A program made the position numbers and the translations under genes. Shown here piece by piece: positions 1 to 64,000 of a stretch of 64,000 nt of DNA; positions within the stretch are counted from its first letter, which is position 1, and every line of letters begins with the position of its first letter. Origin of the DNA: Blastocystis hominis (lineage: Eukaryota; Sar; Bigyra; Opalinata; Blastocystidae); assembly GCF_000151665.1 (NCBI RefSeq), contig NW_013171817.1, forward strand, positions 248,001 to 312,000. The letters are read 5' to 3'. The notes under the pieces are model-generated. The model searched no databases. It worked only from the letters and a program-made list of their open reading frames with translations, and was not told the DNA's origin.

Positions 1-535
1 GTATTATTCTTACAAAAAAACCAATAGTATCGCTTAGTATAAATAAAGGATAAACCTAATCGATATACATAACGTTTATCTACATATCAAAGTAACCACA
101 GAATATGGTTAAACACCACAACTCGTTTTTTAAAACGCAAATACAGCATTGAGTACCGCAAAGGCATTTCTCATTGACATTGCATCAACTCAAATGGGGA
201 TGCATAGTGGATTCAATTGATATACGAATTCATATTTATAATCTGACTTATATAAAACGGCCGCTAGACATAACACAATATGGTTGATTCGGTTGTTTTC
301 AACATAATAATGTGTTAATTTGTATAACAAAAAGGCAAAATGTGATGAGTATGAAAATAGATATCACATATTTTAACACTTACATTTGTTTCTTTATATG
401 AACCACCCTGTTAACAAACCATCTATTCTTGGACAAGATCAACGAAAATGAGAAAATCATCTACGAATAATCACAATACTATTTTTATAATGCTTTCAAA
501 CAATACTCGAAACAGAATTCCATTGAACACGATTA
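1..535. other. AT-rich noncoding left flank
   Basis: Host DNA left of the inserted element. I find no open frame with a recognisable protein, no tRNA-like structure and no repeat shared with the element. The sequence is AT-rich with short A and T runs. Confidence 0.6.
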
Positions 536-541
536 GATACG
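536..541. repeat. Target-site duplication, left copy (GATACG)
   Basis: GATACG directly precedes the element's first bases AGTAGTAGGG. The same six bases follow the last bases CTACTACT at 23006-23011. Six-bp duplications are the hallmark of Maverick/Polinton integration. Confidence 0.92.
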
Positions 542-761
542 AGTAGTAGGGAAATGGCGGAAAACACGCGAAAATCCATTTTCTACCAAATAACCGCGGA
601 AATCAATTTTCGACCATTTTTCGACCATTTCCTGCCATTTTCTGCCATTGTCTACCTGGTCACCTCGATACCCATAACAAGAAACGCGCGGAAACCCATG
701 GCTGCCAATTTCGGCCAATGTTAACCTGACTTCCATTGTAGGCCATGGTATCCATGGATGT
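542..761. repeat. Left terminal inverted repeat
   Basis: About 220 bp, inverted match to 22707-23005. Shared blocks include the AGTAGTAGGG tip, the ACACGCGAAAATCCATTTTC stretch, repeated TTTCGACCA units, the CGCGCGGAAACCCATGGC block and the inner CCATGGTATCCATGGATGT boundary. It has no gene; the minus-strand open frame across it is a by-product of the repeat. Confidence 0.93.
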
Positions 762-832
762 GATGGGGACAACGAGGGACGACTTCGATTCCTCCCCATT
801 GTCTTGTTGACTAAGGTAAAGAGAGAAAGACC

Positions 833-3800
833 ATGCACTACTCCATGCTTATTCAAGGCTCACCTACCAACGGCTCATTCACATGGATCAACCCGTACAA
901 GTACAAGAATCCCTACATCACTTCCATGACTGTCCTGTTTCATCCTAATGGTTCGATGTTTAATAACGTAGACACGACCAATGTGATTACTAACAGCAAT
1001 GATGAGAAAGTGACGATCCCTGCTGGTTATTACACGATCAGTGAGATCATTGCCTTGCTCAATACCATGACCGATACTACATTCTCGATATCGACGAATG
1101 CCTCGTCGTTCGGCTGTATCTGGATTCAGTCTCCACACACCATTGACTTCACAGATGCACCTGACATTCGTGAGATCCTCGGTTTGGAAGGACGAACGGT
1201 CATTCTACCTGCTGCGTTCTACGGTTCGAACGTGATTGATATCACGCGAAATCGCCAAGTGATCCAGGTCTACTCGACGATCGTGCGATCATCGGACCTG
1301 AAGATTGCGAACCAGAACAACAACCTGCTCACCACGATGATCATTGACGATCCAAAGGTTGAGTACGTGCGTACTGTGGAAGACGTGTGCATTCCAATGA
1401 TCACTCGGTTTGATCAATTGATGTTCGTGTTCCGCGATATGGATGGCAAGATGATGCGACTGAACGGCGAATTCGAACTCCAGTTGACGATTGAGGATGT
1501 GTACGAGCAAAGTGAAAATAGCGTCACTTCCGCTAATCAGTTCTCAATGATCGAAGTGTTCGGTAATACCACGAAGAAGGAAGTGAAGCTGGACAATCCT
1601 CTCTCGTTCGACCAGTGCTACATCTCGTCTGTATCGTTGTATACGGACTTCGTGTTGCACAATGTGCCGACTGATCAAGTGGTGCTAATCAATGCTGGCG
1701 CTACGATTCAAGAGATCGCGATACCACGCGGTGCATACGACATCGAAACGATCATTGCAAAGCTGAATGCAAGTGATGCCCTGTTCGAATTGGTGTATAG
1801 CGGTGAGAATGCGTTCCACATCACGGTAGATCACTTCTACATGATTGATTTCACGAATGCACCAGAGATCAGGTCGATCCTCGGATTCGAATCGGACATC
1901 TTGGTGAAAGGAGTGGATAACCCGAAACGGTACTACATGTCGTCCTCGTGCAATCAAGTGGTTGTTACTAACGGCACTGACTCGCACGTGTTGATACTGC
2001 CTACTGGATACTACACGTTCAGCGAGTTCATCGAGGCTGTGGGTGCTGAAATGGTGAAAGTGCTACCACTCACATCCATGACGATCGAGGATGACCATGT
2101 TCGCTTCAATGATCAAAGTGAATCGTGGTATTTCGATCGATCCAGTGTTGATACGACGATCGATGGTTTTGAATGGACTCCATGGTTCAAACTGTCTCCG
2201 TCGGTACAGAACCTGTGCATCGAGCGACCTGTTGAGACTCAATTCGATCCTGCGAATAGTGAAACCCCACCCGATGAGACGAATGATCAAGGACTTGGTG
2301 GACATGCGTACCTCGATCCGTGCTTTGTTGAGTATGACTGGGAATTGCGCACGAATACATCCTTCTTCATACTGAAGCCACAAGTGACGTACACGATGAC
2401 GAATACGGACGGTTCATTGTTCGATTCTGGCACATTCTACGTAACGGAAGACACGGAAACACTGATGTCCTTGGAATCACTCAGGAACTCGTGCTTATCA
2501 CAGTTGAATGCGAAGTACCAAGAGGCACGTGATATCACATCGTCGCACCAGGAAGCCATTGCATGGACTGGTGGCAAAGCAGGCGATATAGTAACGTGGT
2601 CTGCGAAAGCTTACGCACCTGACCTCGAGTTTGACATGACAGCTGAGAACATGAATGTGCCCATTACGATTAACGAGGATAAGCGAGGTGGATCATTCGG
2701 GCCATTGTATTCCAAGGACTGTGTGTACAACGATAGTGTCTGGGTTGATACCACACATCTCGTCCTTGGACTAGAAGGTTACGACAAGACAGTGGATGTA
2801 ACAATCGCACGAGGAACATACACTACTTTGCAGATCGCGCAGATGGTTGCTAAAGGTTTCAATGCAATCGATGGATATCGAATCTTTGATCGAGTGGAAA
2901 ATGGTGGTCTGGTATACATAGGTCCTCGAAGTAATGATCATCCTTCGATGCTAGTCATATCCAATGACAACCCATACTTGCCATTGACTCCAGGATTGTC
3001 TCGTAGAATCGATTTCACCTTTCATCGCAATTACTACATCAGGATGCCCGAGTTGACAACGCCTTACGAGTTTGCGATGGCAAACATTGATGGACTAACG
3101 GCGGCGAACATGATTAATAGGAGTGTGATCACGAATCGTGAAATGACTGTGACGTTCATACAGCCTACACGCGTTGGATTCATAGGTTCCAACTCGTTCA
3201 CGTCGGCTGACTTCGTTGATTGGGAAGAGTCACAAACGTACAAGGGTGATTCAACGATGCGCTTCCCGTACGGCGTGATGAGTCTCGATGGAGAGAATGT
3301 TGAGACTGATATCACGTACACGGATGATGCTCAGACATTCACGTGGAGCATACCATCACGATTGACTCAGGCTGACTTGGTATGGCGATTGAACCAATGT
3401 TTCAACTCTGCTGCACTAAACATACGATGGATACCCGAGTCAGATGGCTACTACATTCATGCGGACTACGTGTTCTCGTTGAGTGGTAACCTTGGCACGA
3501 TCATTCCCGCTTCAGGATCGCAATCGCATACATGGCGTATCCCTTTCGACGATGGTGTGTACTATGCCAACTATGGTCCGATGGTTGCCGAGTATCCTGT
3601 CGATATCACGAACGGTCTATCGAACATACAGCTGTATTGCAACATCGTGAAAAGCAAGACGATACCACTGCTTGCGAATGTCCCGATGGACAGCTTGTAC
3701 AAGAATTACTTCTACAAGAATCGCATGTTGGTACCATGTTCTGAATTGCTTGATCGCATCGTGTATGAATTGAAGGATGAAAATGGTGACCCGCTATCGT

Positions 3801-3859
3801 TCATTGGGAACGTGTACCTGCTTATCGGATTCACCGTTTCAGGAGGAAATAATAAATGA
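833..3859 (+). CDS. Large virion-type protein with repeated modules (candidate minor capsid or surface protein)
   Basis: 1008 aa, no introns. It carries several copies of a module with a Gly-[Tyr]-Tyr-Thr-Ile-like turn followed by an Ile-Asp-Phe-Thr-x-Ala-Pro-x-Ile and Ile-Leu-Gly-Leu/Phe-Glu segment. Clear copies start near residues 61/104 and 296/339, and weaker ones near 389 and 657. The same module is in the 232-aa protein at 4178. Polinton proteins of animals contain a similar Ile-Asp-Phe-Thr...Leu-Leu-Gly-Phe segment and are treated as capsid-associated, so a penton/minor-capsid or host-contact role is an inference. The frame overlaps the next gene by four bases (ATGA), so the first three genes form a tight block. 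The start lacks the TAAATG context of most other element genes. Confidence 0.6.
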   Translation: MHYSMLIQGSPTNGSFTWINPYKYKNPYITSMTVLFHPNGSMFNNVDTTNVITNSNDEKVTIPAGYYTISEIIALLNTMTDTTFSISTNASSFGCIWIQSPHTIDFTDAPDIREILGLEGRTVILPAAFYGSNVIDITRNRQVIQVYSTIVRSSDLKIANQNNNLLTTMIIDDPKVEYVRTVEDVCIPMITRFDQLMFVFRDMDGKMMRLNGEFELQLTIEDVYEQSENSVTSANQFSMIEVFGNTTKKEVKLDNPLSFDQCYISSVSLYTDFVLHNVPTDQVVLINAGATIQEIAIPRGAYDIETIIAKLNASDALFELVYSGENAFHITVDHFYMIDFTNAPEIRSILGFESDILVKGVDNPKRYYMSSSCNQVVVTNGTDSHVLILPTGYYTFSEFIEAVGAEMVKVLPLTSMTIEDDHVRFNDQSESWYFDRSSVDTTIDGFEWTPWFKLSPSVQNLCIERPVETQFDPANSETPPDETNDQGLGGHAYLDPCFVEYDWELRTNTSFFILKPQVTYTMTNTDGSLFDSGTFYVTEDTETLMSLESLRNSCLSQLNAKYQEARDITSSHQEAIAWTGGKAGDIVTWSAKAYAPDLEFDMTAENMNVPITINEDKRGGSFGPLYSKDCVYNDSVWVDTTHLVLGLEGYDKTVDVTIARGTYTTLQIAQMVAKGFNAIDGYRIFDRVENGGLVYIGPRSNDHPSMLVISNDNPYLPLTPGLSRRIDFTFHRNYYIRMPELTTPYEFAMANIDGLTAANMINRSVITNREMTVTFIQPTRVGFIGSNSFTSADFVDWEESQTYKGDSTMRFPYGVMSLDGENVETDITYTDDAQTFTWSIPSRLTQADLVWRLNQCFNSAALNIRWIPESDGYYIHADYVFSLSGNLGTIIPASGSQSHTWRIPFDDGVYYANYGPMVAEYPVDITNGLSNIQLYCNIVKSKTIPLLANVPMDSLYKNYFYKNRMLVPCSELLDRIVYELKDENGDPLSFIGNVYLLIGFTVSGGNNK

Positions 3860-4188
3860 ATCTAGTGTTCAACATTGCTCGAACGTACGAACATGAATTT
3901 ACAAGTAACAATCTCATCAAAAGCGACATGGTAATCGACAGAGTGACTATGAAGGGAGAATCGCCTGGCACCTGTCTTGTCCTTGATCGAGTGAACAACA
4001 TGCAAGAACGACGACAGTCCCCGCTTGCCGTGCTGAACGAGGTGTACACAGAGAATGCGCACATGAACGTCGTGGTACCCAAAAGTCGCAAATGGTCATT
4101 CTCGTTGACCGATAAGACCGGTGCAACGATTGCCCTGCCAATGCCGATTACAGTGTGCATTCACTTCTACACAATAAATGAGTCATAA
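3856..4188 (+). CDS. Small beta-rich protein, probable capsid-associated
   Basis: 110 aa. It starts at TAAATG and overlaps the preceding stop by four bases. Its end (a Lys-Trp-Ser-Phe-Ser-Leu-Thr-Asp-Lys-Thr-Gly stretch, then alternating hydrophobic residues) resembles the last strands of the modules in its neighbours, where a Leu-x-Asp-x-x-Gly turn precedes a final beta strand. It may be a single jelly-roll fragment related to the genes on either side. I do not recognise a named family. Confidence 0.5.
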   Translation: MNLVFNIARTYEHEFTSNNLIKSDMVIDRVTMKGESPGTCLVLDRVNNMQERRQSPLAVLNEVYTENAHMNVVVPKSRKWSFSLTDKTGATIALPMPITVCIHFYTINES

Positions 4189-4876
4189 TCGTGCACTACC
4201 GGTGAGTGTGATTAACCACAATACAGTAATTCCGAAGAACAACGAACGATACCATGAAACGTTCAACACAGTGATCATGCCTCGTGACCTTGTGTACAAG
4301 ATCACTTCGATTACATGCAAGATCGATACAACGTCTCTATGGAACATTCGTGCAATAAATGTGGTGAAGGTTCAAATGTTGTCAGGGTTTGAAATGGTGT
4401 ACAACGTCGGTCCTGGCTACTACTCGATTACCGAGTTATGCCGTGCGATAGCCGATTCCATCCAGGTAGACGATGTTAACCGAGCATACTTGAACAGTGA
4501 CGTGGCGACCGCTGTTGACCTTAGTGGCGCACCTGATTACACGAGCATCCTCAAGTTGGAAGGTATCGTTGAGGCAGGTATGGTAGCGAGTGAACCCTAC
4601 GACATCACGAATGGCATGAGTGTGATCCGAGTCTACAGTAGTATCAATGCTCAAACATTTGGTCTGAAGAGTCCGCTGATTGATAACCTGATTCATGTAT
4701 CGATGGGACTGAACAACATGATCACCTGGGACAACCTATCGATCGATGTGATTGAACAATCGAACCTGGACTACATTGATTGGGTACTGACAGATGCGAA
4801 TGACCGTCCGATTTCCTTGAATTCGAATGTGTATATCTCATTCACGATTTCGTGTTATTCGAAAGAGACAAAGTAG
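4178..4876 (+). CDS. Module-containing virion protein related to the 1008-aa protein
   Basis: 232 aa. It starts at TAAATG inside the last codons of the previous gene. One full module is visible: Gly-Pro-Gly-Tyr-Tyr-Ser-Ile-Thr-Glu near residue 77, Gly-Ala-Pro-Asp-Tyr with Ile-Leu-Lys-Leu-Glu-Gly near 113, and a closing strand with Leu-Thr-Asp-Ala-Asn-Asp-Arg-Pro-Ile. Size and module fit a single-jelly-roll penton-like minor capsid protein of Polintons; that role is inferred. The stop codon is immediately followed by a 21-nt GC-rich hairpin (4876-4896). Confidence 0.6.
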   Translation: MSHNRALPVSVINHNTVIPKNNERYHETFNTVIMPRDLVYKITSITCKIDTTSLWNIRAINVVKVQMLSGFEMVYNVGPGYYSITELCRAIADSIQVDDVNRAYLNSDVATAVDLSGAPDYTSILKLEGIVEAGMVASEPYDITNGMSVIRVYSSINAQTFGLKSPLIDNLIHVSMGLNNMITWDNLSIDVIEQSNLDYIDWVLTDANDRPISLNSNVYISFTISCYSKETK

Positions 4877-4896
4877 GGGAGACCGTTGGTCTCCCC
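4876..4896. repeat. GC-rich hairpin GGGGAGACC-GTT-GGTCTCCCC
   Basis: Perfect 9-bp stem with a 3-nt loop, directly at the stop codon of the 232-aa gene. It is a single-hairpin member of the element-specific hairpin family. Confidence 0.85.
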
Positions 4897-4917
4897 ACAT
4901 TGTTCCTCCCATAGTAA

Positions 4918-7167
4918 ATGGATGAATACGTTGCTACAATTCCAATCATTCGATTCAAACCACACAAAGTGAAATCGAGAAACATGATGGACAAGATGTT
5001 GAATCGTTATTTCGATAAAGTCGTTGAAAGTGAATTCAATCAACAGCGAATGAGGAGCGAACAATGGCGACAGAAGCGAACCTTGTTTGATTCGTACATG
5101 AATCTCTCACCCGCTGAACGTCGTCGTGTATCCGTCTCTGACATGCGTGGATATCAAATGCAGCGAATTGACGATGAGAACGTACTGTTGTACTCATTCG
5201 AGGACAATGTGGTCTACAATGCTAAAATTGACAAACAATTCAACAAGATCATTGTCCAGTCTGTGAATCACAAGTTGTCTGACATGGAGAAACGAGCTAT
5301 CTTTGATAATCCATTTGGATACGAACCTGTATCACCCTATCGTATCATCTTCCCTACGACACAGGCCGGCGAATTACAAATCATGAATATACCTGGTGAT
5401 CTTGGAGCCAGCATCAACGAGATGAAGAATGCTGCGGACAGCATATCGAATGCAGCTAAACAGATGGGAGATAGTATCAACACATTTGCTCAACAGAGTG
5501 CAATAATTCATAATGATTTTGCTGGCTTGCGAGACGATGTGACAGAACATATAGATCCAGGTGCAAAAATGCTGAAGTATAATTCTAAGGGTACTATGGA
5601 AGAAGATGAATCTGGTAAAACACCACGTGTGCTTATAGGTAGTAATAATTTTGAAAAATTGAGGAATCGAGGTTATGTAGCACGAGGAGACTGGATGGTC
5701 ATCCCCGAAACACAACCTCTGAATGTGACGAATCAGATCGTACAAAAGATGGATGTGAAGCCCATTCTCGAGAAGTTGGATGAAGTGATTGCTGTGATGA
5801 ACAGCTTTGATATCCAGGTGAACCTTGGCAAAATTTACAGAGTAGTCACCCAAGTAGCAGAACGAATCAACTTCTTAGAAGATGCGGAGAAGGGCTATCC
5901 TAAGATGTTGGAATTGTTGAATGGTGTACAAGCAAAATTGGAAAATACAAACCAAGGAATCAAGTTGTTAAATGGCAATTATGCTGAAGTGGCAAAAAGC
6001 ATTGCGACAGGAGACGACAAGTTGATTAAGAATGTTAGTAACTTGGTAAATCAACAGAAAGCTGTGATTCAGGAGAGTAATCGATATCTGCAAAGAATTG
6101 AAACTCGTCTCCAAGGAATTGAAAACAAACCCGATCCTCCTGCAATTGCTGATATCGTAGCAATGATTCCAAGACAAAGTGAAATGCGAATCGATGAATT
6201 GTTGGAGTTTTTGAAGAATCAGTACAATGATTTCTTGAAACAGTGGCTAGAGCGAAATAGCTTCATTCAGCAATTCGTATCTGCTGAGTTGGCAAAAGCA
6301 TATGAAGCAACCAACAAACGGTTGGTTGAAACAGTCAATCATTACACACCTTTGCTTCAAAACGTGTCCAATGAATTGCAGACTACGAATCAGAATCTGG
6401 TAGCTCTTGGCAATGCGGTTGAAAATGAGGGAAAGGCGACTAGGCATCAATTGTCGGATGAGGGAAAGGCGACTAGGCAGCAATTAATGGATGGCACGAA
6501 TGCTCTGGGTAAAGAAATAGAAACTACGAATAAACATTTGCTAGCTCTTGAAAACGGGCAGACTCAGACTGGTAACTTGCTGACAGATGTTGCTAATGGA
6601 TTATATAATAATCAGATGACCCAGCAACAAATAATGGATCAGAATATGCAAATGAATGACAGGATGAATCAGGCTTATAGACAGATCATGAATCAACCAC
6701 AAATTCAAGCTGTGATCTATTTGGGTGATCGTCAACCTGAAATTGTAAATACTCAAGGATTTACACCTCAAGCAATCGAACAAGTAAATCAAGTCGCAGC
6801 CCTGATCGACGAAGGTAATAACGAAGATAATGCTACTGCTGATGCGATTGAAAAAGAAATGATTCGTAATGATTTCATTGCTTTCTCAAGTCTGCTTGCT
6901 CGCAATGTAAACAATCCTAATTTCACTCAATTTGCAAGTGATCTTGGATTCTCACGTCTATTCAAAGCCTATCGTGAGCGTAATGAAGACGAGTATTTGA
7001 TGAATTTCTTCATACAGGTAGCTAATAGCAATAATTTAACTCCTCAATATTTAGCCGATGTGAAGAAGTACATCAGATTCCACATTGTTGCAACAGGAAC
7101 TTACGAAGAATATCTTCAGCGAACATATAACACGATCCAGGATATGTTCGATGCGGAAAAGAGATAA
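4918..7167 (+). CDS. Coiled-coil protein of unknown function
   Basis: 749 aa, starting at TAAATG. Residues of about 160-570 are rich in heptad-like Asn/Gln/Glu/Leu/Ile patterns, indicating a long coiled coil. Near residues 503-520 an 11-aa unit (Glu-Gly-Lys-Ala-Thr-Arg-x-Gln-Leu) is repeated with a 33-nt period (6427 and 6460). The C-terminal 150 residues are mixed alpha-helical. There are no membrane segments and no enzyme motif. It sits between the capsid-type block and the Gly-Gly-Ala protein, so a structural, scaffold or tail-fibre role is possible, but nothing in the sequence decides this. Confidence 0.6.
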   Translation: MDEYVATIPIIRFKPHKVKSRNMMDKMLNRYFDKVVESEFNQQRMRSEQWRQKRTLFDSYMNLSPAERRRVSVSDMRGYQMQRIDDENVLLYSFEDNVVYNAKIDKQFNKIIVQSVNHKLSDMEKRAIFDNPFGYEPVSPYRIIFPTTQAGELQIMNIPGDLGASINEMKNAADSISNAAKQMGDSINTFAQQSAIIHNDFAGLRDDVTEHIDPGAKMLKYNSKGTMEEDESGKTPRVLIGSNNFEKLRNRGYVARGDWMVIPETQPLNVTNQIVQKMDVKPILEKLDEVIAVMNSFDIQVNLGKIYRVVTQVAERINFLEDAEKGYPKMLELLNGVQAKLENTNQGIKLLNGNYAEVAKSIATGDDKLIKNVSNLVNQQKAVIQESNRYLQRIETRLQGIENKPDPPAIADIVAMIPRQSEMRIDELLEFLKNQYNDFLKQWLERNSFIQQFVSAELAKAYEATNKRLVETVNHYTPLLQNVSNELQTTNQNLVALGNAVENEGKATRHQLSDEGKATRQQLMDGTNALGKEIETTNKHLLALENGQTQTGNLLTDVANGLYNNQMTQQQIMDQNMQMNDRMNQAYRQIMNQPQIQAVIYLGDRQPEIVNTQGFTPQAIEQVNQVAALIDEGNNEDNATADAIEKEMIRNDFIAFSSLLARNVNNPNFTQFASDLGFSRLFKAYRERNEDEYLMNFFIQVANSNNLTPQYLADVKKYIRFHIVATGTYEEYLQRTYNTIQDMFDAEKR

Positions 7168-7237
7168 TCATTAGACGTGGAATGTAGGGGTTGTCTTCGA
7201 CAAAGGGGAGACATTATTCTTTTCACTTTGACTTCAT

Positions 7238-7327
7238 GGAGCAGCGAAGCTGCTCCGGGGAAATCGTAGATTTCCCCATACATAGGGGCGATGTACATCG
7301 CCCCGGGAGGAAACTTCGTTTCCTCCC
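7238..7327. repeat. Cluster of four GC-rich hairpins
   Basis: Four perfect hairpins in a row: GGAGCAGC-GAA-GCTGCTCC (7238-7256), GGGGAAATC-GTA-GATTTCCCC (7257-7277), GGGGCGATGTACATCGCCCC (7285-7304) and GGGAGGAAAC-TTC-GTTTCCTCCC (7305-7327). They form two back-to-back pairs with CCGGGG or CCCGGG at the joints. They fill most of the gap before the ATG at 7336. Confidence 0.88.
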
Positions 7328-7335
7328 TACAATAA

Positions 7336-8376
7336 ATGGCAATTCCATTCACTGTTGATATATCTGCTTTCTATGGCGAACCCGATTTCCGAGAACAGGA
7401 TAGTGGAACGATTGTGGATCGACGCAAGACATTGAATCTTCACAAGGAACTCGAAACACCAGTAAACAACACACCAAAGAGAGCCAAGAAACGAGGGGCG
7501 ACGAAGCGAGCTCCAGCGAAAAGTGCTGGTGCCATTGGTTTCAATGGGGCGACCGTTGGTCGCCCGGGAGGCAACGCTGTTGCCTCCCCCAAGGACACCG
7601 GTGGAGCCATTGGCTTCAAGGAAGGTGGAGCAGCAGGGGGAAGTTGTAAACCCGGAGGAGCACTGGCATTCAATGAAGCGCAATTGATGAACGAGCTGAC
7701 CGGACTCAAGAAAGGTGGGGCACTTGGTACTCTTGCTGCCACGATCATCCCAGCGCTCATTCAGATGGCTCCACAGATCATCTCGAGTCTCAAAAGTTTG
7801 ATTAGTGGTAAGGAGGGAGGTGCACTCAAATTCGGAGGAGCTTCTGCTGTGTTCCTCAATGGAATCAACCCTGGCGACTACGACGACGTGTTGAAGACCA
7901 TGAAAGCCATCGAACGACAAAGTAAAAACATCGAAGTCCGAGGTGGAGCAATGTACGCCGGTTCAAGTCGTGTTGGCACGTTCTTCAAGAATGCTTGGAA
8001 CAAGATCAAAGGTTGGTACGACAACAATGCCGACAAGTTAAAACCCATCACCGATATTCTGGTCAATGCTGGCACGAATGCTGCGAACAACGCGATCAAC
8101 AAGGGTGTGAACTATGTGAGCAACAAGACAGGATCGGACACCGTGAAGCAGCTCGCGAATGTGATAGGTGACATGGCAAAGGATGGCATCGCAGACGTCG
8201 CAAACCAGATTCAGGGAAAGGAAAGCAAAGCCGGCACTGGTTACGATATTTCTGACCTGGACAACGAGACACAAGCAATTGAAGTCCCGACGAAAAAAAA
8301 GAATCGCATCCTCACAGCCCTTCCACAGAACGAGAACAAGATAAAGAAGTCAGTGATTCGAAGGAGAGTGTACTGA
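7336..8376 (+). CDS. Gly-Gly-Ala-rich protein, probable virion or core component
   Basis: 346 aa, starting at TAAATG. The first half has spaced Gly-Gly-Ala triplets in basic surroundings, followed by a hydrophobic, possibly membrane-active segment near residues 130-155 (Ile-Ile-Pro-Ala-Leu-Ile-Gln-Met-Ala-Pro-Gln-Ile-Ile). The second half is polar with amphipathic helices and ends in a basic tail (Arg-Arg-Arg). Small, basic, glycine-rich proteins with an amphipathic helix occur in adenoviruses (cement or membrane-lytic proteins cut by the viral protease). Its place immediately before the protease gene suits such a role, but this is analogy. A hairpin pair (7546-7588) is read in frame through about residues 71-85, adding a Gly/Arg/Pro-rich insert. 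Confidence 0.5.
   Translation: MAIPFTVDISAFYGEPDFREQDSGTIVDRRKTLNLHKELETPVNNTPKRAKKRGATKRAPAKSAGAIGFNGATVGRPGGNAVASPKDTGGAIGFKEGGAAGGSCKPGGALAFNEAQLMNELTGLKKGGALGTLAATIIPALIQMAPQIISSLKSLISGKEGGALKFGGASAVFLNGINPGDYDDVLKTMKAIERQSKNIEVRGGAMYAGSSRVGTFFKNAWNKIKGWYDNNADKLKPITDILVNAGTNAANNAINKGVNYVSNKTGSDTVKQLANVIGDMAKDGIADVANQIQGKESKAGTGYDISDLDNETQAIEVPTKKKNRILTALPQNENKIKKSVIRRRVY
7546..7588. repeat. Double hairpin inside the Gly-Gly-Ala gene
   Basis: GGGCGACC-GTT-GGTCGCCC followed by GGGAGGCAAC-GCT-GTTGCCTCCC with a CCCGGG joint. It is read in frame, adds no stop, and supplies a short Gly/Arg/Pro-rich insert. Confidence 0.88.
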
Positions 8377-8462
8377 GGGGCAGCAACGCTGCCCCGGGAG
8401 GAAGCATGGCGGAACGAAGTTCCGCCGGGGCGACAAAGTCGCCCCAAAGCTCTGCTTCCTCC
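8377..8462. repeat. Nested hairpin array across the protease start
   Basis: GGGGCAGC-AAC-GCTGCCCC (8377-8395) is followed by an outer stem GGAGGAAGCA (8397-8406) that pairs with TGCTTCCTCC (8453-8462). The loop holds two more hairpins: GGCGGAAC-GAA-GTTCCGCC (8408-8426) and GGGGCGAC-AAA-GTCGCCCC (8427-8445). The inner pair is exactly 19+19 nt, so one unit appears to have inserted into the loop of another. The array contains the predicted start codon of the protease gene. Confidence 0.88.
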
Positions 8463-8882
8463 GTATTGAAGAAATTGTATATGCACGGCTACATGAATGT
8501 GGATGCTGAACCAATGACTTTCGATGAAGTCCGTTCCTTGGCCAAGCAACTCGAGATACCCGACTTCGATGTCATGGAATTGGACAAGTACAAGAGACTG
8601 GCCAAGAAGTACAAAGAACCAGCGAATTGCATCATCTGGATACCATTCGAGGATAATAGTAAGCTTGGTCATTTCGTGTCTTGCTTCCGTGAACCCGATG
8701 GCACGCTGAACTACCAGGACAGCTTTGGTGAGATGAATGACTTCCCGTTGGCAGGTACGAACCGTGTGTTCCGTGTGAACAAAGTGAAATACCAGTCGAT
8801 CTTTGCCAACAACTGTGGCTACCTGGCACTCCTTCACTTGTACACGCACGACGCTGTTGACCCGGCGATCCAGAGGTTATAA
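8406..8882 (+). CDS. Adenain-like cysteine protease (maturation protease)
   Basis: 158 aa. The catalytic layout of adenovirus-type/Ulp1-like proteases is visible: His in Leu-Gly-His-Phe-Val-Ser (about residue 89), an acidic residue in Tyr-Gln-Asp-Ser-Phe-Gly (about 104), Gln in the Lys-Tyr-Gln-Ser segment before the active site, and Cys in Asn-Asn-Cys-Gly-Tyr-Leu-Ala-Leu (about 138). Known members cut capsid and core precursors during virion maturation. The annotated start lies in a hairpin array, so the first 20 or so residues (Ser/Ala/Gly-rich) are hairpin-encoded. The in-frame Met near 8480 could be the older start; neither has the TAAATG context. Confidence 0.82.
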   Translation: MAERSSAGATKSPQSSASSVLKKLYMHGYMNVDAEPMTFDEVRSLAKQLEIPDFDVMELDKYKRLAKKYKEPANCIIWIPFEDNSKLGHFVSCFREPDGTLNYQDSFGEMNDFPLAGTNRVFRVNKVKYQSIFANNCGYLALLHLYTHDAVDPAIQRL

Positions 8883-8924
8883 CTATAACCTATTAAAATC
8901 ATTAATACACAAATACAAATAGAA

Positions 8925-9770
8925 ATGAAATTCGAAGAGGTTGATTTTTATGATTATAAGATCCGCATGTGCCTTGATAATGGTATTCGCATGTACCTTG
9001 TCTCTGATCTGCTTCGGCAGTACAACGAGAAGCACGGTACAAACAAGATTTTCGCACATTATCTTGAAAATAAACAAACTCAAGAACTGCTTCGAAAACG
9101 TTGTGAGAAGACTGGTCATCGGAATTCCGATGACCAGGCAAATGGCGCCCACAACGACAAGATTGACATTCCTGATGTGATTCAGTATATCAAAACTACA
9201 ACATTCGGCGGTGCTAACCAGGGTTACATTGTTTGTGAAGAATTGCTTCACGCATGCCTCATGTGGGCAGATCCTGACTTTGCTTGGGATGTGTATAGAT
9301 TCCTCACTCGTCTTCGAGAGGAGGACAATGACTACCTTCGAAAGGCAAATGAAGAGCTGAAGCAGGAAAACAAGGAACTCAAGAATCGCCGTGTGCCAAA
9401 TAAAGTAGGTCAACAATGGTACTTTTTCATAACGTACATTATCGTTGAAAATGATGATAATGTGCACATCTATTCACAACATGTTAAATCAGATAAATGG
9501 AAGAGTACATGTTCCAAAATGGATAGAGAGGGACGTGTATGTGTGTATAGAGTGAAAGACATACCGAATGGTTTCACGTTCAAAGACGAGATCGATAAAA
9601 TCCTTTTAGACTTGTGTAAGAAGTATGGTGGGAAAAAGGTACGTAAGACTCATTATACAATTCCAATGGATGTATGGGAAAAAGAGAGATTTGACATTAT
9701 TCCAGAAATAGAGAAAGAAGCAAAGCAGGCTCGTGTTGGACTTGGTTGGCGAAGTGACTTGGATGGTTAG
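8925..9770 (+). CDS. KilA-N domain protein
   Basis: 281 aa. Residues of about 20-130 match the KilA-N DNA-binding fold, including the Gly-Gly-Ala-Asn-Gln-Gly-Tyr-Ile-Val segment, then Glu-Leu-Leu-His-Ala-Cys-Leu-Met-Trp-Ala-Asp-Pro-Asp-Phe-Ala and a following helix. A short coiled coil (about 135-155) leads to a C-terminal domain with alternating strands of the kind attached to KilA-N/Bro proteins in large DNA viruses. The likely role is DNA binding or regulation. A perfect 26-bp palindrome (9112-9137) lies in frame near residues 63-71. The gene ends just before a CCAAAGTAAA motif and converges on the ATPase gene. Confidence 0.75.
   Translation: MKFEEVDFYDYKIRMCLDNGIRMYLVSDLLRQYNEKHGTNKIFAHYLENKQTQELLRKRCEKTGHRNSDDQANGAHNDKIDIPDVIQYIKTTTFGGANQGYIVCEELLHACLMWADPDFAWDVYRFLTRLREEDNDYLRKANEELKQENKELKNRRVPNKVGQQWYFFITYIIVENDDNVHIYSQHVKSDKWKSTCSKMDREGRVCVYRVKDIPNGFTFKDEIDKILLDLCKKYGGKKVRKTHYTIPMDVWEKERFDIIPEIEKEAKQARVGLGWRSDLDG
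9112..9137. repeat. Perfect 26-bp palindrome in the KilA-N gene
   Basis: Starts CTGGTCATCGG, has GAATTC at its centre and ends CCGATGACCAG; the two halves match without a mismatch or loop. It differs from the GC-rich hairpins in having no 3-nt loop and a lower GC content. Confidence 0.9.
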
Positions 9771-9795
9771 CCCAAAGTAAATATGGATGTCTCGA

Positions 9796-11154
9796 CTATG
9801 CCAGTCCATACCAAGACCGTAGTCCCTTACTCTTCTCCTTTTTACTTTGTCGTACATTGCTATCTTTAGGTTGATCCACGTTTGCCATGCCGTCTCTCGG
9901 TTTCTGTACGAACTGGAATTCCTTGGTGTTGATAGCTTTGCTGTAGTCCTGTGGTTTGATTTCAACGGCCTCTTTGATGTCCAAGAGATTGTACGTGCGA
10001 CTCTTGTCTCTCTTGTTTCTCTTGTCCTCACTTCTCGCTATACCCTTACCAAGTTCCTCTTCGAGTTGCTGCACTTGTCGTTGTTTCTCTTCCACTTCTT
10101 TGCGTTTTTGTTCATCACTCAATGCCTTTGGTAACTTCGATCGCATCTTGTTGATCGCTTGTTGTTTGCTACTCAGCTCGTATGGGACGTACTCGACCAG
10201 TGAATCGTCATCCAGGTAGTACCATCGTGTGTGCATGCCCATCTGGATATCACGAAGTACCTCGGATAGATTACTCGGTGGTGGTATCTTCATTTTGCGC
10301 CACAAATCCTCTCGTCCAAGGATATCGTAGTACAAGAAGATTCGAGTGGCGTTATCCAGAATCTTGTTGCTCAATCGAGAGAATCCTTGGAAGGCAATGA
10401 AGCAACTGGTCTTTCGATGTCGACTCATGCAAGCCATGGTGTCCATGAAGTTCACCACCCAGTGATCGTTCGGCTTCGTGTACAAGTCGTCGAAGATGTA
10501 GATCGAGGGGTATGTGGTGTCATTGTAGATGGCCACACTTGATCCATCGTCATTCAATTGTTTGTACGCGACGTCCTCACTGTCCGTGAATTCTGGACGC
10601 ACCTCACTATCGGTGTTGATCCATTGTGTCTTGATGCCTGCTTTGTTGGCGACATGTTTGAGCACTTGTGGACACTTGTTTTCATAGCTGACCTTTCCCA
10701 TGAAGAAGCAGATCTTGTCGAACGAATGAGGTATCTCGTAGCACAACTGGTTGATGAGGAACGACTTGCCCGACTTGGAAGGAGCAATGATGAGTGTGAA
10801 TTGATTGAGGAATGTGTCCTGACAATCGAGTTCCCAGTCGAACTTCATAATGCCCATGCTCTCCTTGTTCTGTCGAAGATCCTGCAATTGCTCGTCAATG
10901 GTTTGTTCTGGTTGGATGTAGTCGGCTAGTTCTCGCAGTATTTTGGCATATTGCTTGCTCTTCTCTTCATCGGTTTCATTCTCCATCCGTTGTTTGATGG
11001 TATCCTGCATTACTTCGGCTTGATTGAGCGTATTTTCTGTTCTTCTTGTCAATCGTTTGTTATTATACGGACATCGATGGTTAAATCGTCTTATTCGATT
11101 CTTGATCGAGAGTAGTGTAGTGTCTATGTTGGGAATAATGGGGTTGTCTTCCAT
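9796..11154 (-). CDS. FtsK/HerA-type genome packaging ATPase
   Basis: 452 aa, starting at TAAATG on the minus strand. Walker A is Ala-Pro-Ser-Lys-Ser-Gly-Lys-Ser at residues 124-131. Walker B is Ile-Tyr-Ile-Phe-Asp-Asp-Leu-Tyr with the acidic pair at 221-222. A later Cys-Phe-Ile-Ala-Phe-Gln-Gly-Phe-Ser segment fits the sensor region. The first 110 and last 90 residues are highly charged and helical. This matches the A32-like packaging ATPase found in nearly all Polintons, which drives DNA into the capsid. It converges with the KilA-N gene and shares its upstream region with a CCAAAGTAAATA motif. Confidence 0.85.
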   Translation of the reverse strand: MEDNPIIPNIDTTLLSIKNRIRRFNHRCPYNNKRLTRRTENTLNQAEVMQDTIKQRMENETDEEKSKQYAKILRELADYIQPEQTIDEQLQDLRQNKESMGIMKFDWELDCQDTFLNQFTLIIAPSKSGKSFLINQLCYEIPHSFDKICFFMGKVSYENKCPQVLKHVANKAGIKTQWINTDSEVRPEFTDSEDVAYKQLNDDGSSVAIYNDTTYPSIYIFDDLYTKPNDHWVVNFMDTMACMSRHRKTSCFIAFQGFSRLSNKILDNATRIFLYYDILGREDLWRKMKIPPPSNLSEVLRDIQMGMHTRWYYLDDDSLVEYVPYELSSKQQAINKMRSKLPKALSDEQKRKEVEEKQRQVQQLEEELGKGIARSEDKRNKRDKSRTYNLLDIKEAVEIKPQDYSKAINTKEFQFVQKPRDGMANVDQPKDSNVRQSKKEKSKGLRSWYGLA

Positions 11155-11159
11155 TTATT

Positions 11160-11247
11160 AGGGAGGAACTTCGTTGCCCCTATTTACTTTGGTTATCACG
11201 ACATCCGCGATGCCCAAAGTGAAAAAGGAATCTATCACACATACCTC
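11160..11247. promoter_or_regulatory. Intergenic segment upstream of the ATPase, motif pair and decayed hairpin
   Basis: Contains TTTACTTTGG near 11176, its inverted relative CCCAAAGTGAAAA near 11214, and a degenerate hairpin (GGGAGGAACTTCGTTGCCCC). On the minus strand these lie just upstream of the ATPase TAAATG start. A promoter role is inferred only from recurrence of the motif elsewhere in the element. Confidence 0.35.
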
Positions 11248-11781
11248 TTACAAGAAATCGCAATCGAAGACACTATTCTTATCCTTGATCTTGATTTGCG
11301 TTGCTGTGAGTGATATGTACGAAAACTTATCACCATTTTTGCCCTCAAATTCATTGCTCGTACCAGTTACTACGATATCGATCGTTGCATCCTTGTATTC
11401 GCGAAGATCGGCACAGGGCACATTTCGCAGATCGATCTTGATCGGTTTCTTGTCGTTATTCACGATCTTCGTGTTCGGACTCAATTTCACTTTGAACTGG
11501 GTCTCGCCATCGTATTCACTGTACGGCTGATTCTCTCTCTTCGTCTTATCGAGGATTCTTTTGAACTCTTCCGATTGCTCCTTGGGCAGTGTGATGGAGA
11601 TAGTGTTGAACAGTTTCTTCTTGTCTGTTTCGAACTTCGAGTTGTCACCCACGAAAACAATGGTAGCATCGGTGATCTTGCAGACATACTTAGCCGATTC
11701 GCCTTCTTTCTTGAATCCAGTCGAAGTGAGAGACACATTGGAAGCATTGGAAAGATCGAAAACCTGAATCTTGTTGCTCAT
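11248..11781 (-). CDS. Small protein, possible single-stranded DNA-binding (OB-like) protein
   Basis: 177 aa, soluble, mixed charge with alternating hydrophobic residues typical of a beta barrel. The C-terminal part has a strand pattern with an acidic tail (Phe-Asp-Cys-Asp-Phe-Leu). Small acidic-tailed beta-barrel proteins often serve as single-stranded DNA-binding proteins in viruses with protein-primed or displacement replication, which is a plausible role next to a family B polymerase. I see no diagnostic motif, so this is a guess from shape. Confidence 0.4.
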   Translation of the reverse strand: MSNKIQVFDLSNASNVSLTSTGFKKEGESAKYVCKITDATIVFVGDNSKFETDKKKLFNTISITLPKEQSEEFKRILDKTKRENQPYSEYDGETQFKVKLSPNTKIVNNDKKPIKIDLRNVPCADLREYKDATIDIVVTGTSNEFEGKNGDKFSYISLTATQIKIKDKNSVFDCDFL

Positions 11782-11831
11782 ATCTATTTATATTTATTTA
11801 TTGAAATCTTTAAGTGATATTAGTTAGGCGT

Positions 11832-11923
11832 GGGGAAGCTACGCTTCCCCGGGGAGCCTGCGGCTCCCCTTACGCTCCCACCTGTGGGGCAGCATCGCTG
11901 CCCCGGGAGCGTTTTACGCTCCC
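11832..11923. repeat. Two double hairpins at the 3' end of the capsid gene
   Basis: First pair: GGGGAAGC-TAC-GCTTCCCC (11832-11850) and GGGGAGCC-TGC-GGCTCCCC (11851-11869). Second pair: GGGGCAGC-ATC-GCTGCCCC (11886-11904) and GGGAGCGT-TTT-ACGCTCCC (11905-11923). The stop codon of the minus-strand gene lies within the last hairpin, so a hairpin now forms that gene's 3' end. Confidence 0.88.
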
Positions 11924-13203
11924 ACAGTGTTGGCACGGATCATGATGAGGTGCATCTGGATCGTCGCTGCAACATCCTCTTCCAACTCGATTTCGAACTG
12001 GATCTGATTCGATGCTCGCATCGGGAACCACTCGGCCAACGGGAAGGCGAAGATGCGGAACTGATTCAACCAGGTCTTGTACGTCAACAGCGTGTCGTAC
12101 TCGTCGGAACGACTATTGCAAAGATAGTCCATCCATTCGAAGAACGTGTGATCAATTCCATCAGGTGTGTTCGTGTTGTCCACATTGATGATACGCTTCT
12201 GTTCACCAGCGATGTTCAAGGAGATACGTTTGAATCGCACATCAAGGAGTTCCGAGAAATCACCATCGTCGTCCGTGAACATCATGAACATCATCTTGAC
12301 GGGGAAGTTGACCAGCACACGATCATCGATGAAGTTCTGGCCAGAAGGAATACGGAACGTCTTGGTCATGATCTGGTTCTTCACCAACTGAGTGTCTTCA
12401 GGATCGAAGGTCGAATCATCGCTCGTCTTGTAACTGTGATACCAAAGCGTACACGTATCGAAGTATACACCGGTGAAAGCCGTGGCTGATGGAACAGCGT
12501 CCGGACTTGTAGCGGTATTGATTTTGCCAGCATCGATGTAGAAGTATGCATCGTCGTTCGTGGGATAGATCTGAGCATCCATCTGCGTGAGATTGATGAA
12601 TCGTTCCTGAGAACAACCTTCGAAGATGTCTGCAAAGTTCACATTGATCGTCGTGTACGCCGTGGTCGAATTGTTGGGCTGTACGAACTTGAGCATGTTG
12701 TAGAACAACTTCCCACCATAAGGTCGACCCAGGATGGCCGCAGCTCTCTCGGTTTCATCGTCAGTATCGTAGTCCAATGCATCGTAGTAGATGTAGGACA
12801 GTTCCTTCAATCCTTCATTCACCACATTGTTGTGCTTGTTGTCCGTGAGCGCATTCAAGAGTGACCGGATCTGGCCGATGTTTTCATTGTCTGCACTCAG
12901 AGGCAAGGACGCCAAGTTCTCACCATTCCAATAGGTGTACGTGACCTTCGTGTTGTTCACAATGCCCGACATGTTCTTCTTCACCGGAACATAGAATACC
13001 TTGGGTGAACCTGTTGCGTTATTTGCCAACCCGGTGATCTTGAGCTTGAACGTCATTCGAGACTTGTACAGATTGAAGTACACGTCATCACCGGATGGTG
13101 CGATCGTCCAATTGATCACATCGGTCGACTTGATGTTATTGGACTGATTGCTGAACACAATCTGCGATTCGTAGTTATGCACAGGAGGAATTGTAGTAGC
13201 CAT
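11914..13203 (-). CDS. Candidate major capsid protein (double jelly-roll type)
   Basis: 429 aa, starting at TAAATG. It is beta-rich, with no membrane segments and few cysteines. The early strands lie within residues 25-60 and again in the second half (about 280-400). The end has a Phe-Pro-Leu-Ala-Glu-Trp-Phe-Pro segment followed by long strands (Ile-Gln-Phe-Glu-Ile-Glu-Leu, then Ile-Gln-Met-His-Leu-Ile-Met-Ile), like the closing strands of double jelly-roll capsid proteins. Length and position near the ATPase support the call. The alternative is that the 1008-aa protein is the main capsid component; a structure prediction would settle it. The stop codon falls in a hairpin. Confidence 0.6.
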   Translation of the reverse strand: MATTIPPVHNYESQIVFSNQSNNIKSTDVINWTIAPSGDDVYFNLYKSRMTFKLKITGLANNATGSPKVFYVPVKKNMSGIVNNTKVTYTYWNGENLASLPLSADNENIGQIRSLLNALTDNKHNNVVNEGLKELSYIYYDALDYDTDDETERAAAILGRPYGGKLFYNMLKFVQPNNSTTAYTTINVNFADIFEGCSQERFINLTQMDAQIYPTNDDAYFYIDAGKINTATSPDAVPSATAFTGVYFDTCTLWYHSYKTSDDSTFDPEDTQLVKNQIMTKTFRIPSGQNFIDDRVLVNFPVKMMFMMFTDDDGDFSELLDVRFKRISLNIAGEQKRIINVDNTNTPDGIDHTFFEWMDYLCNSRSDEYDTLLTYKTWLNQFRIFAFPLAEWFPMRASNQIQFEIELEEDVAATIQMHLIMIRANTVGA

Positions 13204-13244
13204 TTACTACAGGGAGAAAAAAACAAATCGTCCCCCATACATAA

Positions 13245-14546
13245 ATGGCAACCACAGCAGAGAAACTTGTATATCTCCAGAACGGAGTGTTCAAACGCAA
13301 GGAGATGACGAATGGTCTCCAGTACTACTCGGACGGCTCATTCGACACATTCCCATTACCGAGTGGGAATGGAAACTACGTGCTCACCAACAACAACAAT
13401 GTATTCACATGGACGGACGCGGGTGTCGTAGTACCTGACCAGCCTGAAGAGTTCACCACGCTCGACAATTCGTACTTCAAAGACAGTAACAGTCAGGCGA
13501 TCACCATTGCTGCCAAAGGAACGATTCCATACTTTGTCAACAATAGCACCTTTGGTGAACTCGACTTGCCGGGTAGCGGCAAGTACTTGCTGAACATGAG
13601 CGATGATGGTGTCCCTTCATTCTCGACAATTGATGCAACTACGATCAACACGGCTATCGGTCTCGGCAACACGTCGAACAAGTTCGCGATTGCCAACTGG
13701 AACTCGACAACGAGCACTCGTACAAATCTGTTCCTGCCAGATCAGTCCGGGACGTACATCCTGAAAGGAGTAGAGGCTGGGGCTTTCGGAATTCAGTACA
13801 CATTCGAGACATTGAACGCCTCAACTCTATTCCACGATACCCTCGGTGTACAATCGACAAACATGTGTCTCATTGCTTACAAGGATAATACTGCATATGG
13901 TGTAACCGTACCTGCAATGGGTGTTTCTTCTGGTTATTTTGTATTCAAGAAGGAAACAAATAATGAAGTACCCACGACGAGCGTCCTTGACGCCTCTACC
14001 ATCTACCAGGACATCCTCGGCTGCACTAGCACGGAGCGGTGTATCGTGATCAACGATGGAGCGGGTGTGAGCAAGTTGACCATCCCGTCCAACTCAGGAT
14101 CGTACGTCTTGAATGTATCTAGCAGTGGTGTGTCCTTTTCAACACTGCCTGCCAAGCTCTCCAAGACGTTCACGTACACCTGGTCAGGCAGCGGTCACAG
14201 TGTCGTGTCCGAGTATCTCGGATCAGACAATTCGAACTTGACGGAAGGGCTCATATTATCTTCGAACAGCAAGTATCTGGTCACGATCGATTTGAGTCTC
14301 AAGTGTGGTAACTACGAACAGGCATTCGTAGGCTTTACAGACACGCCGACCTTGGTAATCACTACGTCTCAAGCAACGTTGCTGAAGACAACACTTGACA
14401 ACCCATCCCCAACAATGAATGTGTCTGGCACATCGATTGTTACACCGACAAAGGATGGCGCACTATCGCTCGTTGTGACACGCAGCGGTGATACAACTAT
14501 CTCGCACTTATACTCGAACTTCCAAGTCACGATTGTAGAACTGTGA
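13245..14546 (+). CDS. Fibre- or spike-like protein with repeated shaft units
   Basis: 433 aa, starting at TAAATG, 41 bp from the divergent capsid gene start. The first 300 residues contain spaced repeats of a Gly-x-Tyr-[Val/Ile/Phe]-Leu-x(3-6)-Gly-x-x-[Phe]-[Ser/Thr]-x-Leu type (near residues 43, 107, 166 and 285), with Ser/Thr/Asn-rich linkers, as in trimeric viral fibre shafts. The last 130 residues (from about 305) form a beta-rich block with Gly-Phe-Thr-Asp-Thr and Leu-Val-Val-Thr-Arg-Ser-Gly strands that could be a receptor-binding head. The fibre role is inferred from this pattern and from pairing with the capsid gene. Confidence 0.5.
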   Translation: MATTAEKLVYLQNGVFKRKEMTNGLQYYSDGSFDTFPLPSGNGNYVLTNNNNVFTWTDAGVVVPDQPEEFTTLDNSYFKDSNSQAITIAAKGTIPYFVNNSTFGELDLPGSGKYLLNMSDDGVPSFSTIDATTINTAIGLGNTSNKFAIANWNSTTSTRTNLFLPDQSGTYILKGVEAGAFGIQYTFETLNASTLFHDTLGVQSTNMCLIAYKDNTAYGVTVPAMGVSSGYFVFKKETNNEVPTTSVLDASTIYQDILGCTSTERCIVINDGAGVSKLTIPSNSGSYVLNVSSSGVSFSTLPAKLSKTFTYTWSGSGHSVVSEYLGSDNSNLTEGLILSSNSKYLVTIDLSLKCGNYEQAFVGFTDTPTLVITTSQATLLKTTLDNPSPTMNVSGTSIVTPTKDGALSLVVTRSGDTTISHLYSNFQVTIVEL

Positions 14547-14628
14547 GGGGAGACGTAGTCTCCCCCGGGGCAACATAGTTGCCTCCCTACTTTAAGGGAC
14601 AAAGTGAAGAAGGAAGCCTTCGGCTTCC
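14547..14628. repeat. Double hairpin plus single hairpin after the fibre-like gene
   Basis: GGGGAGAC-GTA-GTCTCCCC (14547-14565), GGGGCAAC-ATA-GTTGCCTCCC (14567-14587, one bulge) and GGAAGCC-TTC-GGCTTCC (from 14612). They begin one base after the stop codon. CAAAGTGAAA and TTTACTTTGG motifs follow near 14634 and 14673. Confidence 0.82.
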
Positions 14629-14674
14629 CACAAAGTGAAATAAGGGCGACTTGGAAACCATAGCTTCCAGTCTT

Positions 14675-15040
14675 TTACTTTGGCGGTAATCGTTTACCCG
14701 TTACACATTCGAGTTGATCAAATGCAACACCATCGATATCAATGATAATTATATCACCACCTAATGTCATCACACGATGACCTTCGATATCATAGATATT
14801 CTCATTGAAAGCACGGAGTTCAGCAAGTCCTCCTACTTCACCCCACTTCACTATGTATTTATCATCATTACATGATTTCACAAGAAGATGTTGAAGATCA
14901 GGTGAATTTATCATCATATAAGGAGGATTATACTCATTATGATAATTTGTACCTTTGGGATCATCAACAAATGAATTAATCATATCATGCACATATTTAC
15001 GTGTGATATCAAGACGTTCATCATTCATCCAACAGTTCAT
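14675..15040 (-). CDS. Small hypothetical protein
   Basis: 121 aa. It starts at CAAATG and its stop codon lies in a CCAAAGTAA motif. Hydrophilic, with a C-terminal half containing Asp-Ile-Ile-Ile-Ile-Asp-Ile-Asp-Gly-Val-Ala-Phe, which could be a beta hairpin. No recognisable family. Codon use resembles the other element genes but the coding region is more AT-rich. Confidence 0.45.
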   Translation of the reverse strand: MNCWMNDERLDITRKYVHDMINSFVDDPKGTNYHNEYNPPYMMINSPDLQHLLVKSCNDDKYIVKWGEVGGLAELRAFNENIYDIEGHRVMTLGGDIIIIDIDGVAFDQLECVTGKRLPPK

Positions 15041-15088
15041 TTGTATTTCTATTTATGTTTACATTATTTAAATCTATTTAGGCATCCC

Positions 15089-15280
15089 TCATTTCACTTT
15101 AATCTCTGTCGGACTGATCGATATGTCACTTCCACTGTCGTCATCGGATCCATTCTTCTCGTTGTACACGCACAGGCAGTGACATCTGTCCTTGCATTTC
15201 GAGTCCACCACCAGTTTGTGGTTCTTCCTTCCACTCATCCATTTCCATGCACTTTTCAGCCATTGAATAAAGCGGTTCAT
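15089..15280 (-). CDS. Tiny Cys-containing hypothetical protein
   Basis: 63 aa, with a TAAATG start. A Trp-rich amphipathic N-terminus is followed by a Cys-Lys-Asp-Arg-Cys-His-Cys-Leu-Cys cluster and a Ser/Asp-rich tail. Its start codon is two bases from the divergent integrase start. It may be a small metal-binding or membrane-associated protein; I do not recognise it. Confidence 0.4.
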   Translation of the reverse strand: MNRFIQWLKSAWKWMSGRKNHKLVVDSKCKDRCHCLCVYNEKNGSDDDSGSDISISPTEIKVK

Positions 15281-15282
15281 TT

Positions 15283-16365
15283 ATGAATGAAATCAAGGAA
15301 CTAAGGAAACCAGCCAAGCGAAAAGGTGCAACTCGAGTGATCATCAGTTCATTCAAGAGAAACATATACTTCATCGATCTCATCGATTTCTCTTCCAAAC
15401 AAGACAAATGGATTCAGGAAGTGTTGGGCAGACAGAAGAGTACAGGATTCCACAAGAATCGTGGATACAAGTATGTCCTTGTATGCATTGATGGATATTC
15501 GAAATACCTGATGACTCGGCGACTGAAGAGCAAGAGTGCCACAGAAGTCACGCATGCGATGAAGGACATCATTCAAACATACGGACCACCAAAGCATATT
15601 TGCTCTGATCGAGGTACCGAGTTCACCAATGCCATCTTTCGTACCAACATCTTGGACAAGTATGACATCACCATGTATCACATGGATTCAGCGAATAAGG
15701 CAGTACTAGCCGAACGAGCAATTCGAGATATCAAGGAAGACATCATGGTTCCATTCAATCAATCGAAAGGTGTATGGTTCGATTTGATCGATGGTGCGGT
15801 TCGTAGACACAATGCAAGGAAGAACAGAGACACCGGATATACACCCACTGACATTTGGAACAACGATATCTTGTACACGGAGAAGACAGAACCATCCAAC
15901 ATGACAGCGAAGGACACGACGCCTCAATTCGATGTGGGTGATTATGTTCGAGTGACACGAAGACCTCGTGTTCTGGAAAAGCGATCATTGACGAGCAAAT
16001 GGTCTCAGGACTTGTATCAAGTTGTTGACATTGACGATCGATTCATGCCATTGATGTACGAAGTGAAGAATATGGAAAGCGGTAGCAAGCAGAAGTGCTA
16101 TCATTGGGAACTCCTGGCAAGCAAATGCAAACCACAGCCAGCACCACCAGTCACGCGATCCAAGAGTCGAAAGGAACCCAATGCATTGAGAGAGGTAGCA
16201 AGGTCACATCGACCCATTACGAGGAGTCAGAATGGGACGACAAAGTCGTCCCGGCGGAACGAAGTGGGGCGACTTTGTCGCCCCGGGAAGCCGAAGGCTT
16301 CCCACGAAGTTCCGCCACAGAAGAAGCAGAAGAAGCGTCCCCAAGATGTTCGAAAACGATCGTGA
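15283..16365 (+). CDS. DDE integrase (retroviral-like, Polinton type)
   Basis: 360 aa. The catalytic triad is visible: Asp in Phe-Ile-Asp-Leu-Ile-Asp-Phe (residues of about 27-32), Asp in Cys-Ser-Asp-Arg-Gly-Thr-Glu-Phe (about 108), and Glu in Leu-Ala-Glu-Arg-Ala-Ile-Arg-Asp (about 145). A C-terminal SH3/chromo-like segment begins at Phe-Asp-Val-Gly-Asp-Tyr-Val-Arg (about 215). It joins element DNA to the target and would have made the 6-bp GATACG duplication. The last 45 residues are Arg/Lys/Ser-rich, and a nested hairpin array (16234-16316) is read in frame through about residues 318-345. The 3' end overlaps the convergent minus-strand gene by 149 bp. Confidence 0.9.
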   Translation: MNEIKELRKPAKRKGATRVIISSFKRNIYFIDLIDFSSKQDKWIQEVLGRQKSTGFHKNRGYKYVLVCIDGYSKYLMTRRLKSKSATEVTHAMKDIIQTYGPPKHICSDRGTEFTNAIFRTNILDKYDITMYHMDSANKAVLAERAIRDIKEDIMVPFNQSKGVWFDLIDGAVRRHNARKNRDTGYTPTDIWNNDILYTEKTEPSNMTAKDTTPQFDVGDYVRVTRRPRVLEKRSLTSKWSQDLYQVVDIDDRFMPLMYEVKNMESGSKQKCYHWELLASKCKPQPAPPVTRSKSRKEPNALREVARSHRPITRSQNGTTKSSRRNEVGRLCRPGKPKASHEVPPQKKQKKRPQDVRKRS

Positions 16366-16936
16366 TGCTCTTCACACCACCTAGAAGCATGAGAGGAAGA
16401 TTCGAATACGTACGAAGGACAGGAGAGTTGTAGGGGGAAGCAACGCTTCCCCCGGGGGCACTACGTGCCCCCTCGTTGCCCCCAATATTCACAACAGCAT
16501 AACCAGTATGAGACACAAGACTATTCAATGTATCGATGTACGGTCTGTCTAGGATAGGCGTGTTGTCAAACGTGACTAGCACTCGATAACCCTTTTCAAC
16601 CACGGATTCGATTGACATGCAATCGTTGAACATGTCTTCAGGAAGGTACGTTATGACAGTCGTGGTTATCAGGTACGATCCGGACGGCATAGGCGGCATA
16701 CCATCACCACCCCATTCGCTATTGAATGATTCGGTAGTTTCTGGTGTGTATTCGAAGACAAATGCTTCGTTCGCTTTCACGATACAAGCCGCACTCCCCC
16801 ACGAGTACTGAGGAACACCATCAACTGTCTCTCGAATTAGCACATGATGACCGTCCTTCTCTGGCATGTTGATGAGCATGTTGTCGAGCTTCTTGAACGT
16901 GTAGTTGTTTCCATTGCTGCTGAAGATGTACGACAT
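16217..16936 (-). CDS. Hypothetical protein with hairpin-encoded tail
   Basis: 239 aa, starting at TAAATG. The first 155 residues look like a folded domain with mixed strands and helices; I do not recognise it. From about residue 155 the sequence becomes Gly/Ser/Arg/Pro-rich because it is read through the hairpin pair at 16433-16472. It then runs antisense to the integrase C-terminus and through the nested array. The ancestral stop codon may have been upstream of 16433, with the tail gained when hairpins inserted. Confidence 0.5.
   Translation of the reverse strand: MSYIFSSNGNNYTFKKLDNMLINMPEKDGHHVLIRETVDGVPQYSWGSAACIVKANEAFVFEYTPETTESFNSEWGGDGMPPMPSGSYLITTTVITYLPEDMFNDCMSIESVVEKGYRVLVTFDNTPILDRPYIDTLNSLVSHTGYAVVNIGGNEGARSAPGGSVASPYNSPVLRTYSNLPLMLLGGVKSITIVFEHLGDASSASSVAELRGKPSASRGDKVAPLRSAGTTLSSHSDSS
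16234..16316. repeat. Double hairpin interrupted by a second double hairpin with a 7-bp duplication
   Basis: The outer unit is GGGACGAC-AAA-GTCGTCCC (16234-16252) plus GGCGGAAC-GAA-GTTCCGCC. The second outer hairpin is split by a 38-bp insert (16266-16303) made of GGGGCGAC-TTT-GTCGCCCC and GGGAAGCC-GAA-GGCTTCCC. The insert is flanked by the exact 7-bp repeat ACGAAGT (16259-16265 and 16304-16310). Removing insert and one repeat restores a hairpin identical to the copy at 8408-8426. The net gain is 45 bp, so the reading frame is kept. Confidence 0.93.
16433..16472. repeat. Double hairpin downstream of the integrase
   Basis: GGGGGAAGC-AAC-GCTTCCCCC (16433-16453) and GGGGGCAC-TAC-GTGCCCCC (16454-16472), joint CCCGGG. 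Read in frame by the minus-strand 239-aa gene. Confidence 0.88.
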
Positions 16937-16940
16937 TTAC

Positions 16941-17543
16941 TTATTTACTTTGGGGGAGACATCGTCTCCCCCGGGGCAACAGCGTTGCCCCCGTTTGTCT
17001 TTGATATGCACGAACGTACACACCCTTCAAACACGCGCCATCATCGATGAACAGATCGGACAACTCGGGAGGCACTTCATCATCCACGGAGGGGGAAGCT
17101 TCGCTTCCCCCGGGGCGACTGTGTCGCCCCACCGCCACCTTGAAGACCACGCGTACATAGTAGTTGGAGAAGAAGTAAACAGCACGATTCTCGGTTACCA
17201 CAGGTACCACATAAGGCTGTGTGTCATACGTCCTACAGAAAACGTTCAGAGGCACACCGAGCAAACCGTTGGATTTCAATTGAGGCAATAGATACTCCCA
17301 TTCATCCTCGGTAAACAAAGGTGGACGAGTTTCATCCAATGTCATCTCGATGCAATCATAGTCGTGCAATATTAAACCACAGTTCACATTTGCTTGCGGG
17401 GAGCAAACACTGAAGCCGAATAGACGCTCGGAATTGATCGGATACTTGGTGTGAATGATAATGTCGGCGAGTTCGATATTCTCGTCTTCACAAGTGCGTA
17501 TCAGGGAAGACCATGTGTTGTTCTCTGTTTTCTTGTACTTCAT
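16941..17543 (-). CDS. Hypothetical protein with two in-frame hairpin inserts
   Basis: 200 aa, with a start at CTAAATG. Residues 1-135 read as a compact beta/alpha domain (Cys-Gly-Leu-Ile-Leu-His-Asp-Tyr-Asp-Cys, later strands Ala-Val-Tyr-Phe-Phe-Ser). The double hairpin at 17091-17130 is read in frame near residues 138-151, and the one at 16952-16991 encodes the last 15 or so residues. The stop codon lies in a CCAAAGTAAATAA motif four bp before the next gene start. It may be a distant relative of the 239-aa neighbour in size and layout, but I see no clear sequence match. Confidence 0.5.
   Translation of the reverse strand: MKYKKTENNTWSSLIRTCEDENIELADIIIHTKYPINSERLFGFSVCSPQANVNCGLILHDYDCIEMTLDETRPPLFTEDEWEYLLPQLKSNGLLGVPLNVFCRTYDTQPYVVPVVTENRAVYFFSNYYVRVVFKVAVGRHSRPGGSEASPSVDDEVPPELSDLFIDDGACLKGVYVRAYQRQTGATLLPRGRRCLPQSK
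16952..16991. repeat. Double hairpin at the 3' end of the 200-aa gene
   Basis: GGGGGAGAC-ATC-GTCTCCCCC (16952-16972) and GGGGCAAC-AGC-GTTGCCCC (16973-16991). It encodes the C-terminus of the minus-strand gene. Confidence 0.88.
17091..17130. repeat. Double hairpin inside the 200-aa gene
   Basis: GGGGGAAGC-TTC-GCTTCCCCC (17091-17111) and GGGGCGAC-TGT-GTCGCCCC (17112-17130). In frame, without stops. Confidence 0.88.
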
Positions 17544-17597
17544 TTAGGGAAGCATCTAGGGTTAAAAGAGAAAATATAAATATATAAATATATATAA

Positions 17598-18026
17598 ATG
17601 AATAGACCTACTCATACTTTGAATCCCAATACTGGCCGAGAAATCCAAATCAACGGAGTTCGCTTCTGGAACCTTCTCAAGCGTGGATACAAGTACGACG
17701 AGAAATTGAATCGCTTGTACGATACAACATTGCCTGAAGGTACGACGAAGTATGTTCCCAAGTCGAGAATACTTTCTCCCAGCAATCGCTCCATGATTAT
17801 TGGTGGCACAGCATACTACGAGTTACTCCATGACAACTACAGACGCGTAAAAGGACAATGGGTGAAAATGACCAAAGAAGAAGCTGAGGCATACGATAAT
17901 GATCCAGACATTAGCATTGCATTCGCTGACCCCAATTCTAGTGATTCTGATTCATCGGAATCCGAGTTCTACGACATCGATGAATTCGAGTACGATGCGG
18001 ATGGTCATGCCATTTTCCCATTCTAG
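17598..18026 (+). CDS. Small protein with an NPxTG-type adaptor motif
   Basis: 142 aa, starting at TAAATG. The N-terminus carries Asn-Pro-Asn-Thr-Gly-Arg-Glu-Ile-x-Ile-Asn-Gly-x-x-Phe-x-x-Leu (residues 9-26). This motif recurs in large DNA viruses, where it is linked to a short adaptor domain. A second Gly-Gly-Thr-Ala-Tyr-Tyr-Glu-Leu-Leu segment is near residue 68, and the C-terminus is a Ser/Asp/Glu acidic tail. The adjacent polymerase gene begins with the same motif, so the two products may bind a common partner. Confidence 0.55.
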   Translation: MNRPTHTLNPNTGREIQINGVRFWNLLKRGYKYDEKLNRLYDTTLPEGTTKYVPKSRILSPSNRSMIIGGTAYYELLHDNYRRVKGQWVKMTKEEAEAYDNDPDISIAFADPNSSDSDSSESEFYDIDEFEYDADGHAIFPF

Positions 18027-18078
18027 GGATGCCTTCGGTAGCTCAAGGAGGAAGCCAAACTCCTAACTATTTCACTTT

Positions 18079-18115
18079 GGTCACACGTGTATCACCACTT
18101 AAAGATTATGTGACC
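18079..18115. promoter_or_regulatory. Short inverted repeat upstream of the polymerase gene
   Basis: GGTCACA at 18079-18085 pairs with TGTGACC at 18109-18115. It overlaps a TTTCACTTTGG motif, and its right arm ends nine bases before the PolB start codon. A regulatory role is only a possibility. Confidence 0.35.
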
Positions 18116-18124
18116 CTTATATAA

Positions 18125-21100
18125 ATGAGTTCACAACGCGAAGGATATACTATCAACCCTGAAACAGGAAAACAAATCAAAATCGGTGGGCCGACCTGGA
18201 AACGATTGGCTGCCAAGTACTACATGATCGGCGATACGTTCACCGATCAGACCATTCCTGACACGAGAGCCTATCTCTCGAGAAAGGTGTTTGGAAAAAA
18301 TATACCCGATGAATATATCGCCTTTTTCGCACCCTCAAAACGTGGGTTGCGTAAACGTGAAGTTGAGAAACACTATGATGACAGTGATAGTTTCCCTGAG
18401 CCTCCGAAACGTCCGTCACGCAAACGAGTGCGTGATCCTGCTGGAAAGCGCAAGTATCTCGTCGTGGGAAGCAAGGCATGGAACGAGCGGTACCTCGAGT
18501 ACGAGTGGGATGGGCACAAGTTCGGTGAGAAGCGACAACGTCACTTACCCGGTTACCTGAACACCGTGGAGAAGAGACGTGAAATGAGACGTAATAAGGC
18601 ATACGAACGATTCGATCGCAAGGTATCACAGGGACGATTGAGTGATGTGATCGATTCAACTCTCGGGTATGCACTCACATACTATCACACCGCGCAAGGA
18701 GACATGTACAAGGAATGGGTGAAAGAGAAACGAACCAAGAAGGACTTTCGCCTCAACAACGATTTTGACAACAGGTTGTGGGTTCGACTACCGGGTGAGA
18801 AGAGCGATGAAGAAGTGGAACCGATCAATCTCATATTCGATGAGACAAATGAATTCAATGAGGTCCTGAAGAAGTTCATCCTCAATGGTATGCGTGAATA
18901 CAATCAGTGCTTCATCACCATCATGGCATACAACCTCATGTTGACACATGACGGAGATCCCAAGATCCTCAACCTCACCGATGATCGATTGGGTCACCTC
19001 CGCATCGTTCGACGAGATCGCATCGATGAGTGGATCGAGGAGTACCTGAAATGGTACAAAAATGCTGTGGAAGAACAGGAGACAGAGGGAAGTGGGTTCG
19101 GGTACCATGGGTGGATCGGCTTCCACATTGAGATGTTCCCACTACGAACATTCGTGGGGTACAAGCAGCACACACCGTACGTCATCGGACGCACAGCGCT
19201 CAACCCGGATTTCGATGACAACCGGTGCCTGCAGCGGTGTCTCATTCTGGCCAGTGAAGGTGGGCACAAGATCGTCGCGAATTGCAAGATTGGCGATGCA
19301 ACCGTGTACAACAAGTGGTGGAAGCACCCTGAGAAGAACAAGGTGTTCGGAGTGACCATTCACGAAGTGGAGGAGGCGATGGGCATTCGCGACAATGCAC
19401 CCTTCGTAGGGGCAGCTTCGCTGCCCCGGGATGCCAAAGGCATCCCATTCGATGCAAGTGAAGAGAAATTCGCCGCATTGGAGGCATTGTTGAAAGTATC
19501 GCTCAACGTATTCGAGGTCACACTCTTGCCTGGATACACCGATAAGACGAAGGAACAATTCGATTTATTCACATGCGATGTCGTGTACAAAGGTAAGGAG
19601 AAATCACGTTCCCCTCTCTCCCTCTGCATCTTGAACGATCTGAATCTACCTGAGGGAACGCCCAAACACTTCTTGTACATCAAGGACTTGAACGACTTCA
19701 AGCATCGTATGATGCGACGAAGTGATGCGAAGAATGGAAATCTCTCAAGAAACGTGAAGTGCAGATTCTGTGACGACTTCTTCGGATCTCGCAAAGCCGT
19801 TCATGATCACGAAGTACAGGTACATCGTGAACTTGTCGATGAGAGTGATCAGTACGATTTGTCGAGCGAGGAGACTCGGTTGAGATTCACCAACCAACGA
19901 TATGAAATGCCAGCACCGGTCGTCGTGTACGCTGACTTCGAGTCGGCCATTGACGACAAGAACAGACACAAGCCGATCATGTTGTCCTGTCTAGCCGTGT
20001 CTCGTATCCCAGCCATTAACAACCAACTTCGAGTCTTCCATGCACCACATGAGAGCGAAGAAGACCTTCGTCCTTTCATGGACTATCTCACACAATTGCA
20101 GAGCAGAGTGAAAGAGTATCTCTTCGATGAATTACCACTCGAGAACTCTCCGAGCATCGAGAGGGACTTTCGTGCAACGACCGTGTGTCCCTTCTGTCAT
20201 GTGAAACTGGAGAACGACAAGGTGAGACATCATGCACATGTGGCAGGCGATTACACCACAGGGAATGGAGATGTACGCCACTTCGAAGCCGGGCAGTACA
20301 TCTGCACCTGTTGTACCAAGTGCAATCTCCAACTCTCGTTCAACAAGAAGAACTATCGTTTGCCAGTCTACTTCCACAATGGATCGCACTACGACTTCAC
20401 ATTCATCATGAAGATCATCGCGAGTCATTCAACCTCTAGTGACTCCTTGGAAGTCATTCCAACCACTGAAGACAAGGAGATGCAGATCGAGTACAATGGC
20501 ATTCAATTCAAGGACTCGTTGAAGCTCATCAGCAGTCCTCTCAGATCCATTGTGGCTCAGACACTCGGAGGCAACCTCGATTTGTATGTGCACACCAAAC
20601 AACAACTACGCAAGTACTGCGAGTCACGTGGCAAGCAATGGAATGACGAATACATCGATCTGTTGACACGAAAGGAACCCATGTTCTACAGTCTCATCAA
20701 GTCGTACGACACATTGAATAACACCACCATTCCTTCTCGTGAACAATGCATCGATGACATGAAAGGTGAAATGATGCCACAAGACGAGTATGATCACATG
20801 GTGAAGCTGTGGAAGACCTTCGATATCAAGACATGGGGTGAGTACTACGAGTTGTACAATGTACTCGATGTAACTCTCATGGCTGATGCATTCGAGCACT
20901 TCCGCGTTACCACACTGAAGGCATTCGGTGTTGATCCGATGCACTACATCACAGCACCACAAATGGCCTATTCGCTCTTCTTAAAGGTCACAATGGAGGG
21001 CGATCATAGCGAGAGTAGCCTCATGACCCTCGCAAGGAAATGGGCTCAGTACATCATGCGCATCAACGCGAATGAGGGACTTGAGGAGAAACAACTCGTG

Positions 21101-22684
21101 AAAGTGTTCTTGAACCGCATGGGTGAGTTCTATGAGAGCAAGGGAATTCGATTGATGGAGACAAATGAGATCGATGACTTCATGCGATTGTTGAAGAACC
21201 TGCGAGGAGGTATCACACAGATCGTGAAAAGGCATGCCAAGGTTGACATTGACAGCACCGCCAACAACGGAGAGCAATCATCCATCTACTACCTGGACGC
21301 CAACAACCTGTACGGTGGAGCCATGCATCGAATGATGCCTTATGAGTTGGTGGGTGTACCTGAGCGACGAGAAGTAATGGAAAGGATCAACCGTGATCCG
21401 AATGAATGGGTGCAATCACTCAATACGTTCGGCAAGTATGGGTTCTTCATCGAGTGCGACATCGAGGCACCAGTGGAACTCCATGATAAATTCAATGACT
21501 TACCATTCTTCCCCGTACAGAAGGCGGGCATGTACTCCGATGGAATCAAGAAGTACGCAGAGAAGAACGACATTGTGGACAAAGTGAAAGAGGTGAATAC
21601 ACCGAAACTCATTTGTGATCTTGTACCTCGACGCAAATATCTCGTGCACTACTCTCTGCTGCAATTGGGTCTTCAACAGGGTTATCACGTCACTCACATC
21701 CACCGCATCATCCGTTTCAAGCAGGCACCATTTATCTTCGAGTACGTGAACATGCTGAGTGAGAAACGAGCCAAGTCCAAGACTACTGTGGAGAAGAACC
21801 TGTATAAGCTGTTGGCAAACTCGACCTATGGCAAATTCGTGGAGACTGGGTTGAAACGAATGAAGGTGAAGTTCGCTAGCACGTGGAATGAACGTGAGGC
21901 TATCATCCAGAAGCACGGATACGACATGATTGCTGGGACCACCATGTATTCCGAGAATCTGATCGGCATCAAGCTGAACACACCGGTGCGCAAGGTGGAG
22001 AAGCCGTTCTTCATCGGGTTTGCCATTCTCGACATGTCGAAGCACATTATCTACGACTTCTATTACAATGTGCTCAAGACGACATTCGACACCGTGGAGT
22101 TGTTGGGACAGGACACGGATTCGCTCATCGTGCAGTTGAACGACCGTGGTAACATCGTCCACAAAATGTGCGATATGTACAAGTCGTTTGACTTTTCTGA
22201 GTTGGATAATACGAGCTACTTCTATGGTGAACTCGTGAAGTATTACGATCACGAAGTGGACAAGAGCAAGTTCCCTTCATTGGACTCGTTCCTCAACTTC
22301 AACAAGAAGTTGCCTGGTCCCATCTTCAAGGATGAGCATAACGGGCATCGCATCACAGAGTTCGTGGGACTTAGACCAAAGATGTACTGTTTGATTGACG
22401 AGAAGCATGTAGTGCATAACGCAGCGAAGGGAGTTCCTCGCAATGTGGTGATTGATGGAGAGAGGATGAGCGTGAAGAACATCGATCTGTACAAGCGCGT
22501 CCTCGAGGCAGAGAAGAGGGAAGATGCAGTGATCGAAGGCAGCTTCAAGCGTATCAACAACCAGGCCTTCAACATCAGCACGAAAGAACAAACCAAGACA
22601 CTCATGACTTGCACGGATAACAAACGTTGGATCTTGGACGACAACATACACACACTTGCATTCGGGCATTATAGACTGAAGTAA
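18125..22684 (+). CDS. polB: Protein-primed family B DNA polymerase
   Basis: 1519 aa, starting at TAAATG. Order of features: NPETGK adaptor-type motif (residues 10-25); Cys2-His2 finger near 545; exonuclease I Tyr-Ala-Asp-Phe-Glu near 600; Cys-rich cluster at 688-733; exonuclease II His-Asn-Gly-Ser-His-Tyr-Asp-Phe near 752; exonuclease III Tyr-Asn-Val-Leu-Asp near 911; polymerase motif A Tyr-Leu-Asp-Ala-Asn-Asn-Leu-Tyr-Gly near 1056; motif B Asn-Ser-Thr-Tyr-Gly-Lys near 1232; motif C Asp-Thr-Asp-Ser near 1332. All catalytic acids are present. It replicates the element, probably using a terminal protein as primer as in adenoviruses and other Polintons. No separate terminal protein is visible; the long N-terminal region could supply it. 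A 38-bp double hairpin is inserted in frame at residues of about 429-441. Confidence 0.93.
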   Translation: MSSQREGYTINPETGKQIKIGGPTWKRLAAKYYMIGDTFTDQTIPDTRAYLSRKVFGKNIPDEYIAFFAPSKRGLRKREVEKHYDDSDSFPEPPKRPSRKRVRDPAGKRKYLVVGSKAWNERYLEYEWDGHKFGEKRQRHLPGYLNTVEKRREMRRNKAYERFDRKVSQGRLSDVIDSTLGYALTYYHTAQGDMYKEWVKEKRTKKDFRLNNDFDNRLWVRLPGEKSDEEVEPINLIFDETNEFNEVLKKFILNGMREYNQCFITIMAYNLMLTHDGDPKILNLTDDRLGHLRIVRRDRIDEWIEEYLKWYKNAVEEQETEGSGFGYHGWIGFHIEMFPLRTFVGYKQHTPYVIGRTALNPDFDDNRCLQRCLILASEGGHKIVANCKIGDATVYNKWWKHPEKNKVFGVTIHEVEEAMGIRDNAPFVGAASLPRDAKGIPFDASEEKFAALEALLKVSLNVFEVTLLPGYTDKTKEQFDLFTCDVVYKGKEKSRSPLSLCILNDLNLPEGTPKHFLYIKDLNDFKHRMMRRSDAKNGNLSRNVKCRFCDDFFGSRKAVHDHEVQVHRELVDESDQYDLSSEETRLRFTNQRYEMPAPVVVYADFESAIDDKNRHKPIMLSCLAVSRIPAINNQLRVFHAPHESEEDLRPFMDYLTQLQSRVKEYLFDELPLENSPSIERDFRATTVCPFCHVKLENDKVRHHAHVAGDYTTGNGDVRHFEAGQYICTCCTKCNLQLSFNKKNYRLPVYFHNGSHYDFTFIMKIIASHSTSSDSLEVIPTTEDKEMQIEYNGIQFKDSLKLISSPLRSIVAQTLGGNLDLYVHTKQQLRKYCESRGKQWNDEYIDLLTRKEPMFYSLIKSYDTLNNTTIPSREQCIDDMKGEMMPQDEYDHMVKLWKTFDIKTWGEYYELYNVLDVTLMADAFEHFRVTTLKAFGVDPMHYITAPQMAYSLFLKVTMEGDHSESSLMTLARKWAQYIMRINANEGLEEKQLVKVFLNRMGEFYESKGIRLMETNEIDDFMRLLKNLRGGITQIVKRHAKVDIDSTANNGEQSSIYYLDANNLYGGAMHRMMPYELVGVPERREVMERINRDPNEWVQSLNTFGKYGFFIECDIEAPVELHDKFNDLPFFPVQKAGMYSDGIKKYAEKNDIVDKVKEVNTPKLICDLVPRRKYLVHYSLLQLGLQQGYHVTHIHRIIRFKQAPFIFEYVNMLSEKRAKSKTTVEKNLYKLLANSTYGKFVETGLKRMKVKFASTWNEREAIIQKHGYDMIAGTTMYSENLIGIKLNTPVRKVEKPFFIGFAILDMSKHIIYDFYYNVLKTTFDTVELLGQDTDSLIVQLNDRGNIVHKMCDMYKSFDFSELDNTSYFYGELVKYYDHEVDKSKFPSLDSFLNFNKKLPGPIFKDEHNGHRITEFVGLRPKMYCLIDEKHVVHNAAKGVPRNVVIDGERMSVKNIDLYKRVLEAEKREDAVIEGSFKRINNQAFNISTKEQTKTLMTCTDNKRWILDDNIHTLAFGHYRLK
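19409..19446. repeat. 38-bp double hairpin inside polB
   Basis: GGGGCAGC-TTC-GCTGCCCC (19409-19427) and GGGATGCC-AAA-GGCATCCC (19428-19446), exactly 19+19 nt. Flanks CTTCGTA and ATTCGAT share only a TTCG core, so a decayed 7-bp duplication is possible. The frame stays open. Confidence 0.9.
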
Positions 22685-22706
22685 AGGAAGCAATCTTTCA
22701 CTTTGA

Positions 22707-23005
22707 ACATCCATGGATACCATGGCCTACAATGGAAGTCAGGTTAACATTGCCGAAATTGGCAGCCATGGGTTTCCGCGCGTTTCTTGTTATGGACAAT
22801 AAGGTAGCCAGGCAGGCAATGGCAGGAAATGGCAGGAAATGGCAGTCATGGGTTTCCGCGCGTTTCTTGTTATGGACATCGAGGTGAACAGGTAGACAAT
22901 GGCAGAAAATGGCCGAAAATGGTCGAAAAATGGTCGAAAAAAGTTCACCGCGGTTATTTGGTAGAAAATGGATTTTCGCGTGTTTCGAGTCATTCCCCTA
23001 CTACT
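22707..23005. repeat. Right terminal inverted repeat, with internal duplication
   Basis: About 299 bp, inverted match to 542-761. It is longer by about 80 bp because a block is duplicated: a 32-nt stretch starting CATGGGTTTCCGCGCG occurs at 22767-22798 and 22847-22878. Ends CCCCTACTACT directly before GATACG. Confidence 0.93.
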
Positions 23006-23011
23006 GATACG
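23006..23011. repeat. Target-site duplication, right copy (GATACG)
   Basis: Identical to 536-541; marks the right junction of the element with host DNA. Confidence 0.92.
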
Positions 23012-23430
23012 TATAACCGATGCACACTTTGAAATTAAAAAAAACGTAAATTCAATGATATCTAGTAGCAACTACTTTTTTATACTACAAGTCTTTTATA
23101 ATGCTAACCACCTCCCTCACAATTGTCTATTGAAGTTCGATTTGGAAGATATATTATCAATCATTTGTTTGATTTCATTTATTCTTCACATAATTAGTGA
23201 AGAAAAGTTAAACAATAATCTACTGAGCGCACTCCAATAATTTCAGTGGATTGCAATGATAGAAGATTTAAATCAATCACTTTATTCTATTTCATTCAAT
23301 ACATACAATCACTATTGATATATAGTTTCCAAATATTCGGTTACCTATTGTAATGGACTGTGGTTTTGGAAGATCTATGCATCATTCAAATATTCAATAT
23401 CATATCAATACCTCCAATCATGAATGAACT
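23012..23430. other. AT-rich noncoding DNA right of the element
   Basis: No recognisable gene or RNA. AT-rich with short T runs. Confidence 0.5.
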
Positions 23431-24266
23431 TTAGCAGAAAATGATTGATCTTTTTCTAATTGTTCCGATTTGAATGGATTGTAATTGTGATAAATTCTTC
23501 AATTCAAAGTCTCCAGCAAAATGACTGAAACTACATTCACCAATTTCAATCGATTCCAATGATTCACAATTTGATATGAGAAATGGAAAATTGTTTTTTT
23601 AATTACCTCTTTCTCTTTGCATACAGCATCACCATTTTTTCGATAACACCAAATGTTGCCGATTTCGATTGATTCCAAATTATACAACAATGAAACATCC
23701 CAATTAACCAATACACAATTGTCACTCAGTTTCAAATGTTTCATTCCGATATTCATTGATTTGCTTCCATTTCCTTCATAATCAGTATCACATTCAATTC
23801 CATTATACCATTCACATTCTTTCACTAATTTACCATATCGATCATACACTTTTCCAATTCCAAATCGATTATCATCACACCAATATCCTTCATATTCAAT
23901 CAAACCATTATTATGATAACTCGTTCCATATCCAAATCGTTTCCAATTGATCATTATGCCCTTGTACACCAATATTCCATCATCATCATACATTTCACCA
24001 TATCCAAATGGAATTCCCAACTTGTTTTCTGCTAATACCAATCCTTCAAATCGAGTTCCATGATCCAAATCCACGATTCCTTCTACTACTTCTATGGATT
24101 GTTCTTCATTATATGAAATATCACCAATTTGATGATTTCCAAACACTTTCAACACTTTCTGCTCATTGAGCACAAATCCTTGATTCATGAATACTCCATT
24201 GTTGAATTGCAATACTACACATTCTCTATTACTCAATATGAGTGAAATCCAGCCATTTGGTGTCAT
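23431..24266 (-). pseudogene. MORN-repeat plus leucine-rich gene with a frameshift
   Basis: The first 255 codons (24266 down to 23499) contain MORN-type repeats (Phe-Gly-Tyr-Gly-x-x-Tyr-x-x-x-Gly at residues of about 85-150). These are followed by leucine-rich units ending Leu-Glu-Ser-Ile-Glu-Ile-Gly. At a run of seven A (minus strand, about 23597-23603) the leucine-rich pattern leaves the frame and continues in the next frame (Leu-Glu-Ser-Ile-Glu-Ile-Gly again, then Leu-Gln-Ser-Ile-Gln-Ile-Gly) to a stop at 23431-23433. One missing base in the A run explains it; that could be a true mutation or a sequencing error. No 30-nt intron with GT and AG ends fits. Confidence 0.55.
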
Positions 24267-24659
24267 TTCTTTACCCAGCCGTCCTTGTACAATAGAACAC
24301 TCAATAGAACAGTTATAAGAACAGGATTTGTTTTGATTACAGTCATTTTTTAATATTCCCTAGCTATTTTGTATAGTAATACTTAAATACTACTTTCCTA
24401 ATTGATACTATTCCATGGTTATTCTCTATGAGTGTTAACCTTTGCTTATCACTTTATTTGAAGAATAATCATTGTATGCAACTGATATGTAGGAAATGAA
24501 TGAGTAGTTATTGTGTTGACTTTTCAATACTAAATTGTCATACATGCAAAAACAAAAATGGTAATTTATAAACAAAAGCAACTAGATATCTTCTTATCTA
24601 TGGTAATTAATCTATGCCATACTTAGAAATAGCGGATCTAATTATTCATTTCTAAAACA
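24267..24659. other. AT-rich noncoding DNA
   Basis: No supported gene between the MORN-like gene and the peptidase-like fragment. Confidence 0.45.
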
Positions 24660-24926
24660 AACTCTGTAATTGTGCTGATGGCTCTTGATCTTATTCGGTT
24701 GAGAACTGCGAATGCTGTGACTGGAAGTGATATTTACACGGGAGCTACAAGTCAGCCTTCCCTCTATGGCGTGATGCGAGGATTTGATGAGGAAAAATGG
24801 ACCGTAACATTCAATGTGGTGCCTTGTGAAAATGTGGAAATGAATATTCCGATCACTGAGAGCGATACAGATGCAAACTATGCTGGAATCGCTGGCTATG
24901 CATTTTCGCTGAAAAATAAAATCTAA
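24660..24926 (+). pseudogene. Fragment of a papain-fold/leucine-rich secreted protein gene
   Basis: About 85 codons matching the middle of the gene at 46562-48691. Shared residues run from Val-Leu-Met-Ala-Leu-Asp-Leu through Val-Val-Pro-Cys-Glu-Asn to Asp-Ala-Asn-Tyr-Ala-Gly-Ile-Ala-Gly-[Phe/Tyr]-Ala-Phe-Ser-Leu-Lys. No signal peptide, N-terminal part or leucine-rich part is present, and a stop follows directly. It is a truncated, diverged paralogue. Confidence 0.8.
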
Positions 24927-26172
24927 AGGAGTGATATCGAATTTGGAGAGAAATAACAACAAGGTATTTGAAATTAAAACTCCTTGCATTCATTTGATCT
25001 GATCTAATTGATCGATTGATTGAAAGAATGTTTGTTTGTGAATAATCGAGAGTAGTTTGTATTTTTGAATGAGAAGTGAGTGGAATGATAAGTGGAAATC
25101 ATAATCGTAATGATGCAAAAGATACTAGAAATCAATTCGAATGGATCCCTTGTATTCCATCTTCGGCTCTCCTCTAAAAGCGCCATGATAATTGCTAGTA
25201 TATAAAATGATGTTTTCTATCTCTTTCTTTTGTATTCACAACTGGATGAGTTCTTAACGTCACGAACTAATCTAAAAAAACAGACCCATAGACCTAAAAA
25301 TGACTGGAGCAATCAGAAGAAAGCGATCCTATTCCCAATTCTTCAAATAGTATATTTCAAACATTCCTTCAAGTAAATATTTCCTGTAATGATCTACAAT
25401 GTTTGATAATTCAGGTAGTCTCAAATCCACAGTCCCAACAACATCTAAATGAATGAGCCCAAATTGTAGTCATAATCATCATCATCATATTCGAAAGTCG
25501 CGTTTGTTTACACCTCCTGTAATCATTTCCATTTTATGTGAAAACCTTTACATTTTCGCATTCTCCGATTCTATCTCTCTGTTGATAGCAATCCTACTCC
25601 TATCAGTAGAAACTCCACTCATTTCTCTAACCTTTCAGGAATCAATCGCTTTCCACTTGCTTATATGAAGGCTATCTGTCAAAATAACACAATGGAAACT
25701 TGCATATCACGCGAATTCCGTTGATTATCTAATAGTTTCCCTACCACCTTGTATACTACTAGAATTATCTCCCACCTACCAAAAGAATGCCTTTTTTGCT
25801 TTCTTTATTCCTTCTCTTGCTTGTTCATTCCTCTACCACTATTCCATACTTCAATCATCCCATCAAAGTCACTGTTTTCCCTTTTTCCTCCTTTTCTACT
25901 TTTCCCACAGAAAATCCTTCATTTTCTTCCTTATTCCACGAAGCCCTTCAACCTCCTACAACAAACTATCCATTTTTACACATCTCATTCAAAAGTACTC
26001 CCAACTCGCTTCTCCTCACTCGTCTTGAAACCACAATTACAACCACCCATTCGTTGATCCATTAACCTTTTCTCACCAAACTATTTCTTTCTGCTTACTT
26101 AGTTTTGATCGGTTTTCTATTTTTGCTTCTCTTTTATATTTAGCTTCCGCATAAACAGAATTTCTCTTTACT
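24927..26172. other. AT-rich region with a possible small secreted protein
   Basis: Mostly noncoding. A plus-strand frame at 25787-26065 (92 aa) begins with a convincing signal peptide (Leu-Leu-Ser-Leu-Phe-Leu-Leu-Leu-Leu-Val) and continues Ser/Thr/Pro/Phe-rich. It has no recognisable domain and lies in a pyrimidine-rich stretch that favours such frames by chance, so I do not call it a gene. Confidence 0.35.
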
Positions 26173-29100
26173 ATGGCTGAACGAGCGATCAAAGAGCGCC
26201 AGTTTGCCTACGCAAACGTTGGATCTTTTGAATGAGAATCACCGAGTAGAATGCAAATCAAGTCACACAAGCCGATCGGGAGCGCCCGCGAGAGCGTAAT
26301 GTTCCAACGGGAGCTGCAGAGAGTTTGGCCGGTCGAAAAATACCAAAGATGGGAGACCGTGCGATAACACAGTCAGACGAATTAAAGAAACGGAAAGAAC
26401 GCCAAGAACAACGGTTTGGGGTTGTTGTGTATGAATAATGCTTCTAGAAAGCGTGAAAAGATGCTCTCTGAGACGGTTGTTCAGAAACGAAGACGTGTTG
26501 GGGTGAGTTTGAATCCCAATGTGAAAAGCGTTTTAGCGGTTGACGACTATAACAGCCGGATCTATCACCCGAAAACCGCAGACACAGAGATCAAATACGC
26601 GAATCTACTGCAAATCATTACCAAACATTATCCCGATGAATCCGATGTTTGTTTCCTTTTGTTTGAATCCCCTCTAGGAGATCCTGGCCGATATTGCGAA
26701 CGAAATCCTCTCGATTTTAAAAAGCGAGGAGCTCAAGGAGAAGCAGGCGCGGTGCGAGGCGATTCTCGGAAAGATGAACGAGCGCGATTTCGGCAATTTG
26801 GTGGAACTGGGGAAACAAATCACCGACTTCGACGCGGACGGAGAGGCTCGCGAAGGAGCGATGGACGAGGAGCAAGACAACATCATGACGTTCAACATGG
26901 ACGTGGAGAGCGAGGAGGAAATCCTCGACGAGATCGCGTCCGACGCTTCCGACGCTTCCGACGCGGAGGCTTCGCAGGCTGCGGACTCGCTGAACGCCGG
27001 GACGATTATGAGCACAGCCGCGGAGACGGAAGAGGACGAGGGCTCGCTGCGCGTGGAAGACATCGACTCGTTCTGGCTGCAGCGGCAGATCCACGAGTAC
27101 GAGCCGGACGCGGAGAAGTCGCAGCACATCGCGGAGGAAGTGCTGTCGATTCTGCAGAGCAGCGACGAGCGCGGCGACGAGGATCGTCTGGTCGAGTGCA
27201 TCGGCGTCGAGCACGCCGCGCTCATCCAGCAGCTCCTCGCCAACCGCGGCAAAATCGCCTTCGTCACGCGCTGGCGACGCGCCTCCAGCGACGCCGAGCG
27301 CGAGGCCATCGCCCAGGAACTGCTCAGCGACGCCTCTCTCAACGGCTCCGCCATTCTCAAGCGATTGGAGGGCGGCCAGGCCACGCGCGCGTGGCGCTCC
27401 GGCGGCGACTCGCTGGCCACGACGCGCGCAACGCCCCGCCCGAAGGCGCACAGCGAGAAGGCGGACGAGGAGGCGCTGCGCGAGGAAGAGCGCCTGGCGC
27501 TGAGCCAGGAGCTCGCGGTGCCGAAGCCGAGGGCGCAGCTGGATCTGCGCAGCCTGGAGTTCGCGGTGGGCGGGCATTTGATGAGCAAGAACGCGCTGCA
27601 CCTGCCGGAGGGGACGAACCGCGTGCTGAAGCCCGGCTGGGAGGAGATCCACGTGCCCGCGGCGGCGAACAAGTACGGCGACGCGGAGTATCTGAGCAGC
27701 CATCACTTGGTGAGCGTGGAGGAAATGCCCGAGTGGTTCCGGCCCGGGTTCGAGGGCGTTTCCAAGCTGAATCTGGTGCAGAGCGAGGTGTACGAGTGCG
27801 CCATGCTGAGCTCGGTGTGCGTCGGACAGGGGCGTGACGCGTAGGAGAACATGCTGCTGTGCGCGCCGACGGGCGCTGGGAAGACGAACGTGGCGCTGAT
27901 GACGATTCTGCACGAGATGTGGCTGCATCGGCGGGAAGACGGGAGCGTGGACCGCGATAAGTTCAAGATCGTGTACGTGGCGCCGATGAAAGCGCTGGTG
28001 AAGGAGATGGTGGATAGTTTCGGACGCGTAGGCGAAGCCGTGCGATGCGATGCGATGTAGAAGCTGAAGCCGTACAATATCGCCGTGCGCGAGCTGTCGG
28101 GCGACGTGAATTTGACGAAGGAAGAAGTGAGTGCTGGGCGAGAATTCGAAGTAGATCGCGTCGACGCAGCTCATCATCACCACGCCCGAGAAGTGGGACA
28201 TCATCACGCGGAAGAGCGGCGATCGGACCTACACGCAGCTGGTCCGCCTGATCATTCTGGACGAGATCCACTTGCTGCACGACGATCGAGGCCCCGTTCT
28301 GGAAGCCCTGGTCGCGCGAACGGTGCGCCAAGTGGAGGTGACGCAGGAAATGGTGCGACTGGTCGGACTGTCGGCGACGCTCCCGAACTTCGAGGACGTG
28401 GCGACTTTTTTGCGCGTGGACCCCGCGAAGGGACTGTTCCACTTCGACAGCAGCTTCCGTCCGGTGGGTCTGGCGCAGCAGTTCGTGGGGATCAAGGAGA
28501 AGAGCTCGTTCAAGCGGATGAAGCTGATGAACGAGATCTGCTACGAGAAGGTGATCGAGAAGGCGGGGAAGAAGCAGGTGCTGGTGTTCGTGCACAGCCG
28601 GAAGGAAACCGCGCGCACCGCGCAGTTCCTGCTGGACACCGCGGTCGAGAAGGACCAGCACCACTTGTTCTTCCCGTCCGAGATGGCGCGGAAGAAGCTG
28701 GAGGACGAGGTCAAGAAGTACTCGATCAAGAACGACGATCTGAAGCGTCTGCTGCCCACCGGCTTCGCGATCCACCACGCGGGACTCTGCCGAGCGGACC
28801 GAACCGCGGTCGAGGAGCTCTTCGCCGCGGGCTTCATCCGCGTGCTGGTCTCCACGATGACGCTGGCGTGGGGCGTGAACCTGCCCGCGCACACGGTCAT
28901 CATCAAGGGCACGCAGATGTACTCGCCCGAGCAGTCCGCGTGGGTCGAGCTCTCGCCGCAGGACGTTCTGCAGATGCTGGGGCGCGCCGGACGCCCGCAG
29001 TTCGAGTCGTTCGGCGAGGGCATCATCATCACGCGGATCTCCGAGCTGCAGTACTATCTCTCGCTGATGAACGCGCAGCTGCCGATCGAGTCGCAGTTCA

Positions 29101-32100
29101 TCAAGCGGTTGGCGGACAATCTAAACGCGGAGATCGTCATGGGAACCATCCAGAACGTCGCCGACGCGGTCTCGTGGCTCGGATACACGTACCTCTTCGT
29201 CCGAATGCTGAAGAATCCCGCGCTGTACGGCGTGGATGCGACCTCGCTTCGCGATGACCCCACCTTGCTGCAGTATCGCGTGGATCTGATCCACAGTGCG
29301 GCGAGTCTTCTCGCCAAGAACGCACTGATCAAGTACGACGTGAAGGCGGGTTTGTTCGAATCCACCGGACTGGGTCGCATCGCGTCCTATTACTACATCA
29401 CCAACCCTTCCGTCGCGACCTACAACGAGCATCTCAAGCCCAACATGACCGAGATCGAGCTGTTCAATCTGTTCAGCCGCTCCGCGGAGTTCAGCCAGAT
29501 CGTCGTTCGGCCCGAAGAGAAGCTCGAGCTGAACATGCTGATGAACAAGGTCCCGATCCCGATCCGCGAGACGGTGGACGATCCCTGCGCCAAAGTGAAC
29601 GTGCTGCTGCAAGCCTACATCTCCCACGTGAAGCTCGAGAAGTTCGCCTTGGCGTGCGACATGGTGTACATCACACAGGTAGGCAGACAAACCATAAAAA
29701 CCCGATCCATCGTAGTCCGCGGGGCGAATCCTGCGCGCGCTCTTCGAAATCGCTTTGCTGCGCGGCTGGTCGTCGCTCGCGCAGCGCTGCTTGGAGCTGT
29801 GCAAGATGGTCTCGCACCAGCAGTGGGCTACGCAGTCGCCGCTGCATCAAGTAGCGATCGAAAAAGCATGGTGACGCGTAGTTCAACAAGCTCCCCGCCT
29901 CCGTGCTGAAGAAGCTGGACAACAAGCCCATCGCGTTTGACCGGTACTTCGAGATGAGCGCGGGCGATTTGGAGGAGCTGGTGTCCGGAAAGGGCGAGCA
30001 GGTTCGAAATATCGGCAAGAAATTGGAGCGGATGATCCACCAAATCCCGCGTCTGCAAGCCGAAGCCATCATTCTCCCGATCACGCGATCGATGCTGTCG
30101 GTGGAGCTGGCGCTGCACGCCGATTTCAACTACGATCCGGCGGTGCACGGCTCCTCGCAAGGCTTCCATCTGATCGTGGAGGACGGCGACGGCGAGAAGA
30201 TTCTCTACTATCAGTACTGGCTCCTCAAAGCCAAGTACGCCGAAGAAGTGCAGTACGTCAACTTCACCGTCCCGCTCTTCGACCCCATGCCTCCGCAGTA
30301 CTTCCTCCGCATTATCAGCGACACCTGGCTCCAAGCCGAGACCACGCACCTCATTTCCTTCCGTTCGCTGATCCTCCCCGAGAAATTCCCGCCCCACACG
30401 GAGCTGCTCGACCTGCAGCCCGCTCCGCTCTCGGCTCTGCACAACCCCGCCTTCGAAGCCGCGCTGGCGTCCACGCTGACGGTGTTCAACCCCATCCAGA
30501 CGCAGGTGCTCCGCACGGTCTACGAGAGCGACGCCAACGTGCTTCTGGCGGCACGAAGCGGCAGCGGGAAGGGCGTCGTGGGGGAGCTGGCGATGTTCCG
30601 CCTGTTCGCGACGCAGCCCGGAGGGAAGGCGCTGGTTCTGTGTCCGATCAAGGCGGTGTGCGACCGCCATGTGCAGCGATGGACGGAGATGATGCGGCCG
30701 TTAGGGAAGAGCGTGGGGCAGATGATCGGCGAGCCGAAGGAAGATTCGCGGACTCTGAGCACGTGCGATGTGATTGTGTCGCTGCCGGAACACATGGACG
30801 CGTACACGTGCACGGGCTCGCATTTGAAGCTGATCCAAGTAGGTTTAGAGAGAGGCGGGTTGCTGATGGCTAGCAAATCAAATTGGTGGTCGTGGAGCAT
30901 CTCCACATGATCGGCAGCGCGCAAGGCTATCTCTTAGAATCCGTTCTCTCGCGTCTCCGCGCCCTCGAAGCCCAGGCCAAAGCCGATCCCAAGAGCCGCT
31001 TCGCGATCCAGTTCCGCTTCGTCGCGCTCTCTGCCTGCCTGGCGAACGCGCGCTCGCTGGCGGGCTGGCTGAACGTGGACAAGGGGCTCTTCAGCTTCCA
31101 CTCCTCGGTGAAGGTGAATCCGGTGCAGGTCCGCGTGCAGGGATTCGACATCAACCACGCGGGCACGCGCCTCCTCGCGATGAGCAAGCCCGTCTACTCC
31201 ACGCTCACCGCGCTCTCGGGCGGCCACGCGGCGCTGGTGTTCGTTCCCTCGCGCAAGCAGGCGCAGATGACCGCGATCGACATCCTCACGTTCGTCTCCG
31301 CGACGTCGAAGCCGCGCCGATTCAACCACATTCCGCAGGACCAGATGGACGAAGTGCTCAGCCGCGTCGTCGACCCCGCGCTGAAGACCGTCCTCGCGGC
31401 GGGCGTCGCCTTCTTCTACAAAGTGGAAACGTGGAAACGGAGTGAGAGGTAGGGCATGAACGAGGAGGACGCTCGGCTGGTGCGCGAGTTGTTCTCTCGC
31501 GACTTCATTCAAGTGCTGGTGGCGACCGCGGAGCTGTGCTGGGAGTTGGACTGGAGCGCGCAACTGGTGATCGTGATGGGTAGCGATGCGACGGACGCTT
31601 TACGGCTAGACACGTGCTTCTACGATGGCAAGGATCACCGCTACGTGGACTATCCCATCGTGGATCTCCTCGAAATGATCGGGTTTGCTTCGCGTGGCGG
31701 CAAATACGCGAGCGGGAAGGCGGTGGTGATGACGCACATCTCCAAGAAGGACTACCTCAACAAGTTCCTCTTCGAGCCGCTCCCCGTCGAGAGCACGCTC
31801 CATCTGCACCTCGCCGACGTGCTCAACGCCGCCGTGACCAGCCACACCGTCGCCTCCATGCAGGACGCCATCGAGTGGCTCACCTGGTTCTTCTTCTATC
31901 GCCGGCTCCCGCAGAACCCCAATTTCTACTCGCTCGACGGCGTCAGCGACGCGCAGCTCAGCGACTTCCTCTCCACGCTCATCGAGAACACCGCTACCGA
32001 CCTCCAGGACGCGGGCGCGGTGGCCATCGACGAGCAGGCCTTGGAGCCGCTGAATCTGGGCGTGCTGAGCGCGCATCTCTACATCCGCGTGCAGACCACG

Positions 32101-33090
32101 AAGCTCTTCTCGCTCTCCATCACCGCCAAAACCAAACGCCGCGGGCTCCTGCAGATTCTCTCCTCCGCCGAGGAGTTCGAAGAGGTTTTTTTCATCCTCT
32201 CTCTCCGCGATAACGCGTAGCTCCCGCTGCGGCAGCACGAGTCTCTGCTTCTCCAGCGCATGGCGAACCACCTGCAGTACGTCGTCGAGAACTCCACGCC
32301 CGTTTCTCGCAAGGTCAACGTGTTGCTGCAGAGCTTCTTCAACCGCGACGCGCTCCCCAGCGACCTGCGCCGCGACACGCTGCAGCTGCTCCCCACCGCC
32401 GTGCGCCTCCTCCACGTGGGTTCGCCGAAGCAGAATGACACGCAGGGCATGGTGAACGTGTGCTCGACGAACACGTGGCTCAAGCCGGCGATCGCCGCCA
32501 TCGAGCTCTGCCAGATGGTCGTGCAGGGGCAGTGGAACGAGGACTCGCGACTGCTGCAGCTGCCCCACTTCGATAAAGACCGCGCCGCTGCGTTCGACGG
32601 CGAGGGAGTCAGCAGCATCTTCGACTTCCTCGACATGGAGGACGCGGCGCGCGCCAAGCTGCTGGAGGGCCTCAGCGAGCGCGAAATCGAAGACGTCGTG
32701 CAGTTCTGCGACGCGTATCCCGACATCGAGGTCAATGCAGCCTTGGAGGGAGGCGAGGTCTGCTGCGGACAGGACGCGATGCTGAACGTGCAGCTCAATG
32801 CGGGGGAGGAGGGAGAGACTTATAGCACCGAGGTGCGTAGCGAGAACTACCCGCAGAAGCTGCGGCAGACCTGGTGGTTGATTTTGGGGGATCCCACGGA
32901 CAGCTCCATTCAGTCCATCGTGGAAGTGGACCTGGAGCGAAGCCGAAGCAAGCAGCTGGCGTTCACAGCGCCAGAGAAGCCGGGACACTATTCGTGGATG
33001 CTGTATTTCATGACGGACGCGTATATTGGGTGTGATCAGGAGCAGGAGATCGAATTCGATGTAGTGGAGACAAAGTGGATTGTTTGTTGA
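26173..33090 (+). CDS. BRR2: Brr2 / SNRNP200-like spliceosomal DExH helicase
   Basis: 2186 aa after removing eleven introns of 28-37 nt (26218-26249, 26414-26447, 26647-26677, 27815-27844, 28028-28060, 28127-28154, 29679-29715, 29851-29881, 30839-30873, 31423-31452, 32185-32220). The exon sum is exactly divisible by three. Two helicase cassettes are present, each followed by a Sec63-type unit. The first has Walker A Ala-Pro-Thr-Gly-Ala-Gly-Lys-Thr (near 27870), Asp-Glu-Ile-His (near 28262) and Ser-Ala-Thr-Leu-Pro. The second has Ala-Arg-Ser-Gly-Ser-Gly-Lys-Gly and Val-Glu-His-Leu-His in place of the DExH box, so it is probably a regulatory pseudo-helicase. Family role: unwinds U4/U6 to activate the spliceosome. 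GC-rich coding sequence. A TGTTTGTT motif overlaps the last codons. Confidence 0.95.
33081..33089 (+). terminator. TGTTTGTT 3'-processing motif overlapping the BRR2 stop
   Basis: ATTGTTTGTTGA overlaps the last codons and the TGA. In Blastocystis, cleavage a few bases upstream of this motif can create the stop codon by adding the poly(A) tail. Here a cut after the TG of the preceding TGG codon would give TGA. Confidence 0.6.
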
Positions 33091-35049
33091 CTAAAAACAA
33101 TGGAGTTTGTGCATGGTATTCACGAATGCGATGAATAGGGTTCTTGTTTTCCACTCGAAGGCGCGCAGATTCTCAGCACAACTGTTTGTGAGATCATTGC
33201 AGAGCTTTACAGCATACTCCGACTTTCTAATTCCAAGACTCGAACTTCTTAATATCGGCCTTGTAGCCCGTAAAGCCCCTCACAGACTTCACAGCACCTA
33301 ACAGACGAGAAGAAAGGCAATTGACTGAATGTATAGATTGACAGCTCTCTGTGCTTCAATTCCTTGTTGAAAATGCCCTCTATTTTCGATCGGTTCATTT
33401 CAGGGTAATGGTCCATCATGTAGCAAAGTCACAGCATCTCATTAATTCGCGTATCGTAGTGGATCGCGGGCTTTCTCCGCATTAAACATATTAATCGTAG
33501 TCATATTGCCGATTCTGATTACTTCATTCAGCGAATTAAACTGGTAGGATCCATCTCCATCCTGCATCACATGGCTCAGTTATTCCTTTGACGCCCAATA
33601 ATCGAACTGCTCTTTCAGAGTCCCCTTGTTGTTATCCACATCAACGTTCTCCATCCAATCCACTGGTATTTTGCTTTCTATGCACGTTCGATTTGGCTGT
33701 GATACTTTCAGCCTTCATTTCTCCAAAGACATGTATTCGAATTGTAAAATAATGAGAACATTCGATTACAGATCAGTGTTGTGCCTCATATATTCCAAAA
33801 CGTTCAAGCTACTAACCAGTATAGTCTAGTCAGCAGCAGAAACCAATAAAATAACAGCCAAGGCGAGAAAAATAGACTTCATCACGTACAATTAATAAAA
33901 AGAAAACACGTGTTATTTATTAATTGCTTGCTCTTTCATATACTCAAAGGATTTCATCCCATTGCGTTCCTCGTTGTGTTGTCTCTGCAACACAAATACT
34001 ACCCATTATTTCCTGTTTTGTACCTTGATTTCTATCAATAAAACGGATGCATTGCTCATGATTCTTCGTATCACTATTTCGGCTAGTCCCTCTTCTCTGC
34101 CATTCGCTTGCAAATGCTCTTGTGAAACGAAACATCCTCCTGATTAATGGAATCATACACCATTCCACAGAGTTGACATCGGATAACCGTATTCTGCAAA
34201 TAACAGATCATGATGTAATTTACCTTTTGACCCAGTAAGAGAACCATTTGACCATCTCGTTTTCGTTTTCGCGAGGTGAGCTTTTCATTTGTGTGCTTTG
34301 GAGACTTTTTGTGTGTTCCACGTTTAGAACGCTATCACTTACTCGAGAAAATCAGAGTATTACACTGAAATATTGGGTGATGGAGGTTTGCTGAGTGGGA
34401 ACAGTCTCGTTGGTATTTTCCTTCATATCAAGCTGTTCATTCACTAAAATATCAGTAATATGCCAGTATTGCACAACCCTCTTCTTCTGTATCACTCTCA
34501 AGAGGTTTGATTCCTTCAGAATTTTGTTTTGTACTATTCATGAATAATATTATGCAAAACTGAGACGAAGAGGCGAAGGAAAAATTGTATTCGACCTCAC
34601 GATCTGTCCAAATCTTGCTACATCGGTGAGATTCTCCAAATTAGATCGAATCTGTGATTCTAAGGAACATGCTATCATAGTCTGGGCGAAGTCAAAATCG
34701 TTACTCGGGTCCATATTGTTTGCATAGTGAATATAGAAAACTGCAAATTCACAGAATGATACTTTTTCAGTTTTTCCATCTGGCTATACAGCTAAGTTCA
34801 GAGAAAAACAAGGGATATCATTTCATTTCTCATTTTTCCAATAATTACGTCAATAGACTCATCTAATAGCCATAGTGGGAAAACGTCATATGTGGTAAAA
34901 TCTCATTTCCATGATTTGCTATTCTTCTTTTATAGAGTTTAGTCCTCCTAAGTTATTTCTTATTGTTGGACTGCTATATCTATAATCCATACAGAGACAC
35001 ATTGATTAGCATTGTATATTCTCTCTTTTCGTAACAAATCTCTAGTCGA
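33091..35049. other. AT-rich gap with a decayed secreted-protein gene
   Basis: About 2 kb without an intact gene. On the minus strand, 33882 down to about 33200 looks like a decayed coding region (separate entry). I see nothing supportable in 33900-35049. Confidence 0.5.
33200..33882 (-). pseudogene. Decayed secreted-protein gene
   Basis: Begins Met-Lys-Ser-Ile-Phe-Leu-Ala-Leu-Ala-Val-Ile-Leu-Leu-Val-Ser-Ala-Ala-Asp, a good signal peptide. It then continues as coding-like stretches (for example Pro-Val-Asp-Trp-Met-Glu-Asn-Val-Asp) broken by several stops and frame changes that short introns do not explain. Family unknown. Confidence 0.4.
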
Positions 35050-38393
<3,344 letters not shown>

Positions 38394-38452
38394 GAAAGGT
38401 TTTAGGTTTTGCGTGTTTGTTGCGAATCCATAATTGTTTTTTTAGGCTTGTG

Positions 38453-39483
<1,031 letters not shown>

Positions 39484-39593
39484 AAAAGCCTTGATTGTTA
39501 TTATTTGTTGTCAAAAGTGAGTGGATTTTAGTCACTTATTGCACTGGTATATACGACTCGTTTTTGCAATATATTACAACTCGTGTGCGTAAG

Positions 39594-39903
39594 ATGAACT
39601 GGATTTGTCAGAAGCTTTGCAAAAACCTGTTTCATGGTTCAGATCGTTCAGAAGAAGCTGCAAGATCTACTGGAAACTCTTTACAGAGTGAAGAAAAAGC
39701 AGTTTTGACTGAGATCCCACGTATCGGAATATCTATTTAGTGATTAGGTAGAAAATCGGCCTAAAAATACAAATTTAAAGGAAATTCTAGATAACTACAG
39801 GAAACTGTTGAATTCCTCCACGCCGCTTGATCCCTCGAATCTAGCCCTCCATAACGCTGAAGAAGAGCTACTAAATTCTTTGGAACGTTATTCCACCATG
39901 TAA
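39594..39903 (+). CDS. Small hypothetical protein
   Basis: Two coding-like stretches fit together if a 46-nt intron at 39702-39747 is removed. This gives about 87 aa with helical, charged sequence (Asn-Leu-Lys-Glu-Ile-Leu-Asp-Asn-Tyr-Arg-Lys-Leu-Leu). The intron is longer than any other seen here, so the model is uncertain. It lies between DIM1 and the acetyltransferase gene in the same direction. Confidence 0.3.
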
Positions 39904-39955
39904 ATCTCCTGCACGATTCACATGAAGAGTTACACTTCCAGATGGAGAGCGTATC

Positions 39956-40756
39956 ATGATACGGCCTATTCTTCCAACAGACAAGCAAGTAATGAAAGAT
40001 CGTACTGTTGAGCGGACTGTTCTTCATCCTAGATATCGAAACTGGGCAGATATCTCAACATTCTCTTTCCCTTCGCTTCTATTCCGTTATTACCCACGTT
40101 CAAGACTCCTCTCTCGATTATCTCTGCACAGTGAATTTCGATACTCATTTCGCGATCGGGGTTTTGATCAATGAGAACGGAAAGTGGCATGGAGTTGCAT
40201 CCGGTCGCTTCATTCAAGACGATTTATGTCTTGAAGAAGCGGAATGGGCTGCTTTGGTGGTGGATAGCAAGCATGGCCATAAAATCGGTTCTTGTATTCT
40301 GTATTATTTAAGTGTCGTAAGGAATTCTGATCGAATTGAAGGGTAGATGGCTCAACATTATGGCATTAATCGCCTGATGGCGCTGGTTCATCCTGAAAAC
40401 TATTGTGTGTTGCACTGGATGAAGAAGTTGGAAGCATTCCGTCAGAGTAAAAACGAATGGTGATTTTTCTTTGCTTTGATAATCATATAGTTATTACTGG
40501 GTGTTTAGTACTCCGATTTACCCCGCGTGGATCGCTTCAGAAGAAGCGAGAGAGAGTTTAGAAAAAGCGGCGAGAGGACAAAGCGAGACTTCGGAAGAGA
40601 TACGTGAGCAGCTGAGGAAAGATGTGCAAAGTGGGAATGGAAAGAGGCTTTGAAGTAGATTTGGCGCAGTATAAAAAGTCAACAAAGGACCAGCAAAGTA
40701 TGGAAGAAGGAGGAGGATGAGGAGTAGGCTACTTGAATTCGAGGAAGAAAGTGTAA
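39956..40756 (+). CDS. GNAT-family N-acetyltransferase
   Basis: 216 aa after removing five introns (40002-40032, 40317-40346, 40460-40490, 40631-40658, 40698-40727; 28-31 nt), divisible by three. The start Met-Ile-Arg-Pro-Ile-Leu-Pro-Thr-Asp is typical of GNAT proteins. A Ser-Leu-Arg-Phe-Tyr-Ser segment followed by Phe-Asp-Thr-His-Phe-Ala-Ile resembles the bacterial Pat-like protein acetyltransferase subgroup. The acetyl-CoA region is Ala-Ala-Leu-Val-Val-Asp-Ser-Lys-His-Gly-His-Lys-Ile-Gly-Ser. The tail is a charged helix. The last intron is the least certain. GGAATGTTTGTTTT follows the stop within ten bases, supporting this 3' end. Confidence 0.75.
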
Positions 40757-41162
40757 TTATGGAATGTTTGTTTTACAGAGGTTGATGTTTTCATTATTAT
40801 GTGGCTGCATGTTACATAGGGTAGTATTGTAGAGGTAGCGAATAAAATAGACGAGAATGGTGAGTTTCCTTCAAATGAACAAAACTTGGTATTTGACGTT
40901 CTATTTTGTTTCTGGGACATCCTTACGTAGTAGTAAGGTGTATATCATTAACAAGAAGCAAAAGGAAAAGGAAAGTAGGGATGTTATATATTTTTTTGAG
41001 GATCCTGTGAACTTTCGATTTTGTTAGACCACTAGGAAATATGAACTGCATTTTACAATTACTCCATGCCCATAAATACACTAAACAGGAAATAATAAAG
41101 GAAAAAATAAATAATAATGATATTTTCTGAACAATACAGAACTATATCAGTTTAGTTTTAAC
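40757..41162. other. AT-rich intergenic DNA
   Basis: Contains the 3'-processing motif of the acetyltransferase gene (near 40762-40772) and otherwise nothing recognisable. Confidence 0.5.
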
Positions 41163-42788
41163 ATGAATTTACAAAGAAATGAGTATGTTCTTGGAATTGA
41201 CCTTGGCCTCACGAATACTTGTGCTGCAATTATGACTTCCAGAACTCCAGACCCGATAGTTATATCATATTCTGACAGTAGTCATTTTTTAAAATCATGT
41301 GTTAAATATGGTAAACCATTTGATGTTGGTTCAGCTGCCTATAAACATCTTACTTACGGTTTACCTGGAGTTGTAAAGAATTCAAGAAGAATAATCGGAA
41401 GGTATTATAAAGATGAAGTTGTGCAGAAATGTGTAAAGGATCATCTATGTGGAGCAGAAATAAAGGAAGTAAACAAAAAGCCAGTTTTCGTGATTGATAA
41501 TACAACTCTTGTTTCTCCCAGCGATGTATCTTCAGAAATAATAAAACGAGTTGTTGAAAAGGCTGATGAATTTGTAAAGAGAGCATATGGTGATGAAATG
41601 AAATGTACAAAAATAGCAGTGACATTTCCTGCATATTTTGATAACTATCAACGTACTGCTACTCTATTGGCCGTAGAAAAAGCAGGCATTTCAAAAGAAA
41701 GACTGACAATGATAAATGAGCCTACTGCAGCCGCTTTCTATTTTTGCAAATCGAACAAAATCGATAATCAAACGATTCTGGTATATGATTTGGGAGATGA
41801 ATCTTTCGATGTATCGATAGTGAGAGTCAAAGGAGATGATTATAGAGTATTGAAATACGCCGGTAATTCATTTTTGGGAAATGCTGATATTGATTCTTTA
41901 TTTGCAAAAGAAATCGAAAAGAAATATGAAGAAGAAAATGATGTGCCCTTAATCGATACAAATGACGAAAGAATTCGTCGTCGCTATTATTGCCGACTAA
42001 ATGCAATCGCAGAAGATGCAAAAAAGCAGTTATCAAACTTTGAAACTGTTGAAATTGATTTGAGTATGTTTAGAATTCATAACAAAAATGATTCTGATTC
42101 TGAGTCTGAGTCTGATTCTGATTCTGAAGAGGAAATCATGTTAGATGTATTTCGTGAAGAATTGAATAGCTGTGTAAAAGAACTATTAGATCATACAATA
42201 GAGATAGTTCAAAAATGTATAACGGATTGCAATATGAATGTTTCTGATATTGATCGCGTCGTAATGATTGGTGGATCGAGTCGATTAACAATAATAAGAG
42301 ATCGTTTGAGACAACTGTTTGGATATGAAAAACTGAGCAAAGCTGTAAATCCTGATGAAGCTGTTGCTTGTGGAGCTTGTCTAAGTCTTGTTGAAAAACT
42401 GAACTTGAATTTTCCCTCTATTTGTCGATTAAGTGAAGAATTAATGGGTAGCCAGATCGAATTCTTAATCCGTAGTCGTACTCATATTGAATACAAATGT
42501 GAACAAGTAAAACCTTATCTTGACTATTGCTCCATTTTGCAAAATTGCAAGAGTTGCGCCATCTACCATGGAGATATATCCTACTGTTATGCTAATGGGA
42601 AACAAGGGCAATTCAGTATGATAGGAAAATACAAAAGTGAAGAAAACAGATCTTCCCGATCTTCTGTATTTAGTTTTGTCACTATTTACACAATTGATGA
42701 ATGGGGAATTATTCACATTATCGAAAAATGCAAAGACAATAATCAGATCTTGGTTGATTCGTGTATTAGATGGGAAGAACCTATCTAG
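41163..42788 (+). CDS. Divergent Hsp70-like protein
   Basis: 541 aa, no introns. The Hsp70 nucleotide-binding domain is clear: Gly-Ile-Asp-Leu-Gly-Leu-Thr-Asn-Thr at the start, Asn-Glu-Pro-Thr-Ala-Ala-Ala near 180, Ile-Gly-Gly-Ser-Ser-Arg near 370 and Val-Asn-Pro-Asp-Glu-Ala near 398. The phosphate-2 loop reads Asp-Leu-Gly-Asp-Glu-Ser-Phe-Asp instead of Asp-Leu-Gly-Gly-Gly-Thr-Phe-Asp, so ATP handling is probably altered. An acidic Asp/Ser/Glu run (about residues 309-323) is inserted in the second lobe. The substrate-binding part is short and unlike Hsp70, with several Cys residues. AT-rich coding sequence. Confidence 0.85.
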   Translation: MNLQRNEYVLGIDLGLTNTCAAIMTSRTPDPIVISYSDSSHFLKSCVKYGKPFDVGSAAYKHLTYGLPGVVKNSRRIIGRYYKDEVVQKCVKDHLCGAEIKEVNKKPVFVIDNTTLVSPSDVSSEIIKRVVEKADEFVKRAYGDEMKCTKIAVTFPAYFDNYQRTATLLAVEKAGISKERLTMINEPTAAAFYFCKSNKIDNQTILVYDLGDESFDVSIVRVKGDDYRVLKYAGNSFLGNADIDSLFAKEIEKKYEEENDVPLIDTNDERIRRRYYCRLNAIAEDAKKQLSNFETVEIDLSMFRIHNKNDSDSESESDSDSEEEIMLDVFREELNSCVKELLDHTIEIVQKCITDCNMNVSDIDRVVMIGGSSRLTIIRDRLRQLFGYEKLSKAVNPDEAVACGACLSLVEKLNLNFPSICRLSEELMGSQIEFLIRSRTHIEYKCEQVKPYLDYCSILQNCKSCAIYHGDISYCYANGKQGQFSMIGKYKSEENRSSRSSVFSFVTIYTIDEWGIIHIIEKCKDNNQILVDSCIRWEEPI

Positions 42789-43132
42789 ACTACTAGTAGA
42801 AAATACTCTCAATAGTTTTTATAAGTATTCAAGACTATTATGCTTTTTACTTTTTTGTATAAAACACTTTAGGGAAAATGGTAAACGTTTGCTAGTAAAA
42901 AATGAATTGTGACAAAAGGCAGATATAGAGGTTTAAAACCAGTAAGTTGATTTGGGTTCTGAAACTAGAGGGCATAGAAAGACATTAATCATTACAGTAT
43001 GGTTATATCTAGATGGCATTCATATGAAGCTAGTATTATTCTGTGAATAACATTCCATAATACATATTCATTCTTAGTGTAACGCATTATGTAGTTATAA
43101 CATCTAAAAATAGTTTTTGTAGTATGGCTAAT
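42789..43132. other. AT-rich intergenic DNA
   Basis: Convergent gap between the Hsp70-like gene and the surface-protein gene. Nothing recognisable. Confidence 0.5.
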
Positions 43133-45805
43133 TCATCTTTCAACAACCTCATGTATATAAAAAACATTCCACTCCTGATTAGGAAGCAATTCTTCTTCGT
43201 TTATTTTACGGCGCTTCAGTGATCTCGTTTTCTGTTTACGATCTCTTATGTAAGCAGAAACTCCATAGATTGCAAATACTACTAGTATCAACAAAACTAT
43301 AATTAGTATCAAAATCAAAAGAATCAGTTCAGGTTTCCAAGAGATGTAAATTTGTATTTTGCCAATGATCATTCCATCCAATTCTTCTGCTATAAATATA
43401 TGTATTGAATCTGTAAGATTGGATCTCAACTCATCCAATTGCTCAGCTATATAGTCCCCTCCTGCCTGTTTGACAGTTATTCGCATTAGTACATCAATGC
43501 CACTGTTTTCGGTATCTGAACTATCCATTATGTATATAATATTGACCTCTTCGGGTCGAACCGCAGTTTTCTCAACAAGTAATGCAACAATCCCATCTTT
43601 CATTGTTGAGTTGAACATCGAAGGTATTACATGAACCAATCGGAGTGTGAAATCAACGAAAGCATAATTTCGTGGAGGTAAACGAGATAAGCACGTTGAC
43701 CGATCCTCTTCCCAGTGGGTTTTCGATCCATCCACTACACATCGATTTTGTTTTTTTCCAGTATAGAATAAACCACAGCTTGAAAATACCGTTGCATTCC
43801 CCCGAGTTTCAGGAATCTTTTTAGTGTGTGGACAGGTGGGAATCATATCGCGATACAAACGAAGATTCTCAATCTTAGTCGAATTCGTATTTGATGTAGA
43901 TTCAAACGTAATACGATATGCCGGATAGGCATTCGAATTGTCAAAATCGATTACACGATAATTCATAAATCGATTCATGAAATCATTAGGAGAAGAATAG
44001 AGTGTCAGATTCTTGTTTTCATCTAGATCAATGGCTTCCACTTTTACTTTGGTAATGAAATTATCAGAAGGAACTTGGAAGTAAACACGATTCACGACTC
44101 GCTTTTCTGTATCATTAAAGCGGAAAACCATGGCTGCAGGAACAGATTGCAGTAGCCAACTATAATATTTTGTTTGAATGAAAGCATTGAACGGGTTTGG
44201 AGAAGGAGTGGCCGTTTCCTGAGTTACCTCTCCCAATACAGATTGTAGTATTTGAGGTGTGAAAAGGAGTTGAACCATTATGTCAAAATTGATAATGTTA
44301 TCATCAGTAGTTTTGTGTAAACAAGCAGCGAGTACGTTTTCTCCTTTGTGACAATCCTCAAGTGGGATTTCGAATCGAATATATGTGTAATATGTCTTTC
44401 CAAAGAGATGCTTAACGTAATCGCCATTGAGATATACATCCACATCACCCATAGCTAAAACGTCAATTAACATGGTGTTGAAATCCGTCATTGAATCAAT
44501 AGTGAATTGTTTACGGAAATAGGTTCTCTCTCCATCGAATAATCCCCATATTTGGCCTTGATCTTCGTTCCATGAAGAATCATCAAAACTCTTGGAATTC
44601 CAGTTTTCTTTGAATGAATGCGAAATTCGAAGAGTAGAGAAAGTAGATACAACAACTTGCTTATGGAAATGGAAGGTGGAAGGAACAGAATCTGTATTGT
44701 ATTCCGCTACAATACCATGTTGGTCATACAAAATGACTGGCCTCAAAAGTTCGATATGGTCACTCTCTTTATCGAACAATAGTGTCATATTAGTTTCGGA
44801 TGTGCAAAAATAGTTTTGCTTGCCGTTGTATATAGTATTATTCTTAGAATCTACGATAGTGGTTTCTCCCCATCCGAGATGAAGTACATTGTAAAAGAAT
44901 CCTTCATTACATTTAAATACACTCAAATGGAAGGACTGAGAATCACTTCCATGTTCGTTAGATACAGTTATAATGTGGTTTGCTTCATAAAATGTATCAA
45001 TACTGATCGCCAGCTCACTACCAGATATTTTTAGCTTTGGGTGAGGAGGATACAAAGTAATATTGGTAACACGATTTACATAATCAATATTGGCATATTT
45101 CTGTGTGGTACTGTTAACTTGTATATGTTTAGGGAGGAATAATAAGGGAGGACTGTTTCCAGTTAAATCAAGCTCACCAGTAGTGATTCCCATGGCTGAC
45201 AAATGCATAACACATTGGTCATGAGCATCATACATGTAGATATGACTATACTTATTAAATGAAGTGTACGTGTAGACAACTCTCTTCATACATTGCCAAC
45301 AATTATATTTGACGTCTATGTTTTCTTCCTGATAACTGAATCGAATCTGCCCTACCGCCTTAATTTCATATATATCTCCGTCTTCACATCCATTACAAGT
45401 AAGATTGAAAGTAATTGATGCAACACCTTCTTGAGTAACAGCAGTTACTGTAAACGTTGTTTTGGGTAAAGTGGCTTTGGCTAAACCGAATATTCTCCAA
45501 ATATCCTTATACGGTTTTGCCATAAGACCCTTTGGAAGATCAGGTTGAACACTCCATTCAGCATCACTAGAACACATAATGGTCGCAGGAAATGTCTCGT
45601 TTATCACATGGATAGTAATATCTCGACATTCTCTACCTTCAGAATCCGTCATATTTAGAGTAGGCAAAGATTGAGTGATCACAAGCAGAATTAAAAGGTA
45701 GGCGAGTCTAAAAGAAGATACACTACAAATATTAGGATTGTGAACATAATTCATTTTCAAAATATAGATTTTGAGACAAAAAGAAAGTACGAAAACCCAA
45801 ATCAT
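43133..45805 (-). CDS. Large type I membrane surface protein with lectin-like jelly-roll domains
   Basis: 890 aa, no introns. A hydrophobic signal segment (about residues 31-45: Leu-Ala-Tyr-Leu-Leu-Ile-Leu-Leu-Val-Ile) is followed by a long ectodomain with many Asn-x-Ser/Thr sites. It contains Ig-like beta repeats (residues 60-130 and 240-300). A galactose-binding-type jelly-roll (about 395-520) has Asp-Asp-Ser-Ser-Trp and Asp-Val-Tyr-Leu-Asn-Gly as in the accessory domains of glycosidases, and a discoidin-like block spans about 540-660. One membrane helix (about 826-850) is followed by a basic cytoplasmic tail. The start could be the second Met (residue 17). The role may be host or bacterial glycan contact, by inference. 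Confidence 0.7.
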   Translation of the reverse strand: MIWVFVLSFCLKIYILKMNYVHNPNICSVSSFRLAYLLILLVITQSLPTLNMTDSEGRECRDITIHVINETFPATIMCSSDAEWSVQPDLPKGLMAKPYKDIWRIFGLAKATLPKTTFTVTAVTQEGVASITFNLTCNGCEDGDIYEIKAVGQIRFSYQEENIDVKYNCWQCMKRVVYTYTSFNKYSHIYMYDAHDQCVMHLSAMGITTGELDLTGNSPPLLFLPKHIQVNSTTQKYANIDYVNRVTNITLYPPHPKLKISGSELAISIDTFYEANHIITVSNEHGSDSQSFHLSVFKCNEGFFYNVLHLGWGETTIVDSKNNTIYNGKQNYFCTSETNMTLLFDKESDHIELLRPVILYDQHGIVAEYNTDSVPSTFHFHKQVVVSTFSTLRISHSFKENWNSKSFDDSSWNEDQGQIWGLFDGERTYFRKQFTIDSMTDFNTMLIDVLAMGDVDVYLNGDYVKHLFGKTYYTYIRFEIPLEDCHKGENVLAACLHKTTDDNIINFDIMVQLLFTPQILQSVLGEVTQETATPSPNPFNAFIQTKYYSWLLQSVPAAMVFRFNDTEKRVVNRVYFQVPSDNFITKVKVEAIDLDENKNLTLYSSPNDFMNRFMNYRVIDFDNSNAYPAYRITFESTSNTNSTKIENLRLYRDMIPTCPHTKKIPETRGNATVFSSCGLFYTGKKQNRCVVDGSKTHWEEDRSTCLSRLPPRNYAFVDFTLRLVHVIPSMFNSTMKDGIVALLVEKTAVRPEEVNIIYIMDSSDTENSGIDVLMRITVKQAGGDYIAEQLDELRSNLTDSIHIFIAEELDGMIIGKIQIYISWKPELILLILILIIVLLILVVFAIYGVSAYIRDRKQKTRSLKRRKINEEELLPNQEWNVFYIHEVVER

Positions 45806-46561
45806 TTTCTAAATGGCATTTTTCGAAGGTATTTTGAATGAAGTAGGAATTTTCTTTGTAATCAATCAAGTGGATTGTTTCAACTTGCAGCTGTAGTGTA
45901 TATAAATAGATCTATTTACAATTTGAGTACAACAATGATTAAGAAACAAATCCCAACTTGCGCATCTTTTTTTCTTAGAATCAAGAACCATACGTTTGTT
46001 ACTCGCCAATAAGGAGGCGTTATTAAGTTGAGATTATCATTGTCTTCAATTCGTTGTAACGATAAAGTCCTTAATCGGAATAATGTACTCCTATTGCTAT
46101 AATCCTATATTATATTCTTTATAGGTGTAATAATGCAGTTTGTTTAGCTAAAATTCAGGTCTGTATTCTACACTTTGTAAAATAGATCGCTTACAGCAAT
46201 AATAACCGAGTCGATACCAAAGAATATCGTATTTCAACGATTTATCACCTTGAAAATTTGAACTAAAAATAACAAAAATGGATACAATAGAAAGTGAATG
46301 CCACACTAGTATTCACTCCCCTAAACAGATTGGAGCGACACACAACTCTCTATGATTCGAAGCTATTTCCAGCATCTATTAATGTTTCCTAACAAACAAT
46401 TATCTTCTTTTCAGCTCTCATCCTTATTCTTCTTTATGAAAAGAACTCGTTAAGTATCGGAGACACATCTAAAATCTAAAGCATGAGCTTTTTTCCTACT
46501 ATTGATCGTTTTAGTGGTCACCTTGCTAAAGCATTTAGTATCTAACTCCAAATGATAGAGG
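45806..46561. other. AT-rich intergenic DNA
   Basis: About 750 bp between two minus-strand genes with no supported feature. Confidence 0.5.
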
Positions 46562-48691
46562 TTAGGAATATCTGGTTATCACTGAATCCAAAGGCTTACT
46601 ATCTAATGTAACCGTTTTGGTGTATAAAAAGGATTGAAAGCCTGCTGTCATACTAGTCAGAGATGGAAGATCTACATCGAAAAGCAATCGTTTCGGCTAC
46701 TTTGCATAACAACAGTCGGAGAACTGGTGAACTGTGAACGGCAGACATTCTTGCCAAGCACAATGGTGGTCAGGCTGGGAAGATCTTACAGTGAAGCAAT
46801 AAGTGAAAGTAAACTCATAAGAGTAGCATCTCCTTGGCCGAAGAAAGCGCCATCCTTCAGAGATAAGAATTTCAGAGCAGGAAGATCTGCAAATGAGCGA
46901 TACAAACCAGAGAATACCTTTAAAGACCATGGGAGCATTTCTAAAATTATTTCCACTATCGCTATCGATACCAAATTCGACATATTCTAGCTTGGGGAGA
47001 TTAAATAATTCAAAAGAATCGAAGTTTGTAGCAACTCCCGCTTCTAAATAAAGAGTCTTCAAATTAGGGCAGTTTGTAATAGTAAATGATCCACCAGTAG
47101 TTCCAGCAAAATTATTATAGCCCAATACTATGGATTCAAGATATTCCATATCTTTAGCAATGAAGGTATCAACTGTATAGAAATTCTTAATGGATGTACT
47201 AAACCCGATCAGATTTGTGAAACCACTTAAATCAAGCACATTGGAAGTATAGTCAGTACAAGCATCTTGTTTATTTAAGCTCAGATACTGAATTTCGTCT
47301 TTGGGTAACGAGTCTATACCACTGCAAGAGGCTATTTCATTGATCTCACTAGATTCAATAAATCCCTTGGTAGGATGAATCAAACCCTCCAAACTCTTTC
47401 CAGATGCTATTGATAAAGTTGTTTGTTTCTCACCAAAAACAATAGTCAGATTGACGCCTTGAGGCCAGCTGTCCTGAGCAGAATCAGCCAATCGGATGTA
47501 ATGGTAAGAGGGAGAAACATAAACTCTGTTAACCGTGTGGTAAACTCCTTCCTTTCCAATTTCCTCGAACAAGACTCTTTTATTATGCTTAAGCGTAGAT
47601 CGGTAAATTTGGAAAGACTGTGTGGTAGGGTCTGTATCGTAGTTCATATACAGATACATAGGAATCGTTCCAGGCGGACTAAGATCGACTTTCAAAGAAA
47701 ACGCGAATCCAGCAATACCAGCATAATTGGCGTCGGTTTCATTTGCTGTCATAGGAAGGTGGAGTCGGATATTTTCGCAAGGAACCACATTCATGCTAAC
47801 ACTCCAATAATTGTCCATGCTATATCCATAGGCAATACCATAAACAGAGGGCTGATATGCACCTCCCTTGTAAATATGTTCCACATCGCTATGCACGGTC
47901 TTCAGTGTGTTCAAATCAAGAGCCATGAGCACAATAACGGGATCACCTTTGTTGATCATGTTCATCAGACCACTCTTATTGATATCGCTGAGAGCCTCCG
48001 TCGTAAACCGATAGTTAGCACTTGTATCTTCACATAAATATTCCTTATCGATGCTGTCATAAACTTCTTTGGTCATCAAACCGTAATCCTGCAAAAACTG
48101 CCGGATAATCACATCTGTCACATTGCGATCCTCGGTTTCCATGTTTTTGACAAGGCATTCTTCAAGATAAGGCAAAGACAGTTCATCCGTAATGCCTTCC
48201 TTATTTAAGGATGTTTGCGCAGCAGCAATGACCGCTGTAGCCCAAGAAGTAGGACGCGTGTTAGAAATAGAAAACTCTTCGTTTCCGCCGCACATGTCAG
48301 GAACAAATAAGTATTCATTTTCATAGTCTCCGTCGTGTTCCACCGGCACAGGTTCAGCATACGATCCATCGCCAGTATATGTTTTTGTGAGACTCATCAT
48401 CATTAGCAAATCATCATCATTAAAGTCAGACAAAATCGACAAGTCCATTTTGTAGGAGCGATACAGACTTTTGGAATCGATTAACAGACAGGAATCCAAA
48501 TAGTTCTTGTAATACGTACTAGTGATCAAATCTAATATTGAACGCTACGCATATTGACTATCCGATTCAGAGATACTTTTTGAAGAATATTCCTCCAGAT
48601 ATTTCTTATAGCCCAGAGGAGAACACGGATAGCGTGAGAATGACAAGACTGTTTGTAAAACAGCCAATAAAACCAAAATAAAGGCCTTCAT
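46562..48691 (-). CDS. Secreted papain-fold pseudo-peptidase with leucine-rich C-terminus
   Basis: 669 aa after removing four introns (48519-48548, 46887-46917, 46785-46814, 46672-46700; 29-31 nt), divisible by three. Signal peptide Met-Lys-Ala-Phe-Ile-Leu-Val-Leu-Leu-Ala-Val. A prodomain-like region follows (Tyr-Lys-Met-Asp-Leu-Ser-Ile-Leu-Ser-Asp-Phe-Asn). A papain-like core then shows Arg-Pro-Thr-Ser-Trp-Ala-Thr-Ala where active enzymes have Cys-Trp-Ala-Phe, and Pro-Ser-Val-Tyr-Gly where the catalytic His is expected, so it is probably not a protease. The C-terminal 250 residues are BspA-like leucine-rich repeats. Three introns fall in this repeat part, all in phase 1 before an [Asn/Asp]-Leu-Pro-[Ser/Ala]-Leu unit. 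Confidence 0.75.
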
Positions 48692-49658
48692 TGATACTAA
48701 ATTGAAGTAGCAATTTTATTTTGTGGTAACCAGTAATAATGCAGATTATTTAATTAGTACTATTCGCACTAATAAACACCACACTGTTATATCTCTGTGT
48801 TAAGCCAATGTACAGAAATAACCTCGGAAAGGCTACAGAAAGAGTCAGTTAATATTGAATATGTAAGAAATGCTTTCTTGTACCACCTGCGACAGCAGCT
48901 ACTCGCCCATTCTAAGGATTGGTGGCCTGTAATTCCATTTTTGTGGTGATGTTGTGATATTCCAAAGTTGTTGTGGATTGCAGGGTCAAGGGGCACATAA
49001 ATAACTAAAGACGTGTTGTGCTTTTTGTAGACAACGAAATGAGTTTTCATAAATACGTTTTATGAAACGTATAGTAATAATCCAAAAATAGGCTTTATTT
49101 TTACAATTTCACACTATTATTATCTATCCTGTGGATTATGGAAATTCTTCAGTTTTATCTCTTCTAGCCACATATTTCCTATATTCTTTTGAAAAATGGA
49201 ATTATCTAGGATATCGATCTTCTGTATCATTGGATTGACTATTTTGATTGAGAAATCATTTTCTTCAATTATTCGTTTTATTCCTAGTTATAAGCAATCC
49301 ACATCGTAATGATGAACTAAACTAGTGATTATTGTTATTTTAATTGTTGTTGTTGTTGTTGATGATGATGATGATAATAATAATAATAAACTAATCATCT
49401 AATAGTAAATTGCTTAGCTGCCACATGAACAACAAGCATAAACTATTACTGATTTTCTATGGGGATGTGTGTAGGAAAAACGTTGATTTTTTTGCTATAA
49501 TTCAGAGAAACCAACGAGTTTATATAGTTCACTAATTCTCATAAACCAGATGTTCTGCAAGTAGTAATCCTCCCAATCTCTCAACTAAAATAAAGGATGA
49601 ATTGTTTAAAAAGAAAAAGGTAGCTAATGGTCTCATCGCTAAATTATGGTATATCAAG
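48692..49658. other. Intergenic DNA with a compound microsatellite
   Basis: No gene supported. A trinucleotide tract passing from TTG repeats to ATG repeats to ATA repeats lies at about 49342-49390. Confidence 0.55.
49342..49390. repeat. Compound trinucleotide microsatellite
   Basis: Successive runs of TTG, GAT/ATG and ATA units, about 49 bp. Confidence 0.85.
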
Positions 49659-50226
49659 CTATGCGAATTTGTACCTGGGTGAGGAGAAAAAACAACAATC
49701 TACCAAAGTTGGTCCACACGAGGAAGAATCGTTACAGCTCGGTCGTATACGTTGCGAGCATGATTGATGTTGCGATTTCGCACCTCAAACTCCGCATATT
49801 TTATCCACACAGAATAAGCTGTCGGATCGACGTCCAATGCACGTTCATATATGTTTCGGGATCTCTCAATTTCATCCTGTCATTCGATCAACAATATACA
49901 CACTTACCTGCTTCTCTTCCCATTTTGTATATTTTATGTAGTTTCCCATGTGCTGTCTCTGATTCTTTATACCTTCTTCAAAGTGACGACGCTGAAGAAA
50001 TCTCCATTCGGCCAATTCCTATACACATCGGATTTGCACATTTATTATATACCTCCGAGTTTTGAATCTTCTGAATAGGCGTTTTCACTTCAGAAGACTG
50101 ACGTTCTTTTGTATCTCGCAAAAGTTGCTCAGCAGTGATTTGAATGGGTGCTGGATCTCGATTTCTCACCTAGGGGTCATTGGCGATTCATTTGAGATGT
50201 ACAGTGTTATCTCCCCTTCCAGACAT
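49659..50226 (-). pseudogene. CLF1: 5' fragment of a Clf1/CRNKL1 (crooked-neck) splicing factor gene
   Basis: Rebuilt with four introns (50170-50202, 50019-50052, 49877-49907, 49675-49703; 29-34 nt) this gives 146 aa. It starts Met-Ser-Gly-Arg-Gly, then Ala-Pro-Ile-Gln-Ile-Thr-Ala-Glu-Gln-Leu-Leu-Arg, the hallmark N-terminus of crooked-neck proteins. Two HAT repeats follow (Trp-Ile-Lys-Tyr-Ala-Glu-Phe-Glu; His-Ala-Arg-Asn-Val-Tyr-Asp-Arg-Ala). Full-length proteins have about 650-850 residues with many HAT repeats. Here the match ends after Trp-Tyr-Lys-Phe-Ala at a stop codon, and no further HAT sequence follows down to 48692. All splice sites are intact, so truncation looks recent. Confidence 0.85.
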
Positions 50227-50658
50227 TTTGTTTTATGAGTTTGCAGTATTCAACGAAATGTCATATTACCATGATGACTGTTCGTTTGGTGAATAATGTT
50301 GTAGTATATATACCATAGTTCGTAGTCATTTTGTCTAACTCTTCGTTTTCCTCTATTTTGTGATGGAGATGATTCTATTTATGATGTTCTATCTGGATGC
50401 ATGCAATATGACAATAGAGTGAACCGAATAATGAAGCCATTTCCTGGTAACAAACTAACAACCAGATTCATCCCAATACAAAACACATCCATTTCTCTCA
50501 TTTCTTCATCAACCTTTAGCATTTGAAATACAGTTCATCCAAACCACGTTTAATCCCCAATAGCCCTCCCTCTTCGATATCTTATCGCTCCAAACCAATC
50601 CATAATTAGTTCCACAACAAACAACCAGAATTCAATGTATACAATCTTATTATTATTA
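50227..50658. other. Intergenic DNA
   Basis: No gene supported. Contains the 3'-processing motif of the downstream minus-strand Hsp70 gene (GGTTGTTTGTTG on the minus strand near 50615-50626). Confidence 0.5.
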
Positions 50659-52218
50659 TTATATTCGCTGTCTCTCCACATAGATCTGCTTTGTGTAGAA
50701 GTCTCGGACCTCGCACTCCCACAGCGAATTGACGTAAAACAACGAAAGAACGAATTTCACTTTGCCTTTGGGCAGCGAGGGGAAGTTCGACCATTCGATG
50801 CACTTCAGTCGGACGTTCTCTTCGGCCGTCTTTTTCTCTCCCTGGTAGAACTCCATTCGCATACACTGCGCATTGTCGACGGGTGTGGCGAGGAGTTTGC
50901 GAAGCGGTCCTCGAGGCACAAGATCGCCGTTCTTTGCCAGAACCACCATCTCTCCATTCCTTCCTCGGAATCCAAGCGTCACCGTCAGTACTTCCACTAG
51001 TTTGATTCGTCGACCATTGAAAGGAATGCTAAAGTCATGGTCGCTCTCCGACCAGATGTGGCAGAACGTTGCCGCGCCCAAAGCCACAACTTCGTCTGGA
51101 TTGACGTTGAACTTGAGAGAAACCGATGATCCGAAATGTTTGGTCAATGCTGAATGAACGCATCGCAAACGAGAAGAACCGCCCACCATCAGAATTCGCT
51201 TGATGTCTTCTTGATGAAGTCCTGCCTTCTCGATCGTGTTGTCTATCACCTCGATCGTACGCTTGATAAACGGACTCAGAAGAAAATCCATTTTGGCTCT
51301 TGTCAAGTCTATCAGTTCCATCCCTTCCAAAATCTCTTCACTGGCAATATCGCTCAGATCGATTTCATAAGACTGTGCTTCGACCAGCCCTTCTTTGGCT
51401 TCACGGCATTTCTTTAGTAGTTTTTGCATTCTCCGTTGATAGTTTATGCTTTTAGAATCATAGATTTCCATGTTTGTAACTTCTTTGACTTCATGAATAA
51501 CCCAATCTCGAATCGTTTCATCAAATGCTAAACCTCCAATCTTCTCATCGCCTCCATAACCACAGATCTTCAACACATCGTCACTGATCTGCATTATCGT
51601 ACAATCAAAAGTGCCTCCTCCTAAATCATATACCAAAGTGTAGCTTCCGGTCATGCCTTCAAGTCCATAAGAGATAGCCGCAGCTATAGGCTCTTTTAGT
51701 AAGCAATAGTTCTCCTTTGTAAAACCAACTTGGCGAATTGCTTCTTCAGTATCAGCGATTTGTTCTTGTTTAAAGTCAGCTGGGATTGTAACAACCACTT
51801 TATCCAACTTTCTACCTCGATAAACTTCAGAACGATCTAGCATATGTTTTATTAATTTCACATAGACAGAAACAGGGGTTTCTGTCACTTCCCAACCTTC
51901 TTTGTAAAACTCAACCTTTTTATCTTTGCTTTCTCTCATATTTGCAATGCAAATATCTTTAATCAATTTAACTCTTTCAGAATTGTATTGATATCCTATA
52001 ACTCGCTTTGCATACTGAATTGAAAAATGAGCAGGGGAAAGCATATAAGGAACTGCCGATTCACCAATAGATACTTCGTTATTTCTTTTGATAGCTAAGA
52101 CGGAAGGAAATATACGTTTCCCTTGCTTGGTCGTTACACAGTCAGATCCGGTCTTCTGATATGTTGCAATCACGGAATTACTCGTTCCAAGATCGATTCC
52201 ACCACAAAATGCACTCAT
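50659..52218 (-). CDS. Hsp70-like chaperone, cytosolic type
   Basis: 519 aa from the Met at 52218, no introns. The Hsp70 nucleotide-binding domain is well conserved: Gly-Gly-Ile-Asp-Leu-Gly-Thr-Ser-Asn-Ser, Lys-Glu-Pro-Ile-Ala-Ala-Ala, Asp-Leu-Gly-Gly-Gly-Thr-Phe-Asp, Val-Gly-Gly-Ser-Ser-Arg and Val-Asn-Pro-Asp-Glu. The substrate-binding domain is present but short, and there is no EEVD tail; the end is Tyr-Val-Glu-Arg-Gln-Arg-Ile. Shorter than typical Hsp70 (about 640 aa). It lies 17 bp downstream of another Hsp70-like gene on the same strand, a tandem pair. Confidence 0.88.
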   Translation of the reverse strand: MSAFCGGIDLGTSNSVIATYQKTGSDCVTTKQGKRIFPSVLAIKRNNEVSIGESAVPYMLSPAHFSIQYAKRVIGYQYNSERVKLIKDICIANMRESKDKKVEFYKEGWEVTETPVSVYVKLIKHMLDRSEVYRGRKLDKVVVTIPADFKQEQIADTEEAIRQVGFTKENYCLLKEPIAAAISYGLEGMTGSYTLVYDLGGGTFDCTIMQISDDVLKICGYGGDEKIGGLAFDETIRDWVIHEVKEVTNMEIYDSKSINYQRRMQKLLKKCREAKEGLVEAQSYEIDLSDIASEEILEGMELIDLTRAKMDFLLSPFIKRTIEVIDNTIEKAGLHQEDIKRILMVGGSSRLRCVHSALTKHFGSSVSLKFNVNPDEVVALGAATFCHIWSESDHDFSIPFNGRRIKLVEVLTVTLGFRGRNGEMVVLAKNGDLVPRGPLRKLLATPVDNAQCMRMEFYQGEKKTAEENVRLKCIEWSNFPSLPKGKVKFVLSLFYVNSLWECEVRDFYTKQIYVERQRI

Positions 52219-52235
52219 GATAAAACAAACTGTTT

Positions 52236-54130
52236 TCAACAAATACAGAAAAGAGTAAATATTTCGCTATCTAGTTCTATATCTTGTAAGTTGGTTACAG
52301 TAATTTTCAATAAATCCTTGCCTTGCTCAAGAATTCGGCTATATGTTACCTTGAGGACCTCGTCTTTGTTTGACTTCCTTACCATCTTCTGAATAACCTT
52401 ATTTTCACCATCAAACACGTAACGGAGCCGCAAACAGAAATAGTCGGACGTGGATGTATATCCTTTCGTAATAGGAGTATCAGCCAATTCAAATGAATCG
52501 ATGTACTCATAAAGGGCATGTCCTTCGCAATTAAAAACAATAGGCTGGAGTCTTGGCTCAGATGAAGGAACTACAAATGATAAAAAAGAATGGATGAATG
52601 ATCCCTACAGAGTTGTTTTAACTGCTCGATCGTCGCTTCTGTGAACCGAACGGAGGTTGGCTTGCCCTCCAGAGATAAGAACATATTGGGAAAACGGACT
52701 GATTCAGGACGCATGTCCAGTGTTAAGGTGGATGTGGGGGAGTGAACTGAGTCAGGACGCGTGTTCCCTTTAAAAGGTAATGTAGGGAAACGAATTGATT
52801 CGGGTCGTTTATCCACTGTAAGAGTGGATGAAGAGAAAGAGTACGAATCAGGTCGCGCATCTAATTGTGGGAATTGCTCGATGCTGAAGATTCCATCAAG
52901 ATCGATGTCGAGAGCAAAACTTTTGTTATTGATGATGATCTGGGATTCATTGAAATTACTTTGTTCCCATGCACGACTAATCATACAAGCCCCGTGCGCT
53001 ACACAACACCAAGGGTCCAGCGTATGCATAACAATGTCCCTTCCATCGAAATTCTTCTTTATCATTTCTTGAACAAGCAATGTTCTCGTCGATCCTCCCA
53101 CTAGAATCACTTGATCGATCATATCTCGAGCAAGTCCTGCGTCCGCTATCGCCTTGTTCATGATATTGATCGTTCTTTGTACAATGTCCTTGATCACATT
53201 GTCGAAAATAGACCGCTGTAAGGAAAACGTAAAATCGCCGTCTCCAACACTAATTTCTGCGCTAGTCGCTTGAGAAAGCTGCTCCTTTGCTTTCGTGCAT
53301 TGTGATAATAAAATCTCTTCAGAGCGTTTAACTGATTTTGGTTTCCGACTGTTGATAAACGCGATCCAATCCTCATCCTTCTGAATGTATTTCCGAAGCT
53401 CCTCATCAAATAGCACACCTCCAATGGAGTCATCTCCCGAAGTCTTCAAGCAGCGGATGGAGTTATTGCTGTACCTCAAAATAGAAAGATCGAACGTTCC
53501 TCCACCCAGGTCATAAACAATAAATGTTGTATCCTTGTCTTGCAAGAGGATATTGCTTGCTACTGCTGCTGCTGTTGGCTCATCAATGAGCAGCACCTTG
53601 GTGCGTTTATCGAATGCTCTTTTAATCGCATCATATGTATAAATTATTTGTCGGTAATTGAACCGAGCTGGGACTGTCACCACTAAAGAGTCAATCACTT
53701 TTCCGCCTAGCTTCTGCACTTCTACACAGAGAAACCTCAAAATATCGGAAGCAACATCAACAGGAGTAAACCGTTTCGATTTATCATCACTGACAAATTC
53801 TACAAAGCCGTCCGCTCCTTTTTCAGTCTTGGCAAAACACAGAGATTCTCTTATAGCAACCAAATCATCCCGATACTTTATCCCCAGGACTCGCTTGGAA
53901 TTTCGTATTACAGTATAATTCTTTGTTCCTATTCCTCTAACTTTGTTGCTCAGATGAATTTTCGCAACATCGCCGACAACTGGGTTTTCATCGCCGTAAC
54001 TTACAACACTTGGTACCAACGGACTTGAACCATTAATGCTAAGTCGGTCACACTGGGGCTGCAAATACTGATAGTATACACAGCCGTTACTCGTTCCCAG
54101 ATCTATGCCGACAGACAGTCTTCTGCTCAT
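52236..54130 (-). CDS. Hsp70-like protein with an internal repeat region
   Basis: 618 aa from the Met at 54130, with one 38-nt intron (52571-52608); divisible by three. The nucleotide-binding motifs are Gly-Ile-Asp-Leu-Gly-Thr-Ser-Asn-Gly, Asp-Glu-Pro-Thr-Ala-Ala-Ala, Asp-Leu-Gly-Gly-Gly-Thr-Phe-Asp and Val-Gly-Gly-Ser-Thr-Arg. Where the substrate-binding domain should start there are about five imperfect units of 16-19 residues built around Arg-Pro-[Asp/Glu]-Ser-x-x-[Phe]-[Pro/Ser]. After the intron comes a beta-rich tail of about 105 residues. The stop is 17 bp before the next gene and its TTTGTTTT processing motif lies in that gap. Confidence 0.85.
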
Positions 54131-54297
54131 AAAGTGCTCAAAAGAGACAAAAAAACTAAAAGAATAACTGAGAATCGAACAACAACAAGAGTAGTTTGTT
54201 ATGATAACCAAAAAGTAACTCGGCCATTTGGCACTCTTTCGACTATTTCGGTGCCCCTTATATACTCTCTTTTCCACAAGACAAACAACTCAAAATC

Positions 54298-55246
54298 ATG
54301 TTAAGTACCAAGTTGTTTCGGTTGAATACTTCTTCCATCCGCTCAGCGGTCCGTTTGCTTTCAACTTATGTTGGTTTTGTTTGTTCTTTTTATGTAGAAA
54401 GGATGTACTAGCGGGACACTGGGAAAAGATATGGACTTTAAGTGCCATGTAAAAGAAGTGATTAACGGGACTCCTGAAAGTGTTTCTCCCTGGCATGTAG
54501 CCACTGCTTACTCCTATTATGGATAGGACATCAGCTATGTCAGTACTCCCTACTCGAAGAGTAATCCCGCTGTAGTGAATTTTATTATGGAGATTCCGCG
54601 CGGGTGAGTGGTTTTGTAGTAAATTGTGATGGATAGTCAAAGTGCCAAAACAGAAATCAATACAAAACTCTCTTTCAACCCAATTATGCAGGATAAGAAG
54701 AATGGAAAGCTGCGCTTTTACGGTGCTCCCTCCATGATTAATTATGGAGCGATTCCTCAGACCTGGGAGAATCCGCACAAGACTGAGCTGACCGATATTG
54801 GTTCGTTCTGCGGAGATAATGATCCCCTGGACATCATGGACTTCAGCTACCTTCCCCATCAGTTAGGAGATATCTACCAAGTGAAAGTGTTTGGAGCAAT
54901 CGCTCTCATTGACCAGGGGGAGATGGATTGGAAGATTTTGGGAGTAAACGTGGAAGATCCTGTTTGTGCGCAGCTTCGAGACTACTGCGACTTTTTCGAG
55001 CACTACCACTCGGATCTGGATAAGATGCGGCAGTGGCTGCGTACGTACAAGATGGTCGATGGGAAAGGGGAGAATCGATTGGCCTTTGATGGAATTGTAG
55101 TTCTTACATAGTTGTTTTGAATGTAGCCATATCAAGAAGGAGACGCGTGGGACATGGTGATTGTTCCGAACCATCAGGAATGGGAGAAATTGCTGAAAGG
55201 AGAAGTGGATCCCGGGAAACTATGTTTGGATCGAAAGTATAAGTGA
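54298..55246 (+). CDS. Family I inorganic pyrophosphatase with organelle presequence
   Basis: 275 aa with four introns (54370-54397, 54497-54526, 54604-54636, 55097-55126; 28-33 nt), divisible by three. The first 24 residues are Ser/Arg/Leu-rich and basic without acidic residues, a mitochondrial-type presequence. The core has the family I signature Gly-Asn/Asp-x-Asp-Pro-Leu-Asp-Ile-Met-Asp, with the metal-binding acids in place, then Leu-Gly-Val-Asn-Val-Glu-Asp-Pro. It hydrolyses pyrophosphate to drive biosynthesis; here probably in the mitochondrion-related organelle. Divergent from the Hsp70 gene, 167 bp apart. Confidence 0.92.
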
Positions 55247-55368
55247 TTTGGTTTGTTTAAGAATCAAACATGGTGGAGAGATATAGAATACGTCAATAGA
55301 AAGAGGAAAAAAGGGATTCTACATCATCGATTAGGGCACATTTTGGATAAGTTGGCCGTACCGTTATC

Positions 55369-57184
55369 ATGTCTCGTTCATACAGTAGACTTCGGAAACA
55401 AGTAGCTATGTCTAGCTCCCTTTTCTTTGTAAGCCCTCTAGGTTTTGAATTTATTTATAAGATTCTTCTCTCCTTACCAATTCTTGTGAGTTGTTATAAT
55501 ACACAGTTCGGTGCTTTTAATGTGGACAGTATGACATTGATTTACAGAGGAGTCTATCTTTACGATGAAAAGGATTCTCCTCGTGTCAGGTACAATTGTG
55601 ACCTTTCAATTAGCCTGTAGAAAGGGTAGCAAGAGTGAGATCAGTCTCGATATCAAGATTGTACCAAAGAATTCCACAAGTGGTCTTCATGGTTCTATTG
55701 AGGTGCTTGTTAGTGTAATCGCTGATCTGTAGACCCTTATCACCACAGAGGAGGTTTTTAAGAATATTGGGTATGTTGATAAGAACAAAAGACGAATTGC
55801 TTGTTGTGATGATTATGCTTATACCGTACGGCTCCTTTTTTTGTTATCTAATTCAAAGGCCAAGATCTGCAAGAATAAAGACCATCTTCTGCTTCCGCAA
55901 GGCTGGCAATCGGAATCCTTCTTGGAAAGAACCTCTCTCAGGTACGTTTGTTCGTCTGTACTCTTGACTCCAGTGGTTCGGAGTCGTCGATCAAGGTAAA
56001 TTACCATCCCACCAAGACAGGTATCTACTATGTCCTCACCTCCGTGTACTTCTTAATTTGATTGGTCGATTTAACGCACAGCTGCGAGACGGACATTTCC
56101 CCTCTGGTGATGGAGGGCCGCATGGCGGTGGAGAACCCCTTCGGCCACCTCCCAGCGACGCAGTACGGCAGTCTTCCCTTCTACTCGGTGACCTGCCTCG
56201 CCTATTTTGTGTGTCTGGTGATCTGGGGCATGTGGTGCATCTCCTACTCGAAAGAAATCATGAGCGTGCAGCTGATCATCATGGTGGTGCTGATCTCTTT
56301 CGTGCTTAACAACGTCGTGAAGGTGATCTATCTGGCCGTCTTCAACATCACCGGTAACAACGTCTTCGTGCTCGTGCTGCTCTCCATCCTCGTCGACTGC
56401 ACCACGCGCGCGCTCACTCGCATTCTCACGCTCCTCGTCTGCATGGGGTCGCTTTGCCTCCTTCCGTTCAGCGTAGATTGGGCGTCTGCCGAGCCACGCT
56501 CGGGAACTCGACCTGCAAGTTCGTGGTCTTCGGCGTGTCCTACTTCGCGATTACTTTTTGGGACTCATACAGCAATATGTACCCTTCGAACAACTCCAAT
56601 GCGGACGTGATTCGTCTGCTGGTCACGTCGGGGTAGCGCAGAATGGGTCGGATGAGCGGTAGAATGGACGCGTTGGTGTATTTCTGGATCTTCCAGAGCT
56701 TGATGGACACGATGGACGAGCTGACGGAGAAGAAGCAGGCGGCGAAGCTGGACATCTTCACGCGACTGCGCAATCTGCTGGTGGTGAGCGTGGTGATGGC
56801 GACGTTCACGCTGATTCTGTTCAGCTACATCGTGGTGAACGACTATGCTCACTACATGTGGAGATATCAGTGGTTGTAGGGACCGAGAGAGAGGTTGAGC
56901 GTAGCATCAACGATGGCATCTGGAGCGTGTATTACTTCCTGCTCATTGTGTGTATCATGATCATGTGGAAGCCGTCGGAGAACTCGTCGGCGTACGCTTA
57001 CCACTTCCAAGTGGCGACGGATATCCAGGAGGTGGGGAGAGAGAAGGCGAAGGGTGAGGCGTAGAACGACGAGGAATACGGACTGCCGAACGAGAAGCTG
57101 CTGGATTCCGAGGAGGAGGGAGAAATCGAAGTAAACACTATCTCGAACGATATGAAGCCCATGAATATGTCAGAAACAGCCTAA
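55369..57184 (+). CDS. GOST-family seven-transmembrane protein (TMEM87/GPR107-like)
   Basis: About 520 aa after removing eight introns (55590-55620, 55703-55732, 55942-55973, 56046-56081, 56448-56476, 56607-56636, 56874-56905, 57032-57064; 29-36 nt); divisible by three. A ninth, in-frame 33-nt intron near 55830-55862 is possible. Signal-like N-terminus, luminal Golgi-dynamics-like domain with a Thr-Gly-Ile-Tyr-Tyr-Val-Leu motif, then seven membrane helices. Diagnostic segments include Thr-Arg-Ala-Leu-Thr-Arg and Trp-Ile-Phe-Gln-Ser-Leu-Met-Asp-Thr-Met, with Trp-Lys-Pro-Ser-Glu-Asn-Ser after the last helix. The cytoplasmic tail is acidic. Relatives act in Golgi/endosome traffic or as receptors. 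The start could be 55408. GTGTTTGTTTT follows the stop by 10 nt. Confidence 0.85.
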
Positions 57185-57411
57185 GATAGAGCGTGTTTGT
57201 TTTAAAAGGAAGGAAGGAAAACTAGGGGGGAGGCAGCATAGATGGTTGTTTACATCCTCAACAAGAATCAAATCAAATCTTGTAGAATCGAAGGATAGGG
57301 AGTGGAAGCAAAGCCATCCATCTAGACTCGGCTTCCAATCCATCGATGCACGTCCTCCCCTTCTCTTCATTCTCCAACAAACAATCAAGCCAACATCCAC
57401 ACACTCCTTCC

Positions 57412-58396
57412 TCACTTCCCATGACGTAGTTTTCTCTTCTCGATCCACTCCTTCGCGTCCACTCTCCCCGGATAATCCGGCGACGACAGCACCTTCCACG
57501 CCGGGTCCGCCGCCGTGTCCATAATCTCCCGGTTGGCCTGCTCGCGCATCCCCTGCGTGAACTGCTCCACCGTCGCCGGCGAGGGCAGCGGAATCTCCGA
57601 ACTCATCTCCAGACACTCCACCTTCGCGAGACTGGACGGATGCGAGGGAGGAAACACCTCCTTCGTCTATGCGTGATGCGTTGAACACACAGAGCGTACC
57701 ACCCAGGGCTCTTCGTTTTGCACCGAGGAAAGCTCCGCGTAGGTCAGAGGACCGAAGTGGTTCTCGTCGTTGCGACGCTTCGTGTATTCCACGCGCACCT
57801 CGGTGAGCGTTTTCGATTTCGGCTTCGGCTTTTCTTCTTCCATGCCGATTAAATCTTCTTCCGCCTCTTCGGTCACTTGATCGAGGTAGCTGATGTCTGG
57901 ACGCATCACCAGAGTGGATTTGATCTGGACGTGAGGGGCAAAAGTCAATAAGAACGGGAGTTAAATAAATGGAACCTTTGTGAGTTACGCCGATGGCGTA
58001 GGTCGCTTTTGCGGGATTTCTGGAAGACTTCATTCCTTACTTTCACTTCGTTCATTTTTCAAATACGAATTTCACTAATATTCTGACGCTCAGGAGCATG
58101 TTCGTCGTAGTGCTCGTCGTGAGGTAATTGGTACACTAATTGCAAAATATCGTTTTCGGGCTTAAATCGAGCCTATACGTAACATAAATAATAAAGGGAT
58201 TACCGAACTAGGGCTAGGGTACTCCCTTCCTCTTGGACGTAACGGAAACTGGAGTAAGTATCTACGCAATGACGAATTCCCATGCAAAATATACAATTGG
58301 TCAGCAAGCTCCTTGGAAAGGTAAATATCGTGTTCTTCCCTCACAGGATCATCCGCTTACAATGAAACAACACAATCAATCGATACCATACTCCAT
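57412..58396 (-). CDS. RPC5: RNA polymerase III subunit RPC5 (POLR3E-like)
   Basis: 263 aa after removing six introns (58356-58386, 58262-58294, 58173-58203, 58036-58066, 57925-57955, 57667-57702; 31-36 nt), divisible by three. The start has Asp-Asp-Pro-Val, then Glu-His-Asp-Ile-Tyr-Leu-Ser-Lys-Glu-Leu-Ala-Asp-Gln-Leu-Tyr-Leu-Leu-Gln-Phe-Pro, the hallmark of the Rpc5/Sin family. A second conserved stretch is Tyr-Ala-Ile-Gly-Val...Leu-Thr-Pro and Met-Arg-Pro-Asp-Ile-Ser-Tyr-Leu-Asp. RPC5 pairs with RPC4 in Pol III termination and re-initiation. Much shorter than human POLR3E, lacking its C-terminal winged helices. Divergent from the SCNM1-like gene with only 45 bp between starts. TTGTTTGTTGG follows the stop. 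Confidence 0.88.
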
Positions 58397-58441
58397 TCTA
58401 GATGATAGAGTTTTAATTTTGTTTACAGTTTTTCATCTGGG

Positions 58442-59199
58442 ATGAATACTGTACATGGAAATCATCACCGATCAAGACAGTCAGAATCAAGCTACAAAGA
58501 AGTGGGTGTTTGGCTTTTTTCTTGTAACATGCAGTCAATTCAACGATGGCAATCACGAGTGGTTCTAGAATCTCTTCCATCAAACGAATATGTTATTACT
58601 GAAAGTGGTCAATTTCGTTGTGCCATTTGCTCTGGTCTTCCCCCATTCAAGACGGGCAGTGAATTGGCTGTAGCAATAGTATGATCAAATGTTATATAGG
58701 CGCATATTCATGGAAAACGACATCAGTCTCGTATTTTAAACAAGAAGATTATCCAAACTGTAAAACAAGAAAAGCGAGCAGTTCCAAAAACATCCATAGC
58801 CATACCGAGCATACTGAAACGAACTCATGAAGTGATGGAGAACGTTCTTTCCCATTCTTACGAGCCGAATAAACGAGTTAAGGAAACTGAGAATGTACAC
58901 AAACAAATCAACCAAATGAAAACACCATTCCAATCAGCCACCCTATCCAAAGCATCTGTTGCTGAAATGAGCGAGAAAAAGGAACCTTCATGGATCCAAG
59001 AAGGTATTCATTGTGTCGATTCCTCATGAATAGCGAAAGCACGAAAGCAAGAGCAGGATATGTTAGCCAAAGGTTTTCGGAAGTAGCTTTTGTTTGTGAG
59101 TGGATTGAATGTAGAGATGAGAAGGGAAATTGGTATCGAGACACGACGATTGAATTTGATTCTGATGAAGAACCAGCTCTCGAAGACATTGTACATTGA
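58442..59199 (+). CDS. SCNM1-like zinc-finger splicing protein
   Basis: 210 aa after removing four introns (58502-58534, in frame and stop-free; 58670-58699; 59004-59033; 59083-59114), divisible by three. The single zinc finger is Gly-Gln-Phe-Arg-Cys-Ala-Ile-Cys followed by His-Ile-His-Gly-Lys-Arg-His. The C-terminus has Gly-Asn-Trp-Tyr-Arg-Asp-x-x-Ile-Glu-Phe-Asp-Ser-Asp-Glu-Glu. Both blocks, in this order and spacing, match SCNM1, a component of the minor (U12) spliceosome in animals and plants. The middle is basic and disordered. Another zinc-finger splicing factor is possible but I know of none with this C-terminal block. Confidence 0.75.
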
Positions 59200-59329
59200 A
59201 AAATGATTCATTTAGTTAGTTGTTGTAAATACATTTTTTATATGTTAATATGTGTTTGTTTCATCTCATTACAATAGAACAGTGACTAGCGATCCATGTA
59301 CTCCAACAAACATGCAAAACACAACATTT

Positions 59330-60068
59330 TTATCCTTCTTCCTCTCCATCGCTAAGTGGCAGTTGAGCTCTGCAGGTGGGACAAGTGTTATGCTATATGG
59401 AAAGTTTATCAATCCCGTTACGTCTTCAATCCAAGGAACGATACAATTGGGGTGAAATAAGTGATTACAGGGCAGAGAGACGATCTCATCTTCCTTCGTA
59501 ATGTCATTCTCACAAATAGGGCAAGTAGGGGTGGATTCTATTCACAATTTTACCATATTGGATACCTAGCTCGGCATCAGTAGGATGACGATGAACTAAA
59601 TTTCGGATAAACCTACGAGATGTGTGCTGTACTGGGGCCTATACTAAGGAGCGAATACGAATACGATACCGGACGATCAAATCCAGTTAGAATCATGCTT
59701 AAAAGCTGACCAATATGGTCCATATTTATATGTCCACTCGAAGTTTGAAAGCTCATCGTTACAGTTCCATTGGGTAGTCTGACTATGTTGGGCTGAAAAA
59801 CGAAGGTATTTCCATTTATATTTTGTGGGGGACTAATACTCAACATCGATAAAAGAAACTGTACGGGTTGTTAACAGGAGGAACATCGGGCTCATCTCGT
59901 ATTTCCACAAAATAATCATGGCACTATGGTTATGAAACTAGTCGATATAATACTTGACTACATTGGTAACTGCCATCGGGTTGTTGTGTCGCAGATACCG
60001 TTCTTCTAGAAAATATGGACTCACCAATGGTAATACTTGCATTTATGACAATAATATGTTTCGGGCAT
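59330..60068 (-). CDS. RING-H2 E3 ubiquitin ligase with N-terminal zinc ribbon (RNF115/126-like)
   Basis: 185 aa after removing six introns (60006-60036, 59924-59953, 59833-59864, 59639-59669, 59538-59565, 59393-59421; 28-32 nt), divisible by three. The N-terminal zinc ribbon has Tyr-Tyr-Cys-His-Lys-Cys and Cys-Ser-Gln-Cys with Tyr-Phe-Val-Glu. The C-terminal RING-H2 is Cys-Pro-Ile-Cys ... Cys-Asn-His-Leu-Phe-His-x-x-Cys-Ile-x-x-Trp ... Cys-Pro-Thr-Cys-Arg. These ligases transfer ubiquitin to misfolded or trafficking proteins. The start at Met-Pro-Glu-Thr-Tyr-Tyr-Cys was chosen because it opens the ribbon directly. 78 bp separate it from the divergent uL15m gene. GCATGTTTGTTGG follows the stop. 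Confidence 0.88.
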
Positions 60069-60146
60069 AAAAGCGAAGAAATAGTATAAAACTCACAGTC
60101 CCTATTGTTTGGGATCCCAAACATTCAGCATAATTCCCTCGAAACA

Positions 60147-61068
60147 ATGTTTGCATCCTTCTGCAAGGGAGTGCTGGCGAGACAACGCGCCATCATTCCT
60201 TCTTTGTCAATTTCGTGTGTGGCTCGTTCATTTTCTGCTGTGACGTTGAATCGGATTGCGTAATTCTCCATTTTGCGTTTGTCATATATTAGAGATAATC
60301 CAGGAGCAAAGAAAAGCAAGACACGCGTGGGTAGAGGAAATGCAGCTGGTCAGGGAACAACCGCAGGAAGAGGAGAGCACGGTCAGAATTCACGCTCGGG
60401 ACCCATATCCTTTGTACTATGCAGAGTCATTTTGAGTAGCCCTAACTAGAACGGCCCCTACGTGGGTTTTATCGGAGGACAGACCCCGATTTACCGCAGA
60501 ATCCCCAAAGTGGGTTTCACAAACCCGTAGTTCTCGTGCATTTCCTTGAGAATAGTCATTCGCTCGTCTATGCTCCGCTCAACTTGGACAGACTTCAGCA
60601 GTGGATTGACGCCGGCCGAATCGACACATCCCACGTAATTACAATGAAAGATCTCGTGGACTCGCGCGCCATTCATCAAATCAAGGATGGTGTGAAGCTT
60701 CTCGCCGACGTACCTTCCTTTATTATTTCCGACCATAGGGTAAAGAGAAGTTCCACTCGAAGATCCGAATCGATGTCTCGCGCGCGAGCAACGAGGCGAT
60801 CAAGACCATCGAGCAGAACGGAGGTCAAATTGTGTGCTCCCACTACAACAAATTGGCGATGCGCTTGCTGCTGAAGCCGCAGAAGTTTGTGCCTCCGTAT
60901 CCGCGCCGAGCTCGTCCGTCTCCGAAGCTGATGAGTTATTATACAAGTGATGAACATCGAGGGTACTTGTCTCCGTCGTATTCGGGTGTGTATCAAAGCT
61001 TTTTGGAAGACATGCATGGAAGAGGAGTCTGTGTGTCTCCGAATGGACAGGGACGGATTGAATCGTGA
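60147..61068 (+). CDS. MRPL15: Mitochondrial-type ribosomal protein uL15 (MRPL15-like)
   Basis: 264 aa after removing four introns (60260-60292, 60414-60449, 60527-60555, 60710-60738; 29-36 nt), divisible by three. The first 35 or so residues are basic with Ser/Ala/Leu and no acids, an organelle presequence. The core begins Gly-Ala-Lys-Lys-Ser-Lys-Thr-Arg-Val-Gly-Arg-Gly and Gly-Arg-Gly-Glu-His-Gly-Gln-Asn-Ser-Arg-Ser-Gly. Gly-Phe-Ile-Gly-Gly-Gln-Thr-Pro-Ile-Tyr-Arg-Arg then follows, all uL15 hallmarks. It is a large-subunit protein of the organelle ribosome. The presequence implies a translating mitochondrion-related organelle. TTTTGTTTGTTGG follows the stop by about 10 nt. Confidence 0.92.
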
Positions 61069-61108
61069 TTTTAGTATTTTGTTTGTTGGACATAAATCAA
61101 ACCGAAGA

Positions 61109-64000
61109 ATGTCTCGACGATCCTCTTTCGGGGGTAATCGAGATATTACGATGGAAGAACGAAAACGGGTCCTCGCTGCGAAAAATCAGCTTAGCAAGGG
61201 CGAGAACGAATCGGAACGAATTATAGAGGGGTTTCAGATTTTGGACGTTGCAAATATTGTATTATTCAAGGTATAGACGTTAGCTCGTGATTCAAAAGAT
61301 CGTCCTCTTCTCTTCTGCTCAATGTTGCGTGATTTAGTTCAACTAATAGTTGGTCACCTAAAAGGAACAAGATTTTCAATCGTGCAGGGTCAAACAGCTG
61401 ACTGAAGTGTAGGTGAAAACTGCGTTAGATTCTATAAGTTTGTGGTCTTCCCTGTGCAAGAATGATTTTGAGGGAGTGGCTTTGTCCTTGTGGCAGACGT
61501 TAGTGGAGTGTAGTACCGTAGTCTTCCCTTTCCTCTTCGAAATAGTCATCCAAACGGACTGTTGCGTCTGCAGCCGAGTCCACAATGAATACAATCATCA
61601 TCAACTGCCATCGTGCACCCAACCTCTTTTCTTCTCTGCTTTCCTACTTTTGCACATCCACGCACAGCGCAGCTCGCCTCACCCTCATGAAATGCATCGG
61701 AGAAGCAGTCCGTTGTTGGGATGGCGATTACATCTCCGGAAAGAACGACGACATCGTCAACATCGTTCTAAACGGCGTCAAAGACCGCAGTGGTGATGTT
61801 CGCGACGTTTCTCGCATCGTTCTCTGCTACCTCTACCTGCGTTCCCTTCCCTCGGCTCCTTCTTCCTCCGAACTCACCGAAATCGAGCGTATTTCTGCCA
61901 TTCCAAAAATACCCCGCAGTGTCCTCGCTTCTCGACCGCCTCCTCTCCCCCTCCCAGCAAGCCTCGCTCAGCAACGCCGCCCTCGAGCTCATCCGCTCCG
62001 ATCTCCGCGATTTCCACGCCGTACCTTTCCCCGTTTCCCTTTATCACAGCGTTACCGCGGTTCTCCGAGCCTTCTCTCGCTCTCCGTGCAGTGGCCCGAC
62101 TTCCCCCACGCCGCCACGCCCAGCCAGCTGCGCTCGCGCTCGCGCTCCCCGTCCCCGTCCCCGCAGCCGAGTCGCGTCCGCGGCGGACTGGCCACGACGC
62201 CCATCAAGGCGCCGCGCCGAATCACCGTCTCCCCCGCGGTGTCCCCGATCACCGTGCGACCGATGAACCCGCTGGCCTCGCGGCTCCTGGCGACCACGCA
62301 GCCGCTGACGCTGGGGCAGTCGGGAACACAATTGGGAACACAATTGGGAACACAATTAGGAACACAGCTGGGCACAAAGTTGGGCACAAAGTTGGGAACC
62401 CAGTCAGGAACACAATTTGGAACACAATTTGGAACACAGTCGGGAACCCAGTCGGGACCACAGTCGTCGATCGTGACGGTGGAGCAGCTGGAGGCGCAGG
62501 AGCGGCAGCGCGTGGCGGTGCTGCCGCAGCTGGCGTGGGCGGGGCAGCTGGAGGTGCTGCGCGGAATGAAGGGGAGACTGGAGGGGCGAGGGAAGGCGCG
62601 GACGAAGGGGGAAGGGAGCTTGGAGGAGGCGGTGGAGGAGCTGTTCAACGCGCCGGTGCGCGTGGTGGTGGAGAACGTGACGAAAACCGCGGGGTCGGCG
62701 GTGCTGCGCGTGACGAGCGCGAGCTTGGAGGTGTTGGGCCTGCTGGTTCGCGTGCTGCTGACCCCGGAGAACGTGGGGAGCGTGGCGGACTGCATGGCGG
62801 ACTGCGTGAAGCAGCTGGTGAACGGTTCGTTCATGAGCGCCGAGAACGCGAATAGCCGCATGGTGGTGGATTTGGTGAACGATTTGCTTCGCTTGCAGTG
62901 CGCGGCGCTCAACGAATCCCTCCTCTTGCTATTTACCCACAGCGTGCAGACCGCCTCCCTCTCCGCCTCCTCCCCCACCTTCCTCCACGCAGCCATGCTT
63001 CGCTCGATCACCTCCATCGCCGCTCTCCATCCCGACCTCCTCGCCACAAAACCCGATCTCGGGCGTTTCATCGTCGACGCCTGCTATCAAAGCGTCCTCG
63101 CCAATTCCACCGTTTTGCTCCGGCTCGTTCGCGATTTGCTCGCACAGCTCGCGCAGAGCTCCCCGCGGGAAACCGCCAGTGTGCTGCAGGCCCTCTCCCC
63201 CAGCAAAAAAACCGTGTTTCTGGAATTCGCGGAGAAATTCAAACTCGATGAAACCTTCGTCGCCGCCTTAAAAGCCGCCAAAAAGCCAAACCGAAACGGA
63301 GAAACCGCGGGGAGCAGCCCGGAGCGTTCTCTGGTTTCCACGTTTACTCTGTCAAAACCCGTTCATTTCGAATCCAAGCCGAGGATCCAATCGCGAATTC
63401 CCTTCCAGAAGGCCGATTCTGGGAATTCCAAAAATCCGGGGAATTTATCGAATTCCGGGAATTCCAATAATTCGGGGTATTCGGAGCTTTCGACGACGTT
63501 TGAAGAGTCGGAAGAGCCTTCTTTATCGCGTCCTGTGTCCGTTCTGCCGCTAGCGAAGGCCTATCTGTCTCCCCAGCTAATGAAAAGGATGGGATCCCAC
63601 CTGCAGCCAGTAGAGAAGCGAGTGAACGAGCAGTCGGCCAAAGGAGTCGAAAATCAGCCGATCCGAAGTGAGAAGCAGAGAAACACAGAAACACAAATCG
63701 ATGGGGAGGAGGCGTTGTGTCGATTGCAAACGGGGCAGGGAGGGAAGAGCGAATTGGATTGTATGGTGCAAGCGATTAGCAAGCGGCAGTTTTGTTCACT
63801 GCTCTCGTTTAATCAGCTGTGGAATGCGCAATCTCCCTTCCTGGTAAAAAAGGCTTGTTTTTAGTTTTAATTTTAGGTCGCCCATCCTTATTTATTTTCA
63901 TTTTGGGCAGATCGACTGCCTCAAGATGAGCAGATTGTGTTGATGCAATCAGTTCTGTCTGGACTGGTGGCAATCTCGGTAAAAGACGAAATTGAAATTT
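61109..64000 (+). CDS. CLASP-like TOG-domain microtubule protein (3' end beyond window)
   Basis: At least 900 aa with six introns in view (61247-61276, 61382-61412, 61518-61545, 61889-61919, 62021-62049, 63844-63876; 28-33 nt). All exons join in frame. Residues of about 15-215 form a CLASP-type TOG/HEAT array: Leu-Ala-Arg-Asp, Leu-Arg-Asp-Leu-Val-Gln-Leu, then Val-Lys-Thr-Ala-Leu-Asp-Ser-Ile, Ile-Ile-Asn-Cys and Arg-Ser-Gly-Asp-Val-Arg. A Ser/Arg/Pro-rich linker follows, typical of microtubule-lattice and EB-binding regions, with a Gly-Thr-Gln repeat tract (62326-62463). A second helical-repeat domain is at about 62500-63280, then a polar linker. CLASPs stabilise microtubule ends. The frame continues past 64000. 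Confidence 0.8.
62326..62463. repeat. 12-bp minisatellite coding Gly-Thr-x-x units in the CLASP-like gene
   Basis: About eleven tandem 12-nt units of the type GG[A/C]AC[A/C]CA[A/G]T[T/C][T/G/A] give Gly-Thr-Gln-Leu, Gly-Thr-Lys-Leu, Gly-Thr-Gln-Ser or Gly-Thr-Gln-Phe. Most early units are identical, pointing to recent slippage. Confidence 0.88.

Follow-up and report, generated by a model that had tools for sequence, protein, structure and literature searches.

In the polinton-like proviruses of Blastocystis hominis, filled and empty alleles show that short double hairpins have inserted at single-copy targets, with direct duplication of a 4-8 bp unit whose inner edges are often altered. The C-terminal tail of one provirus integrase probably (at about 0.72) holds two generations of such a mobile element, with a break in a hairpin loop, joining of the element into the break and later spread as the proposed course of events. 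The window analysed is 64,000 nucleotides of contig NW_013171817.1 (positions 248,001 to 312,000), and coordinates are positions in it. The element is 36-42 bp in length and consists of two back-to-back hairpins, with stems mostly of 7-10 bp and 3-nt loops mostly closed by C-G; it usually starts with GGG and ends with CCC. Since the detector required G-rich starts and C-rich ends, this last feature is partly built in.

The array lies at 16228..16322 in the tail of the integrase ORF (15283..16365, + strand; Pfam rve, E 2.6e-12). By direct reading, 16234-16316 is an older hairpin pair in which the loop of hairpin 2 is split by a second pair of 38 bp, as the sequence-only reading had claimed. On the forward strand, the array begins with the left duplication copy of CAGAA (16228..16232), which is a single copy in the empty alleles L034 and L041, and with a T at 16233 as the inner edge beside it. 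Hairpin 1 of the older pair follows (16234..16252; in L013 and L019 it stands alongside an unsplit hairpin 2), and then the left half of hairpin 2 (16253..16265), ending in a first ACGAAGT (16259-16265). Next come the nested double hairpin (16266..16303, made of 16266-16284 and 16285-16303), which is absent from L013 and L019 with their single ACGAAGT, the second ACGAAGT (16304-16310) with the right arm of hairpin 2 (16304..16316), and the right copy of CAGAA (16318..16322). Without the insert and one ACGAAGT, the split hairpin is 19 nt long. It equals GGCGGAACGAAGTTCCGCC at 8408-8426, an identity also noticed from the letters alone, and natural alleles show this precursor. The double hairpin at 8408..8445 (+) has the restored hairpin 2 as its first hairpin and, by eye, splits a further hairpin (GGAGGAAGC...GCTTCCTCC). 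Since the outer pair (hairpins 1 and 2), flanked by CAGAA on both sides, is itself an insert at CAGAA, the locus results from two successive insertions. Folded as single-stranded DNA, the array takes the nested shape at -35.9 kcal/mol, and 0 of 200 shuffles were equally stable. An antisense ORF at 16217-16936 (-), which may be spurious, overlaps the integrase tail, and the array thus lies in two overlapping ORFs.

Is the pre-insertion state preserved elsewhere in the genome? In 18.7 Mb (40 contigs), the window and 39 further integrase tails were compared; these are the 40 scored of 170 candidates, and therefore more integrase copies may exist. The tail lengths step by exactly 45 bp within each right-flank group: 541, 586, 631 and 676 nt in L034, L013, the window and L009, and 532, 577, 622 and 667 nt in the second group. 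No hairpin is found at the place of the array in 13 of the 40 tails, only another hairpin pair in 2, and the outer pair without the nested insert in 9. The nested pair is present in 15 (in hairpin 1 in 9, in hairpin 2 in 5, in both in 1). The array of the last tail, L025, is rearranged; it looks as if a deletion had fused hairpin 1 with the end of a nested pair via the shared ACTTTGTCG. L034 equals the window state minus both pairs. Relatives lacking the insert, which the sequence-only reading had called for, were found in L013 and L019, which differ from the window state in lacking the nested pair and one of the two ACGAAGT copies, and the metagenome integrases P0001-P0003 have no tail insert either. 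These exact pre-insertion alleles bear on whether tandem duplication or replication slippage could have built the array from one ancestral hairpin, without an insertion step. The hairpins do share a general form and stand two head to tail. However, the nested stems (GGGGCGAC and GGGAAGCC) are unlike the outer stems, the duplicated flanks are target sequence and not hairpin sequence, and the precursors exist. A tandem origin is hardly credible, and for the array it is ruled out by the allele series. The condition that would have refuted the sequence-only reading, relatives pointing to tandem duplication with no insertion step, was thus decided in its favour.

Is a perfect 7-bp duplication the rule for these elements? 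A survey of 60 segments around the integrase and PolB genes gave 122 exact pairs with 44 stems. The stems vary greatly from site to site, so that for most elements no donor can be recognised. Sites with filled and empty alleles were curated by hand, with one hand-picked representative per site, and the resulting 34 sites may not be fully independent, because the copies are related and may recombine; 9 of them depend on a single empty allele. Flank identity below 93% was excluded in earlier site tables (in one, also 2 of 57 keys with fewer than 4 overlapping bases), and the 34 include site 14576, whose flanks are just 83% identical. Hairpin 2 is represented by a perfect allele, despite the imperfect ones in L012, L022 and L027. 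For hairpin 1, the loop of the empty representative is oppositely oriented, while in L021 and L030 the orientation agrees.

Over the 34 sites, the total insert length is 41-48 bp, with hairpin parts of 36-42 bp. The duplicated or overwritten stretch is 7 bp at 16 sites, 6 bp at 8, 8 bp at 5, 5 bp at 3, and 4 bp at 2. The exact flanking repeat is 1-7 nt with a mean of 3.94, against 1.23 for a mismatched-flank control. It reaches at least 4 nt at 18 of the 34 sites, against a control mean of 0.87 and a maximum of 5 in 5000 shuffles, and at 12 of the 25 non-nested sites taken alone (control mean 1.5%). The exact duplication is 3 nt or less at 16 of the 34 sites. The bases adjoining the hairpins are often not target bases, and the inner edges of the duplicated unit are often altered. 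General 7-bp flanking repeats, for which a survey had been proposed from the sequence alone, did not emerge, as the unit ranges from 4 to 8 bp. A perfect 7-bp duplication belongs to the GGGGCGAC+GGGAAGCC type at ACRAAGT targets and to one other pair nested in PolB. A universal 7-bp duplication was rejected: at palindromic loop targets, it is indistinguishable from a 5-bp duplication (T-38-A with CGAAG or CAGAA duplicated), and other hairpin types differ. A strict TG...CA end rule also failed for other hairpin types. The fixed-length target duplication of a DNA transposon or MITE was not seen, with a unit of 4-8 bp and an exact part of 1-7 nt.

Several of the double hairpins lie in the window, all on the forward strand. 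One at 16433..16472 is in the ORF 16217-16936 (-), with N = 48 and the duplication GTTG, and another (16952..16991) is at the edge of the ORF 16941-17543 (-). The one at 17091..17130 (N = 48) is filled in the window copy only, with 39 empty alleles. The one at 19409..19446 is inside PolB, with N = 45, the duplication TTCG, and 16 empty alleles. The list of window hairpins gives two further double hairpins within 11832..11923 (11832-11869 and 11886-11923) and two within 7238..7327 (7238-7277 and 7285-7327).

The GGGGCGAC+GGGAAGCC pair was found at four places, namely the two tail hairpins, another hairpin (14823), and one place outside hairpins (14630). In the CGAC-first orientation, the left flank is ACGAAGT or ACAAAGT, with one TCAAAGT, in 14 of 14 occurrences; in the AGCC-first orientation, it is ACTTTGT or ACTTCGT in 21 of 21, and the right flank is ACTTCAC in two, all these counts including orthologous copies, so that the sites are fewer. 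Such one-orientation ACRAAGT-like flanks mean either that targets are chosen directionally or that whole units are copied together with their flanks. The second possibility leads to an account without transposition, in which, as a provirus replicates, the polymerase switches at short identities, such as the ACGAAGT loops, and copies a flanked pair elsewhere. Besides the recurrence of the pair with its 7-mer flanks as one oriented unit, mixed flanks (ACTTCGT/ACTTTGT) in 4 of its occurrences argue for this, as does the L025 tail, which resembles a junction inside the array. Hairpin 2 of L012, L022 and L027 has unequal flanks, and copying is therefore favoured over insertion in these three. However, at most sites the pair is one not met at any other site of the set and the duplicated sequence is local, and no donor was seen with the flanks CATTG (PolB 21251), TTCG (PolB 19408) or AGTGTA (14653). 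The first insertion of each type would also remain to be explained. Thus, homology-directed copying is rather unlikely as the whole account. The sequence-only reading had taken the array as direct evidence of transposition-like insertion; the discrete step and the target duplication stand on the precursor alleles, while some of the spread among identical 7-mers may be homology-directed copying.

Targets fall in the hairpin loops of older elements more often than the share of such hairpins in the sequence would predict. Nine of the 34 targets are inside an older hairpin, and in all nine the target centre and the loop centre are 0-2.5 nt apart (two of these distances, for L034 and L039, were measured allowing one arm mismatch, and the flanks of L039 are poorly matched), whereas double hairpins account for 1.8% of the compared sequence (2.9% on the integrase side). 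The enrichment, but not the centring, could arise because insertions are tolerated in dispensable DNA. Taken at face value, the nested cases imply hairpin formation in living cells and cleavage close to the loop. The 3-nt loops also occur in both orientations at the same position (GAA/TTC, AAA/TTT and TAC/GTA) in several hairpins, for example in 16234-16252 across copies. Both orientations at one site fit inversion between the arms, which is another sign that hairpins form. Other hairpins have a constant loop orientation in the copies read.

For the insertion reading, it is likely that mobility proceeds via a staggered cut. Hairpins may be extruded during provirus copying or by supercoiling, and a staggered break may then open across one of their loops or some comparable short site. 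Double-hairpin DNA would be joined into the break, and filling of the overhangs would duplicate the target. The arrays may have spread later as proviruses recombined, loops inverted, and sequence was copied from one site to another with the same 7-mer.

In coding targets, the reading frame is mostly kept. The insert is a multiple of three at 21 of 22 ORF sites, against 5 of 11 elsewhere (Fisher p 0.0025; one of the 34 sites is unclassed). Site 17615, which is 17 nt inside its ORF, was classed as coding by hand; when it is moved, the counts are 20 of 21 against 6 of 12 (p 0.0047). The odd coding site, 16344, was scored out of frame from L047 (N = 43), and L033 has N = 45 there by reading. The coding ORFs other than the integrase and PolB have no family match above the curated cut-off. 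Three distant PolB relatives (P0062, P0063 and P0064) lack exactly the 15 residues added at 19408, and a closer metagenome PolB (P0061, 84%) has them. Frame keeping is likely due to selection and not to the mechanism. The sequence-only reading had held that a 45-bp gain keeps the frame and would explain why copies survive in genes. The gain of 45 bp, the kept frame, and the tolerance of copies in the integrase, PolB and neighbouring ORFs were all seen, but frame keeping is better explained if selection acted on inserts of differing length than if their size were fixed at 45 bp. It is possible, and I propose it tentatively, that the hairpins represent a class of coding-free mobile DNA in which a hairpin is both passenger and landing pad, arrays nest within a provirus, and selection keeps the frame. 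If a hairpin is a landing pad, each insertion would offer new loops for the next round.

In the window, 43 hairpins were listed (perfect stem of at least 7, loop of 3-5), and 27 of them begin with GG and end with CC. All 27 are at 4876-19446, inside the provirus, and elsewhere in the window no GG...CC hairpin was found, which speaks against chance. Genome-wide, exact matches number 83 for GGGGCGACNNNGTCGCCCC and 78 for GGCGGAACNNNGTTCCGCC, while the reversed control patterns have 0. Among 100 listed of the 161 hairpins (50 of the 83 and 50 of the 78), on which the genome placement rests, 96 are at most 18 kb from an element anchor, a zone covering 12% of the genome. Two places hold the remaining 4, in fragments aligning to the element (L088 and L089). 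On the PolB side, 8 of 20 segments (L069, L070, L071, L073, L074, L082, L085 and L086) are free of such hairpins over 5.1-5.8 kb. The hairpins at 4876, 8377 and 14547 start exactly at or just past the ends of ORFs, and at 8377 the stop codon TGA is immediately 5′ of the G run. Mimiviridae transcripts end at hairpin-forming palindromes (PMC4402537, in excerpt), and window hairpins that abut ORF ends, like these three, would suit a similar role as transcript-processing or gene-end signals. Against this, many hairpins are inside the integrase and PolB genes, and their presence varies among copies of one gene, down to the hairpin-free PolB-side segments. Such a role is very improbable, and it was rejected as the main reading on account of the variable presence and the inserts inside genes.

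The carrier is a polinton-like provirus at 542..23005 (strand not assigned), with terminal inverted repeats, the ends AGTAGTAGGG...CTACTACT, and a 6-bp duplication, GATACG, at 536-541 and 23006-23011. It encodes a family-B polymerase (PolB) domain, the rve integrase, and a KilA-N domain protein (8925-9770). For a capsid protein, which in polinton-like proviruses would be a double jelly-roll major capsid protein, domain searches in Pfam, PHROGs and NCBIfam gave no match among its given ORFs. This copy adjoins SNRNP200-like, cation-ATPase and HSP70 genes, which are ordinary eukaryotic neighbours. A 6-bp end duplication was found in 3 of 6 provirus end pairs (the window, C36:172444/188833 and C5:249654/272034) and was absent from the other 3 (C5:370514/392590, C5:467874/490012 and C2:5222/27882). 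With at least 40 integrase copies genome-wide, the polinton-like proviruses are a large family. They look recently active, since none of the 31 PolB copies scored, out of 296 first-look candidates, has an internal stop. The one named relative of the integrase is from Blastocystis sp. BT1 (59% identical). No relative was found in a viral-contig collection, from which records of this or very near genomes may be omitted, and no report of this Blastocystis family was found among the titles and abstract starts of openly licensed papers.

The double hairpins have no room for an enzyme gene, and their enzyme must therefore be supplied by the provirus or the host. No movement was observed, and domain searches of the provirus ORFs gave no mobility enzyme for the hairpins; the integrase was the sole mobility protein found, weak matches (e.g., E 0.28) being taken as chance. 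Could the hairpins be minimal non-autonomous passengers that the rve integrase moves? The elements listed show linkage to the provirus, one type (T-GG...CC-A) is reminiscent of rve-type ends, and some duplications (ACAGAA and AGTGTA) are 6 bp long, like GATACG. Nevertheless, the hairpin unit varies from 4 to 8 bp (7 bp at 16 of 34 sites and 6 bp at 8), against 6 bp at the provirus copies with matching flanks, and the hairpins do not share the provirus end AGTAGTAGGG. The integrase is thus an improbable mover, and the variation of the unit is untidy for one transposase.

The mobility of short hairpin elements in organelles has long been suspected. Among bacteria, the Rickettsia palindromic elements are likewise selfish palindromes maintained within protein-coding genes because they leave the frame intact, but they are longer. 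Polintons (Mavericks) and polinton-like viruses, with an rve integrase, PolB, inverted terminal repeats and a 6-bp duplication, are the type of the carrier; they are the vehicle and not the hairpin element, and they are not known to carry hairpin passengers. The main text of PMC10120064 gave no match for 'hairpin' or 'palindrom' in a word search. The titles and abstract starts of openly licensed literature, together with excerpts of PMC10675990, had nothing on such hairpins in Blastocystis or polintons, which is weak evidence of absence.

The double-hairpin elements (DHEs) are known from fungal mitochondrial DNA, in Allomyces and Schizosaccharomyces (PMC10085805 and PMC2800124, both in excerpt). 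Excerpts of the same reports describe them as short GC-rich DNA of two hairpins, potentially mobile and uneven among relatives. Two adjacent hairpins in a short GC-rich unit were also found here (122 pairs; four window pairs were folded). In contrast, DHEs are mitochondrial, and in excerpts of the fission-yeast report they are intergenic or in rRNA genes (PMC10085805), whereas here they are in a provirus among ordinary host genes, with inserts in ORFs, target duplications and loop targeting; 100 of the 100 listed hairpin copies are element-linked. The Allomyces DHEs reportedly have no flanking duplications (PMC2800124, in excerpt), while here the duplication is above the control at the 34 sites. 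The mitochondrial GC clusters of yeast (GC42 and kin) are also mobile, short, palindromic and GC-rich, their changes concentrate in the loops, and their target nucleotides are duplicated (PMC4478555, in excerpt). They differ in a two-nucleotide AG target and a mostly intergenic location (PMC4478555, in excerpt), compared with the 4-8 bp unit and the frame-keeping ORF inserts found here. Since at least 40 related integrase copies, and filled and empty alleles at dozens of sites, are present in one genome, the rules of insertion can be read directly. The same genome combines target duplications, nested events, and frame-keeping inserts in polymerase and integrase genes.
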